A DNA stretch of 64,000 nucleotides, from positions 1-64,000 of the forward strand of contig JAPJBO010000296.1 of NCBI GenBank assembly GCA_030068145.1. The letters run 5' to 3'. The notes below the pieces were generated by a model. The model searched no databases, was not told where the DNA came from, and worked only from the letters and a program-made list of their open reading frames with translations. Shown here piece after piece: positions 1 to 64,000 of the stretch. The translations under genes were made by a program, and so were the position numbers. Source of the stretch: Diplonema papillatum. Lineage: Eukaryota > Euglenozoa > Diplonemea > Diplonemida > Diplonemidae. Positions within the stretch are counted from its first letter, which is position 1. The number at the start of each line of letters is the position of its first letter.

Positions 1-2170
1 GCCTTGCCGCTCCTGTCTTCTTGCTGTTGCTGCCTTGCTCATGCTGCCTTGCTACTGCTGCTTTGCTTTGCTGCTGTCTTGCTTCTGCCGCTGCCTTGCC
101 GCTGTTGCCTTGCCGCTGCTGTCTTGCTGCTGCTGTCTTGCTGCTGCTTCCTAGCTGCTGCTTCCTTGCCGCTGCTGTCTTGCTGCTGCTACTCTTGCTG
201 TTGCTGCTCCTGCTGCTCTGCTGCCTTTCTCCAAAGCTGTGGAATTCTCGCAAAACCAAACACTGTGGTCAACGACCTTCCCCACTTCGAAATGGAAAGC
301 CTTGCAAAGACTGATGTTCATTGCAAGCTTCGTTTTCCAACTTAAGCGCTTCAAACAAACTTCGTCTGTTGTTGCTGCTGCTGCCTTGCCGCTGCTATGA
401 TGCTGCTGCTGCTGCCGCTGCCGCTGCCTTGCCGCTGCTGCCTTGCTGCTACTGCCTTGCTGCCTTGTTGCTGCTGCCTTGCTGCTGCTGCTGCTGCTGC
501 AGCCTTGTTGCTGCCTTTCCGCTGCTATGTTGCTGCTGCTGCTTCCCTGCCGCTGCTGCCTTGCTGCTGCTGCTGCCTTGCTGCTGCTGTGTTGCTGCTC
601 CTGCTTCCCTGCCGCTGCTGCCTTGCTGCTGCTGCTGCCTTGCTGGTGCTGCCTTGCTGATGCTGTCCTGCTCCTGCTGCTGCGTTGCTGCTGCTGCCTT
701 GCCGCTGCTGCCTTGCTGCTGCTGCCTTGCCGCTGCTGCCTTGCTGATGCTGCCTTGCTGCTGCTGTCCTGCTGCCGCTGCAGCCTTGCTGCTGCTGTCC
801 CGCTGCTGCTGCTGTCTTGCTGCTGCTGCATTGCTGTTGCTGCATTGCCGCGGCGGCCTTGCTGCTGCTGCTGCTGCCTTGCTGCTGCTGCCTTACGGCG
901 GCTGCCTTGCTGATACCTTGCTGCTGGTGTCTTGCCGCTGCTGTCTTGCTTCTGCTGCTGCCTTGCCGCTGCTGCCTTGCTGATGCTGCCTTGCTGCTGC
1001 TGTCCTGCTGCTGCTGCTGCCTTGCCGCTGCAGTCTTGCTTCTGCTGCTGCCTTGCTGCTCCTGCTGCCTTGCTGCTGCTGCCTTGCCGCGGCTGCCTTG
1101 CTGCTGCTGCTGCCTTGCTGCTGCTGCCTTACCGTGGCTGCCTTGCTGATGCCGCCTTGCCGCTGCTATCGAACTGCTGCCGCCTTGCCGCTGTTGCCTT
1201 GCCGATGCTGTCTTGCTGCTGGTGTCTTGCTGCTGCTGCTGCCTTGCCGCTGCTGCCTTGTTGCTGCTGTCTTGCTTCTGCTCCTGCCTTGCTGGTGCTG
1301 CCTTGCCGCTGCTGCCTTGCTGATGCTGCCTTGCCGCTGCTGTCTTGCTTCTGCTGCTGCCTTGCCGTTGCTGCCTTACCGCGGCTGCCTTGCGGATGCC
1401 GCCTTGCCGCTGCTATCGTGCCGCTGCCGCCTTGCCACTGTTGTCTTGCTTCTGCTGCTGCCTTGCCGCTGCTGCCTTGTTGCTGGTGGCTTGCTTCTGC
1501 TGCAGCCTTGCTGATGCCGCCTTGCCGCTGCTGCTGCCTTGCTGATGCCGCCTTGCTGCTGCCATCGCGATGCTGCCGCCTTGCCGCTGGTGCCTTGCTG
1601 CAACTGCCTTGCTGCTGCTGCCGTGCTGCGGCTGCCTTGCTGCAACTGCCTTGCTGCTGCTGCCTTGCTGCGGCTGCCTTGCTGCGGCTGCTGCCTTGCT
1701 GCGGCTGCCTTGCTGCGGCTGCTGCCTTGCTGCGGCTGCCTTGCTGCGGCTGCTGCCTTGCTGCTGCTGCCTTGCCTTGCTGTGGCTGCTGCCTTGCTGC
1801 GGCTGCCTTGCTGTGGCTGCTGCCTTGCCGCGGCCGCCTTCCGGATGCCGCCTTGCCGCTGCTGTCGTGCCGCTGCCGACTTGCCGCTGTTGCCTTGCTG
1901 CTGCTGCTGCCTTGCTGCTGCTGCCTTGCTGCTGCTGCCTTGCTGATGCCGCCTTGCCGCTGCTATCGTGATGCTGCCGCCCTTGCCGCTGTTGCCTTGC
2001 CGCTGCTGCCTTGCTGCTGCTGCCTTGCTGCTGCTGTCTTGCTGCTGCTGCCTTGCTGCTGCTGCCTTGCTGCTGCTGCCTTACTGCTGCTGCCTTGCTG
2101 CTGCTGCCTTCCTGCTGCTGTCTTGCTTCTACTGCTGCCTGCCTTGCTGCTGCTGCCTTGCTGCTGCTGC
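1..2170. repeat. CTG-rich 14-bp minisatellite
   Basis: The block is built from the unit GCCTTGCTGCTGCT (14 bp) with variants: GCCTTGCCGCTGCT, an extra CTG giving 17 bp, and GATGCC, GCGGCT or ATCG interruptions in a looser higher-order pattern. Fourteen is not a multiple of three and the unit has few stop codons, so several frames stay open and give Leu/Cys/Ala-rich or Gln/Ser/Ala-rich translations. I treat these as by-products, not genes. A unique stretch of about 150 bp (roughly 225-375) interrupts the array. The left end of the array lies outside the window. Confidence 0.85.
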
Positions 2171-2186
2171 TGCTTTCTTGCCGACC

Positions 2187-2345
2187 GATTTTACGCCTGG
2201 GAAGAGTAGGTGCGCAGCTCGGAGGCCAGATACGAAGTTAGGGGCTTTCACCCACAGCAAAGGAACTGCTTGCCTTGGCCGCGTTTCGAAAAACACGTTT
2301 CCAGGGGACACCACGAGGAGGTGGCAAGTCAGATTTTGTCCCCCA
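2187..2345. repeat. Dispersed repeat R1, copy 1
   Basis: This stretch starts near TTTTACGCCTGGGAAGAGTA and ends in GATTTTGTCCCCC. It is nearly identical to 3268-3428 and, over its first 105 bp, to 4473-4578. It directly abuts the CTG minisatellite. No coding content is recognised. Confidence 0.8.
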
Positions 2346-2900
2346 ACCCCAAGACCACCCATTGAGAATTCCGGGGCCTTTGATGGCCAGCTTCTTGGAC
2401 TTCACGACCTCTCAGGAGCACTTTGCTGAAGGAACACCGAAAACGTGATAGGCAACTGTTGCATGTCGAAATGGGGGGGCACGTTCTCCCGAAGTTGCGA
2501 CCCTTGAAAGAACGTCGTTCGTAGGAGCTTCGAATTCCTGTGACGGTTTCGTTGGATGCATCGGTCAAAATATCAACAAAAATATGTACCCATAGCTCTG
2601 TCAGAACCTTATCGCTGACTCGTAACTTCACATACCTTGACTGCTTCCACACGAACTCTCGAACACCAGATTTTTCAAGCACAACTCCGACCCGAACCAT
2701 CTTGTGAATTTCTTTTCTTCTTCTAGTTCCTGTTTGCGTTGTGTGCGCTGAATCCTGTATTTTTTCGAGTCGGCCTCTTCACACAAGAGGCCGAACCTGG
2801 ACAAGAAGGCCCACATCGAAGCACTAAGAATCCATCAAATGCACGAGGGGGCCCGCAGGGCCACCGAGTGCGGGTTTGCGGGCGGGGGGTGCCTGACCTG
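2346..2900. other. Between repeats; possible exon remnant on minus
   Basis: Mostly featureless. On the minus strand an ATG at 2700 opens about 22 codons and runs into a good GTATGT donor near 2634. A second overlapping frame also reads protein-like Glu/Lys-rich sequence. I could not find a partner exon or a family, so this may be a gene fragment caught between repeats. Confidence 0.2.
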
Positions 2901-2908
2901 GTGGGTTC

Positions 2909-3430
2909 TCCGGGTTCACTTCTTCACAACGAAAAACGGCACAACCACGAACACAGACAGGCGCGGTTTGAACCCGCACCAGTTGCACACTGCAACCGGC
3001 GCCTGCCCCACGGCACTGGGGACTCAGAAAAACGAAAGGAGAGTCGGCTAAGGGCCTGGAAAGGCCGCGGCTCAGCCACAAGCCGCCACCTGTCACTCAG
3101 ACTGGGGCCAACTAATTCAAAAAACCGGGGGCACATTGGTAACCATCCCGATTTTACCCCGCCTTCACGATGAGAGGGCCACAAGGGAGTCAAACTTGGC
3201 AAGGCTCACCTGGAAGGTGCCTCTTTGCACCGCCCCCCCCGTTCCTGCTGGGCAGCTTGGGGCAGGATCTTTTACGCCCGGGAAGGGTAGGTGCGCAGCT
3301 CGGACGCCAGATACGAAGTAAGGGGCTTTCACCCACAGCAAAGGTACTGCTTGCCTTGGCCGCGTTTCGAAAAACACGTTTCCAGGGGACACCGCGAGGA
3401 GGTGGCAAGTCAGATTTTGTCCCCCCGCCT
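2909..3430. repeat. Mosaic dispersed repeat, copy 2 (long form)
   Basis: Three segments follow one another: 2909-2962 (ends ACAGACAGGC), a 225-bp segment at 2963-3187, and 3188-3428, which contains R1. The first and third segments recur joined directly at 4339-4578, without the middle one. The middle segment carries, on the minus strand, a pol III B-box-like GGTTCAAACC near 2967-2976, but no full tRNA folds from it. Confidence 0.75.
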
Positions 3431-4338
3431 CCGGCTCCCCTCGAGCCCTTCGCCCCGATGCCCGTCGCCAAGGCTGCCGCATACGATGGGGGCCCGGCAC
3501 CCCTCGCCTGCTGCGGCGCTCCTGCTCCGTCCGACATCCCCTCCCTCGCGCGTTGTGCACGGGGGGCGTGTGTGCGTGGGTGCGGTTCAGGTGTGGGTGA
3601 GTGCGGGTGGTGTGCGTGTATGTTCTTTTTTGTTTTCGTGTGCGTGTGGGACGGTGGTGTGGGGTAGGTGGTGTGTGGCTTGCGCGTGTGCGAGCTAGGG
3701 GTGGACGCAAAGTGCAGGGCTTGCGTCCTGCACCGTGTTTTTTTTTTTTTTTTTTTTTTTTTCAACTGGGAGCATCGTACGGGAAACAAATGGGGCTAGG
3801 GGTGTGTTGGGCTAGTTCCTTTTCAATTTTCTCGTGGGATACGAGAAGAACCCTCTTCCTCCGCGTCCACCCGCGGGGAAGATCTTACACCCAAAGAGAA
3901 GTTCCTTCACCAAGCGGCCATGTCATTTTGCGAATCGGCGCTTGGAGTGAAGGAAAGTCTCTTGGGAGCAAGTCTCCTGGGAATAAAAATGCACCGCCGT
4001 ACTGTTTCCAGACGTGTACCTGGTGCCTGGTCGGTGTTTTCCGTGTGATTCTTTTTCTTCACAAACAACGAAAGGCACAACCACACCACTGGCAGGCGCA
4101 GTTTGTGAGGGACGGGTCGACCCCGGCCGTCCTCCTGTCAGCCACCTGCCCTCTGCGGTTGATGGCCGCCGCCGCTCCCCTCACTACCCTGATCGACACT
4201 CTCTCCGCATACCCTCTGTAGGTCGACGCCTTGTCCTGGTTGGTTCGTTCCGCCACCCACGCGCGCGGTGTAGCCCACCGTCTTCGCTGCGCCCTTCCGA
4301 TACGACGCCGCCTGGGGGTTCATCACCGTCACGTCGAC
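3431..4338. other. Non-coding, GT-rich and poly-T stretch
   Basis: No supported gene. A G/T-rich tract occupies about 3565-3690 and a run of about 24 T lies at 3739-3762. Open frames here are short, overlap on both strands and show no family signature. Confidence 0.5.
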
Positions 4339-4578
4339 TCCGGGTTCACTTCTTCACAACGAAAAACGGCACAACCACGAACACAGACAGGCAGTCAAAC
4401 TTGGCAAGGCTCACCTGGAAGGTGCCTCTTTGCACCGCCCCCCCCGTTCCTGCTGGGCAGCTTGGGGCAGGATCTTTTACGCCCGGGAAGGGTAGGTGCG
4501 CAGCTCGGACGCCAGATACGAAGTAAGGGGCTTTCACCCACAGCAAAGGTACTGCTTGCCTTGGCCGCGTTTCGAAAA
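4339..4578. repeat. Mosaic dispersed repeat, copy 3 (short form)
   Basis: This copy matches 2909-2962 joined directly to 3188-3370, so it lacks the 225-bp segment of copy 2. Within R1 the match stops at TTTCGAAAA, where a different minisatellite begins. Confidence 0.75.
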
Positions 4579-4800
4579 GTTGACTCACAGCAAGACCAGT
4601 GCCTTCAGAAAAGTTGCCCACATCAAGGCTTCTAAAGACCAGTGCTTCCAGAAAAGTTGGCCCACATCAAGGCTGCTAAAGGGAAAAGTTGGCCCACATC
4701 AAGGCCAGTGCCTTCAGAAAAGTAGGCCCACACCAAGGCTTCTGAAGGCCAGTGCCCCCAGAAAAGTTGGCCCACATCAAGGCCAAGTTAACTCACACAA
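4577..4800. repeat. Minisatellite with AAAAGTTGGCCCACATCAAGG units
   Basis: Five or so diverged units contain AAAGTTGGCCCACATCAAGG followed by variable CCAGTGCCTTCAGA-type spacers, so the unit length varies around 35-50 bp. It starts exactly where R1 copy 3 ends. The following 4800-5308 shows no gene or repeat I can support. Confidence 0.7.
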
Positions 4801-5308
4801 GGACCGACCATCAAGACCATCCTTTGGAACCCCGAAGCAACAAGGAACCCCTTTTTTGAAGGAAAAACATCAGAACCCCAAAAAGCAGCCAGAAGAAACA
4901 GCCCGACCAGAACCCAACCCCACAGGGAACCCTGCCATTCTGATCCTGGGACAGTTTGCTTAAATGCGTGCACAATTTTGTTGGCTAACCGGGGGAGGCA
5001 TGAAAGACCCTGAAACTTTCAGGATCCTGAAAGGATTGTGAAAGACCCATATTTTGCCGGAAAAGGGGGGTAAGACTGGAACCTTATCACTCAGGTGGCC
5101 AGAATGCTCCGGAAATCCAGAAAACCTGGTTGGATGGTTGTTTAGGCTCGATTAATGGCTGCAGAATACGAAAACAAGGCGAAATCACCTCCACAAGGTA
5201 ATTCCTTGAAAAGGGCATGAAGAGTGTCAAGAACAAGGTACACAAGGATACAGGTATCAGAAGACATCTGCCTGAATTTACAAGAGTAAAAGGTACAGAA
5301 AGTGGATA

Positions 5309-8300
5309 TCACTCTGGCAGTGTTCCAATGAAGGCTACATGTGGATCATTCAAAATAGTGCAGGAACTTATCAGTTTGGGTGGAGGCACTGCAGTGCCGA
5401 AGAGCACTGGAGAGTTTCTTTGAGAACTAGTGCGTCTTTGAGGAGTATATTTTTGGGGGGGGTCGCCTGGTTCTATGTTTTGATGTGTTGTGCTGAGAGG
5501 TGGGCTACTGGTTTTCAGGGCACCCTCATGAATTGCAATAGTGTCCGCTTCAGCTCCATTGGTGAACCTGTTGTCAATGACTACAGACACTTGTGCACTC
5601 AGGGGTTTTCTAGTTTGACGCCTCACAGGCCAGCCAGATTGGGAATAGCCTTGTCTGTCGGGACTGGGCAAGCTGGCCTTCCGAGTTGAGTAATGTTGCT
5701 CAGCGGAAGTAAGCAAAAGACATTTCGAGCTTGGGCTGCCGAGGTCCAGTTGCTCATGTGCACTGGCATGAGCCTGTCCTTTGTCACTCAGAACAAGAGG
5801 GGTGGCTGGGAGACCACTTGAATTTCCAGGATGTCCATGAACAGATGGAGCTGGGTGGTAATCTGATGATGGGCTGTTGAATGGGGGGAAAACAGTGCGC
5901 TCTGAAACGGTTTGATGTGGCCGATGAAATTCTTTGGAAGGCTGATGTTGTGGAGAAGCAATGGTGTCTTGAAAGCTGGACTCTGGTGCATGAAGGAAGG
6001 GGCTTTGCCCTTGAATTTGTGCCTGAGTCTTTTCGAGCATAGAGTGTGTTGAGTCTGTCTTGTCTGAACGTCGAAATCCAGACGACTGACTGTAGGGATC
6101 TCTGATGAGAGAAGTAGTGCCTGAAGCAAAAGAATTGTTGAGCTTACCCTGAAATAGGACTTGGGGGTTGTTGTCACGGGTTTCAGTACGAGAATGCTGT
6201 GGGTTAGGATGTTGTGAAACTCGGTAGGCTGAGTGAGACGAAGGTGGAACTTGTGGGCCTTGGTAGGTTTCCCGCGGTGAAATCCGAGGTGTGCCCTCAG
6301 ACTGCATGGAGTCAGACTTTCCCTTTAACTGTGGAAGGGAAAGCCGTCGACTCTCTTGGTTGTCACTATGTGTGCTGAAGTGCATCCCGCTTAAGTGCTG
6401 AGAGGCAGATCTGCTTTCGAGGCTATGTTGTGCTCTTGGCTGGGGGGAGAGAGGTCGATTCTCCAAGACACTGTATGCAGACTGATGCTGAAGAGTAGGA
6501 GCGGTTTGTGTACTGTGCTTTTTACTGTAAGAACCACTGGGGTTGTTGTTGTGCGGGACACTATGTGTGGAGAAAGGATGTGTGAGGTTGTCTGTCTCAC
6601 ACTGGCGCTGGCCAGTGTAGCTATGAGGGGAAGCAGACTGAACAATACTTGGGTGCAACTGCTGAGGTGAAGATTGCTCGACAAGACTGGGATTAGTGTG
6701 TGCAATGTTTTGATGGGCAGGGCTAAAAGCAAACTTGGGGCTCAGGTGGGGTCTCGATTGATGGGGGGAAATAGGTCTGTGATCTTGAGTTGACTGGTGG
6801 GAGCTAAGCATATTGGGAGCAGGAAAAGCGGGGTTCTGAACAGAGCAGGAGCTGAAGGCAAACTCTGGGCTCTGATGTGTCCCTAGCTCTTTTTCGTGTA
6901 GTTTGTGATGAGTGGAGTGAGACGGGGGTCCCACGTTCTGAGAGCCAACAGAGTGTGCAGGGCTGTGTTGAGCTCTGCTTTCTTGTGCAGTACTATGATG
7001 CATAGGAAAATTGGTTAAGTTCTGTGCATGTGCAGAGCTAGAGCCAAAAACAAGTTCTGGACTCAGGTGTGCTCTTGATTGCTGAGAAACTGCTTGGTTT
7101 TCTTCCAGAACACTTGTAAAAGTTGACTGTGCAAGGTTCTGAGCAGGGCTGTGGTGCACTCTGGATGGCTGGGGAGAAACAGGTCTGATTTCTTGCAAAC
7201 TGTGGGAGGGGGCTGGATGGAGGGCAAGGCTCTGGACACAGTCTGATTGAGAACGAGAAGCAAGCTCAGGACTCAGGGGTGCCCTCGATGGCTGGGGAGA
7301 AACAGGTCTGTTTTCATGCAGAATGCTATGAGAGGGAGCAGAATGAGCTTGGTTCTGCTGACAAGTAGAGCCGAAGTCAAGTGTGGGGCTCAGGTGCACA
7401 CTCGATTGATGGGGGGTGGCAGTGGGTCTGTTTCCATGCAGAAAGCTGTGAGGTGAGGATGCAGAAAGAGTATGGTTCTGAGGGGCAGAGTGAGAGCTCA
7501 GGGAAAGCTTGGGGCTCAGGTGTGTCCTCGATTGATGAGGAACCGGTCTGTTTTCTTGCAGAACACTGTGAGGTGAGGGAACACACAGATCTAGGTTCTG
7601 AAGGGCAGAGCTATGAGCGAGTTGGGGGCTCAGGTGTCCTGTGGATTGGTGGGGAGAACCATCCTGCAGAATATGAGCAGAATAATGGAGGCTCTGAGGG
7701 GTAGAGTGCAAGCTGATAGCAGGTTTGGGGAATGGGGGGGAAACGGGTCTATTTTGCAGTCCACTGTGTGTTGGAGGACAGCTAGTTGCAATCTTAGGGC
7801 TGAAAGCATGTTCGGGACTGAGCTGTGCTGTTGACTGCTGGGGAGAAATAGGCCTGTTGGCGTGCTGAAAACCGTGGAGAGCAGAAGCGGAGTTCTGAAC
7901 ATGAGTTGCTGGAGTGCTAAAAGCATGTTTGGGGCTTATGTGTCCTTGCAACTGTGGAGAACCGGGCTTGCTTTCTTGCAGAATGGTGTGAAGCGAATGG
8001 TCAGATTTGGTGAGCTGGGAGTTGGGGGGAATAAAAGCAAGCTCAGGACTTTGGTTGGGGGAACTAGGTCGATATTCTGGCTGACCACTGAACGAAGAGG
8101 GAGGATGTTGCAGGTTTTGAGCATGCTTTGGGTGAGAGCTGAATTCAGAGATCTCCCTTGCTTTTGGGGGATCCGGTCTGCTGACCTGTGGAATGTTGTG
8201 TGTGTCTGTAGAATGTGGAAGTCTCTGGGTGTTGGAAGTTTGTTCAGAGTTGTGATGTGCTTTCGCTTGCTGGTGACTGAGAATGTGGGACGGGTTGTAG

Positions 8301-10332
8301 TGTGAGTCGTTCATTTGCCGGGAACTGGTTTCAGTTTGAAGTTGACCACCAGCTGGATCCTGGTCAAGGCTCTGACACATTTCGCTCAATCGATGAGGGG
8401 AAACAGTTCTGTTTTCAGTTGTAAGTTCTGGGGGATGAGGTGACATTCTCTCTTGATTGCCCTCAGGAAAACTGTCAAATTCTTGACTTGTAAATGTTGA
8501 GAAGTTGCCCTGGGTACCTTTCACAGAAGGAGGGCTCTGTCCATCATGCAGTGGAAAGTTTTCTGGTCGACGTGGTGACAAGCGTGATTCAAACTGTGCA
8601 TTTTCGTTGACTGAACAATGCTGGAGAGACTCGTTTTTAAACGCTTGGCTACTCCGATTGGTCTCCTGTGGATGAATGGTAGCAGCTCTGTCTTGCATTT
8701 CAATGTCCCCTGCAAATCTTGAGCCTTGTGGGGGCAGTGAAAGAGTACTAGGGCCTGAGGACTGGGTGTCGTTCTGTGACGAAGGCAATCGTCGTGGAAG
8801 CCGATCATGGCGCAGTGTTAAACCATGAGTGCGGGAGATAAGGTCAAATGGAGTAATCTGTTTGTGATGCTGATTGGTGGTGTGTGGCAACCTCAATTGC
8901 AAACCCACATTGTGTTTCAGAGGCGGCTTCTGCTGCAAACTGTGTGATGGTTTTGCAGCAGGAGATGTCGACAGGAAGTGAGTGTGTTGATGAATGGTAG
9001 CACTCTGCATTTCACTACGAAGTCCAAGGTCTGGACGAAAGCCGGTGTTGTTGGTGTGAGATTTGACTTTACTGAGGCTTTCTGGCCGCTGTGGTGATGA
9101 GAGGGGGATTTCGTCTGCCCTAAATGGGTGGTTGTTCGTGTGTGCAGTGCTTGTCTTGAGAGATGAATCCTTTACAGCCAACTCCTGGCTGGAATCTGGC
9201 AGCTGCTGATGAACCTGAACCAGGCAATCTTGTTGCGTGAATCTAGAAGGGTCAGCTTGGAATGTGTCAGGTTCTGGGACAGCAACCCGATAGTGTTCAT
9301 CAGTGGCAACTCTTCGGCCCTCGACCATTGAGTCACCTCCTGTTGTAGCATGTTTCGGAACTTCTTTGCGCCTTGGAGAGATACAAGGACTTGAAAAATC
9401 TCGGCTCTTTGTGTGATTAGGTGACTGTATCGGTCCTCTGTCATCAATGTTGCGCTGCATTTGTTCGAGTTCTTCTCGCTGATGGAGCAAATTCAGTACT
9501 GCACCAATTTCATCTCGGATTGCACCTACCATCTGCTCATCCTGACCAACAGCCTCCAAATCGGATAGGTGTATTGCTTCGCTTCCTCGATTTCTCGGGC
9601 TCAATGACTTTGCAAGCTCGACAGCTTTATTGATGAAGAAATGAGCCCGTGTTTCCACTGGGGGTGAGCCATTGCCACTTTCGTCTCTGATCTGCATTAG
9701 ATGCTGGTATGCCACATACAGCCCCCCTTTGGTGCTCCTATAGTTTGATGGATGAGAACAAAGGGTTTCAATTTCTAGACCAACTTGGTCAACAGGTCCC
9801 CGAGCCAGAACTTACGTCGCTTACAAAGTCCTCGATGTCTCTGGATTGCAAGGACACCAGGGCTGTGCTCGACATCTGCAACCTCAGAACAACACCCCTG
9901 CAACACGATCAATGAAATTCGCGAGACCTTTGGTTGGTGGCAGGCCATGGTTCGCACTCACACAGTGTTGACTCTGACCTTACAGCAATATTATTGTGGG
10001 AACCTGAAGGGAAAGAAAAGAAGCAATGTGGTAACTCAAGATGTGCACTCTGACATTCTCAAAAAGGAGCATGTGCGAAGAATCGTGAACAAGTTGTTAT
10101 GTGTGTTGCTTGATGAAGTTGGGCTTCTGTTGGGTTGGATAGGGCAGGGACGAAAGTTCTGCTCGTAATAAGGCCAGTCAAACAGAGGTGGATAGGGTCC
10201 CAGTCTACCAAGGCATTTGAGCAAATTGCCTAGAGTCAGTAAATATTCACAGCGAGCGACCACAGGTGATTCTAGGCATATAATCTTCAGAGACTTGCCC
10301 AGCTCGACCACAAGATGCAAGTGATGCACCAA
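5309..10332 (-). CDS. Large Ser/Pro/His-rich repetitive protein, spliced
   Basis: The main exon, 5309-9703, is 1465 codons including TAG. I infer an upstream exon 9816-9897, joined by a 112-nt intron (GTAAGT donor, CCAG acceptor, phase 0). Another coding stretch at about 10100-10332 probably belongs to the same gene but is less certain. The start codon is not located. The N-terminal part (LMQIRDESG onward, helix-rich, about 100 residues) looks folded. The rest is disordered and dominated by roughly 30-40-residue units around a core like ENRPVSPxxSRxHLSPELAF with following QN and PSHSxLQ, repeated and diverged about a dozen times. No family is recognised. A scaffold or cytoskeletal role would be a guess. 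Confidence 0.6.
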
Positions 10333-10796
10333 TTCTACATGTGTTCAGAACGAAACTGCTCAAGAATGGCATCTTCTGTGGACCGTGTAGAATGCGGTGC
10401 CTTTAATGCCACATATCCTGCTTCATGGAGCTGTAGGTTTGGAATAGTGTTGATGCTTCTCACTCCAAGGTGTCAGTATCAACTGTATGTTTTCCAGTGT
10501 ACTTTCTTAGCTGATGTCACCAACTATATGCTATAAGTCTTGGAAGTTTCAGTTGCTGTGTTCGGTGCCGATTGAAAATCGGTGATTGCTGTCTGTACTT
10601 ACCTCATGTCGCTCCACGAGCCAGTGGAAATTTGTTGCATTAGTGTGATTGTCAGGCCTTCGACTACCCTGAGCATGTTTTCATTGTGAACTCATCTCTG
10701 GCTTCCTTCACAGGCAAATGTAGAATGCCGTGTAAACCCGTGAATACTGAGAGATACCCTGTGTCATGAACTGACAAAGCGTAGAAAAATTCCCTC
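10333..10796 (-). other. Possible further 5' exon of the Ser/Pro gene
   Basis: On the minus strand a frame reading HEAGYVALKAPHS then EDAILEQFRSEH runs to a TAG near 10337. Coding-like sequence continues at once in another frame (VELVHHLHLVVELG). This suggests a frameshift, an assembly error or an unrecognised splice. Nothing else is supported in this stretch. Confidence 0.25.
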
Positions 10797-11580
10797 TCAC
10801 ATCAAGGCGAAGTTGTAGCACACCTTCAGGTAACTATATTCCTCAATGAATGTCGCCTCTGGCAAGTAGCGGTTGGCGATGTCTCCGTGGGTCACCAACA
10901 ACACATTCTGACGGCTGTACTTCTTGGCTAGGGAGGGAACTGTTGTCGCCACACGCGGCTGGTGTTTGTTGGTTGATGTTGCAAGTACATGGGAGCACAC
11001 ATACAGTTTTTAGCATCTCCCCCCAGCTTTGTTATTATTTGTCTGGGACGATGTCATGCAGTGTGCATTTATGCAGCCAGCCGACCTGGACAGGCAATCA
11101 AATGGGTCGACCACTGGCCAGATGCGTTCACATAAGTCTGAAAAACTGAATCAAAATGCATACCAGTAGTCCAGCAGTATCGCTTTCACCAATATCTGCC
11201 TTCTTCCAGTTCCCAAGAGACACCCCGTACCCAAGCTCTTTTTCAACCTGCTTTTCTGTCAAGCGTTGCATGTGGATTGGTGGCTTCATTCCTGCATCGC
11301 GACTGCACCTCACAACTTCTCTGTACCATTCACCCAGTCTGTCATCAACATGAACAACTGACACAGCCAGAGTGCGTGCAACAATGCCAGCAGTTTGCAG
11401 ACAGCGACGATATGGTGAACTGACAATTACTTGCACTTTAAACTTCTTCATCATTTTTGCCGCACAAACTGGCAAATCAACATCGGTTATGGGTGGATCA
11501 TATGGGCGTTTCAACTGTTGATGTGGGAATTCGTACCAGAAGATGTATGAAAAACGGGGGTTTGCCCGAGGTGTTTCGTG
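10797..11580 (-). CDS. Histidine phosphatase superfamily protein, N-terminus unresolved
   Basis: Two exons are clear. 11164-11580 contains YIFWYEFPHQQLKRPYDPP, VIVSSPYRRCLQTA and DRLGEW. It ends at a GTATGC donor. 10797-10958 (CCAG acceptor, phase 0, 205-nt intron) contains NVLLVTHGDIANRYLP, the second catalytic His motif. This is the layout of phosphoglycerate-mutase-like histidine phosphatases, closest in feel to the UBASH3/STS type. The N-terminal RHG motif, whose His takes the phosphate, was not found in frame. A TAA precedes the first exon, and the only candidate (VMRICEK near 11705) lacks the His. Either an upstream exon is missed or the protein is catalytically altered. Confidence 0.65.
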
Positions 11581-12050
11581 TTATCCTGCAGGTGCGGCCA
11601 TAGTGCACAGCTTGACTCCTCAGCACTTTGGTGAGTACTTCTGTGCTTTTGTTGTTGTGAGGATGCTTCTCGATGTGGCACAGGTAGCTTTTCGCAAATG
11701 CGCATAACAAACATCCCGTGACACTACAAGGTGATGAAACGCTCTTTTGTTCTATTTTCGATTGCTTTTGATGGGGTAAAGATACAACTAGAGACCCGGC
11801 TCCAAATAATCAAAAAGCCACACGATGCCGATTTGTGGCAAGAGTTGCTGCTACAAAACACCTATTGTCATACCTTGTCTGGCCACATCGATTGAGGAAC
11901 ATTTGCAAATCCTCCAAATGTAGTGTCGCACCGTACAGAGTGTCGCATAACAATCTGTTTGTTGAGGAAAACAGGTATTTTCTGTTCGTGTGTTTATTCT
12001 CCTTGAGGTTTCTTTCCTTTAACTTGCAGTGCCAGTTCAATGATATGACT
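11581..12050. other. No gene recognised
   Basis: Apart from the possible VMRICEK-encoding frame near 11676-11714 (minus strand), no supported coding sequence, RNA gene or repeat is visible. Confidence 0.4.
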
Positions 12051-13118
12051 TCAAAGACATACCAAGATATTTTCAGTCCCGGTGTATGATGTTTTCTTCT
12101 CTGAAAAAGCTCGTTCGCGTCCACGGCGAACAGAAAGAATTTGCTTTCGCTTCACTGCCACGCTTTTCCGCTCCTCTGCTTCCTCTCGTTCTCGTTGCTT
12201 TGTCTCTGCACGAAGACGTGCAATGAGTTCCATTGTGGTCAGCTCGCCGGTTAATTCTTCGGTGAAATCGCGTTGGGTGCCAATTCGAATTGTTGCCTCT
12301 TCCTGTTCAAGATACTTGTGCTTCTCTTCAAAAAGAGCTTTGACTGCACACAAGTACTCTTCGGCTTCGCGAATTGCCTTCATATCGCGTTCCTCCTCGG
12401 CATTGATTAGTGCAAACACAGTCGATTCATGCTGGACGAGGGATTCTCGTATGCCTGCCTCGTCCACTTCAAGGTCAGGACACTGGTCACGGAGAGAGTT
12501 CATGTCGGTGCATGATGATCTACGCCGTTCGCGTTTGTGGCGTGATTCTGCCTCCCGCTTCTTGCGAGAAATCTCCAATGCCTCAACCCGTGATGCCATG
12601 TTTCGATCGCGCAGATACTTGTCATGCGCCACTTTCTCTTCATGTTTCTTCTGGGCTTCTCGTTTCTTCCGCTCCAGTCTCTGAGCTGCTTGCTGACGTT
12701 TCTTCTCAACATCACTGAGATCTTTTGGACGGTAGATACATATGCCATCGATGCAATCATAAGATGAACGTCGTCCACTTTCGCCTCCACAGCTTGCACT
12801 GCTGGGGCTCAGCAGTGCATCGTCACAGCTGCCTCTCCTGAAGCTGAAAGGCTTCAGAAGTGGTGAGCTTGGCTTAGATGCGGGAGTTGACTTGGCCGAA
12901 GCTAGTGACAGCCTTGGTGACACGGAGATCTTCAAGGCAGGCGAAACTGCCTTTTGAGGAAATGCTGAAGTTAGAGCTGGAGACGATCTTACCCGCTGCA
13001 ATGTCTTGAAGAAACTTGGTGACAGCGGCAAAATCTTGCCGTAGGCACCACAATTCGAGCTCAGCTTTTGCGGCACAAATAGACACGATGCACTCGCCTG
13101 TAGGCATTGTGTTTCCAT
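12051..13118 (-). CDS. Unidentified coiled-coil protein
   Basis: A 355-residue frame with a true ATG. Residues 1-130 are Ser/Pro-rich and look disordered. From about residue 135 to 330 it is a dense Lys/Arg/Glu helix (VEKKRQQAAQRLERKKREAQ and similar), predicted to form a long coiled coil. No catalytic or named domain is visible. It could be a cytoskeletal or centrosomal-type protein, but that is only inferred from composition. Further exons cannot be excluded. Confidence 0.5.
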   Translation of the reverse strand: METQCLQASASCLFVPQKLSSNCGAYGKILPLSPSFFKTLQRVRSSPALTSAFPQKAVSPALKISVSPRLSLASAKSTPASKPSSPLLKPFSFRRGSCDDALLSPSSASCGGESGRRSSYDCIDGICIYRPKDLSDVEKKRQQAAQRLERKKREAQKKHEEKVAHDKYLRDRNMASRVEALEISRKKREAESRHKRERRRSSCTDMNSLRDQCPDLEVDEAGIRESLVQHESTVFALINAEEERDMKAIREAEEYLCAVKALFEEKHKYLEQEEATIRIGTQRDFTEELTGELTTMELIARLRAETKQREREEAEERKSVAVKRKQILSVRRGRERAFSEKKTSYTGTENILVCL

Positions 13119-13620
13119 ACTGTCCCACTTTATGGCATAAGACCGTCGCGGTCAAGGATGGCACAAGCTAAGATGCAAATCCACAAATCCAAACGACACG
13201 ACACCATTCACACAGCATCACCAGGTCGACTCGCTGAAAGTGCGTGTTCGAAGCTGCTCTAGATCGGCTCTGAGGCAATAGGAAGTAACATACATTGTCG
13301 TAAGAAACGGATCGCTTTACCGCACTGTTGTGCGCAATTGATCTTCGATCGAGATTGTCATTGTTGGGCTGCTGTGCGTTGTGGTATTCCTGAACTGAGG
13401 TCACACCAACAAAGTGCCAATGATGTTCAGAGTTTCGATTGCACAAGGTCCAATGAAAGTAGTTTGCAGCAGGTGGACGACAAGAGCTCACATGTTCAAT
13501 CATAAAGTGAATGTCACAAACCTGTCAAGAAGCGACATCGCCGATTTCTTCTACCTTACTGCTTTGTAAGAGCAATCGCGAAAACAGTGTAACTCATCTG
13601 CCAAATGACTAGAGAATCAT
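13119..13620. other. No gene recognised
   Basis: Short overlapping frames only, without family signatures or convincing splice partners. Confidence 0.4.
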
Positions 13621-14142
13621 TTAATGTTTTCTGGTCAAACGTGGGGGATGTGGGGGTGGAGGTGGAATAGAGGAAGAAACCTGAGGTGCCCTTTTCATCT
13701 CGGAATTGCTGCGCCGAAAGCCAGGTTGCGGAGTTCGGGAGAACACATGGCTTGCAATCTGCGATGTTGTTGAGGCAAAAGCAGGCCTTGCAGGTGTTGC
13801 AACAGGCCGGAGTGCCTTTGCATCAGACTTGCCGGAAAACTTGTACATTGGAGGCTGAGTTGGACTGCCGGAAAAGTGGGGTTGCCGTCTCGGAGATACA
13901 GTTCCTCTGTTCAGACTTTTGACCTGAGGCCTCGATGAAGACCTCTTCAGAGAACTGTGACCGATATGCTCGCTGTGAATTTTGTGTTGGCTTTGCCTTC
14001 TGTCACCCGGTAGCTCATCGAGATAGTAACTCCAGATGAATTTCATGACACCCTGGAAGACAAATGATGGACACATTCCACGAATGTCACACTTTTCCGT
14101 CTTCAACAAAACTAGATATGATACAGCAGCCGTGATGATCAC
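13621..14142 (-). CDS. Unidentified Pro/Ser-rich protein, probably a terminal exon
   Basis: An open frame of 173 codons ending in TAA. The start is not an ATG (GTG at 14142), so it is probably the last exon of a spliced gene. The first 45 residues (FVFQGVMKFIWSYYLDELPG) look folded. The rest is basic and Ser/Pro-rich and ends with a polyproline run (IPPPPPHPP) near the C-terminus, a possible profilin or SH3 ligand. No family is recognised. Confidence 0.4.
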   Translation of the reverse strand: MIITAAVSYLVLLKTEKCDIRGMCPSFVFQGVMKFIWSYYLDELPGDRRQSQHKIHSEHIGHSSLKRSSSRPQVKSLNRGTVSPRRQPHFSGSPTQPPMYKFSGKSDAKALRPVATPARPAFASTTSQIASHVFSRTPQPGFRRSNSEMKRAPQVSSSIPPPPPHPPRLTRKH

Positions 14143-15660
14143 GTAGCTTGCTTTTTCGATTTGGCACTGACCTCGGTCAAACCTGGGTCAAAAGCTGGGA
14201 CATGTTTTCATCCTCAAGTTCCCATTGCTCGGACAGAACTAGCAACTACCACATAACTAGCAGTGTTAGTTATATTACTAGCTGTCCCAGTAGAACAACC
14301 AGTGAAATACAGTGAAACTGCATTGAGCTGAGTCAAAAAGGACGGTGTCTTCCAACTTCAGCACTCAGACTAGGTAGCCTGGCCCACTTTTTCATGCTAT
14401 CTGCTGCTCGGCTGTCTCGGTTGTCTCTTCGTCAGTTTCCGTTGTAAAGGGGGGGGGATTGCAAGAACGTGCTTGAAATGGATATGTGCTCAACACCACA
14501 CTGGTCCCGTCTACGCCGTGTTTCAGTCATTTAAGCCATGGACACATAAGGCGGACCACAATCAGCACGGAACCTGAGTGTCTGCAGACAGGACTGCGGT
14601 GTGAGTCTGGTTTGTCAGGCGGCTGTTCGTAGCTCGTCACAGCCAGGACCACCCATGCTACTAGAGCACAGGCGAATCCGTCACGGGGAGAAGGCCCCTA
14701 CAACCGTGTCTGAGCAATCAGTTAAAAAGGGCAGGTGTGGAGAGCAGAAACCTCGGGTCATCAACAACACACGTCGGTAAGAACATGGTTTGAATTTTCG
14801 TGATGTGGCTTTTTTGAATCAAATAGACCACGGTGGCAACATTTCTGACTTTGACAACCTGGTCAGTTTTGCTATCACAGAAGCAGCTGTAAAGTTGGGC
14901 CAGCTCGTTGGTGTCGGTGGTGTGGTGAACACCCACCGCTTCCCGCATCTGAGCCTGGGGGAAATGCAGGTGGCCGGTTTGGATCGATTTTGGGGGGTGT
15001 TGCGCCTGGGGCCAGGTGGGTTAGCCCTGCCCTCCACGATTGTAAGGGGATGGCTATGAAATTGATTAGTGTGCTGGACTCCGAAGCAAACACGGTACTG
15101 CAGGCGGTATGCAAACGACTCTGTGTTGACATCTCGCACGCCAAAGGAGGTCATGTGCGAGACGTTGTAAGAAACATGTCATCGGAGAAAGGGTATGCAA
15201 CGGTATCCAGGTGGCTTTTTATCTGCCTTGCTGAGCTGATCGACTTTCGGTACTCGGACATCCCCTGGGGTTTCTGGGGCAAAAAAGAAGCATCCTACCG
15301 CATCCCCTTCCTCTGAGCCAGGGTTGCAGGGCATGTCTTTCTGATGTTAATGGAAAAGACAAAGCCTGGGTCGACTCGCAATGCATACTGTCACAGTCTG
15401 GAGCATTGGTGGGACCCACTGGATGCGCTGCCTTTCGGCCTCTCGGATGAGCCCAGTGAGGCTGAAAACGGAAGGAGGAAGAGGACGGCCACTGTGACGA
15501 GTCCCCAAACGTACGAACTGGACAAGCGATGATGGAGCAGCAGAAATGGTCCCTCCCCACTGAGCGTATTTCTGTGGAGTCTCAGAGCGGATTGCGGGAG
15601 TACCAGAGCATTTTTAGAGTTAAAGTTCGCTTGAAATTCCGGGGTTTTAGGGTCTCCGTG
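14143..15660. other. No gene recognised
   Basis: About 1.5 kb with only short, mutually overlapping frames on both strands. A poly-G run lies at 14449-14457. Nothing else is supported. Confidence 0.4.
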
Positions 15661-15745
15661 TGACCGTTCATGAATGGGTTCTCTTAGAGCAAGAAAGGGC
15701 TATGTGGATACGGGTTGTATATTGCGTGCACGCTTTCGTTATGGG
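15661..15745. repeat. Dispersed repeat shared with the MMUT intron
   Basis: The stretch from CATGAATGGGTTCTCTTAGA to GCTTTCGTTATGGG closely matches 39185-39260, which lies inside the methylmalonyl-CoA mutase intron. It lies about 320-400 bp beyond the stop codon of the retroelement frame, so it may be part of that element's 3' untranslated region. The following 15746-16062 has no recognisable feature. Confidence 0.7.
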
Positions 15746-16062
15746 TTATGGCTAGCCATGTCCGGGACTGTTTGTGACCGACACCAAGTACATTCCTTCG
15801 TGGAGTGTAGTCTTGGGCCCCCCACGTTCTACAAGTTGAGCAGGGGTTGCCTTGTAGCCCGTACCGGTCTGTTGTCTGCGTTTATATGTATTTTCTCGCA
15901 GTGTGGTGCTTGGATTTCGCGGCACTTGCGGTGCTTCACGTGGTGCGGGTTGTTTCCGTCCTAAAATAAGGTTTTTTTTGGGTAGATTTGCAGGGTAAAA
16001 CTGTTCGTTGCTCGCCACAGTTAAGGCACTCTGGGCACACTGGGTACCCGTGGTTAGTGAGG

Positions 16063-19000
16063 TTATTCGTCTGATGGAGTCGTCGTTGCTGTGCGTTGTT
16101 TACAGTGCTTCTTTTTGCACCAGGGCTTATGGTGTCGTAGACTTTTGAAGAGTGGTTTCCCCACGGTTCGTCCGTCGCTGTGGCAGTAGGGACATCTCTC
16201 TCGTTTCTGGGTGGTGCTTCGCAGCGTTGTTTCTGCTTGTGACTTAGTTCTGGTTGGTTTCTTCTTGCAGTAACGTAGGTGCGTCCGTAATCCTTGTTTT
16301 CCCTTCAGTTTGAGGCCGGTTGTTGTTGTGCGTGTGTGGCAGTGGGGACATCGTAAGTCGTCTTCACTGCTGGTCTCTGTTTCCGCGGTGGTACTGGAGG
16401 TCTGTGACGTGCCTGGTGTTGTGGGTGTTTGTGTGCTGTCGTGTCGTTGTGTGGGTGTGTCGGTAGATGTCTCGTCTCCGCGCATGGCTCTAAGTATACT
16501 TTGCGTCGAGTCCGGCTCTTGTGTTGTGGTTCTGGACGTGGCAGGCTTTGGGGGTTCATAGTGGTTGTGGTCTATGGGTGGCGGGACATCCGTCTGTGGG
16601 TAGTCTTTGAGCTGGTAGACGCAGAGGTAAACTTCGTTGTCGGCGTAGTTTTGTGTCGAAGTGGAGTGCGTCTGTAGTCCGTCGAAGCGCGTCCATCGTT
16701 GGTTAGCGTCGATATCGTTGAGGGCGTGGATGACGTAGTGCCCTGCGTTGTTGTGGCCGGAGTGTACTGCTATGGCTTTGAGAACGAGTGGTGTGTTTTG
16801 TCCTGGCAGCGTGATAGAGTGGTCGGCGCGTATAGCGGTACGGTTCGTCGCTTCGTGTCTACGGGCTCTTTGAAGCTGAATCAACAGCATTGAATTAATG
16901 CGGTGAAATGTTGTTGTTGTGAGGGTGGTATCGGTGATTTTGCAGACTTCGCATCTGTAGTCGGCGGCGGGGCCAGGTTTGATGTGGTTGTTCAAGCACC
17001 GTTGGATCGAGTGGTCGATTGGAGGTAGAAAGGTTATGTCGTGGTCTTCGGGGGGGTTGGTTTTGTTGTGGTTGCAGTTTTTACAAGTAGTTGTCGTCGT
17101 CGTTGTATGTCGTAGACCGTTGAAAGCGTCAGGGCGATGTTGCTGGCAAGCTTGGTGTGCGAGGTTTTCGTCAAGAAGTGCTGTGGTGATGGCCCTTAGC
17201 ACTTCCCCGAGGTCGCATTGCTGCCCGTTGCCGAACGGTCCGTCGATGTTGGCGAAAACGTGCAGCAGTGTTGCTTGCGTCCGTTTTCCTGTCACCCAAG
17301 CGTGGACAGCTGCCGTGCATTCGCCTTTCGTGTGTGTTGGGCAGTCGTGGTATGTGACTACTTGTTGTGCCATGTCTGTGGCGGCGATCAAGTTGAGGGC
17401 CGCTTGCAGAAAACAGGAGTTTGTGGTGGTGTATCTCGTGAGTTTCGACATGGTCCTCGCTCCGGCGGCTGCGATTGCTGCCGCTAAAGTGATGGTTGCT
17501 GCTAGGTTGGCTACTCGGTGTTTCAAGGTGAACTGTGGTTGTGGTTGTGAAAGGAGGGTTGTTGGTCTTTCCTCGTGTTCGTGGGTAGTTGAGGAGTGGC
17601 TGTCTGTCATTGAGTCGCGATCGTCCGGTGTTACAGGCAGTTCGGCTGGTTTGAAGTTAAGGGGTTGGTGTCTTCCGGCGTATTCTGGCTCTTCCATGCG
17701 CGGTTTGCCGTTCTTGAAACGCGCAATGCTGTACCCTAAGAACGGTTTTAACTGGCTGTGTAGTCGTGGTAGGGTTCGGAACTCCTCCGTCAGCCAAGCT
17801 TGCCACGGGGGGTAGAGAACTCTGGGGTGGTGCCCCCGTTCGAGCATCGCGTATACGTTGCGCTGGATCTCGACGCGAAGGTCCTGCCAGTGGTTGGTTT
17901 GTCGGATTGCCCTTATCAGTGAGCCTTTGAATATGCCGCTGGCCTGTGATTTGGGGGCGGTGGTCTGGTAGTGTGTGAACCGGGTGCCGAAGGTTTTGGG
18001 GTGCACGCTTAGTCTTATGTGTGGTGGGTGTGGTGTTGCGGGTCGTTCAATGCGTATACGTATTCCAAGGAAGACGATGTCGTCGCGTGCAGCTGTCGTC
18101 TCTTTGTACTCCATACGATAGAGTGATTGAGGTGGTGGTTTGCAGTCCCATTGGAGGAAGTCATCTATGAATCGCCATGTGTCGACGTGGGCTTTGGCTT
18201 CGTCGACTTTGCCATCTGCTAGCAGTCCGTCTATGTACTCGGACTCCACACTGTAGCAGTACAAGTTCGCCAGGTCCGAACTTGCATTGCCTCCCATAGG
18301 TATGCCTTCCGTCTGGCGTAGTATGGTTTCGTCCTGCTCGATGTAGGCATTGTCGATGACAAAGTTGAGTAGGGCTTTGAGTTCTTCTTTTGTATAATTT
18401 CGACTGGTGTTGTTCGCCCCTTTGCCGAAACTAAAAGTCTTTTTGCCCTGTTGCTTAGCTCCTCGGGTGAGGTGGTTGTGGCCGTGTTTCTCCTCGTATT
18501 CATAAGCTTCGTCGACAGCTGAACCAACCCTGCGCTTGAGATCCGCGTGCGGTAGGTTGGTGTACATTGTCGTGAAGTCGTGGTCGGTGGGTGTTTTGTA
18601 TCTCAGATGGGTTTGACGCTGTTTGACGTTGAGGGCTATGTCGTCGGGGCTCTCGGTGAAGAAGACCTTCTTTATTCCCGTCTGTCGTTGGTTCCGTCGG
18701 TCCTTTTCCTTTATCGTCCGCATTATAGCCTTCAGCAGTCCGGACAGCTCTAGGTGGGCGTTCGTAGTAGTTGCTTTCGGTTTCTGCTTGCGCGCGGTTG
18801 TCTTGTTGTCTTTCCTTACAATGTCTGTTGCTACGCCCGCAATCCACCGGAAACTCGGTTCGGCTTTATGTAATTTAAGACTGCCGTAGAGGTAAGGTAG
18901 TCCGCCTTGTGCTTGTAGTTTGAAAGGCTCGAGTTGCTGCTTGTGCTGTTGTTGTAGCTGGGTCTTCGTAATATTTTGCTTCTTGTATGTGGCACTGGTT

Positions 19001-19323
19001 TGTATTTGCTCCCGTAGTGTGTTTGTGTAGTACGCCTTGCAACAAAAACCGAAGTCGTGTGTGGTTTTGTCTACGGGCAGTATCACCAGGTCTTGTTTGA
19101 GTCTCTTGAGTTCTTGCGATGCGATACGGCTCAACGTTTCTTCGTCAGATGGTGGTAAGGTGGCGAGGCGTCCCGAAAGTCCTTCAACGCTGTTCCAAAA
19201 GCGGAAGCGTTTGGTTCCGACGGGTAGTATTTTTCTACGTATTCGTCTATGGAAGTGTGTAGTCCGTCTTCGAGTGCGTGATGGTCCTTGTAGCAGCGGT
19301 ATTTTCGTCCGCGCTTGATACAC
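16063..19323 (-). CDS. Reverse transcriptase fused to USP-like cysteine protease and zinc fingers
   Basis: An uninterrupted 1086-codon frame. RT part: LPYLYGSLKLHK (143-153), motif A DFTTMYTNLPH (249-259, D249), motif B GIPMGGNASSDLANLY (340-355), motif C RFIDDFL (384-390, D387/D388) and FLGIRI (418-423). The RT resembles Penelope-like elements. A GIY-YIG endonuclease is not visible. USP part: Cys box NSCFLQAALNLI (Cys637), QQCDLGEVL (701-709, like the QQD box), CKNC (747-750) and CEVC (791-794) as in USP zinc ribbons, and the His box HSGHNNAGHYVIHAL (His862), ending NEVYLCVYQ. The C-terminus has two C-x2-C...H-x3-C fingers (992-1019, 1044-1069). In USPs the Cys and His boxes hydrolyse ubiquitin isopeptide bonds. 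A role in protecting element proteins or in host interaction is inference. The first codon is GTG, so translation probably enters from the upstream frame. Confidence 0.85.
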   Translation of the reverse strand: MYQARTKIPLLQGPSRTRRRTTHFHRRIRRKILPVGTKRFRFWNSVEGLSGRLATLPPSDEETLSRIASQELKRLKQDLVILPVDKTTHDFGFCCKAYYTNTLREQIQTSATYKKQNITKTQLQQQHKQQLEPFKLQAQGGLPYLYGSLKLHKAEPSFRWIAGVATDIVRKDNKTTARKQKPKATTTNAHLELSGLLKAIMRTIKEKDRRNQRQTGIKKVFFTESPDDIALNVKQRQTHLRYKTPTDHDFTTMYTNLPHADLKRRVGSAVDEAYEYEEKHGHNHLTRGAKQQGKKTFSFGKGANNTSRNYTKEELKALLNFVIDNAYIEQDETILRQTEGIPMGGNASSDLANLYCYSVESEYIDGLLADGKVDEAKAHVDTWRFIDDFLQWDCKPPPQSLYRMEYKETTAARDDIVFLGIRIRIERPATPHPPHIRLSVHPKTFGTRFTHYQTTAPKSQASGIFKGSLIRAIRQTNHWQDLRVEIQRNVYAMLERGHHPRVLYPPWQAWLTEEFRTLPRLHSQLKPFLGYSIARFKNGKPRMEEPEYAGRHQPLNFKPAELPVTPDDRDSMTDSHSSTTHEHEERPTTLLSQPQPQFTLKHRVANLAATITLAAAIAAAGARTMSKLTRYTTTNSCFLQAALNLIAATDMAQQVVTYHDCPTHTKGECTAAVHAWVTGKRTQATLLHVFANIDGPFGNGQQCDLGEVLRAITTALLDENLAHQACQQHRPDAFNGLRHTTTTTTTCKNCNHNKTNPPEDHDITFLPPIDHSIQRCLNNHIKPGPAADYRCEVCKITDTTLTTTTFHRINSMLLIQLQRARRHEATNRTAIRADHSITLPGQNTPLVLKAIAVHSGHNNAGHYVIHALNDIDANQRWTRFDGLQTHSTSTQNYADNEVYLCVYQLKDYPQTDVPPPIDHNHYEPPKPATSRTTTQEPDSTQSILRAMRGDETSTDTPTQRHDSTQTPTTPGTSQTSSTTAETETSSEDDLRCPHCHTRTTTTGLKLKGKQGLRTHLRYCKKKPTRTKSQAETTLRSTTQKRERCPYCHSDGRTVGKPLFKSLRHHKPWCKKKHCKQRTATTTPSDE

Positions 19324-19640
19324 TCAGTGAGGCCTTTGTCTTGTGTTATATCGAATATATCGAAAAGGTGTCCGATCGCGTGTCCTTGAATGTTCTTGTC
19401 GCCACGGTAGTGTCGGCACGCGCATTGATCGGGTGGACCGAGTGCGAGGTCTGGCAGGCTTTTACTGACTTCTGTGATGTTCTGGACACGTAAGAACAGT
19501 GGTGGGTTTAGTCGGAACGTCGTCTTGGTACGATCTACCTCGCTGAGCCTATCCTTCAAATGGGTTTCCAGCGTGATGACTTTCTTTGGTATACCTTTTC
19601 TCCAACCAGCGTTTCTGACCCCCGAAACGCAGAAGCACGT
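19131..19640 (-). CDS. N-terminal frame of the retroelement, offset from the RT frame
   Basis: Open from just after a TAA near 19640 to a stop at 19131. It contains CACRHYRGDKNIQGHAIGHL, then LTECIKRGRKYR and SIDEYVEKYYPSE, which recall the region upstream of RT in Penelope-like and related invertebrate elements. It overlaps the RT frame by about 190 nt in a different phase. No ATG starts it. It and the RT frame may once have been one frame, or a frameshift may join them. Confidence 0.5.
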   Translation of the reverse strand, partial: TCFCVSGVRNAGWRKGIPKKVITLETHLKDRLSEVDRTKTTFRLNPPLFLRVQNITEVSKSLPDLALGPPDQCACRHYRGDKNIQGHAIGHLFDIFDITQDKGLTECIKRGRKYRCYKDHHALEDGLHTSIDEYVEKYYPSEPNASAFGTALKDFRDASPPYHHLTKKR

Positions 19641-19724
19641 TTACCAGAAGAGAGAGACCGAGACCGGGTGATTTTCAACCCAAAAAGGCAGGAATCCTTG
19701 TGGCTTACCACAGGATGCGTTCAA

Positions 19725-19820
19725 TGACCGCAACATTGCGGTCAATGACCGCATAACTTTCTCAGCTGACCGGTCAAACACTGACCGGTCAAACATGCGG
19801 TCATGACCATGACCGGTCCA
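19725..19820. repeat. Cluster of TGACCGGTCA palindromes
   Basis: A 20-nt hairpin TGACCGCAACATTGCGGTCA lies at 19725-19744. Perfect TGACCGGTCA palindromes follow at 19767-19776 and 19782-19791, and a near copy starts at 19810. The cluster sits just outside the 5' side of the retroelement. No gene is recognised in 19821-20052. Confidence 0.75.
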
Positions 19821-20052
19821 CCGTGTACTTATTCGACAGACACCTTTATGCCAAAAAGTTTTATTTTATTTGACCCCCCCTGTCTAGGGCGGACGGATTG
19901 TCAAGGGCGGACCGGTCTGTGCAAGATGCAGGGCACCGGGTGTATCGAGCAAGACGCCCCTGGTTGGTAACTTTTTCCCGCTGGTCCAGCACTGACTTCC
20001 CCGGGTTTTTTGTGGGTTCGAGTAGGCCTGTGATGTGCGATCATGGGCGCAC

Positions 20053-20736
20053 TCAGTGATCAGTATCTGATCCCCTCTGGATGCAGAGAGAAAACATCGC
20101 ATTTGTTAATCTGGCAAAATGCTGCAAGAACATACAAGTCAGGGGAAGCGGCACAGCAGGGCAAGCATACCGGGGAGGAGACAAGGCACGACGTGCTATG
20201 CACACATGCTTTTGTGCAACTAATGATGTTGTCGGTGGGTCCAGATTTGCACTGAGGCTTCGTCCTGACTGTTCTCGCAACTCTGCGGTGTGTTTCCCTG
20301 TGCCTTCAACCAAACGGGCAGCTTCTACTTCCAAGCGCAGATTCTCGATTTCCGCCTGCCTCTTTGCAACCTCCCCTGGCTTTGGTCGAACCACGCCGAG
20401 CGCATTCGCATCAATAGCTTCGGAAACACATTTCATGTTTGATTGGTGTTTGTCGTTGACGACTAGCTGCAGCTGAGATGCTAAAAGACGGCCCACAGTG
20501 CCGAACGTGAACTTCTCAGACGCGAGCTGCGGGTTTGGAACAGTTCAACGAAAGATTTGCACAGCCGATTGCTCCAGAACTGTCTGGTGCACAAGCTTGT
20601 CTCGGGAATCGATAACACATATCAGTGGACACACCTCCAGGACATCACAAACATCTGCATTGGAGTCAACTTTGACTTTTATAGCATCATCTGCATCGCA
20701 GCCATCGACAACTAGCCATATCACTCTCTCGCTCAT
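20053..20736 (-). CDS. Small gene with ubiquitin-like, Crinkler-header-like start
   Basis: Exon 1 is 20635-20736 (true ATG, 34 codons, donor GTGTGT). Exon 2 starts at 20526 (CCGCAG acceptor, 108-nt intron, phase 0). The joined protein starts MSERVIWLVVDGCDADDAIK and continues ASEKFTFGTVGRLLASQLQL, then a Glu/Lys/Arg coiled coil (about residues 85-125). The opening (xxWLVVDG...IKVKVDSNADVCDVLE) resembles the ubiquitin-fold header of Crinkler (CRN) proteins, though weakly. The end of exon 2 is unclear. The frame runs to 20053, but a GTGTGC donor near 20214 may end it earlier. Function unknown. Confidence 0.45.
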
Positions 20737-21457
20737 ACCAGGTGAGAACCTCTGCCCGAAGTGGCAAAAGTGACAACTAAACTATTTACCCTCCTCTCTC
20801 CCTTTCGGATGTTGACCACCTGCCTCCCCACCTGGGGTACCTGTACTGTGTTCCTGTCAATTGTTCCTAGGTTTGTTCAGGCACCTCAAGACTGAGCTGA
20901 TCATTTCGGCTAGGCCCCCTACCTCTGTTCGCTTCATCATGGAGTCTGACAGTTCTGCGAGCACTTCTCTGACCCTTCTGACACTCATTCTGCTTGTGTT
21001 GTCGTCTCGTTTGTGCAGATCTGTCGCTGGTGGTGTTTCTCAACAAAGCCCAGATTCCGCTCGTCTTGTGGTTCGTCTTCTGCTGTTCCACATTCTCGTA
21101 CTTTGCAACGGCGCCGCTGCGGTACGGCTTTTCGGATCTGCTTTCCTCATCTGCATTGTGGGAGGTTTCGACAGCTCTGCCCAACAGTACCCCTTCGACC
21201 GGTGGTGACAAATGACATGCACCGCCGTTTTAAACATGGTACACTGTGTCAAGCGATGTTGCAAGCACATATTACCCCCCGTGTCGCCCTGATGGGGTCA
21301 ACTTGCTGTCCGGCTTTCATGAGCCGCATGTCCACAGTGGATCATTGTCATGCCAGCTTGCTCATTAAAAAGGCACAGAACGATGCAGACAAGAAATCCG
21401 AGGAGCTCGTGTATTCTCAGTGCTTAGTAGCTCCAGAGCAACGGTGAAGCTCCCCAG
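20737..21457. other. No gene recognised
   Basis: Overlapping short frames on both strands at 20860-21450, none with a family signature. It separates the ubiquitin-like gene from the 3' end of SAP18. Confidence 0.4.
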
Positions 21458-23114
21458 CTACGCGCTTTTGGAGCTTGAAGAGCTCGAAGACGACGAAGAT
21501 GACCTAGATGAGCTTCGCAATGCCGATGTGTGACTCTCTTTGTCTTTTTCATCACCGTGTTCAGAAGTGCTTGTAACTTTCTCTACATCGGCTGCTGTGG
21601 GGTCCTCGGGTGCTGCAGCCTTCCCTTTTCCTTCTTCATTTTCACTGAACTCTAGCTGTTTCTGTGCTTCGTCTGCTTCAGAGTGCCACTGTTCAACAGC
21701 AACAAGCAAGTACTCGCCAGGTCTGTGTCGGAGAGAGGCAAGGGTCGACTGCAGGTTTTTTTGAATTTCTTTCACTGTTCACCTTGAAATTACAGGGAAA
21801 AAATGGGGTGGTTGCATGTCAAAAACATTCAAACCAAAGTATATGCGCTCGGCTAAAGGCCGGCGCAGGGCGAGACTGGAGGCAGCTGTTAAAGTTCTTC
21901 CAGTGAAGCAAAGCAAAGTTCGGGCGAAGCAAAGTTCGGGCTCTGGTGATGCTGAGTTCGGTGTTCGGTGCCAGTACCTGGGGGGGGAGACCCCCCCGGA
22001 CCCCCCCGACTCCAGATACTGAGAAACTCCGCAAAAACGTAAATTTCGGGCACATTGGACCCCTAAACGCAACAAACTTCAAAAACAATCTTCGACCGCA
22101 AAAGTGGAATGGGTGGGGTTCGAACCCGGGCCTACCGGCCTGAAGTACGATGCCCGTTCACTCTGCCACCCCAATGCATTTTGGCAGGGGAAAAAAAGCT
22201 AGCGCTCCGCACAATTATCTAGTTCAAAAACAATAGACTTTTCGCAACTTTAAAAGCCGGGTTGGCTCGAATAGAGGCTATTCACATCGCATGTCCACAG
22301 GACCTCCAGTCTCGAAAAAGGACTCAGAAGCGGTACAGACTGGTCTGTTGTTTGAAGTAATGATAGGTACATACCATTGACTTATCTGCAGCCTTCATTT
22401 CGGGTGTTTGCTCTCCCTTAGGCCAAGCTTGCCCTAGGTATCGAATATCCGCTCCACTACCGTGATTCACAGGTGCTACACACCCAAAGTGGTAGCCGGC
22501 GATATCAGGAGACACTTTGTACTCTGATTTGGCCTGTGATGTGTTGATTGAAAATTGCCCTGGTGGTCACTGTATTTGACAGACGGGAGGTAGGTACACA
22601 CAGATAGGTGTGGGTACAGATCTATTGGTATGCGACCGTCAGGGGTGTGTGCTGCTTCGCCAACTTTGCTGTAGATCCCCCTGCGGGAATCCCAATATTT
22701 TCCTTTTTGCGGGGGTAAGCTAACAGAGCACTGCATGCTATGTCATGCACACGAACATACCTTGAAAACAACGCTCAGCAACTCGGCCAGAGTGGCATCA
22801 GCCCAGGTGTGCATCTGCACTTCTTCTTCAGGCAAAAGCTTGGAAGAAATATTGGGCTGCAGAAAATCATCGGCAGTGAACAACTGCGTGATAGCATTTG
22901 CTTTCCCGTCCAGTTCGACGTTGAGACTGGGTTTGCGATACTGTTTGCAGCATCGAACAAATACACGAGCCATCAAAGGACACGTAGACTTGCGGTCTAC
23001 AACACCTCCGCGTTCTGCTCTTCTTTCTTCGGTTCGTTTGTGGCCTGATCGCTTCATTCCTCCTCCTCTCCGCCGTTTGGCTCGGGAAGAATACGGCGCA
23101 AACCTGTCGGCCAT
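21458..23114 (-). CDS. SAP18: SAP18-like Sin3/ASAP complex subunit
   Basis: Exon 1, 22761-23114, 118 codons: a basic N-terminus, then DRKSTCPLMARVFVR and VQMHTWADATLAELLSVVFK, the signature of SAP18 (family: REKTCPLLLRVF...YTWMDATLKEL). Donor GTATGT. A middle exon begins at 22533 (CACAG acceptor) with VSPDIAGYHFGCV and ends near 22371-22375. The last exon, 21458-21774, carries TLASLRHRPGEYLLVAV, equivalent to the family's FQIGDYLDIAI. It continues into an acidic, then Ser-rich tail (RSSSRSSS...). About 12 residues expected between exon 1 and the middle exon are missing, so a tiny exon may be overlooked. SAP18 works in the ASAP/PSAP exon-junction complexes and with Sin3 deacetylase. The tail is not in human SAP18. 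Confidence 0.75.
21790..22320. repeat. Insertion in the last SAP18 intron
   Basis: The intron before the last SAP18 exon is about 600 nt, longer than its neighbours. It holds a GC-hairpin tract near 21980-22012 (runs of G then runs of C), and the tRNA-like sequence listed separately. Together they suggest a transposed, possibly SINE-type, insertion. Confidence 0.4.
22103..22178 (-). other. tRNA-like sequence (SINE or tRNA pseudogene)
   Basis: On the minus strand a pol III A-box-like TGGCAGAGTGAACGGG lies 5' of a perfect B box GGTTCGAACCC at tRNA-like spacing. The acceptor and T stems do not pair fully (only three of five T-stem pairs), so this is not a convincing functional tRNA. A tRNA-derived SINE head or a tRNA pseudogene fits better. 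Confidence 0.5.
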
Positions 23115-23831
23115 TTTTATGCAGTCTTTGGATGTTTCTTTAGCATAGAAAGCTCTCTGCTCTGTTGGTGTTTGGTAGCTTTGTGGTCTTTTAGTTCACC
23201 GGCCCAATTACCAACCAATTCCTCTTATGCTGGTGCCCTCATCGAGGAAAATGCAGCTCGAAGGAATCGTCCGCTCGTTCGTTCATTGTCAGGGCCTTGT
23301 TTTCCGAGCTATTGCAACGGGCCAAGATGGTGTGTTGACGGCTGTTGGTCAACATTGTCTCCCTGCCCAAACTGCTTTCCAGTTGTCGCTTTTCACCGAC
23401 TTTCCCAGCTGTCTCAGGAGGCGGAGCGAAGGACTGTTGTGCCAACATCTTCCAGAGGAGAATGATTTCTGCCAAAGAACATGAATACACATGTACGGGG
23501 AAACAAATGCTTGACTTTCCCACCTGGAGCCAAAGCGCATGCCGACGTTGCGGACGAAGAGGGCAAAGCGCTGGCTAACTATTCGGATCCAGAGTCGGAG
23601 ATACACAAATTACCCGAAGTATCGTATCATGGTGTGTGTCATAACGCCCGAGTTCGCGATTTTGCATAAAAGTTCAAGAGCAAAAGATGGATACGATTGG
23701 GGGGTTTGTGCCTTCAGTTGTCTCGCGTTTTCAATACGCGTTTGAGTGGAAGAGAAGCTTGGATGAATTGTGGGTGACCCCTTGCAGTTCTCGTGTATGG
23801 AAATGAGGCACAGGGTCGGGGAAGTATAGAT

Positions 23832-25370
23832 CTAAGCTGAAGCAGGTTGCGATGGTTGGGACGTGTACCAGCACTTCCCAAGGGCAAATAGAGCGGGGCC
23901 AATCGACTGCTGTGTATAAGGGCAGCGCCATGTTCCACCATGAAATCCATTTTGAACGAAGAGCTGCATCGGATTGTCAAGCGGGGTTGATGGTGAAGCT
24001 GTACTCTTTGGATTTGTGATATCCCAAACAAGAAGCAAAGCCAGGAGAGCTGAGACAGTATTTGCTCTGAACGCCACGAGAGGGGGGAAGCCTTGGAACC
24101 CATGAAGAGCTGCAAGTGCCGCAGGTACATGGGTGACACTCTCGGTATACATCGGGGGACCTAAATTCGTACTGACCACAACACCCTCTTCTTTTAAAAG
24201 CATGGCGCTCCACATCTGCATTGTCTTTGCAAGAGCGTAATTAGGGCCCTGGAAATTGATGAGTCCGTTTGTGACAGGGAGGTAAACCTCGCGTCCACTG
24301 CCAACGTCGCATTTTACTGCTGGCCTGCTGTTCGCTTGAAAGTAGCACCATCTAAGTGGATTCAAGTTGCCGAAAACACCAGCTTTTTGATATCTGCGCT
24401 GAGCAGCAGAATGAGCATCACTGCTGATGACATGAGCTATCGAAGGTGTGCCGATATTAGCCATAGCCGTATTGGATCGGTGCTTGAGAACATGCCGGCT
24501 CAACAAATCGCACGTGACACAAGCGCGCACGTGTGCTTCGCCATCCAGGTAAATGTAAGACCCGATAACCAGTCTTGCCCCAGGGATGAGTTTGGCAATC
24601 CACTGAGACAATGCAGGTAATTCGGTCATGACGTCTGCCCCGGGGGTTGCTGAAGCTTTCTTCTGAGGCACCAGCAATGTTCCCGGTGTTTCCTTTGCAA
24701 ATTCAATCAGCTGCTGCAACTTAGCACCAGGACGGGAAACAGCCACGACAGTCGCCCCTAAGTTCAAAAGCTGGTGAGCAGGACCTGCAGCAGATGTTGC
24801 GCCAAGAAGCACGAAGACTGTCTGTTTCAGTTCCTTTCGAAGTTCTCCCGAAGTGACCCCGTTCAGAACTTCAGCAATGGCATCGGCAAAGCTCTCCTCG
24901 CAGCTGCCATACCGCGCCCAGCCACGTATGGTTCCGATGATATCTGCCGGCTCTGTCAGGGTTTGCTTGTCCGAGATCGGCACAGTGATTGTCCAGTCGT
25001 CCGCCGCTTTCTGCCCTTTGTGCTCCACAGTTGTAATTTCGTCACTTGCCGGAACCTTAGCTGCTGCTGCCTCAGCTAAGGCATAGCATTTGCCATCCGA
25101 GTGACAATATTGCATTTCATTGCAGAGAGCCTGAAGACCTTTTGCTGCTGCTTGGAGCGCCTTCTGTTTGCTTTTTGCTTGTTCGTCAGCAAGGGCGAGA
25201 ACGTATTTAGCATACTCTTTTCGCCAATTGAATTTCCCCTCGGCCACACGTTTGGACAGATTGTCTTCTCCAGCTCCGCTCAGTGCAGCTGCCCATACTT
25301 TCCTGCCGCTTGCAGTTGTGCTGACGGACCCATCATAAGTCTTCCATTGCATTCCTTGTGGGTTTGCCAT
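23832..25370 (-). CDS. SDR-like Rossmann-fold protein
   Basis: A single 512-codon frame with a true ATG. Residues 1-180 are an Ala/Lys-rich helical region of unknown role. The segment VFVLLGATSAAGP (185-197) is a nucleotide-binding Gly-rich loop of short-chain dehydrogenase type. It is followed by LGATVVAVSRPGAKLQQLIE, the second strand and helix. The catalytic Tyr-x3-Lys may be YALAKTMQMW (about 390), since Y-A-L-A-K fits YxxxK. The protein is longer than a usual SDR (about 250). The substrate cannot be told. Neighbours do not help. Confidence 0.6.
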   Translation of the reverse strand: MANPQGMQWKTYDGSVSTTASGRKVWAAALSGAGEDNLSKRVAEGKFNWRKEYAKYVLALADEQAKSKQKALQAAAKGLQALCNEMQYCHSDGKCYALAEAAAAKVPASDEITTVEHKGQKAADDWTITVPISDKQTLTEPADIIGTIRGWARYGSCEESFADAIAEVLNGVTSGELRKELKQTVFVLLGATSAAGPAHQLLNLGATVVAVSRPGAKLQQLIEFAKETPGTLLVPQKKASATPGADVMTELPALSQWIAKLIPGARLVIGSYIYLDGEAHVRACVTCDLLSRHVLKHRSNTAMANIGTPSIAHVISSDAHSAAQRRYQKAGVFGNLNPLRWCYFQANSRPAVKCDVGSGREVYLPVTNGLINFQGPNYALAKTMQMWSAMLLKEEGVVVSTNLGPPMYTESVTHVPAALAALHGFQGFPPLVAFRANTVSALLALLLVWDITNPKSTASPSTPLDNPMQLFVQNGFHGGTWRCPYTQQSIGPALFALGKCWYTSQPSQPASA

Positions 25371-26690
25371 TTTCCCTGTTGTCCTACTGTGACTTGTGTG
25401 GTGCTAAACATGTGCATGTGCACAGTGAATGAAGTACGGCTGTTTCTGCAGGTCCAGAGTAAAAATACGAAGGCAGAACCGGAACAAACACCATTGGCAG
25501 CACATCCTGAAAAGGACGCCTTGCAAAAAGGAGGCAGGCCAGAAGAAAGGAAGCAAGAGCAGGAGAATGTAGCACCGAGTCGGGGCATCGGCTCGTTGCT
25601 GAGGGTCGCGAGGATTCGTGTGGGTGGTATCGCTTCACGTCTCTTCGCAAACCCCACGAAGACATCGCTTACAATGATCTTTGCAACGGATTGATTTCTG
25701 GTGGGAGAACTGTTGCGTCCAGGGCCATTCATCACTGTCGCTTCTCTTTGCGTCCGATCTTATTTCCAGAACCTGAGGCTCTGTGCACGACCCTTTTCGC
25801 TTGTGGAGTACACCTCCAAGAACAACGGAAGCCGGGGGTTCTGCAACTCGAGCCTGCGCGGGTGATCCATTTTCCGAGGTGCCCTGTGTTCATGGAAAAA
25901 AGTGTAGCCCGGCAGCAGGATATGCTTCAACCCAGCTGAGTGAGAAGCTTCTTTTAGAGTTAAACTTTTGTTGTGTAATTGGTTACTCTTAATTTTGTCA
26001 AAAAAGTGTGCCAAGTGATCGCCCCATGTGGCCTATTTTACAGGTTATTTGGGCAACGGGCAACACCGCCGCAAACGTCCAATTCTTATTTTGCTGAATG
26101 CCTTTCGGCAGGGCTTTATATGGCTTTCAGAGCTCTTTCGCGGAGGGCCAAAAACGTGAAGCGCTTATCGTGTTTGCAATGGATACGCTCTGAGAGTTGG
26201 AGTGGGGGCAAGCGGTCTGACTCCCTTGATTTTTAGAGTGGCACCTCACCCCAACCCGGTAAACACATATCCATCCTCGACGGGTCATAGGGCAGGTGTA
26301 CACAGCCAGGAGGCTGGCACAGACCAGCTGGAAGTGGGATTTTAACGAAAACTGTTCATTGTCCGGTGAGTGCAGATAATGACCGGTGTGCCGCATCGGA
26401 TGATTCGCTAGCTGGTCGTTCTGGTACTCGTGGCACTCGTACCAGAACGAGGCCAGAGATGTAGAGATGGTGCTCGGGCGGATGTATGTGCTTTTTGCAG
26501 TCAAGCGCTTCGCTTGGAGCGAGAAACAGGGCTTCTCGATAAGTTCAGGATGTCCTCTACCGCGCTCTGTGCCCGATTGGCAGACACCCATTTCCCACCG
26601 CTACCCCAACACACCGTCACCACACCCCCACAACCACCGCCGCACCCGCCGTTGTCCGACAAGAAAATGTGAAAAAGGCACTACACAAAT
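25371..26690. other. No gene recognised
   Basis: Only short overlapping frames on both strands. No repeat, RNA gene or convincing splice pair was found. Confidence 0.4.
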
Positions 26691-28160
26691 TCAAGCATAC
26701 TTCATCCTCTTCAGCTTCTTCTCCGAAGTTGTCAAGAAAGTCGCGCATGCCAATTGTTCGCGCCTTGGCACCGCGCTCGCGTGGAGGGGTGGGCATTCCC
26801 CACCTCGTGCAGCTGCCGAAACCAACCCGTTTTCTGACAATTCACCCTGGTAATCCTTTGTCTGGCACCTGAACTCTGCAAGCAAATTGGTGTGTACGGT
26901 GATACCAGTGGTGCCCAGTGGGGAAGAACAGCGTAATTTTGTGTTCTCCGAGTCTAGTCTTTGGTAAATTTGAACCATGGCACGCCGAACTCAGGGTTCC
27001 GCGAGGGGTTGGCACAAGTTGCCACGCGGTGAACTGGTGTGGCTTGCGGTCTGAGCATAGAAGGGAGCAAGCGCCGGACTGGGCAAAAAGGCACGGGTTG
27101 CACCAATACCGGCCTGAGCAACACGTTTCCTCTAAACTCGCAAAGGGTGTGTCCTAGCATCTGTGACTCCTTCTGCTTGTTGTCGACGACAATTTCGAAG
27201 AAGTCTACGAAGTTCTTCATCTGGGAACTTGGATTTGCGAGATGGAACTAGCCGCCTCTTCGGCGTATCGATCCGGGTGCTATCAAAGCTCAATAAAAGT
27301 CAGAAAGGGCAAGTGGGGATCAAGCAACGTATTTTGCAGTCAGGAAGACAAGAAAAGCTAAGGGAAAGTGACGAATACATGGTAGAGTCGTTTTCTCCGA
27401 ATTTCGCGACACGTGGTTGTTATTTGTATGAAATGCTGCAGGGTCACAGTCAGAAAAGAGAGCTCCCCAACACTCCTTTCATCGGCCATATCAAAGCAGA
27501 GAGTTATCGCACGCTCCCACCTGGCACTCTGGAGAAAGAGTCCAGCCCGACCATCAACAAGCATCGACTCTAGCAGTTCTCATCTAGTTCGGCAAGAAGT
27601 TATTGCCACAGTTAAGAAGCTCTAGAACAGTGGCGCCTGCACACAGCCAGCAGTCGAGCATTCAGGCAAGAAGGAATGCTAAGAACCTCGTCGACATGAA
27701 GCCGGTGACTCGGATAGCCGAATCCGGTCCAGGTAGTAAGACAGGAAGCCATGCTCTCCGATTGGTGGCATGCCTCCTGCTTAATGTGTAAGCACTCGCA
27801 GTGTGCAACTAGCACAACAGGACATAATCCCCTTACTCCTCCTTGTGGGGCGGCGCTTCAGAGGAACGAGCCAATGAGTTTTCAGGCTTCACCCATTTCG
27901 GAATTTTCTTGCCAGTTCGTGTTCCTTTCGACACAGGGGCGATGTGAGGTGAGTCGGTTGCAGAGACAGAAACAGCACCATCACGTTCGGCACTCCACTG
28001 CTGCAAACGCGAAGGCAGCGCACCACTTGAATCCGTAGGAATACCGCCTGGCATTGGGATTTTGGGTGAGCTCGCCCAGTAGATACTCTCCTTCCAGTCG
28101 CTAATCGCAGCTTGCTTCTTTTCTGGGTCCATGTCATAGCTGCTTGCGCTGTTGAAACTA
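26691..28160 (-). CDS. Unresolved spliced gene or genes
   Basis: Several minus-strand stretches read like exons. One near 28160-27835 contains DMDPEKKQAAISDWKESIYW, KIPMPGGIPTDSSGALPSRL and KKIPKWVKPENS, and ends at a GTAAGG donor. One at 27564-27376 (true ATG) contains LFLQSARWERAITLCFDMAD and LSFLTVTLQHFIQITTTC. One at about 27290-27133 contains TPKRRLVPSRKSKFPDEELR and ends in TAG. One at about 26830-26700 contains MRDFLDNFGEEAEEDE before a GTATGC donor. I could not phase them into one protein and recognise no family. They may belong to two genes. Confidence 0.35.
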
Positions 28161-28327
28161 CTGGAATTGGGATCAGCGTGATGCGCCTGTGGTTAATTGG
28201 AAATACTGTGCAAAGCGGTGTCCTTAAAAGCGTGCCATCCGGTGTGGTCAAATGCAACAGGTCTGTTTAAGTTTTTTTGTGTGGTGTGGTCTCATTTGTA
28301 TATGTATGACGCCCACGAATGCAACAA

Positions 28328-28831
28328 GGCCGGCGACAAGGTGCGAGCCGTACCGCAGGCTGGGCTCCGCAAAGCTGCAACACTGAATGGCAGTTTTCAA
28401 CCGCAGACGCATTATTCGTCGGGATGAGAGCGCAAGCAGGCTCGATGGAAGCACGAAGTCAAGCAGGAGAGACGAACTGCACAGACTGAGCGCAAGACGT
28501 GCACCAAGGGCAGACCAGGACGTTGGGACCGTGCGAAGAAGTCGAAGAAGGAGTCCAAAAGCGAAGCAACAACACCAACGCGGAAACGCAGCTCGAAGGC
28601 AGCCAAGCGGACCTCCCAGGGCAGGGGGGAACCTGCGGCAGTGAAGTAACGAAGCTCATCCGAGTGTCCGATGAAACCCCTTGTCAATACCACCCAACGA
28701 CTGTGACGCGCGTGCGAAATGTCGGACGCTAGCGTCTGTCAAGAGCATGCGTGACTCAGCCGTGTTTTAAAGGTGAGATGAGAGGCATCGGCTCACTCTG
28801 TCAAAGGACCATACCACTAATGCAACAAGGG
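28328..28831 (+). repeat. Direct repeat, left copy
   Basis: Starts at AGGCCGGCGACAAGGTGCGA and ends near ATGCAACAAGGGC. It matches 29356-29835 at roughly 85-95 percent by eye. The left copy has an extra ~30 bp near 28715. Repeat spacing is about 1.0 kb. The pair flanks a unique stretch coding for an RNase H-like segment, which looks like a shortened retroelement or a tandem duplication of part of one. Confidence 0.75.
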
Positions 28832-29674
28832 CACAACATCGCAGAGTACACGGCTGTAGTCAAGGCACTACACCGACTGCAGGACCAACCGGGGCTGAGC
28901 GGAGAGCTGGTAGTACGGGGGGACAGCGAACTTGTCGTTTCCCAAATGACAGGGAACGCGCGCTGCTCCGAAGCGTTACGCCCACACAAGGCGAGAGCAG
29001 GCGGAGGAAGCGGAGCTGCGGCAGAAGGGCGTCTTTGTGAAGCTAGAGCACGTGCCACGCGAGCAGAACGTAGACGCCGAACCGCGCGATGGACGAGGTT
29101 CAAAAACGAGCGACGGCGGAATAGCGACTCGGTGACCGCGAAGTCATACGCGATGAAGAGCGCGATGCGACGCCTGGCAAAGATTGTACAGAAGCCAGTG
29201 CATCCGGCACTCGAGATGCACGTCAACGTCCTGACATCTCTTGGAGGCGGAAACATGGCCGGCCTCAATAAGAGGCCGCAGATGTCGAACCAGCAGACCT
29301 TCGAAGACGTGATGCGCGCGTATGAGGCAGCCGCACGAGAGCAGACGGCGAAGAAGGCCGGCGACAAGGTGCGAGCCGTACCGCAAGCAGGACTCCGCAA
29401 AGCTGCGACGCTGAACGGCAGCTTTCGTCCCCAGAGGCATTACCCGTCGGGATGGGAAAGCAAGCAGTCCCGATGGAAACACGAAGTCAAGCAGGAGAGA
29501 CGAGCAGCGCAGAATGAGCGCAAGACGGGCGCCAAGAGCAGATCAGGACGTTGGGACCGTCCCAAGCCGAAGAAGGAGTCCAAAAGCGAAGCAACAACAC
29601 CAACACGGAGACGCAAACCGAAGGCAGCCAAGCAGACCTCCCAGGGCAGGGGGGAACCTGCGGCGGTGAAGTAA
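28751..29674 (+). CDS. RNase H-like remnant with basic tail
   Basis: A plus-strand frame (start not ATG, GTG at 28751) ending in TAA. Its N-terminal part, HNIAEYTAVVKALHRLQDQ followed by LVVRGDSELVVSQMTGN, matches the centre of a type I RNase H fold: AEY helix (catalytic Glu) and the GDS strand (catalytic Asp). The first catalytic Asp strand is not recognisable. The remaining 230 residues are strongly basic, with no motif. Its C-terminal tail lies inside the right direct repeat. It is the only clear coding sequence on the plus strand and is probably a transposon fragment, not a host gene. Confidence 0.5.
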   Translation: MTQPCFKGEMRGIGSLCQRTIPLMQQGHNIAEYTAVVKALHRLQDQPGLSGELVVRGDSELVVSQMTGNARCSEALRPHKARAGGGSGAAAEGRLCEARARATRAERRRRTARWTRFKNERRRNSDSVTAKSYAMKSAMRRLAKIVQKPVHPALEMHVNVLTSLGGGNMAGLNKRPQMSNQQTFEDVMRAYEAAAREQTAKKAGDKVRAVPQAGLRKAATLNGSFRPQRHYPSGWESKQSRWKHEVKQERRAAQNERKTGAKSRSGRWDRPKPKKESKSEATTPTRRRKPKAAKQTSQGRGEPAAVK

Positions 29675-29835
29675 CGAAGCTCATCCGAGTGTCCGATGAA
29701 ACCCCTTGTCAATACCACCCAACGACTGCGACGCGCGAAGGGCATGCGTGACTCAGCCGTGTTTTAAAGGTGAGATGAGAGGCATCGACTCACTCTGTCA
29801 AAGGACCATACCACTATTGCAACAAGGGCTGGGGC
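29356..29835 (+). repeat. Direct repeat, right copy
   Basis: Counterpart of 28328-28831. Shared landmarks are AGGCCGGCGACAAGGTGCGA, CCCAGGGCAGGGGGGAACCT and GCGTGACTCAGCCGTGTTTT. It ends where ATTGCAACAAGGGC changes to unrelated sequence. Confidence 0.75.
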
Positions 29836-29876
29836 AGCATCTTGATTTGGTGTCGCCGCGTTGCTGGGGGTAGATG

Positions 29877-30530
29877 TTAGGCAGAACGCTGCTGTTCATA
29901 CATGATTGATGCTTGCATCAAGTCTTTGTAGAAGAAACACAGCTTGGAAGGCGCGGTGCTGCAGATGGAACTGGAAACAAGTGGACTTTCAATGATTGGG
30001 GGATCTAAATCGGAGGTGCCAACCTCCTCGCGGTCGTCCCCATCGATGTGCGCAAGCACAGCTAATGGCAACTCGTGCACAGTGCGGTGCTCAGGGTAGT
30101 TGAAGGCCTGTCAGGAATCCTGAGGGACGGTAGTCCTAATGCAATCCCTTACCAAACTCTTGGCAGCACGAAAAAGTCGGGCATGGAGGTAGTGAGCAAT
30201 GGCAGAAAGCTTCCGTTCGAACATGGAACCGAAACCGTCAACATCACAGAAGTCGTCAGAAAGCCTGTTGAAGCCTTCAACGACAACGCCAAGCAACTGC
30301 TCAGGAAGCCGTCACTCATCAGATCCGCTACCTCAGCACCTGTGGCGCACATCACAGCCCCAAGCCCAAGGCCCTTTTCCCCCTTTTCATACAACATCTG
30401 TAGCCCTCGGTGGTGTGAAGCCACATACTTTTCGTCGTTTTTGCTTGCAGTGCATCGAAGTCTCGAGGGTGTCCGAATGGACATAGCCTCGAGCCAAAGA
30501 CAGTGCAAAAAATACTCGATGTAGCTGCTT
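29877..30530 (-). CDS. Unidentified spliced gene, or 3' part of the NDUFA5-like gene
   Basis: Last exon about 29877-30110 (CCTGACAG acceptor), ending PSKLCFFYKDLMQASIMYEQ plus RSA and TAA. The exon before it reads LLGVVVEGFNRLSDDF and LSAIAHYLHARLFRAAKSL and ends in a GTAAGG donor near 30149. Further upstream the frame MSIRTPSRLRCTASKNDEK then GLGLGAVMCATGAEVADLM looks coding but sits one phase off. No family recognised. The antisense frame at 30075-30524 is also open and cannot be fully excluded. Confidence 0.35.
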
Positions 30531-30755
30531 CGACTCCGAATGGAAGGGAAGAACTATAGAGGTAAGGGGCAAATACAATGTCCGTTCAACACGTGCGCGT
30601 AAAAGCGTAAATGGATCTTGCACTTTTTTTTGCCGAAACACCCGTAATAAGGGCAACACACGTGCGCCGGGGGGCTCGCACAATGGGCCTGGCAACTCTT
30701 GCCTTGCCAGGGAAGTATATGTCGACGTGTCCTTTTGGCCTTGAGCTAGGCATAC

Positions 30756-31571
30756 CGAGACTTGAGTATTCGCGAACCCGGCGGGCCTCGTGCGATTCAC
30801 TGTCAAAGTTTCTGGCACCATGGACTGAACTGTGCCGTCACCCGAGATTTTGAAGGCATTGTTCAACCTTGTTTCGCGGATGTACTCGTCAACCGCGGCT
30901 TTGTATTCTGCACGCTTCTCTACTCGCGCTTGCTGGTCGTCAAGCATCATCCTTGACGTTTTTCCAGCCAGTTTTTGCAGGTCTTGCTGAATGTGCTTCT
31001 GCTCCTCGGCCATTCGTTGTTGATCGATCTTCTTCATATCGTTGATTTCTTCGTCCGAAAGGTACGGCTCCGGCGGGCCGACAAGGTTGAAGTAATTGTC
31101 AGCTTTCATCTCCTCGTGGATTTCACGGACTGTTTCAATTGGTATGAGCCACAGCTTCCACTCGCAATAAGCTTGCACCAGCTCGCGCTCGTCCATTGCG
31201 TAGTAAACAAGTTGTTCCACCTGACCGAGCCCAATCTTTCGCTCGACGATCCGCCAGTCGGTGTCACCAACGTTGCTGACAATACGCAAAAACTCGCGGT
31301 AGATTGCTTCGACAACCATGCGATAAGCGTTGTCCTCTGGGATCATCTTGATATCATCGAGAATGCGGCTGTACAGTGCTATCAGTTTTTTACGCCAACG
31401 GTGTTCAACAGGGATTCCAGCAAACCCTGTTGTGGCTTTGAGAGGATTGTTCCATGGTTCATCGCCGTAAACAACACGAGGGTCGAACATGTCTGACTGT
31501 GTTGACCAGTAGTTTGCACTGGTCCCGATCATCGCATTGCCACCGCACCGGATGGCGGTCCTACGGAGCAT
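30756..31571 (-). CDS. NDUFA5: NDUFA5-like complex I subunit, first exon
   Basis: True ATG at 31571. Exon 1 is 272 codons, phase 0, ending at a GTATGC donor. LKATTGFAGIPVEHRWRKKL, ALYSRILDDIKMIPEDNAYR and later LVQAYCEWKLWLIPIE match the family pattern KTTGLVGL...LRILYTKIL..IP..AAYR and the late WKPW helix of NDUFA5, an accessory subunit of the matrix arm of mitochondrial complex I. Human NDUFA5 is 116 residues. This protein has about 45 extra N-terminal residues, probably including the targeting peptide, and more than 100 extra C-terminal residues with a Lys/Gln-rich helix. The downstream exon is unresolved and may lie at 30500-30540. Confidence 0.75.
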
Positions 31572-32190
31572 GGTTGTTCCTGTACACCCTGATGACTGTG
31601 GGAAGGACTTTCAGATATCTTACATTTCAAACAGCAAGCTTCAACAAAATGTCTCGGCTGTGCACAGGTAAGCGAAAGAGCGCGACACACACAGGTGATG
31701 AAGTGCGCAAGCCCAAAGCGGGCAATAATAGGATGCGATCTACACTCTGACCCAGCTACACAAGAAGGATACGTGAACAACGTGATTGCTGCCTTGTGTG
31801 CCGCGGTACTCAGGAACGTAATCGGCGTCGAAAACGAATGCAAGGGTTCGGTAAGCATTTAAGGTCGAGAAACAAGAACTAGTTGTTCGACTATCTGTCC
31901 GAGGGTTTGCTCAGGTCAGGTAGTCCGCGAGCGAGGAAGCGGTGTAAGCTAGACATCCACAGCATGTCGGATCACACGCTAAACGCTTTTGTACAAAAAT
32001 CAAGTTCACTCATGACTTGATCGCGAGAGGCCTGTAAGCAAGAGCAGAAGTAGGATCCACTAGAATGGGGAAGCTAGACCAGACTAGAATCGCATTCCGA
32101 ACTGTCAACGGCTAAACGGGTAACATTGTTGCTTACACTATCTCTGTACTCGCCATTTGGTATTGAATTGGGTTGGGAAGCGTGACCAGG
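31572..32190. other. No gene recognised
   Basis: No supported coding sequence or repeat between the NDUFA5-like gene and the next one. Confidence 0.4.
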
Positions 32191-34275
32191 TTAACTGGGT
32201 GCACTGCCCGGAACGCCGAACAAGTTTTTCATCCATCCACTGCCACGCTTTGTGCTGCTGCCTGAAGACGATGCTGGTGCTGAACTTGATCGAGCTGCGG
32301 AGTTCATAGCTGGTTGCTGAAGGTATGGCTGCTCGACAAGTAACGAACCTGGAGTCGAACCCAACTGTCCCGTCCCCAATTGTTCAGGTACTAGTTGTCC
32401 AGTCTGGTCGTACTCGCTCTGAAGTTGCATGGCATACATCTCGTCACTGGTGACTTGAGCGGCAGGGCGGTTTTTCCTTTTCCTGCCATGTCGTATGCCA
32501 TGCCCTTCTTCAACACCCTTGGCTTCGTCAGCAAACTTTCTTTGCAGTTCCTCCGCCATCATCCTGTCAATTTCCTCCTGTGTCAAATCACGCCCACTCT
32601 CTTCAGCTTGAACTGTCTCATAGTAAGATTTGTACTGGTTGCGGTCCATGTTGAAAATTACTGCCTTTTTTGGCTGCTTTTGAGGGTGTGCAGAAACGTC
32701 AGGTGCATCCAACTGGGGTATGCTTCCGGGGTGGTGTGTGAATGTGTCTTGCGCATGCTCTGATGGCATCGCAGATTTTTCGTCAGGAAACACGTCGCCT
32801 GATTCGTGGTGCATAGGCAAATCGGAGGAGTGTTGTGAGAGAGGAGACAACTGATTCCGTTGCGACACATCGAGCAGCTCGGACAAGGCATTGCGTCCAC
32901 TTTTAGCAGAGTGTGCTATGCTGGCGGTGGCTTGCGAAGTTGCGATTGGGAGGTGAGCCCCCTGCTGGTGCACGTCCTCTTCACCCTGCCCATTTGGATA
33001 GTATTCACCCTGGCATTTTTGTTGCGAATTCTGCTGTTGGGCTTGCAGCACGCGTACCTCTTGCTGCAGCCGCAGGATGCACGACCCCTGCTGATGAATG
33101 ACCTGCTGGTTTTTGAGCACCTGCTGGAGCATCGCTTCCAGCATAGCGAACTTGCCGTCGAATGCAGTTCGAAAAGCGGTGAAATTGCATGTCAGTTCAT
33201 GGTGTCCTTGCGTGAGCGATGCCAGCTGTTCGAAGCCTGTCAATTTCTTAGCGGTTGCTGCAGCCGGTGACACGGGTGATGAAGGTCCTGTTATCGAGCG
33301 ACTCTGTCGATCAGGCTGTTGACTGTATCGAGAAGCAGCCTGGGTGGGGACACTGAGCTCGTGTGTACCGGCGGAAATTGGAGAAGCTTGGGCACTGTTC
33401 TGGTGGGGGATGGGAGAAGGTGTGGCATCGCTCGAAGAAATGTGGTTGTGACCCGCCGATGGATTGACAGTCATGCTGCTGACCACAGGGCGTTTTGGTT
33501 CCAGTGAGGCTGCCGCAGTCGAAGGGCTATCCGATTGGGTGGTGTTGACAGGAGGCGAGGGAGATGAAGAAGGTGAACAAGAGGAGAAGGAACCTGCTGC
33601 GCCAGGGCCACCCGGCAGCATGCCCTGCATTGCGCCTGTTGGTACCTGCGCAGAACCACCTCTCGCAGCGTTGCCTCGCTGCCTGTGCATGTCCAGAATC
33701 CGCTGCTGCTCAAGTAGCCGTCTTTGCAGGAGCTCCAACTCCTGTTTCGGATCTTTGGACACTGGCCGGCTGGTCTGGCCAGCCCCAGTATCCGCAGCCA
33801 AGGCTGACATCTCTGCTGGCTGCTGAGCAACGCTCGGCACAGGGGACGAATCAGGTTGAGTCAAGGATTCCGATGACGAAAAACTGGACCCTGTAGAAAA
33901 GGGTTGATTCCGGATCGTCTCCTGGGAATGACTTCCATGAGAAACCCCAGGCGGTGACCTAAAAGGGTGATGTGTTGTATCTGGCGGAATAGCTTCTGCG
34001 ACAGGCGAAGGAGGTGCAGGGTTCGGCTCACCAAAAAAATCCATGAGCGGCGGTTCAGCAGAAATGCAGCTGGTTGTCGGTTGACTTGTAGCTGGCATCT
34101 GTTGCGGGGGGGAGAGAGGGTCAGAAGGCTGGAGGCTAGCTGGAGGTGACTGGGTGAAACCGACTGAACAACTCGGAGACAGCTCCTGCAGCGGTGTCTG
34201 CTTTTGCTGCGGTTTTGGAACCTCGAGCGACTCGAAGAAATTTTCAATTTCGTCGAAGCCACCGATGCTCGACAT
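32191..34275 (-). CDS. Unidentified Gln/Ser/Pro-rich protein
   Basis: 694 codons from the first ATG (34275). An acidic start SSIGGFDEIENFFESLE is followed by about 300 disordered Ser/Pro/Gln residues. Two short helical segments stand out: ELELLQRRLLEQQRILDMHR, and a Gln-rich coiled coil near ILRLQQEVRVLQAQQQ. A conserved-looking C-terminal part has YKSYYETVQAEESGRDLTQE, EIDRMMAEELQRKF and a final GWMKNLFGVPG. No domain is named. The composition fits a trafficking adaptor or an RNA-granule protein, but that is a guess. Confidence 0.55.
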   Translation of the reverse strand: MSSIGGFDEIENFFESLEVPKPQQKQTPLQELSPSCSVGFTQSPPASLQPSDPLSPPQQMPATSQPTTSCISAEPPLMDFFGEPNPAPPSPVAEAIPPDTTHHPFRSPPGVSHGSHSQETIRNQPFSTGSSFSSSESLTQPDSSPVPSVAQQPAEMSALAADTGAGQTSRPVSKDPKQELELLQRRLLEQQRILDMHRQRGNAARGGSAQVPTGAMQGMLPGGPGAAGSFSSCSPSSSPSPPVNTTQSDSPSTAAASLEPKRPVVSSMTVNPSAGHNHISSSDATPSPIPHQNSAQASPISAGTHELSVPTQAASRYSQQPDRQSRSITGPSSPVSPAAATAKKLTGFEQLASLTQGHHELTCNFTAFRTAFDGKFAMLEAMLQQVLKNQQVIHQQGSCILRLQQEVRVLQAQQQNSQQKCQGEYYPNGQGEEDVHQQGAHLPIATSQATASIAHSAKSGRNALSELLDVSQRNQLSPLSQHSSDLPMHHESGDVFPDEKSAMPSEHAQDTFTHHPGSIPQLDAPDVSAHPQKQPKKAVIFNMDRNQYKSYYETVQAEESGRDLTQEEIDRMMAEELQRKFADEAKGVEEGHGIRHGRKRKNRPAAQVTSDEMYAMQLQSEYDQTGQLVPEQLGTGQLGSTPGSLLVEQPYLQQPAMNSAARSSSAPASSSGSSTKRGSGWMKNLFGVPGSAPS

Positions 34276-34504
34276 TTCGAACTTTTTGCTAAATTGTCTT
34301 ACTCCCCCCTGCCCCTTTTGTCCCCCTCCCCTTTTGTCCCTACAGCTTCTGCTGGTATTTTGGTTCGGTGAAGAACAGGTAGTTGGGACAGAAGGCACAT
34401 GCTACGATTATACTCTTCATGGAGACCAGTCGCGTTTTGTGTTTCCGACGATCCGTGTGGGTGAACAGGTTGGTATTTTTTTTTTTTTTTTTTTGAAGAA
34501 CAGA

Positions 34505-34977
34505 TCATGATTTTTCTTCAACTATGCCTAGCCGACGTACCGGCTGAGATCCACACACCATGCGAGAGAAGAGAAAAGGGAGGAAGTGCTGCCTTTTTTT
34601 CCTTCGATACACGAAGATTGGTTGTTTGGTTCCAATGGCTGAGAGAATCCGCAGCAAGACGCGATTCGCGAATCCACATGCACACTTACCAAAACCTGTC
34701 TGTGACCACGTCGGTGCCCCGGAGGTTGGGGGAGACAAAACGTTGCGGATTCGCGTTGTACGGGTTGTAGTACTTGCGATACAGCTTGCCAATGCGACGG
34801 ACGTACTTTTTCCTGTTTGTGTTGTGTCACGGTTACCTCGTCGCTCTGACTCTGGAAAATTCGAACACATGCAAGCGCGCGGGTGGGCAATGCCTCTGCT
34901 GACGCAACACGAGCCCGCAGGCGAAGCTTTTGCAGATGGCTCATTCTCGGTGAACCGCCGTTGTGGCTAAACGACAA
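34505..34977 (-). CDS. Small, probably mitochondrial protein, unidentified
   Basis: An ATG near 34946 gives MSHLQKLRLRARVASAEALP and a basic, Ser/Ala-rich stretch fitting a mitochondrial targeting peptide, ending SQSDE. About 31 nt further, in another phase, the sequence reads YVRRIGKLYRKYYNPYNANP then QRFVSPNLRGTDVVTDRF, followed by a GTAAGT donor. A very short intron (GTAACC to AAAAAG) would join them in frame. A frameshift is the alternative. The 3' part is not resolved. The translation looks like a conserved mitochondrial protein but I cannot name it. Confidence 0.35.
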
Positions 34978-37061
34978 GTGTCAACACGAAATCAAAAAAA
35001 AAAAAAGCACACCGCTCAGCCGCAGGGGCAGCAGGAAGGTCGGGCTCTGGATCCACTTCCAGTCCCGGCTGGTCATCAGGGTGCGGAGGAAGGCCGCTGG
35101 CTCGTCGTGCCGCAAAGGTATCCCGGAAGTATTCTTCGGCATAGTCGTGTGGGGTGCTGCTAATGTGTACCGTGTCGCCAACGCTGCGCATCTGAACCCA
35201 GGTTTCGTCACGCGCAACGTCTTCATCAAGAAGCTCAGGAGGCACATCGGAGATCGGGGCTGGATGCAGCTTTCGAAGATGCATTTCTTCAGTAGGCTGT
35301 GGCTCCTGATGATGTTCAACAAAGCTCCACTCTTGGGTGTGCTCTTCAGCATACTCACCTTCGGTGTCATGCTCCACCTTGAACACCCGACTATCCCAAA
35401 CACTGTTGTGCTTTCGGAAAACTTGCATAAGGCAGTTGACCGGCTGAGGTGAGTGCTGACGAAGCGAGTCAAGCCACGGACTGTTCCCGACCTTCATGTT
35501 TAGTGTCTTCGACCAGTTTTGAAGGTGGTGAATGAACTGTTCATCGTAAAACGGGAGGTACCTGTGCGGGTTTGGTTGTTTGGCCTTTTGCTGTTGTGTG
35601 GTTGTTGTTTTTGTTGATGTTGCCGATGCTGTTGGTGTCTGTGGTGCTTTTCAGCGGAGCACTTTTTCTGTGGACGAAATGCAGATTTTCCTTTCGGTGT
35701 GTCTGTAAGAGGGCATACAAGCAGAAGCTCTGGTGGTGGAACCACCAATCGAAATCCTTCTTAGACTGCCGCAGGTTGATTCGCTGACTGACAGCCATGG
35801 TGTGCAGTTCATTCTGGCAGGCGTACAGGATCGGTGTCGGGTGCATGATGGCATCCAGATTATAGAGAGTATTGACCAGGTCCTCCTCAAAGCGCATGAG
35901 CTCCTGTCGGTAGAGCTGTGTCACTTCGTCAATATGCCACCCGGGCAAGGCGCGCACTAAGTCGTGTGGAGGAGTGAGAGGTTTGAAACGCGATGCTGTG
36001 CTGCCGTCTGTTGGGTTGGCAAGGAAGATCATTGAACACCCCTGCACTTCAACTTCGATTTCGGTCGGCTGTGACGCGATAATCGTGGCCTTCACATGAC
36101 ACGTGCCGTCGCTGGACAAAATGGTTTCGCACCATGAGGCGTCCAGGTCCTTTTTCCGCCACTTTATTGCGACTCCTTCGAGCGGGGGCTGTCGTGATGA
36201 CAAAGGCCGGCACGTGATTTTGCACTCGACAGCGACGAATGCTTCGCGATTTTCTACCACTCGAACATCGCCTCGCCGAATGATGACGTTGTCTGCTTTT
36301 CCGTAGGTGCGCTCCTCCCCGTAGAGAATGTTTTGTGCGTTCCTCAACCGCTGATGCAGAAACTCCCGTGCTTGACCCTTCACGTAGTCCCAGACGTCGA
36401 TACGCCGCTTGTAAACCCATTCGTTGTCGTGGGCCCAGAAGTGGTAGTAGATGAACGTCTCAGTCTGAGGATTATACCGGCTCTCGTTCGTCTTTGCCTG
36501 CCAGTTGTCAAGCTCCGCGAGCATTTCCTTGTCATAAAAACGAGGAAAGTCCGGCAACGGCTCTGCCGGTATGGGCTGCCCATCTACATCGGTCTTCGTG
36601 AACGGGTGAGTATCTACTCTTTCGGGATCCCACTGCTGAAACAGCAAAGGGATGTGGGTTTGCCCGTGGAGTTCTTCTGCAATCGTGCGAACCACCCGAA
36701 TGTCGTCTGGCATGCCGATTTTGTTGGGGATTGATACATGTGCAAGGCGCTTGGTGTGCTGCAGCTTCAGACCATCGCGGTCGCTTGTGTTGAACAGTTC
36801 GTGTTGTGGGCGCATGTTCTTCTTCTTCGCGTTTTCGGGTATCCATGACGATGTGATTTGTCCTCCAGTTGAACTAGGAACGTTCTTAGCTGCCGGAATC
36901 GCGGGCGGCTTGTCGATCACCCACTGACCTGGCGCACTTTTGATCATGTTGCCCGCCTTTCCTCGCGTGTTCAGGAACTTCGGCATTCCTGTTGTCTCAT
37001 ACCGGGTCCATGAGGCATTGGTATTTGCCGAGAAAAATGGCTTCGCGCGCCCCGCCGACAT
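34967..37061 (-). CDS. Unidentified two-exon protein (645 residues)
   Basis: Exon 1, 35719-37061, starts with MSAGRAKPFFSANTNASWTR and ends at a GTATGC donor in phase 2. Exon 2 is 34967-35561 (GCACAG acceptor), giving SFCLYLPFYDEQFIHHLQNW across the junction. The intron is 157 nt. Aromatic-rich segments (LFQQWDPERVDTHPF, FIYYHFWAHDNEWVYKRRID) precede a beta-rich stretch from about residue 255 (ENREAFVAVECKITC...WRKKDLD...EIEVEVQGC) that could be an Ig-like or fibronectin-like fold. The C-terminal 190 residues are acidic. The final 20 codons run through a poly-T tract and may be noncoding. No family identified. Confidence 0.55.
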
Positions 37062-38919
37062 TGTTCCCGATTGTGTCAAAGACACACCCACACACACCCA
37101 AACCTCCCACCCTGCTTTTGGTGTTTTACCTCCACGAACTGACTTCATTTTTTTTTTTTTCATCACGCATGGAACTTTGTGACCGCGCGTATATCAACGC
37201 CTGCAATAGCAGCCGTCTGGATCGAGCAGGCCAGCGTTGACACATGGCTTGGTGCAGCAGACCCCCTTCTTTCTGGCCCTTCCCGAGAGCGGTTGACACT
37301 CTTCCAGTATACGTTGCGATGTTGACGCAAACGACTGCCCGTGACAAGACAAGGCAAGAGAAGAAATGGAGCGGCCCACAAAACGAAAGTTGAAGAGGGA
37401 GAAACCCTGAAGAAATGTCGGTTCGGTGCCGCAGATTACGGCGCAAAAAACGTGAGTGCCTGGCCTTTGTAAGGTACCCGCCGCCTACGCATCGGTGCCC
37501 CTTCGCAAAGCTACCTTGCTCCTCGAGAGGATTGCGGGACAACGGCAACCGATGGTCAGGTATGTGGGTTGGGCTAGTGCGGCCGCAGTTTTGTTAACGG
37601 GCTCCAAGGCCTTAATCTCAGAGTATTGTTAAGAACGTCAGCTGTCGTGTAGACACCAAGCACTGGCCTTTCCGCTCGTCCTCGCTTCGCACCGGGCAGC
37701 ACACCTTATTCTGGTACGATCTTGCTGTATGATAACGCGGAACTGTTGTCGTACGTTCAGCGCTTCCCGCAATATGTCTGCCCCGTAGACAGCTGGGTGG
37801 AAGACTGCGGTTATTCGACAGCGTGGGTTCAGGTAAGCTGGCTCAGTGCGATTCGAGGCAGGGAGAAATGGCCTGGACACGTAACGAAATGGCTCTTGTA
37901 AGCGCACTAAACGAATCAACCGTCAGCAAGAAGTTGAGCGCCGAAATCGTACACCAGCATCGTGGAGCTGGTGCGCTGTTTTCGAGCAAGGTGCATGGAA
38001 CGTTTTGGATTTCTTTTGTTTTGCAACATCACAGGGAAAATCAGAACCTTCGCATGAAGAGAAGGGAGCAAGGAGGACACGCACAGCTAAAACCTCTTAA
38101 CCCACAATCAATGGATGGTTGAGCATGGGTTCAGGCTTGGCCGCAAGCAGGGGAGAAGAGGTCAAGATCCTGTTGAGGTCAGAGGCCAGTGTAGCGGAGG
38201 AGGAGGGATCTGTGCCGCTTTTCCCTTGACGCCCTTCCTTCCATCACAAAAGACAACCCGATTCGTACCGGGCATGTGCAAAATGTCGATCGACCGGTGC
38301 TTGTCGTTTAATCCCTTGTCAAACCTGAGGCACGTACAGCAACAGAGAGCACCTTGCAACTGTTGTTGCTTTTTCTGAAGTGATAGCTACAAGTTGTAGA
38401 CTACAGGAGCACAAGGAATAAACAGTCAGTACTCCTCACACTTCTTAACCCTCGGCTCAACAACGTTGAAGTTGAAAGGAACTAATTGACAGCTAAAAAG
38501 CTGTGATGTACGTTTTACTCGGTTGTAGCTGTTGAGAACATGAAATTACTGTCTACTTGAGACTGTCCGACCTGGGAAGCATTGGTGGAGGAGGCAACAA
38601 ATCCGCTACCTTGCAGGCTATTAACGGAAGCGCAGAAGCAGTGGCTCAGTAAACAGTACTCCCCCACTCTCAAACAAGGTTGGCAACAACGAAAGACGAT
38701 GTGCCTTGCAAAAACACAGATCTGCTGTCAGCGAGCCAGTTCGACTGGACGCGACGCGACGCGACGTATAAACTCACGTTTGTCAGGGGACAGGCGCATT
38801 GTAGTCGGAAAATGCTACGAAGGCCGTGGGTTTTCGGCGCGAAATTACGTTTTTCGTTTGGGCTTTCTTTGCGCAACACTCGCAGAAAAAACACCTACAA
38901 AGAAACCTGGCGGGAAGGC
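37062..38919. other. No gene recognised
   Basis: Nearly 1.9 kb with short overlapping frames only. A poly-T run on the plus strand lies at 37149-37160, just 5' of the preceding gene. No repeat or RNA gene was found. Confidence 0.4.
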
Positions 38920-41507
38920 TTAGATGGAGACCTTCTCGTTCAGCCTGTCCAGCAATTCCATGGCAGCTTTTGGAATTGGTGTCCCTGTCGGATTTGGTGT
39001 CGAATTTGATAGCAGTTGGAAGGGGCCGGCGCTACGCCTGTGACTGAAATAGCAAGTCGTTTCTTGCACAAATACGTATCGAGGGGAAGTCTGCTAAACA
39101 AGCAAAATGCCACGCCTTTTGTGCAGCTCAACCATAGCCGGCTCAGGGTTTGCACATCTGGCCTTCGGCTGACCGTCTATGTATCATGAATGGGTTCGCT
39201 TAGAGCAGGAAAGGGCTATGGTTGCGGGTTGTATATTTGGTGCACGCTTTCGCTATGGGACACACTGTCTCTGCATTTAGCAGTGGTAGACTTCTTGCTG
39301 CTTGGGAGTACAGAAGATTTTCGTCCGTGTTGCAAAAGAAGACCGCCTCAGTGTAACAGTTTCGTCGGACAAAGGAAAAACATACCTGGGCCAAAAACGC
39401 ACGCGACGCCAGCGTCGTACAGCTCTTTGTAGTCCTGCTGCGGAATGACTCCCCCAGCGATGACGAGAATGTCGTCAGCGCCGCGAGCCTTCAGCTCTTT
39501 AATCAGTTGAGGGACGAGAGTCAAATGGCCTGCCGCAAGCGACGAGGCACCGACAACGTGAACGTCGGCGTCGACTGCCATGTCAGCGACTTCACCGGGG
39601 GTCTGGAAGAGAGGCGCCACATCAATGTCAAAACCAAGGTCGGCGAAGCCGGTGCCCACGACTTTAGCGCCTCGGTCGTGGCCATCTTGACCCATCTTTG
39701 CAACAATCATACGGGGTCGGCGTCCGACACGCTGCTCGAAGGCTTTGACTCTGGCAACTACTTCGTCAATCACCTTCTGCAATTCGTCGTTTGTGGCGTA
39801 TTCGCGGTTGTAAACCCCGCGAACCATCCCGTCCTTTGCGACATGCCGGCCGAACACTGCTTCCATCGCATCTGAGATCTCACCAAGTGTTGCTCTGTGC
39901 TTCGCGGCTTCGATGGCCAGGGTCAGCAGGTTTCCGTCCCCCTTTGCAGCTTCTGTGATGGCTTCGAGTGCCTGCTTCACCTTCGCAGAATCGCGGTTTT
40001 CCTTCACTTCCTGAATTTTCAACTTCTGCGACTTGATGACAGCCTTGTTGTCAATTTTCAGCACGTCGTAGTTTTGATCCTCCTTCTCTGCCTTGTATTT
40101 GTTAACGCCGACGATGACCTGCTGCGCAGAGTCAATTTTCGCCTGTTTTGTTGCTGCCGACGCTTCGATGCGAAGCTTCGGCATTCCTTCAGCGACGCAC
40201 TTTGTCATTCCTCCCAGCTCTTCCACTTCTTCGATGATGACCATAGCTTCTCTGATCAGATCTTCGGTCAAGGTTTCCATCATGTACGATCCTCCCCACG
40301 GATCCACAACTTTGCAGATGCCTGCTTCTTCTTGCAGAATAAGCTGGGTGTTTCTTGCCAAACCCGACGAAAACGCTGTCGGAAGACCGACCGCCTCGTC
40401 CAAGGAGTTCGTGTGCAAGCTCTGAGCGCCGCCCATGACGGCGCTCATAGCCTCGATAGTAGTTCGGATGACATTGTTGTACGGCTGCTGTTCCGTCAGA
40501 GACCACCCGGAGGTCTGTGTGTGCGTTCTGAGGAGCAGAGACTTCTGGTTCTTCGGCTCGAAGAGCTTTTTCACCATTGTGGCCCACAGTGTGCGTGCCG
40601 CCCGAAGCTTGGCGATTTCCATGTAAAAGTTCATGCCGATGGCAAAGAAGAACGACAACCTCGGCGCGACCTCGTCAACAGTTAACCCTGCCTTGAGGGC
40701 GCACCGAATGTATTCGAGCCCGTCCGCGATTGTGAACGCTAGCTCCAAAACGTTGTTGGCACCCGCTTCCTGCAAGTGGTAACCGGATATCGAAATCGAA
40801 TTGAACTTCGGCTGGTACTTGGCCATGTGGCCCATGATGTCCGAGATGATCCGCATCGAAGGCTCGGGAGGGTATATGTATGTGTTCCGCACCATGAACT
40901 CCTTCAAGATGTCGTTTTGAATGGTACCCGTCAGTTTCTCCTGGGGTACGCCGCTCTCTTCCCCGGCCACTGCGAAGAAGGCGAGAATGGGGATGACTGC
41001 ACCGTTCATCGTCATACTCACTGATACTTTGTCCAAAGGAATGTCCTGAAACAGCCTCTTCATATCGTCCACTGTGTCCACAGCGACACCAGCCATGCCG
41101 ACATCACCCTCCACTCTGGGATGGTCACTGTCGTAACCTCTGTGTGTGGCCAAGTCAAAGGCGACGGACAACCCTTGTTGCCCCATTTCCAACGCTTTCT
41201 TGTAGAAGGCATTACTCTCTTCCACTGTGGAAAACCCGGCGTATTGGCGAATGGTCCAAGGCTTCACGGTGTACATGGTCGCATGCGGCCCTCTCGTGTA
41301 CGGGAACACGCCAGGCAGCGTCCTCTCCACGGGGCACTCCGTGTAAATAGGGCGGATGACAACGCCCTCCTCTGTCATCTTGCAAAGATCCTCCGCATTG
41401 CCTTTGCCCCGGAGCTCTTTCGTCGCCACCTCGACCCACTTCTTCGGCAGTGCCGCCTTCGCGCGTGCCATCTTGTCCGCGCATCCTAAGATGCGGCTTC
41501 GTCTCAT
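38920..41507 (-). CDS. MMUT: Methylmalonyl-CoA mutase, mitochondrial type
   Basis: Exon 1 is 39386-41507 and exon 2 is 38920-38984. The 401-nt intron (GTATGT donor, GACAG acceptor, phase 1) splits GPG-T. The joined C-terminus reads [20 protein letters not shown] then TAA. The protein is 728 residues. A second ATG at 41471 would give 716. Colinear with human MMUT throughout: [22 protein letters not shown] block ([20 protein letters not shown]), [28 protein letters not shown], and the cobalamin motif D608-x-H610-x-x-G613 in [10 protein letters not shown]. It converts methylmalonyl-CoA to succinyl-CoA using adenosylcobalamin, in propionate, odd-chain fatty acid and branched amino-acid breakdown. 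The basic N-terminus may be a mitochondrial targeting signal. The organism therefore probably depends on vitamin B12. Confidence 0.96.
39178..39262. repeat. Dispersed repeat inside the MMUT intron
   Basis: Counterpart of 15661-15745. Both contain CATGAATGGGTTC, TTAGAGCA(A/G)GAAAGGGCTAT, GGGTTGTATAT and GTGCACGCTTTCG in the same order and spacing. It occupies the middle of the 401-nt intron. Confidence 0.7.
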
Positions 41508-42817
41508 ATTGGCGGCGCTCTTATACCTTCCCCTTCCTTTTCCGGAGTGGTTTTGGGGTTACCGTCGATCAGGTTTGTGCTGATTTTGGGGGGGCTGGGT
41601 GCAGGTGGCTAAAGCTCAGGAAGAGGGAATCAATGTAAAGGCTTGGAACAGTGTTTGTCGCTGGGTTTCGTCGTTAACAACAACGAAACCCTGCCGACAG
41701 CTGCTGTCTCATAGTGCACCATGCTGTTCCGAAGACGATGCGGAGGATGGAGGTGGGTCGTAGATTTATCTGTTTCGTGTGGGCTACCTCCTTTGAGGTT
41801 CGCAACCGGCAGCCTCCTCAAGTATTTCCTACAAAACAGGTGCGTGCAACAAAAAGCCGTAGGGCAGGCACTGCCCGAATTGGATGCCGTCGTTGCTTGG
41901 AGTGCTGCTCCGATTCAGAATGTGATTGACTCACTCTAGTGATAAGCGTTCTTGCCTTATGAATACCAGTCTCTTTCATTTGCCAGTCTTTGATTTTCAT
42001 TTCATGCGTGGTTGACCATCATATTACCAACAGGAGAGGTAGTGATCCTTCCGTCCTCCTGATAACCTTGACCTGGCATTCAGAGAGAGGCTTCGCCTGT
42101 TTTGCAACCCAAGAAATAATGTTGAGTGGTCAGTCTCCTGAACTTTCGTCGACGGTGACGGACGCTCCGGCTACGAGTGAGCCAGAGAACCGAGGGGCGC
42201 GGAGAATCCTGGTAAGTGTAAGTTACCTGAGTACTCTATTATCTTGGTGGGCATTTCTTACCTCAGAAACAAGTAAAAGAAAACGGATGAGACAATCGGT
42301 ATATTCTCGCAAACCGTCGAAGATAGCAGACAAGGACGGAGAGTTAGGTGCAGGCGTACAGTGGCGAGAGCGCAATCAACTGCGGCTTTGGAGGTGGGTC
42401 TCCCGGTTGCATGCGCTCGCAAGGCTAGATAGGCGATAGTTTTTCTGATGTGCCAAGAGCTGGTCACCTTCTGTTATGTTCGCACGCAGAATGAGAAGTG
42501 AGGAAGGCAGGGAAGGTGAAGAGCCGTGATTGTGGGTCCGTGCAATTGAACAGCAACCGACAAGATGCGGTGTGGAGCTACTTGAAAAAGGACTAACACG
42601 GTTCACATCTGTCTCTGAATGGAGATGAGGTATATTTGAGGAATATTTTTGTGCTTAGCGAGTAAGTACAGTAGGTTTGGAGTCTGGATTGATCGACAAG
42701 AAACGCTTCTCAGGACTCGTATGGTTGATTCAAGGTTTGAGCCGTGGATATGTGTGTGAGCCGTGACGGGGCAGTGCATTGGGAGACAAGGTCGAAGAAG
42801 TGACAGCACATCTGATG
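41508..42817. other. No firm gene; possible plus-strand exon
   Basis: A plus-strand ATG at 42120 opens MLSGQSPELSSTVTDAPATS and reaches a good GTAAGT donor near 42212, and a TTACCTCAG acceptor lies at about 42262. Phase does not carry a long frame across, so I do not call a gene. The rest shows nothing. Confidence 0.25.
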
Positions 42818-43663
42818 TCATTCTCGATCCGCTTTCCCGTGAAATGCAGAACGGCCCTTTTTGCTGCTGCTGGCACACATTTCACTGATGATAGGAGAAG
42901 TGCTGATTGCAGCTGGTGTACGCCCCGCTGCATCTTCAATATCTGGATCAGCACCGTGGTCGATCAGAAACTTGGCAGTGTTGACCCATCCAGCCATGCA
43001 TGCGCAGTGCAATGCTGTCATGCCCATGTATGATGCTGCGTCAATGTCAGCTCCCTTGCTGAGCAACAACCCGAGGCTCTCGTCATCACCTTGTTGGGCG
43101 GCGACGTGCATGGGTGCCATGCCATTGACAAGGAGTACGTTGACACGCGCACCTGCGTCGGCGAGGAGCTGAATAATTTTCCGTCGTGAGCTGCCCTTTG
43201 ATTGTATGGCGAGCACCATTGGGGTCGCCCCATTGCCATCGGCCGCATTGACGAGAGCCTCGTGATGGACGAGGTACTGCACCACATCGAAGTTGGCCGC
43301 TTCTGCGGCACGATGGAGAGGGGTCGTGCCGTCGTAGTTTGCGATGTTCACTTGGGCACCATTTCGGCACAGGTATTCGACGACAACTTGTTCTTTCGCG
43401 GCCCCGACCAGCAGCGGCGTGTTGCCTTGTTTGCTGATGATATTCAAATCGGCGCCCCTTTGGTGCAGCAGCTCCACCAAAGCGACGGATCCGCAGGCGC
43501 AGGCGCAGTGGAGAGACGTGCCGTGTGTAGCGTCGCAATGCGTAATGCTGGCGCCCTTCTCAAGGGCCCGCAGCACAAGCTCAACGTTTCCAGTGAGAGA
43601 TGCATCTATCAACTCCATGTCAGAGGGCGTAGCTTGTTTGCTTTTATCATTCGATGCCGGCAT
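42818..43663 (-). CDS. Ankyrin-repeat protein
   Basis: 281 codons from the ATG at 43663. I chose it because repeats start soon after and the upstream in-frame sequence lacks protein character. About seven ankyrin units run from residue 15 to 265, for example GNTPLLVGAAKEQVVVEYLC, GTTPLHRAAEAANFDVVQYL and GMTALHCACMAGWVNTAKFL, each ending in GAD or GA-type turns. Nothing else is fused. Ankyrin repeats bind protein partners and the target cannot be inferred. The upstream 43664-44178 has no supported gene. Confidence 0.8.
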   Translation of the reverse strand: MPASNDKSKQATPSDMELIDASLTGNVELVLRALEKGASITHCDATHGTSLHCACACGSVALVELLHQRGADLNIISKQGNTPLLVGAAKEQVVVEYLCRNGAQVNIANYDGTTPLHRAAEAANFDVVQYLVHHEALVNAADGNGATPMVLAIQSKGSSRRKIIQLLADAGARVNVLLVNGMAPMHVAAQQGDDESLGLLLSKGADIDAASYMGMTALHCACMAGWVNTAKFLIDHGADPDIEDAAGRTPAAISTSPIISEMCASSSKKGRSAFHGKADRE

Positions 43664-44178
43664 GTTGTTGTATTGCTTATTGTGTTGCCGACTCTGGTAT
43701 ACTTCTGCGGTTTGGTGTATGGTGTATTCCCGGCAACCTTCACAGTTGCCTGTGCGTTCTTGAGAATGTTGAGCCAGGAGGGGATCTAAATCACGCGCAT
43801 AGGCCACAGGAAAGCCCCCGTTTTCGGCCTCTAGTTTCGCGCATGCAAGCTCGCTTCTTCTGCGAGACGTCTCGGCTCGATCAATGACCACCATATCGGG
43901 CTCTTCGCAATGGACGCAGGATGTTTTTCCGCTCAGGCGAACGGAGACAGGTGTCAAAGAAAGCAGTTTGTCACGGAAGGCTCGAAGAGCAAGGCAAGAG
44001 TGTAGGATTTGGCAAGATGGCGATTCGCGTGAGACGAAAAGAGCGGTCTGGTCTAAGTACAATGCAGGATTCCTTGTGTGCCTGTCCAGCAGCTAGGTGT
44101 GGGCTTCAAGCGTGTACTAGTGGTCTAACTTTCGCCGGTTTGTGGGAGATCTGCTTCACTGCTCAATGCTTGAACATC

Positions 44179-45801
44179 TCATAAACTGGGCTGTTGGGCT
44201 TCGTTGGGACTCGCAGCGGGTGATTGGGTGCAGTGCGCGACAGGCGACGATATTTCCTCTGCGAGAAAGCGTGGAGACCGCGGTTGCTGTGAATCGGACG
44301 GGATGGGGGACTGGGCTGACGCTCTTCGTGAGCGTACAGGTATGTCGTTCGGAGGTGGTGCAGCTGCAGGTTGGTCAGTCGGGATTCCGCAAGATGTAGC
44401 GACAGAAGGAGGAGAGGCGGGCTGCCCAGCTGTGGTACGGCCTACAGGAGCGTGAGCCAAAGCAACTCTCCTATTACTGAGGGATTGAGACCTCAGATCC
44501 GCGGATCGGGCACCAGGATTGGGGTCTGGTACAGATGAGTAATCTTCCGGTTGTTGCACCTGTTCCGTGTAACCTTGAGCTTCCCCATCTGCTTGAGGTG
44601 GCGGGACTGGTTGAAGTGATCTGCTTCGAGAGTGTGCGGTTTGCATAGGCTCGGTTCCGCAAGCAGCTGTCTCGGCATGGGTATACTGAGGCGGGAGAGA
44701 GCTCGCCAGCGGTGGGCTTTTTTGCCCCAAACTTGCAAGGACTGCAGCCGGGTGCAGTCGCGTGTTCGTCGGATTCGAGCTATCAGCAGCAGGCACAGTG
44801 TTACCCGCCGAACTCGACATCGCACTGCGCGCACTGCGTCCTGCAGTCAGACTATCGCTTGGCGGCAATGCCGCAGCAGGACTGCCCAAGCGTGGCGCGG
44901 TTTCTGCTCGACAGACACGAGGAGAAAGACTCGCAAGGCGGCTATCGACAGCCTTCTTGAGAGCTTCTTCCATATCAACAGACCCGGTCGGCTGCTGGTT
45001 CAAGTGGGACATGTGGGGCAGAGGAGCACTGTGAGAAAACGAAGCTGGCGGAGGAGTGCCGCCTCGACTGGCAGCGGGGCTGCGTGGCGGCTTTGGGACA
45101 GTTAGCGAGTGGAGGTCGGTGAACAGCTGGTGCATTTCACCGAAGACGGCAGTGCACCCGCGGAGGTAAGTTTGGAGAAGGTTGGCCATGATCGAGTCTT
45201 TGTGATCGATGTTTCCGCGCATGCCGCGCTTCGCTTCTTCGTTTGCCCGCTCGTACTCGAAGGATGTTTCTTCAAACTTCTGCTTCTTGCGGAGGTACGA
45301 CTGTGAAGTAGATGGGTCCCTACCTTCCTTGCGAAGCTCGTCTCCCTTCGAGACGAACTCGTTGCGGTAGTAGTCGTACGTATTCCGCTTCTTAGTACGA
45401 ACATCGCGCAGCTCGTCGGTCTTCTTCAGTTCTGCATCGTACAGTGCCAGGAGTTCGTTGCAATCCGTTTCGATCACCTTCTGGAACGGGGGGTAAACCA
45501 CCTTTTCAACTTGCTCTGCTGCATCTGCGAGCTTGTTCACGACAGTTGTCAGCTGCTTGTTTGCGGGGTAGTCGTCCTTGTACTCTTCCATCAGCAGCTT
45601 CTCCAGAGCCTTGCTGACGTTGTGAATCGCGGTGTTTACTTCTCGCATGGCCTTGTCCATGTCGCTCATCCGCGAGCTGCAGAGTTTGGTCGCCTCTCGG
45701 AGTGCCTTCGTCATTTCCTTGGTCACCTTGTAGTCCTTGTCCACAGTCTTGTCGCTGAGGCCGACCTTTGACCACATGTTCTGGGACACACGATGCAGCA
45801 T
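44179..45801 (-). CDS. BAR-domain protein
   Basis: 540 codons from ATG 45801. Residues about 10-235 are a long helical BAR-type domain: MLHRVSQNMWSKVGLSDKTV, ALEKLLMEEYKDDY, VVYPPFQKVIETDCNELLAL and TKKRNTYDYYRNEFVSK, like the BIN3/Rvs161/amphiphysin group. Such dimers sense or shape curved membranes in endocytosis and trafficking. The remaining 300 residues are Ser/Pro/Ala-rich and look disordered, without a recognisable SH3 domain, so partners may bind short motifs. It is next to the AP-3 delta gene on the same strand, but there is no evidence of a functional link beyond both acting on membranes. Confidence 0.75.
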   Translation of the reverse strand: MLHRVSQNMWSKVGLSDKTVDKDYKVTKEMTKALREATKLCSSRMSDMDKAMREVNTAIHNVSKALEKLLMEEYKDDYPANKQLTTVVNKLADAAEQVEKVVYPPFQKVIETDCNELLALYDAELKKTDELRDVRTKKRNTYDYYRNEFVSKGDELRKEGRDPSTSQSYLRKKQKFEETSFEYERANEEAKRGMRGNIDHKDSIMANLLQTYLRGCTAVFGEMHQLFTDLHSLTVPKPPRSPAASRGGTPPPASFSHSAPLPHMSHLNQQPTGSVDMEEALKKAVDSRLASLSPRVCRAETAPRLGSPAAALPPSDSLTAGRSARSAMSSSAGNTVPAADSSNPTNTRLHPAAVLASLGQKSPPLASSLPPQYTHAETAACGTEPMQTAHSRSRSLQPVPPPQADGEAQGYTEQVQQPEDYSSVPDPNPGARSADLRSQSLSNRRVALAHAPVGRTTAGQPASPPSVATSCGIPTDQPAAAPPPNDIPVRSRRASAQSPIPSDSQQPRSPRFLAEEISSPVAHCTQSPAASPNEAQQPSL

Positions 45802-46780
45802 CTTTCCTCCGGTATCAATTACCCCGCCCGCAGGTCCCGCCTTCAAGTTTCAAGCCGCTCAAAACATGCGTTCAAGTCTCCCTCAAAACATCCACTACTG
45901 TTTCTGCATGCGTGAAACTACCGAGTACGTGCTTGGTGAGTGGAAGCCAACTGGCAACAACTGAAGGTAGTTCTGCGTGCGGGAGATTGCCGAGTAGTTC
46001 CGTGATTGGAGTCACTACCTTGGAACGCCAAGAAAGGCAATGATGTTCCGAGCGGAAAACTGCTGTTTGCATCTTGTGTTTTCCGAGTACCAATTTGTGG
46101 TCAAATTGTGCAACGCGGTGTCACTTCTCAAACGAAGGGAAAGTGTGCATGGAAATACTACGTTTCTGTTCTTGGTTTCTTGTTCTTGAATGGACGAAGC
46201 AAGCTCAGTCACAAAGGACTACGGCAAAACTGAAAGTATCGGCGGTTCTGTGAGCGCAATATGAAGAACGAACAATTGGAAGCAAAAGAGGATTAAAAAA
46301 GCAGTTTCGAAGAAAGTGTGCATTGCTTCTCCACAACACATAAAGCCACAAGGCACTACACATAAACAGAAAGTGTACAACTACGTTTTGAGACCCCTGT
46401 TGAGACGGCCCGGAAAGAAAGAAGAAGAACAAGACCACAAAACGCAAATCTGACTTTCTGTGGGTTTCACAGCGGAGGCGCAACGTGGGTAGCGGCAAGC
46501 TTAGAAAAACGGATCAAGAAAAAAATGTGTCTTTGCAGCGGTCGAAGCTTCGCACCGTCACTTTTTTCTTCAATGAGCGGTCTTCTCATGGGGATCTATT
46601 GCTTCGGACAACACCAAACACCTAATATCGAGGCAAGCGCCATGCGTACTCAACAAGAAAATGCCACCTTATACGCCAAGGGTGAAGGTGCATCAGAGTC
46701 TAGAAGAACTGCACGAGGCAGCGGCAGCTCCGACGAAGTGGGCTACAATCGGCAAGGCTGGAGGAAATGATACAAAACAG
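45802..46780. other. No gene recognised
   Basis: About 1 kb between the BAR and AP-3 delta genes. Short frames only. It should hold the 3' end of AP-3 delta and the promoter of the BAR gene, but no element is recognised. Confidence 0.4.
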
Positions 46781-49700
46781 TTAGCTGTCCAGCCAGTCGA
46801 AAGCATCTTTGGGTGGTTCCTTGGCTTTCTTGGAGTCAGCACCCTTGGGTGCCTTGTCTTTGGCATCCTTTTTGCCCTTCTTTTCTTTCTTGTCTTCGGA
46901 TTCCTTCGCGCCGTTCTTGGTTTCTGTTTCCTTTTCTTTCTTCGCGGGCTTGGCAGGCTCCTTCGCCTTCTTTTCTTTCTTTTCTTTCTTTTCTTTCTTC
47001 GGTTTTACTTCGGGTACATCTTCTTCGCTGTCGATGATGACCTCCTTCTGCTTCTTCTTCTTCTTGCGTGCCGGCGAAGATGTGGCTGTGTATCGACCGG
47101 AGTGGGTGAACAAGTTTTCGACAGCTTCGAGCAGGGCTTCCGCGACTTCGGGCTCTGCCGTTGTTTTCAGTTCCATCTGTACCTGAGACGACGACGTGGC
47201 TTTGACTAGCATACAAACGGGGAACTTGTCTTTTGGAGTGACGTACTGGCCCATCAACGCAGCACAGCTGTCGAGGACTTCTACAATAGACATTTTTGTA
47301 GCGTCTCCTATGGCGTGCAGGGCCGCTTCCATGCCGCCGTCGACGTCGACAACAACTTTCGAGACGACCTTGTCTTCGCTGTCGTTCATTTCCTGCATCG
47401 TCGTGAAAAATAGTTGGCGGGTCGCCTTCTCCTTTTTCAGCTTCGACATAGCATCAAGGTGGCCGGTAACCAGAGTCAAGGTGTGGGTCTCTGGCACCTC
47501 TTTCGTCGAAAACGAGACCATTGCTTCGATGTCTTGGACTTCCGTCAGCTCTAGCGTGAGCAGGATGGTCAGTGACTCGCCTTTGCCTACCTTCAGAACA
47601 TGCCCGTCTGCAGTCTGGCTCACAGCGCCTTGGCTGATCTTGAATCCTTCGCCAGCGCTCACTTCGACTTCAGGATCCTTCACTTTCAATGCGAGGCTCT
47701 GTGAGAGTTTCGTAACAGAACACTGGTTGTCTAAGAGTGATAGACAGAGATCAGCAATCCCATGGCCTTACCCACCCACCAGCAGTGTTTTCATAGTCAT
47801 CACTACCGCGCTGACCTTTTGTGAGGAGGAGGAGTAGTAGTCCGTCTTAGCAGTCTCAGGGTCTCTTCCGTGACTAAAAGTGTGATCTCGTAAACGTTTT
47901 GAGGCCAAGGTCAAGCGGAGAAGTTCATACCCGAAGCGCTACTTTCCCAGTGTTGGTGATAATCACTTTGACATCCATCTCGAGCTTTCCCTTGGTCCCC
48001 TTCTTCTTTTTCCGCTTGCAGTCGAGCACATGCACGTCGACGGCGGCCTGACCGCATGAGAACATAGACGTGGTTTCTTCTTCGTCCGGTTCTTCGAGAC
48101 GCGCCGCCTTCTTCTTCTTTTTATCCTTGCCGGCCTCCTCCGATGCGTCATTCTCCGTTTTGTCCTTCTTGTTCTTCTTTTTCTTCTTTTTCTTGTCGTT
48201 GGCATCATCGTCGGAATCCGACCCAGCTTCCTTCTTCGCTTCTTTTCTCTTTTTGCGCTCCTGTTCTTTAAGGATGTCGCTGGCATCTTTGCGCTCGTAG
48301 GGTTTCATCTGTGGATGTTAGTTAGGCTCTAGTCCAAATCTCGCACGATGAAGGGCTGTTTATTGTGTCTTGACGAAGTGTCGCTAAGCTTCGTTTTCAG
48401 GGGACGCTCTCGGGTGAAGTCGTATACCAGGGCAAATTCGGATAAGAATGTTCAAGCTATCTATAAGCATGTACAATCATTACTCACCTTCTGGAGGGCC
48501 AACCTTTCTAACAGGGACACCCGACCTTTCAGCACGTTTCATGGGAGGGCAGCCAAACATTCGCAACGATGATGGCTCCTTGAACGAGTTCCGAAAACTG
48601 GTATCGATCGCAGCAAAAGAACCTGATAGGAATATCAAGGCAAACGAGCTCGTCTTGCATACCGTGGGCAAGGTATCCTTGACAGGGCCGTTGAGGTCCT
48701 GGTCCAGCTCATTCCAGACGCCTTCTCGGTCGGCTTCCTGACCGTCGCGCACCTTTTTCTTCCCGTTGTGGTCGTACTCGTAGCCCTCCGGGCCTTCCTC
48801 GTCTTCGAGCATCTTGTGTCGCTTCTTCTTGTCCTTCTTCTGCTTCATGACAAAACCTTTGGTGCCGAGACTCAGGTCGCCGAGGTCGACAGTGAGTTCC
48901 TCGACAGGCGGCAGGTCGTCGTCTTTCACTTTTTGCGAGGTGTCGAGTGGCTTCGTGGGCGAAGGCGCGCTGCCGAGATAGTGCGGGTTGTTCTTCCGGG
49001 CGAGCTCGGCCGCCACGCGCTGGCGCTCCTCTTCGGCTTTCACGCGGGCCTTCGACTTTTTCTTTCCTTTCCCCTTCGCGTCCCAGTCTTCGTCGCTGGA
49101 GGCGGATGAGGACGCGGTCGAAGAGGAGAGGGTTGCCTCCGATTCGTCGTCGGAGAACTGCGGGACGTAGTCGACAATCTGCGTGTCGAGGTCGGTCTGC
49201 AGCTCGATGTGTTCTTGCGCGCCTGGTTTGACGGATCGCAGCCCGTTTTTGAAGAACGTGGACAGAGCGGGTGCCTCGCCTTCCTGCAGCAGCGCCCAGT
49301 GCATGTCCAGCAGCGCCCGAACTGAAGCCGAATGCTCGTGGACGTCGACGTCACACGACGCGAGGAACATAGCCAGGCCTTCGGGCAGCTCTTCTTCCTT
49401 CTGTGCGGCGGGGGCCGTCTGCGGCTGCTGGCTTCGGGCCTTCCCGGCGCGCGCCTTCTTTTTCGATGCCTTCGCCTTCCGTTTCCGGACGGCGCTGCTG
49501 TCCGAGCTGTCGTACGAGCCGTCTTCTTCGCTTTCCTCCTCTTCCTCCGCACCGCGCGAGTCGTCGTCGTCCTCGTGTGTCTTTCCGTTCTCTTCGGCCT
49601 TGTCGACATCGGGAAACATGGCTTCTCGGATCTGCTCCAGCTTCGAGTCGTCCTCCGGCAGCGTCTCCTCTTCGTCCTCATCGTCGTCGCTGTCTTTCTC

Positions 49701-51320
49701 TGCTTCGTAGTCCTCTGGGTTCGCCACGTAGGCGTAAATCTTCAGGCACGCTTGGATAGCGACACACTGAATGTCTGCAGGCAGGGTCAGAATCCTCCTA
49801 CGCATCATGTTCTGAACGACGGCTGTTTTGTTCGGAATGTACTTGACGTACTCGGAAGCTAAGAAGCACGCCGCGTGGAGGACGCGGCACAGCGTCGACT
49901 TCGGATCGTCCGCCTTTTGGTAGATCAACGGGTTGCACAGCAGCGAGCACATGCACTTCACACCGAAGGATTGCACTGCCTTCACGCGGACGATGACCCG
50001 CATCAGTTCTTCTGCGAGGAGCTCGCCGTGCTCGAAACGCAGGACGCTTGACTGGGTGAGGTCCATCAGAACCCGCAGGTACCACTCGAAATTGGTCACG
50101 AAAGCGTAGTTGTGCTGGCGGCAGATGTCGATGATGTACTTCACAAGCGTGTTGCGGTAGTCGTCCTCCTCGCGGAGCATCATCTGCTCCTGCATCTTCC
50201 CGATGACGTTGTGCAGGTTCCTCTTCGATACCAAGCCGCCGACGAGGTCCAAGGCTCTGACCCTGATCGACGGATCGTCGTCGCCGAGGCACTCGATAAT
50301 CAAGTCCTTGGAGCCCGCCAGCAGCTGCGGCGAGCTCTCCATCACTCGGGCCAACCCTTTCAAGCCGAGGTACTTCAAGTTCTGATCCTGGTCTTCGACA
50401 AACGCCTTCAGCTTCTCGACCGCGAGTGTGAGCAACCCGGTGTCACTCTTCGCATTCGATGCCACCGCGAGCAGGCACTCGTACAGCAGGGACTTCGCGG
50501 GCGTCGTGTTGATCCGCTGGGTCAGCGGTTCCGCCAACTTTTTAGGAAGGCGCGGCTCCTCGGGTGCGAGGGCGTTAAACACCTTCACGATCTTAATCAG
50601 CGTCCAGTTGTTCTGGATGTTGGCGAACAGCTTGAAAAACACCGGCGCCATTCCGAGGTAGTTCTTGGGGTTCTTCCGGGCCAGCTCGCAGATGACGTTG
50701 ACGGCGGCCGCGGTGACTGAAGGGTCGGGGTCGTCGAGCTTCTCCTTGATGCGGGGGAAGCAAGGTCGCAGCGCCTGCGGGTACTGCAAGAAGATCTTGA
50801 ACAGCGTCAGGAGGCACTTCTTCCTGATGTACGGCCGCTGGGACGTCAGCAGGTTCGCGACTTCGGAGACCAGAATTTCCGCGAGCCCCGGCGTGCAGAT
50901 GTTCGAGAGGCACGACAGCGCAATGCCTTGCTCCCACTGGTTCGACGACTTCACGGCGTTTCGCAACAGGTTCGGCAAGAGCTGCACCATCTCCACTTTG
51001 TCGTGGAAGCACTGGGCGCACGCGAGGTACCCGATTCTCTTGTGGGAGAAGTCTTCCTGGCTGCTCATGACTTCGATGATCGTGAACGCCCCGTACTCCA
51101 TGTTGTACCCGATCATATGCAGGTATGTCATCTTCTGCACGGCAATGACCTTAACGTGAATGTCCCGGTGCTTGAGCTCCTCCTTGATGTCCTGCAGCAC
51201 CTTCTGGATGTAATCCTGCTCATTTTTTTTGTGCTTCCGGATGCCCTCCACGATGTCACGCAAGTTCTTCTGAAACAGCTGCGTCGTGGCCTGCTTCCCC
51301 TTCGACTGTATCCCGCTCAT
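46781..51320 (-). CDS. AP3D1: AP-3 complex subunit delta
   Basis: Three exons: 48663-51320, 47931-48308 and 46781-47698. Introns are 354 and 232 nt, with GTATGC and GTATGA donors and CCACAG and TCACAG acceptors, all phase 0. The protein is 1317 residues (human 1153). The adaptin N-terminal HEAT solenoid fills residues 1-560: FQKNLRDIVEGIRKHKKNEQ, VKVIAVQKMTYLHMIGYNME and so on. An acidic hinge follows. RKNNPHYLGSAPSPTK near 800 matches the NNPFYIKSSPSPQK block of human AP3D1, the BLVR region. A Lys-rich linker and a beta-rich C-terminal ear follow (LEMDVKVIITNTGKVALRSL), ending in a second Lys/Glu tail. AP-3 sorts cargo from endosomes to lysosome-related compartments. Note the cystinosin-like gene 4 kb upstream. 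Confidence 0.93.
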
Positions 51321-51861
51321 CTTCGCTCGACTAGATAGACGGTGCACGGCTTCGCGCCGGAAATGCGGGGAGTGTTCTCGCCAAAGCGACAGAAAAGAAG
51401 GGGGGAGAGGAGAGCAAAATAAAAAAAGGCAACCACCCCCGCCCCTGCACCAGACCACACCTCCTGTTTTGTCGTGTGGGTGTTGGCATGCTATTCCGCT
51501 GTGCAGCTCCCAGGTAATGCAATGCGGTCTCGTAGCACGAAGCATCTGCAGCCTCACAAGTTCGTGGGCGAGCTAGTTATCATTTGTGTGCAACTGCGGC
51601 GAGAAGTGCCAGCGGTTGCATCTGCGGTGTCCGGCACCCGACACAGACGGCGTTGGCTAGATTATTTGGACAAGAACTCGATGGAGCAAGCTTGCGGCCC
51701 TAAGTGCCACAAACAAAGGAAGCTTCCTTCCGGTGGTGGCAGCGCGGCAGATAAGGAAGAGTAAACGGGGAACGGAACGTGATGTATGGGATCATCCAGC
51801 ATGACGTAAAAAATCAAAAGCAAATGAAAGGCATCGCGCTATGAGGACAGAGATGAGAGGC
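51321..51861. other. Intergenic, 5' of AP-3 delta
   Basis: No gene. It contains the AP-3 delta 5' region and the eL43 copy 1 3' region. No element is recognised. Confidence 0.4.
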
Positions 51862-52143
51862 CTATTTGTCCTGGAGCTCACGGAGACGACGGATGGTCGA
51901 CTTGACGGTGGAGCTGTTGACGGTGTGGAGGGACCAGGCGCCACCGGCGAAGGTGATCTTGCACGGTCCGTTGCAGTGCCAGATGCCGACGGCCTTTCTC
52001 TTGATGGCGAACTTACCGCACGCCGCGCAGAAATGCTTCGAGTGCTGCGAGATCTCGATCTTCTTCACTCGCTTTCTCAAGTTGGCACCATAACGGGTAC
52101 CGAACTTACCGGTGATGCCGACCTTAACAGTGCGCTTTCCCAT
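51862..52143 (-). CDS. RPL37A: Ribosomal protein eL43 (RPL37A), copy 1
   Basis: 93 codons, full length, starting [20 protein letters not shown], with [20 protein letters not shown] and [12 protein letters not shown]. This small large-subunit protein carries a four-Cys zinc ribbon. The second knuckle here reads C-N-G-P-C (CxxxC), one residue longer than the usual CxxC. The coding sequence is identical, nucleotide for nucleotide by eye, to copy 2. Just upstream the shared TTAG/TCAAAATG context could be a splice acceptor five nucleotides before the start codon. Confidence 0.97.
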
Positions 52144-53281
52144 TTTGACTAAGTTTCCTTTCTTTGCTCGGATCCTGGATTTGTGAGGAGTGTATGTGGT
52201 GGCAACGCACAAGTTGATGTAAGTTCTTTCTCGATACCACCAAGCGTTTCTTGGAGAAAACAGCTGTGAGTATTGTTTTGCTCCGAAATAAGTTGGCGGA
52301 CTGTGCAGGCACATGTCGAGTACGGAGCGGACGTAGAGAGCGGAGCTGAGCGCCCTGGTGAGTCGGTTTGCTCATTTCCTGAGAATGCATCGAATTGCTG
52401 CTGCTGGCTATCACACTCTATCAGCAGGCGGTGGACCGACTCAGTACCTTGTCAATGCCCTGGAGTCGAGATGAAACTCGTGAGACGAAAGCCCGTTTGG
52501 GCACTGCTGCTCTCGCTGCTACGTCAATATGATTTGGGTTCGGTTTCGTCACTTGTGTCACAATTCTGGGGCTGATGTCGAACGAAACGAAGCCAGAAAA
52601 ATAGAAAAGAGACAATTTAGTGCGCAGGCCATCTCTCCGGGGAGTATCCGGTTGCATCACTACTGCGGCGGGCGGAGGTCGGTACGTCTGATGCGCGGCG
52701 CGAACCGCGGCCCTGTCACAGAGGAAGAAGGCGCCGATGATTGCACAGCCGGGGGGCTTTCTGGCTGGCGGGCGAGATCGGTTGTGCTGTTTGATATTCT
52801 CTTTTTGACAACCGCGCGACCGATGGCGGCGGCTAGCATCTCGATGGAAAATTGTAGCTTCCTTTGGGTACGGCTTGCGGATACTCAGGCGCGGCATCGG
52901 TCCAGCGGTCACAATAGATTGATCGCACCGCACTCTGGCTGTACAGAGCGTAACATCGTTTTTCGCCATCGTGGAACGGGAAAAGCATTGGAACGAGAAT
53001 GAGGGCAAGTGTCGTCCAAGCTTCAGTCTCCAGGCCCCTGATCTGTGGAAGACGACGAGTTAGGGCACCCTTTCTTTCGAATCGTTTCCTGGCCTCCAGC
53101 TCCCGGCCCTATTTATGAGCATGCACGGCCACCACATGCTGTGTTGCTTTGCGTAGATCATTTTGTAGCTGCCAGCGTGTTCGATGCTTCGCGGACGATG
53201 CTCCCGATGAAGCCAAGACCAGTGATGGAACAGCGATGACAGTGATGAGAGGCGGTAGTACTTCATGCTGTGGAGGGCAGC
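52144..53281. other. Spacer between the eL43 copies, partly duplicated
   Basis: 52144-52620 resembles 53564-53960: shared TTTCTTTGCTCGGATCCTGG, AGTTCTTTCTCGATACCACC and CCCTGGAGTCGAGA, and both end in AAGCCAGAA. Both are the upstream regions of the two eL43 copies. Near 53080-53105, TTTCCTGGCCTCCAGCTC is matched in inverted orientation at about 53978-54001. No additional gene. Confidence 0.6.
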
Positions 53282-53563
53282 CTATTTGTCCTGGAGCTCA
53301 CGGAGACGACGGATGGTCGACTTGACGGTGGAGCTGTTGACGGTGTGGAGGGACCAGGCGCCACCGGCGAAGGTGATCTTGCACGGTCCGTTGCAGTGCC
53401 AGATGCCGACGGCCTTTCTCTTGATGGCGAACTTACCGCACGCCGCGCAGAAATGCTTCGAGTGCTGCGAGATCTCGATCTTCTTCACTCGCTTTCTCAA
53501 GTTGGCACCATAACGGGTACCGAACTTACCGGTGATGCCGACCTTAACAGTGCGCTTTCCCAT
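53282..53563 (-). CDS. RPL37A: Ribosomal protein eL43 (RPL37A), copy 2
   Basis: Same 93-residue protein and same nucleotide sequence as copy 1, 1420 bp away in the same orientation. The identity covers all 282 coding positions including third positions, while the flanks have point changes and indels. Both copies are intact and could be expressed. Confidence 0.97.
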
Positions 53564-54310
53564 TTTGACTAACTGTCTCCTTTCTTTGCTCGGATCCTGG
53601 ATTTGTGGGGAGTGTATGTGGTAGCAATGCATGAGCTGAAGTAAGTTCTTTCTCGATACCACCAAGCCAAGTTTCTCCAAGAAAACAGCTGACTATTGGG
53701 CCGCCCATGTCGAAGACGAAAGGGGACAACGGTAGCGGGCGGAGCTGAACTCTGCCCTGGAGTCGAGAGCGAACTCGTCAGATGAAGCCCCGTCTCGGGT
53801 TAGTGGGCGCTGCTGTTCTCTTTGCAATGCAATCACCGACACGGGAGGTCCCGGACCTCGATGGTTTCTATCTCGGGCTTGGTTTCGTCTTTTCTGATGT
53901 CCGAATTGCGGGGCTGTGCAGCCTGATGACAAACGCAAGGAAGCCAGAATACTTAGATTGACCGCACAGCACTGCATGCGAAATATGGCCAGGAGCTAGA
54001 GGCCAGGAAAGGATCCGAAGAGCATGGTGTCGTAACTGCGATGCCAACCCCCCCGAAAACGTGTGATTAGCCTGGGATCTTGCTCCGAGGAGCGACCCAG
54101 CAGCAGGTTGCATATGTCTCTACCATGGCGGTTTACGGCCAGCAGACGGGGGACACCTAAAACCCCCATAAAATCGCATTTGGGACATCATAGACGGCAG
54201 ACTTCTGAGTGTATTTGAACGCAGAACCAAGGGTATGGGGCCTCAGCACCGGTCAGACCCCAGTGGAACTATGCAGGGCAAAGGAGGGGGGGGTTGGCAC
54301 CGACCCTATT

Positions 54311-55195
54311 ATGTAACCCCCGACAAATTTGCCGGGGGGAAATCGGGGGAATCGGGGGAACCCCGTTAAGGAAATCGAGGGAAATGGGTGGAAAATCGGG
54401 GGGGAAATCGGGGGAAATCGGGTTTGTATAGTGGACTCTACCTGTCTGCAAGGCAAAGAGATAGGGAAAATAAGTGCATACATCGCATTAATTACTGTTT
54501 TGAACCGAGATACTCAGAATAATTATTCTCCGGCTGTTTCTCACGGGAAGATGTCTCATGGCACTCATCTTCTCGCGAATCTCACCTGCGACATCGCCGT
54601 TCACCACCACGCGCATTGCGATGATCTCCGGCTTCAATCGGCGGCGTCTTTTATTCTCTCCGAGTATGTTCAGTGTACTGAACGCCGAATCCACGTGTGT
54701 GTCGGTCGGTGAAAGCATGAGACACATTTTAGTGAAGCACTGCAGTGCCGAATGCTCCCCCGTGTAGGATGCCCAATAGTCGTGGGCTGTTCCGCGGGTG
54801 CTTGTCAGTGTAGCACTGCCGGCCCACTGCACAAACTGCCCGGAAACCTCTTCTGACCACCACATGCTCGTTCTTTGGACCGGCGAAGCTCGCGGCAAAC
54901 AGAGCACACACTGTCTCGATAGAGGTACCGTCTTCTTTGGTTCGCTCAAGGACCATTGCCGGGTGAACCGAAGACTGAAAGAGTTTTCTCACAAATTATT
55001 TTCTTTCTCAGCCTGTCAAGTGGTACCGGTAGTATGGGCCGAAAAAAAGACGTTTTCCCAGCCGTGCACTACAGTGAAAACCCCCCTACTTCCCCCAATT
55101 TTCCAAATCGGGGGGGTTTAGCCCCGATTCTTCCCGATTTCCCCCGGTTTTCCCCGATGCTCCCCGACAAATTTGTCGGGGGGGGGGGTTACATA
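54311..55195 (-). mobile_element. hAT-like DNA transposon remnant with G-rich inverted ends
   Basis: The left end reads ATGTAACCCCCGACAAATTTG and the right end is its inverted counterpart, CGACAAATTTGTCGGGG up to GTTACAT (with a longer G run). Inside each end lie several GGGGGAAATC-type subterminal units (54330-54425, 55075-55165). Between them the minus strand encodes a degraded transposase C-terminus. I found no clear target-site duplication and the termini do not start CA-G as many hAT elements do, so the class rests on the coding remnant. Confidence 0.6.
54488..54949 (-). pseudogene. hAT transposase dimerisation-region remnant
   Basis: The frame reads QFVQWAGSATLTSTRGTAHD then HDYWASYTGEHSALQCF, LSPTDTHVDSAFSTLNILGE and NKRRRRLKPEIIAMRV. 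The pattern P-T-x5-D/E-x-A-F-S-x-L...R-x-R-L-x-P-E is the hAT C-terminal dimerisation region. The rest of the transposase is absent. An overlapping frame (54729-54992) suggests a frameshift. It ends in TAA. Confidence 0.5.
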
Positions 55196-55716
55196 TATGG
55201 TAACTCGTCTTCAACAGGGCAGGCCCTGGAGACTGGAGCTTGGACGGCACTTGCCCAAATTCTCGTTTTCGTTGCTTTCCTGTTTTGTTCCGGTGGTGAT
55301 AACAAGGTACTCTCTGCAGCAGCCAGCATCGACAATCGTTTTATCATCGTCGAAGTCTGGGCTTCGGGAGAAGCTCTGCACGTGTTGGGCCGAGCTTCTG
55401 CGAGAGAGGTGTACTGCACTGCACATTGTGGCGTCGTCGCCTGCGCATCAGAATACTGTGAGGCTCGCACCGCGCCAAGTTGGGTAGGCTACCGTGTGTC
55501 TGACAATGCCGCACCACGCCGCACCACACGTAGTGTAGCTCTGTGTAGATCATTTTGAAGCTGCCGCTGTAGAAGCGCCGCGGACGATGCGCCCGACAAA
55601 GCCTAAAGACACCTGCCGAGAGGTGCGATTGCCGCTACCCTCGCTTGGGGTGTTGGCATGCTCACCTCCAATTATGTAGTACGCTGCCAAGTTACTCTGC
55701 GGCGAGACAACTGGTA
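55196..55716. other. Intergenic, 3' of the cystinosin-like gene
   Basis: No gene. About 55540-55610 (TGTAGATCATTTTGAAGCTG onward) resembles 53150-53220 downstream of eL43 copy 2, pointing to a further duplicated segment. Confidence 0.45.
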
Positions 55717-58700
55717 CTAACTCCTGTCATCATTTGCGGTTCGCGGTAGCCGCTTGGTTACTTTGTGTGCAAGCTCTTCATCGAAGTTCGGACTCCGCGG
55801 CAGAAGCTCCATGCGCGTTGGCGTACCGGCGCCGAGCTTCTGAGATACAGGTGTGGCTACGGGGCGATTGCTGTATAGGACGTAGTGCTGCAACCCATAG
55901 ATCATGTTGAAGAGGATGACCTCGCAGCACAGGGCGAACTTGGGCACGTTGAGTGTGATCATCAGCGACCACTTGTGCCGGATGATACCGTCGAAGAACA
56001 TTTGCAGGAGCATCAGCACAGCACCCGACAGGTCGAGCCACACCGCAAATATGCTGTATCCCTCTGTGCTCTTCCGCACGTAGTTCCAGTGCGCTTGCGG
56101 GATGTACTTGACAACAGCACACGCCAAGTTGATCTTGGCCAGGCCGGAAATGAACACTTGCGACGAAAACCCGTTTGAAACTCCGGAGTCGATGATCAGA
56201 GACACCAGCGCCAAACAGTAGAGCTTGGCGAATGTACTGATGCCGCTGTACCCGAAGCGCCAGAACTGCATAACGAAAGCGATGACGCATATGTACGAAG
56301 CGAAGGAGTACACAACGTCTTGAATGAACACGGGTACTCCAAACTCCGAGTGAATGTAGAAATAGCAGCAGTAAACGCACCAGCACACGAGGCCGATGGC
56401 GTTGTACAAGACCATGTCCGGTGCAACCCCGGCGGTGCTCTGGACACGCTCGTTTGCGATGACTAGCGAGATGAACATGCCCGTCCAGAACACGGCGCAG
56501 ATCCAGCCGACGGTGTTTGAAACGGCCAGCACGAGGCGCGTGTTCTTAAAGAGGAGGTACAGGTTGCCAGGGATAACCGAGACCCGCACCGAGTCAGACT
56601 CTCCATTTGTGTGGACGACGGACAGCTCGAAAGCGCCAGCCGCCGATGTGTGGTCAAGCATGCACACAAGTTTGGAGTCGGAAAGCGTCAGGAGCCAGCA
56701 TTCCGGCGGTCCATTCTGTCCTCCAGCGTTTCCGGCTCGCATGGCAACAGATGCTCCCGGCGCAAAGTTCTCTCCGGTAATCGTGAGGGCGATGCTGCTC
56801 TGACACCCATAGAGCTCGCGGGTGCCATTTCCTTCCAAACACTGTCCCGCTTTTCTGTACAGCACCGACGCAATCTTGGGCACCGGCAGCAACGTGACAT
56901 GCCCGATTGCAGAGCCTGTTACTTCGATGGCGCCGGACGACCCGCCAGCCGCGGTGACGGTCGGATAAAACACACCTTTCTCGTACCGGTGCCCGAGGCG
57001 GCATTTGACCCTCGTCGAAGTTGAGTTGATGACGATGCAAGGCACGGTGACAACGTCTTCCGCTCTCTGGTGTCCGTCACGCGAACTGCCCCCGCTGACC
57101 ATCGTCACTTGCACTGCGCCATGGAAATTCCGCCCCTGGAGTTCAATTTGCCCGCCGACAGCACAGCTGACTTCGGTCGGCCACCCCGCCGTGAAGCAGT
57201 TGACGTTCACGATTTGATGCAGGCGGGGACAAGGCAAGAGGTACAGCTCGTCCTCCGCGATTGCCTCGCCGCCTTCTGTTCGGAGCTGAACGACGTGTTT
57301 TCCCTCAGCATTCTCATGACGGAGAGAGACCAGCAATACTGACTCCGAAGCGTCGACAATGATCAAGTCCGTCATTCGCCGCCCGGTATCGCTCTTCACG
57401 ATCAGCTCGTCGTGTTCCTTTTCTGTACTGAAGCCGGAGCCAGTGATGGTGATGATGTCTGCCTTCTTGCAGAACAGCTGCGGTCCGTCGGCGGGGACCT
57501 TTATCAACCCGAAACTCTCCTGACACCCTGTCACTGCCGTGATCACGGGCCTCGGCAGAATATGCACGGGTGTAGGGCTGCTGGCGTCGCCGCCGGGCGC
57601 CGAAACCAAAAAGTGAAAGAGGCCGCTTCGGTTCTGCGGCTGCACTTCGCACGTGAAGAAGTTGTAAGTTTGCGTCTTGACGACGCACAGCGGTTCTGGG
57701 ACTGCAGCTGCGGCAACTTCCTTTCCGGAGAACTTGCCGGTAATCGCGGCGATCGACGCAGATAAAATGCCGCCCGAGCTTTTCGCCGCCTTCCCCTGAT
57801 CTTGGTTGTCCCGCGTGAGGTTCTTCTGCGTCGTGATGTTGGTGTCGAAGACGTGCGGGTCGCTTTCAACTGCGACTTCTTCGACTGGCTTTGGTGTGAA
57901 CGGAGCGAACAGAACCGTCATTCCGGTCACGAAGCCGCCGCCCGTGACGGTGATGACGGTGTGCTCCTTGACGAAGCACACAGGCGACGCGTCGGGGGGA
58001 AGCGGCCCCTTGATCGTTGTCTGCACGCAGCCGTCGACTTCGGTGACCATCGGCTTCGGCAGCAAGGAAACGATCATCGGGTGCACATGCGCCTGCGGCG
58101 AGCCGTACGAGATGTAAGGCCGCGTGAGCAGCAGCTTCACGGCGTGCCCGATGTTCAACTGGCTCCAGGGGCCGGAAAACCCTTCCAAGAACCGCTTCGC
58201 GTATGCCTGACCTCGGCTCGGCACCCGCACAGAAATGCCGCCTTCGCTCTTAACTACCAGCTGGTAGTACCGGACACTGGTCCGCGGGAGGTGTGTGTAG
58301 TTCAGCCTGCACACTACTTGATTCGCAGTGCTTCTTTCGGGGATGACTGCGCAGTCCGTCTTTTGCTCCGAGTCAGGGACAGGTAGTGCGCGAAATGTGT
58401 GGGAGGTAGTACTGACCGGGGTGAGGGGCACCAGGTGCACCAACGTCGGCCCGCTGAAGTGTTTTCCGTGCAGCGTGAGGATGGTGCCCGTGGTGCAGTT
58501 TTCAAGGCGGAACGTCGCTGGCGCCGAAGGGACTATCGGGTTGACCAAGTCGACGCCATCTGTCCGGTTTCGCAGCGATCCGTCCAGCGGCGTCCAGGGC
58601 AAGCACTTCGCTGAGTTGCCTGCGGCGGGCTCAGCCGAAAGACCGAGTATCGCGGGCGGCGGCACGAAGTGCACAACCGCGGCTTCGTCCGACTGCCAGC

Positions 58701-60462
58701 CTACCGTCCGCACGCGTAGAAACATTGAAGAAGCGCTGTCTGCGGCTTGCTCTGAGCAGTGCAGCGTGCACCTGACGAATGTCGTCGCTTCGTCGAGCAA
58801 CGGCAAGCCTTCCGTGTCGAGGAAGTCCTGCCGGGGAAGCTCCGGATCGTCTTCCCAGCTTGCGGGCTGTGTCGCGACCGGCACGCTCGATATGCACAAG
58901 CAGCCAGGGACACTCACGTTGACTTCCCCGCCTTCCAGGCCTTCGCCAACGAGGTAGATGTCAGTGTTGTTGCTGCATGTACCGAGGGCCAGCGTGTTGT
59001 TGCCGGACTGGCAGCCTGCTATGTACGTGAGCTGCTTTACTTTCGGCTCGGGCGCCAAAGAGATGCCTGCGTAAACAGCAGAAGCACCTCCCAGCGACAC
59101 GACTCGGACAGCAAAAGAACCCCTGCCCGCAGCAGACAACCGGCAGCTCACCACACGGAACGACCAGAAGACTATGTCGCACCGCGCCGTGAAGCGCTTC
59201 TCGTGATCCTTAAGCACGACAAGTGTCGACTCCTCCGTGATGCCGAGGAATGAGCCTTCGATGTGCACAGTTGTCGTATTCCGACATCCTTTCAGCATCA
59301 AAGTACCCGCCCCGCTGCTGCAGCCGGTGGAGTAATTCAAGCTGTGGATGACCGGCGGCATGACGATGTACACGGAAAAAGGGACGGCGAAAACGGCATC
59401 CTTCGTCGCAAGCACAAAATCGAGTTGGGGAAGGGATGACGTGCAGGGTGTCGCTTCCAACGCGTCGACGGCCGCTGATGTTTCTTCTTGCGGTAGCCGG
59501 GGGTCGGGTGTCGTACGAGGCGAGGTGGCATCGTACTGGAGCCGGCAGAGGATTCGCTTTTTGGTGTGGTGAACGATGCTGCAGACGCTCGAAGGGCCGC
59601 AATGTCGTGCTGCCAGTGTGACGTTCACGACATCTGCCAAGTTCCGTCCGACCAGCTGCATCAAGCTCGTGGGCTCGCATGTTGCGATGCCATTCGAGCC
59701 CTGTAGTACGGTGCAGCCTTCAGGATCTGGTTCCACGCGGCGTACCCACACAGAACGGATGAACTCGACTGTCGCTCGATGGTGCAGGTCCTGCTTGTTT
59801 ATCAGCACTGCGAACTCGGAGGTACTTCCCCGCGTGAACACATTCCCCAGTGACTCTTGCGATGGGTCCCTCGCTTCAACGCCCGCTGTGCACGACAGCA
59901 CATAGTTCTTTTTATTGTAACCTTCGTGGTCGACGGCTTCGGCATACATCGGTCCGGAATCGTGCGCCACAACTTCAAGCTTGGAGTCCGTGCACGCGAT
60001 TAACGTGCCGGGGTCAACTTCTTCAAGGACACTCTTGTCGAGAGTGACGAATGTTTTCATGCTGTCGTAGGCAGGCTTGTCTGTCACTGCGAGCAGCTCG
60101 GTGACCGTTTCGAGAAGGATAAACGAGGCGTCGATCCGTAGATCGTCTGGCAGCTGCGCCTGCGAGTAGGCGGTAACATGCAGGGAGAGTCGGAAGCCCT
60201 CGGCACACGCGGATAGAGTCAAAGTTTCGTTGCCCGTTGCGCACCAACTCGCCTTCGCATCGGTTGGAGGTGGAGCCGGGTAGGTCATGGCGTTGATGCG
60301 CACCACCAGGCGGCTGTTAGCAGTCCCCTGCTGGCCGCTGCTTCCTTCTGGTCGGCTTCGTTCTCGCTCGACATCCGCCCCGCGCAACGCAAAGGTCGAT
60401 GCATCTTCGGCGAGCACAGCGGAAACAGCGAAACAGGCCAACGCGCAACAGCCTGCGTTCAT
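55717..60462 (-). CDS. Giant cystinosin-like transporter with IPT/TIG repeats
   Basis: Single exon, 1581 codons from ATG 60462, chosen because MNAGCCALACFAVSAVLAED is a good signal peptide. An in-frame start at 60621 would add 53 residues. Residues about 250-1295 hold about eight IPT/TIG-like beta domains with paired cysteines, each opening P-x-I/V-x-x-L/V...GC and containing an I-T/H-x-G-x-x-F core, e.g. TVITVTGGGFVTGMTVLF. Residues 1300-1530 are seven membrane helices like cystinosin. KYIPQAHWNYVRKSTEGYSI then WLDLSG (D1477) is PQ-loop 2, and D1349 fits PQ-loop 1. Cystinosin exports cystine from lysosomes with protons. Its normal luminal domain is about 100 residues, so this N-terminus is far larger. 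The position equivalent to human D346 is Asn1519. Confidence 0.8.
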   Translation of the reverse strand: MNAGCCALACFAVSAVLAEDASTFALRGADVERERSRPEGSSGQQGTANSRLVVRINAMTYPAPPPTDAKASWCATGNETLTLSACAEGFRLSLHVTAYSQAQLPDDLRIDASFILLETVTELLAVTDKPAYDSMKTFVTLDKSVLEEVDPGTLIACTDSKLEVVAHDSGPMYAEAVDHEGYNKKNYVLSCTAGVEARDPSQESLGNVFTRGSTSEFAVLINKQDLHHRATVEFIRSVWVRRVEPDPEGCTVLQGSNGIATCEPTSLMQLVGRNLADVVNVTLAARHCGPSSVCSIVHHTKKRILCRLQYDATSPRTTPDPRLPQEETSAAVDALEATPCTSSLPQLDFVLATKDAVFAVPFSVYIVMPPVIHSLNYSTGCSSGAGTLMLKGCRNTTTVHIEGSFLGITEESTLVVLKDHEKRFTARCDIVFWSFRVVSCRLSAAGRGSFAVRVVSLGGASAVYAGISLAPEPKVKQLTYIAGCQSGNNTLALGTCSNNTDIYLVGEGLEGGEVNVSVPGCLCISSVPVATQPASWEDDPELPRQDFLDTEGLPLLDEATTFVRCTLHCSEQAADSASSMFLRVRTVGWQSDEAAVVHFVPPPAILGLSAEPAAGNSAKCLPWTPLDGSLRNRTDGVDLVNPIVPSAPATFRLENCTTGTILTLHGKHFSGPTLVHLVPLTPVSTTSHTFRALPVPDSEQKTDCAVIPERSTANQVVCRLNYTHLPRTSVRYYQLVVKSEGGISVRVPSRGQAYAKRFLEGFSGPWSQLNIGHAVKLLLTRPYISYGSPQAHVHPMIVSLLPKPMVTEVDGCVQTTIKGPLPPDASPVCFVKEHTVITVTGGGFVTGMTVLFAPFTPKPVEEVAVESDPHVFDTNITTQKNLTRDNQDQGKAAKSSGGILSASIAAITGKFSGKEVAAAAVPEPLCVVKTQTYNFFTCEVQPQNRSGLFHFLVSAPGGDASSPTPVHILPRPVITAVTGCQESFGLIKVPADGPQLFCKKADIITITGSGFSTEKEHDELIVKSDTGRRMTDLIIVDASESVLLVSLRHENAEGKHVVQLRTEGGEAIAEDELYLLPCPRLHQIVNVNCFTAGWPTEVSCAVGGQIELQGRNFHGAVQVTMVSGGSSRDGHQRAEDVVTVPCIVINSTSTRVKCRLGHRYEKGVFYPTVTAAGGSSGAIEVTGSAIGHVTLLPVPKIASVLYRKAGQCLEGNGTRELYGCQSSIALTITGENFAPGASVAMRAGNAGGQNGPPECWLLTLSDSKLVCMLDHTSAAGAFELSVVHTNGESDSVRVSVIPGNLYLLFKNTRLVLAVSNTVGWICAVFWTGMFISLVIANERVQSTAGVAPDMVLYNAIGLVCWCVYCCYFYIHSEFGVPVFIQDVVYSFASYICVIAFVMQFWRFGYSGISTFAKLYCLALVSLIIDSGVSNGFSSQVFISGLAKINLACAVVKYIPQAHWNYVRKSTEGYSIFAVWLDLSGAVLMLLQMFFDGIIRHKWSLMITLNVPKFALCCEVILFNMIYGLQHYVLYSNRPVATPVSQKLGAGTPTRMELLPRSPNFDEELAHKVTKRLPRTANDDRS

Positions 60463-61493
60463 GTGTCCTTCCGCTGTGTCCGCAGCGCCGGATTCCTGGC
60501 GACCAGCTTCCTTTGGGAGGGGGTCGCTTCCGACGGTTTTTCCTGGGATGTTCTTCCGGAGTTTGCTGCAGTTCTTAGCTGGTCCCCCGTCAAGCAAACA
60601 ATTCGCGCGTCGCAAACCCAAGCGTGGCGGTTGGGTGTCTCTGGTGCACCAGCACAGTTCTTGTCACTCAAGTGTCGCGCCCACGCACGCCCAAGGCATT
60701 CTTCCACGGGCTCGACTCGCAATACCAACTCGCTCCAAATCGAGGAAGAGGACCTGCTTCGCGCAACAGCCACCTTGAAGACACTCCCGCATGGCCAGCT
60801 TGCGGCATGCGGGGCGGCATGAACAACAGACACTCGATAAAAACGACTACCGAAAAGTGTAAGATGACGATGCTTAAAATCACAGTGTGCTAGAGCAAGG
60901 TTCACGAAACGGAGCGAGGCGGCAAGGAAGCAAGCAAGGACGGCTGCCGAAGATTTACTCAACGAAATGCTGCAGTTCGCTTTTTGACTAACTAAGGCGG
61001 TTGCGACTTCCTTGTCTCGCGCCAAGTAGCGCGAGTATCACGCAACATCCCAAGAGTTCTGTGATCATCAGCATGCCAACACGCCAATGAAGTTGCAAGC
61101 TAAGCAATCAGTGATGAATCCGCACCGTTGAGTCTGGTTGCTGGATCACAGCAGAACGACGTCAGCGGAGCTTGGAAAGGACGGCCCCTCGAAGCATCCC
61201 GAGGTTTTTTTTAGATCATCTATTCTGATCCAGGTCAGACTGCATCGGGGGCGAATGCCTCCTGCACACCTGCACACAGCCGGCGCAGCTTTGTTTGCTA
61301 AGGGACGCAACTCATTTTTTTTGTGCCATGCTGTAGAACTCGTGGCAAGGCAACCATCTCCCCAATGGTGGGCTCTTGCGACGTTGACGCACCAAGAACC
61401 GCGTTTGACACGCACATGAGTGTTACACTACCACGCAATATCTCGAAGCTCCAGCAGCCGAAGACAGCCGATGCAGGTGCTCACTGAGGCGGT
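60463..61493. other. Intergenic
   Basis: About 1 kb between the MFAP1 stop and the cystinosin-like start. Short frames only. An A/T-poor region with no promoter element I can name. Confidence 0.4.
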
Positions 61494-63377
61494 TTACCGC
61501 GCAACTCGTTTTGCGCTGGGTCTGTCCAGGACGCGATCCTTGTGTTGTTTGCCAACATTGCCGAAGTTCGCGGAACCCGGGGCAAGTGGTGTGACATCGG
61601 TGACCTTGGCGTGGCGGAACATCTGCGTGTTCTCGGCGAGCTGGAACGCCTTGTTGGTCGATTCCGTCGACTTGGCCGTCGCGAACGTCGTCGTGACGAA
61701 GGAGTTCTCCATCATGTTGCCGCCAGCGTCCTTTTGATATGTGGTATCCTCGGCGACCAAATGGGTCCACTTGCTCTGCCCACGCTTTCCGAACTCATTG
61801 CCTCTCACGCGCATCGCCTTCGGCAGCAGCTCCTTGTTGAAAGAGTCAGCGCCCACAGCGTGTCCCGTGTCTCTGTTGTAGATGTCCTCCTTGAGGAGCC
61901 CCTTCTCGGCCTCGTCCTGATGGTACGCACCCTTGTGGTAGTACTTCTGCATGAAATTCCACTTCACCTTCGACTTGTCGAGCCCCATTGACTTCAGTCG
62001 CTTCTCGTAGTCGATGTTCTCTTGCTTGCGCTGGTCATCGGTCAGGTTGCGGCGTCTCTCGATTTCAAGCTTTTCGGCCTCCTGCGCTCGGCGCTCCGCC
62101 TTGTAACGCTTCATCCGCCGAAGTTCTCGCAGCTTCCACCTGTAGATTGTTTGTCCTTGCGTCGTGGGCATCGTGGTTGAGTATTTTTCTCGGCGTGGCA
62201 GTTTTTCGTGGTGTCGTGAATGACAGTTTCCTGGATTCGCTTCTTCGTCAAGTGAGGCCGCCTGGCTCGCTTTTATTTCTTCTGGAGCTTGCCGTCGTGG
62301 ACTTGTGTTTCCGAATAATAAGGCCTCATGAAGCCCGTTGAGGTCTCGACTGGCCTCAATAAGCGGAATTTGCGTTTTTTGATGATCTTACATTTGGTTG
62401 AGGGACGAAGTGTAAAGGAACGGGTTCACACGACGAGTGAAGGAAAACTCAAAGACAGAAAGAAATGCGTAGTTTTGTTTCGGGGCATACAATTCGTGCA
62501 TCTCGGCTTCGTCGATGTTGTCGTCGTCGTTGGGCATGTCTCTGTCGGACTCCGCCTCGTCGTTGGTGTCGGCGAGGGCGGCAGAGCGCTTTTGGTCGTC
62601 GATGACCATCTGCTTGGTGTCCTGCCGCCGCTTTTCGACCAGCAGGACGCGCCTTTTTTGGAGCTGGTCCTGCTCGAGCTCGTACTGCTTCTGCTCCAGC
62701 GACGTGATCCGCGAGTTTTTGGCGATGAACGTCGGCTTGGCGAGGGCCGTCGTCTCGCCTTCGTCGGACTCGGTCTCCGACACTTCTTCGTACTCGGATT
62801 CGTCGCTTTGGTGGCCGGAGGGGGCGTGCGCGTGGCGCGTGTCCAGCTTGTCGAGGACGTGTTCGTCGGTGTGCGTCGCCGCCGTCATCCGTCGCTGCCG
62901 GCCGAGCTCTCGTCTGCGGAGGAACTCGTCGTGTTCCGAGAGGGGGTCGTGTGCCGTGGGCTTCGGCTCGGCTTGCTCGCGCTCCGCCTGCTCTTTGATC
63001 GCGATCTCGGCTTGGTTGTCGTCGGCGGCCCTGCGGCGGGGGGCAGGGCGGGGGGCTGCCCTCGCGTCGGTGTCGTCGTCTTCGAGCTCTGCCTCGCGCA
63101 CGACGCGGCGCCTGCGGCCGTGCTGCGACGCTGCCTTCTCCTTCACCAGCTCCGCTTCCGCTTCCTCGAGCCGCTGCATGCGGTGGTCCCGCCGCTCGCG
63201 CACCCGCACCCGGTTCGCCTTCCGGCTGAGCACCGACAGCTCCTCATCCTCCTCCGACTCTTCGTCCTCCCACGACGGGCGCTGCCCCGGCCGGTACCGC
63301 GTTGCAGCGAACTCTACCTTCCGGCTCTCCACGCGGACGAACTTCGTGTTCGCGGCGGGGCGCTCGATGAGCACCAT
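61494..63377 (-). CDS. MFAP1: MFAP1-like spliceosomal protein
   Basis: Two exons: 62491-63377 (295 codons plus 2 nt) and 61494-62139. The 351-nt intron has a GTATGC donor and a CTACAG acceptor. The junction gives AEMHELWKLRELRRMKRYKA, matching EEYEAWKVRELKRIKRDRED of human MFAP1. The protein is 510 residues (human 439). N-terminal part: VRVESRKVEFAATRYRPGQR, then acidic and Arg-rich disorder. KPTFIAKNSRITSLEQKQYE aligns with the family's LLKPVFVRKKDRVT block. C-terminal landmarks: NFMQKYYHKGAYHQDE, FNKELLPKAMRVRGNEFGKR and a final DRPSAKRVAR. MFAP1 is a component of the activated spliceosome (B complex). In line with that, this genome has introns. Confidence 0.93.
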
Positions 63378-64000
63378 GGTTGGTTCCTTTTGTTCCTACT
63401 GCGGCTCCGAGCCAGGCCCACCGCCCACAGCACCTAAGTTGCAAGACTGTGCGTGTGATGTGTGTGTGTGTGTGTATGTGGTGTGTGTTCAAGTCCACGG
63501 CTCTAAGTGGGTAAACGTCTGAAGAGAAAAAACATTGCCCACTTGTCACGTTCACCAGTCGGCTTTGAGTTTCCGACCGTGGGTTCTGTGACTCCTTTCC
63601 GAAGGGTGAGTGGGGCATAATTTTCGGGAGATAAATAGAGCGTGCGAGGTTGTCAGCTTCTCCATCCATCAAGACTTCTGTTTTCATCTTGCGGTGTTGG
63701 CTGTACGGGGGTTTCCGGCCCCGTTGTAACAGCTGAATGTCTTTACACTGGCGGCACATCTCACCCGAGCCTGGTGTGACTACTCCTGGTGCAAGCACCC
63801 GTCTGGTCGATCGCCACCTGGGTCAGGTTCGGGTCCTGCAGTTCCTTGGTGCACCGAAATATCCGATCTGACTGAGAGAAACGCAAACAAAATTGGAGAA
63901 CACGGCGGAGGTGTCGGAAAGAAGCGCTTGTCGTGGGATGGATGCGCAACGAACCCGATTTCGATCGACGAGAGCATGCCACCCTTGAGCGAGTGGGCTT
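63378..64000. other. Intergenic, 5' of MFAP1
   Basis: A GT-dinucleotide-rich tract lies at 63452-63488. No supported gene to the end of the window. Confidence 0.4.

Follow-up and report, generated by a model that had tools for sequence, protein, structure and literature searches.

A retroelement family of Diplonema papillatum with reverse transcriptase and a predicted USP-type deubiquitinase in one protein

Results

A truncated retroelement copy in the window

The window, a 64,000-nucleotide stretch of the genome of the marine flagellate D. papillatum (contig JAPJBO010000296.1, positions 1 to 64,000), contains a retroelement remnant on the minus strand (Table 1). In blastn comparisons with four longer copies of the same family, here designated family A, the remnant aligned over a main stretch of ~3.93 kb at 94.8–99.2% identity and over a 5′ piece of 52–56 bp at 94–100% identity, the two being separated by a ~142-bp deletion. 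The family 3′ end is present. The 5′ limit, ~19591, falls within the coding region, and the GIY-YIG endonuclease of the family is absent. The window also has an extended tract of imperfect simple repeats of the CTG/TGC type and, around the element, host-like genes that all lie on the minus strand. The types represented are NDUFA5-type, methylmalonyl-CoA mutase, ankyrin and BAR proteins, adaptin (AP-3 delta-like), a PQ-loop protein and an MFAP1-like protein.

Table 1. Features of the window, in positions of the 64,000-nucleotide stretch.
Feature	Position	Strand	Basis
Tract of imperfect CTG/TGC-type simple repeats	1..2200		
Element remnant, 5′-truncated	15611..19591	−	blastn against four longer copies; 3′ terminus CGAACTTTAACTCTAAAAA
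Element 3′ untranslated part, short A run at end	15611..16062	−	blastn and 3′ end comparison
1086-codon open frame	16063..19323	−	ORF; homologous copies align from residue 47
Second CxxC-H-C finger, residues 1044–1069	16117..16194	−	Motif layout
First CxxC-H-C finger, residues 992–1019	16267..16350	−	Motif layout
Predicted USP (C19/UCH) domain, residues 633–903; C637, H862, D881; CxxC 747/750, 791/794	16615..17427	−	Pfam UCH, PDB profile, AF2, Foldseek, VIA, conservation
Predicted reverse transcriptase region, residues 47–515; D249, D387, D388	17779..19185	−	AF2 model; telomerase RTs top matches
Upstream protein piece in another frame: CxC ... GHAIGH ... GRKYRC motif region before RT	19131..19559	−	142-codon ORF
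Host-like gene	30387..31571	−	
Host-like gene	39348..41507	−	
Host-like gene	42818..45846	−	
Host-like gene	48480..51557	−	
Host-like gene	55717..60621	−	
Host-like gene	62388..63377	−	

An earlier note on this DNA, made from its letters alone, had described an open frame of 1086 codons. We confirmed the frame and the residues ascribed to it: D249 and D387/D388 of the reverse transcriptase (RT), Cys637 within NSCFLQAALNLI, His862 within GHYV, a QQ-D-E box at residues 700–707, CxxC pairs at 747–750 and 791–794, and two C2HC fingers, which have the layout CxxC-H-C. Residues 1–46 of the frame are an out-of-frame reading that is foreign to the element protein, since the other full genomic rows align from residue 47 on; the exception is one full row with two stops, which aligns from residue 21. 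A frameshift near 19180 splits the main frame from the upstream piece, whose residues are nearly the same in the longer copies C52 and C187 and are there in frame with the RT. Because the window copy starts within the coding sequence, lacks ~142 bp and changes frame, it cannot encode the full protein. It is a broken member of a family with other copies that stay open throughout. The intactness attributed to it in the note thus applies to the 1086-codon stretch alone, the element itself being without GIY-YIG, deleted and frameshifted. From this intactness, recent activity or selection had been surmised; the premise does not hold for this copy, and recent activity is instead inferred from its sister copies.

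Family A in the D. papillatum genome

The search of the 271-Mb assembly for family A scored 42 of 3535 first-look candidates, which makes the following counts lower bounds. At least 46 genome rows match. At least 22 of them, the window's own included, are free of stops over residues 47–1086 or beyond, and no two of these lie on the same contig. The remaining rows among the matches listed are fragments or bear stops. These numbers rule out a chance open frame or a single assembly error as the source of the RT–USP fusion. Both domains stand in one frame in other copies, for which the earlier note had proposed a search, and the fusion is more widespread in D. papillatum than that note saw. Copy identities among the matches listed fall at ~95–100%, 71–75% and 65–66%, with one at 83% and a few short end pieces outside these groups.

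Longer copies were recovered from contiguous DNA, with open frames of 2602 codons in C52 and 2762 codons in C187. In both, the order is a repeat-rich N-terminus, a GIY-YIG region (KGVVYALVDERGNPRYVGQT...), the CxC and GHAIGH motif, RT, USP and two CxxC-H-C fingers. The N-terminal coding region of these copies comprises repeat copies shifted by ~190 bp, which precede the GIY-YIG region within the open frame; a Pfam scan of the N-terminal repeat part of C187 yielded no match.

By our reading of the loci, at 24 of 30 the element ends at or close to a common 3′ terminus, CGAACTTTAACTCTAAAAA, and the flanks differ; 12 of the 30 start inside the element, at differing points. A common 3′ end together with varied internal 5′ starts is as expected for target-primed reverse transcription. 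Target-site duplications gave no clear signal in 12 copies, the longest shared word being 4–6 bases as compared to control means of 3.9–4.7 and control maxima of 5–7. The sole copy to surpass its own control maximum was L018 (6 bases, by one base). L023 is flanked by sequence similar to a repeat that occurs, without the insert, at ~22200–22300 of the window; by eye, ~30 bp of target seems to be missing, not duplicated.

The RT is predicted to be of the Penelope/telomerase type

Pfam RVT_1 did not match the window frame and no match was found between the RT sequence and solved RTs; fold comparison was used instead. For the AF2 model of the RT (pLDDT of 72.3 overall, higher in the core), the best 14 Foldseek matches and the best 14 structural-aligner rows were all telomerase RTs. 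The model supports assignment of the RT to the Penelope/telomerase type, the class that the earlier note had proposed and with which the GIY-YIG region of the longer copies agrees.

The putative GIY-YIG endonuclease shares a frame with the RT in the longer copies of family A and in two further families, B and C, described below. Relative to the Pfam cut-off of 22.6 bits, this region scored above in P0012 and P0007 (23.0), at the cut-off in P0011 (22.6) and below it in the family A copy L003 (17.6 bits, E 0.0049). Canonical Penelope-like elements have a C-terminal GIY-YIG endonuclease. In the D. papillatum elements the endonuclease is N-terminal; permuted Penelope-like groups with an N-terminal endonuclease were reportedly described by Craig et al. 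in 2021. When pseudo-LTR or tandem arrangements were sought, a 371-bp copy of the element 3′ end was found ~1.1 kb before the C187 copy, without direct abutment. No hammerhead ribozyme was present among 29 Rfam matches to E 0.1 from six loci, all of which were microRNA families below gathering score.

The second domain is predicted to be a USP under purifying selection

Residues 630–905, in which a USP-type domain had been proposed, were matched by Pfam UCH from 633 to 903 (E 4.3e-11; 43.3 bits against a cut-off of 23.9; profile positions 6–254 of 254). A profile built from element sequences alone also matched USPs in the PDB; this is the trusted profile, the alignment of the first having included host USPs. 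An AF2 model of the domain (pLDDT of 80.4, pTM of 0.77) was compared using Foldseek and VIA, and both comparisons support the USP fold that the note had suggested looking for by structure prediction. The assignment of the second domain as a USP is thus supported by profile and by modelled fold.

The family A USP possesses the Cys-His-Asp triad and the Q-x-D-x-x-E box. Across the 31 loci examined, C637 and H862 are invariant and D881, which we take to be the catalytic Asp from its counterpart in USP7, occurs in 30. In USPs, the residue five positions before the Cys is usually Asn. Family A has Thr at this position (TTTNSC), and the Cys boxes of families B and C are canonical, with Asn. The triad is also kept in the USPs of families B and C and of the SLACS-like elements described below. 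Among seven pairs, dN/dS of the USP was 0.08–0.15 in five, dS being saturated in the other two; for the RT it was 0.03–0.04 in three, two of these values resting on dS near 2, with dS saturated in four. These ratios show purifying selection on the predicted USP.

Families B and C are annotated as USP16

Of 935 candidates from a genome profile search with PF00443, 149 were scored. Each exceeded the cut-off, and many of the 149 matches listed were repeated copies with identical scores. Eight loci were fetched, namely families B and C and six others, of which L050 is family-B-like. The open frames of family B (L036, 1562 codons) and family C (L037, 1585 codons) run from stop to stop and are ordered GIY-YIG, CxC, RT, USP, finger. 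Exactly these lengths recur among the matches listed, at 13 or more places for 1562 codons and at 12 or more for 1585. The RT of family A shares 37–38% identity with its counterparts in B and C. The same search found a 1863-codon frame with two separate USP match pieces (G000:C2681:4754-7582).

The NCBI name for the family B and C proteins is putative ubiquitin carboxyl-terminal hydrolase 16: P0011 was 100% identical to the family C query and P0012 was identical to family B at 1484 of 1485 residues. The annotation should be corrected, as the reference genome for this very abundant group of marine organisms lists element proteins as USP16 genes. Counts of host USPs in D. papillatum may be inflated by mobile elements. 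The genome paper, in the portion available (PMC10161547), reports ~2500 retroelement-type gene models; its main text, to the same extent, has zero occurrences of Penelope and zero of ubiquitin.

The USP was probably inserted between RT and finger

The finger layout is common to families A, B (P0012) and C (P0011) and to a relative, P0003, from jgi/ena sources. This protein starts with a GIY-YIG-like region (Pfam E 0.15), contains an RT of 30% identity and terminates in a CxxC-H-C finger; the Pfam scan lists no USP in it. The presence of RT and finger without a listed USP in P0003, together with the finger layout shared by the three families, indicates that the USP was probably inserted after the RT and ahead of a C-terminal finger that was already present. 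Proteins with both RT and USP were absent outside D. papillatum among the matches listed by length-limited protein searches, two of which scored the best 7996 and 7988 candidates, ranked by shared words. Scans of viral_contigs revealed no viral relatives of either domain.

A SLACS-like element carries a related USP

A second carrier of the USP, a SLACS/CRE-like non-LTR element, is represented by P0005, named SLACS 132-kDa protein by NCBI, whose C-terminal USP piece is 59–60% identical to that of the window. This D. papillatum protein matches the assembly at 100% identity along 1773 residues. The P0005 family has single open frames of up to 4088 codons. In one of these (G000:C6:2091-14357, minus strand), made up of L043 and L044 and containing the gene model P0002, Pfam identified RVT_1 (E 3.3e-21), UCH (9.2e-8) and a 2OG-Fe(II)/AlkB-type domain (1.4e-11), as well as an OTU match (E 0.0008) below its cut-off. 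Two kinds of putative deubiquitinase, OTU-like and USP, occur together in this frame.

The USPs of the C6 frame and of L039, also SLACS, share 43–49% identity with the family A USP, which is 19–22% identical to the B and C USPs and 13–21% identical to five host USPs. In an unrooted tree of 14 USP rows, A and SLACS grouped together at 100/100 and B and C at 98/98; 6 of the 11 inner branches are weak, and the tree carries a warning that the long branches of the two groups meet. The RT of A is related to those of B/C and differs in kind from that of SLACS, yet the USP of A groups with that of SLACS; most simply, then, a USP passed between Penelope-like and SLACS-like retroelement classes. A stronger proposal, that two unrelated diplonemid retroelement classes draw on and exchange an active USP module because retrotransposition in this host is limited by the removal of ubiquitin, strikes us as having slightly less than an even chance. 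If true, a large part of what looks like the USP repertoire of the D. papillatum genome would be mobile-element protein.

Discussion

The RT–USP proteins suggest that these elements act on the protein-tagging system of the cell. The explanation as a whole, which we consider probable, is that family A is a Penelope-like family with an RT–USP fusion, that its USP is an active deubiquitinase held in the element RNP, and that this USP was later passed to or from SLACS-like elements. The full protein would comprise a repeat-rich N-terminus, a GIY-YIG endonuclease, a CxC motif, a telomerase-like RT, a USP and two zinc-finger-like motifs, and the family would move by target-primed reverse transcription. 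The USP would stay attached to the RNP and strip ubiquitin from proteins there. Its likeliest substrates would be the element's own protein and RNP, which would thereby be protected from the proteasome, followed by chromatin or repair proteins that carry ubiquitin where the element inserts. Placement of the USP between the RT and the pre-existing finger would have preceded its passage between Penelope-like and SLACS-like elements. Such a scheme would show ubiquitin removal as a function that retrotransposons carry for themselves, and the module as able to pass between retroelement classes.

Among alternative roles, the USP might bind ubiquitin without cleaving it, as a catalytically inactive module that directs the RNP to ubiquitinated chromatin. 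The unusual Cys box of family A, without Asn at −5, is consistent with this idea, which is nevertheless unlikely given the canonical Cys boxes of families B and C, the low dN/dS and a triad kept in nearly all loci examined and in B, C and SLACS. The USP might also process the element's own polyprotein in the style of a retroviral protease, as the earlier note had considered, and single very long multi-domain frames, from 1562 to 4088 codons, would suit such a role. USPs cut after the tail of ubiquitin. However, none of the four Penelope-like frames checked has an L-x-G-G motif and Pfam scans of the element proteins list no ubiquitin fold, which makes self-processing the weaker idea as compared to action on ubiquitinated proteins, and in our view a distinctly unlikely one; the SLACS frame has one L-x-G-G motif, at residue 1177.

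Retroelements can carry captured host sequence, according to the available portion of PMC6431247, and the USP could be a passenger gene fragment of this kind. However, the USP occupies the same place in three families, the RTs of which share as little as 37% identity, its dN/dS is far below 1 and its catalytic residues are nearly constant, which renders this reading very improbable. Finally, the USP16 names of the B and C proteins would fit insertion of a transposon into a host USP gene, or a frame joined in assembly, but the numerous nearly identical copies, which lie on different contigs and have differing flanks and a common 3′ end, leave this reading with next to no likelihood. Overall, a deubiquitinase that serves the element RNP is the reading that we prefer.

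Comparison with known systems

Among the mainly open-licence papers listed by literature searches, neither the titles nor the opening lines of the abstracts concern a USP within a retroelement. As compared to the C19 deubiquitinases USP46, USP12, USP8 and USP7, the D. papillatum domain has a similar predicted fold, the Cys-His-Asp triad, the Q-x-D-x-x-E box and the two CxxC pairs. It differs in that it sits in a retrotransposon protein and, in family A, in the Thr that replaces the usual Asn at Cys-5. Some retroelements carry ubiquitin-family proteases of the OTU or Ulp1 type. These, too, combine a retroelement protein with a deconjugating cysteine protease, whereas the predicted protease fold in the D. 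papillatum elements is that of a USP.

The elements resemble Penelope-like elements (Penelope/Poseidon) in having GIY-YIG and a telomerase-like RT in one frame, as described in the accessible part of PMC11167929, and in their 5′-truncated copies. By contrast with canonical members, their endonuclease is N-terminal, a USP and fingers follow the RT, and the N-terminus is long and repeat-rich. Burro, a group of giant LTR retrotransposons of planarians, likewise has added ubiquitination-linked domains (RING finger, MATH/TRAF), with which its authors suggest that it meddles with host systems; it is of the LTR class, and these domains are not USPs (PMC6431247, same portion). Host DNA methyltransferases have been incorporated in the coding regions of distinct retrotransposon classes, judging from the available text of PMC5890265. 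Those elements, too, have taken up an enzyme of a host regulatory pathway, one of DNA methylation and not of the ubiquitin system (PMC5890265). What the D. papillatum sequences appear to add is a retroelement with a captured deubiquitinase of the USP type, common to two retroelement classes.
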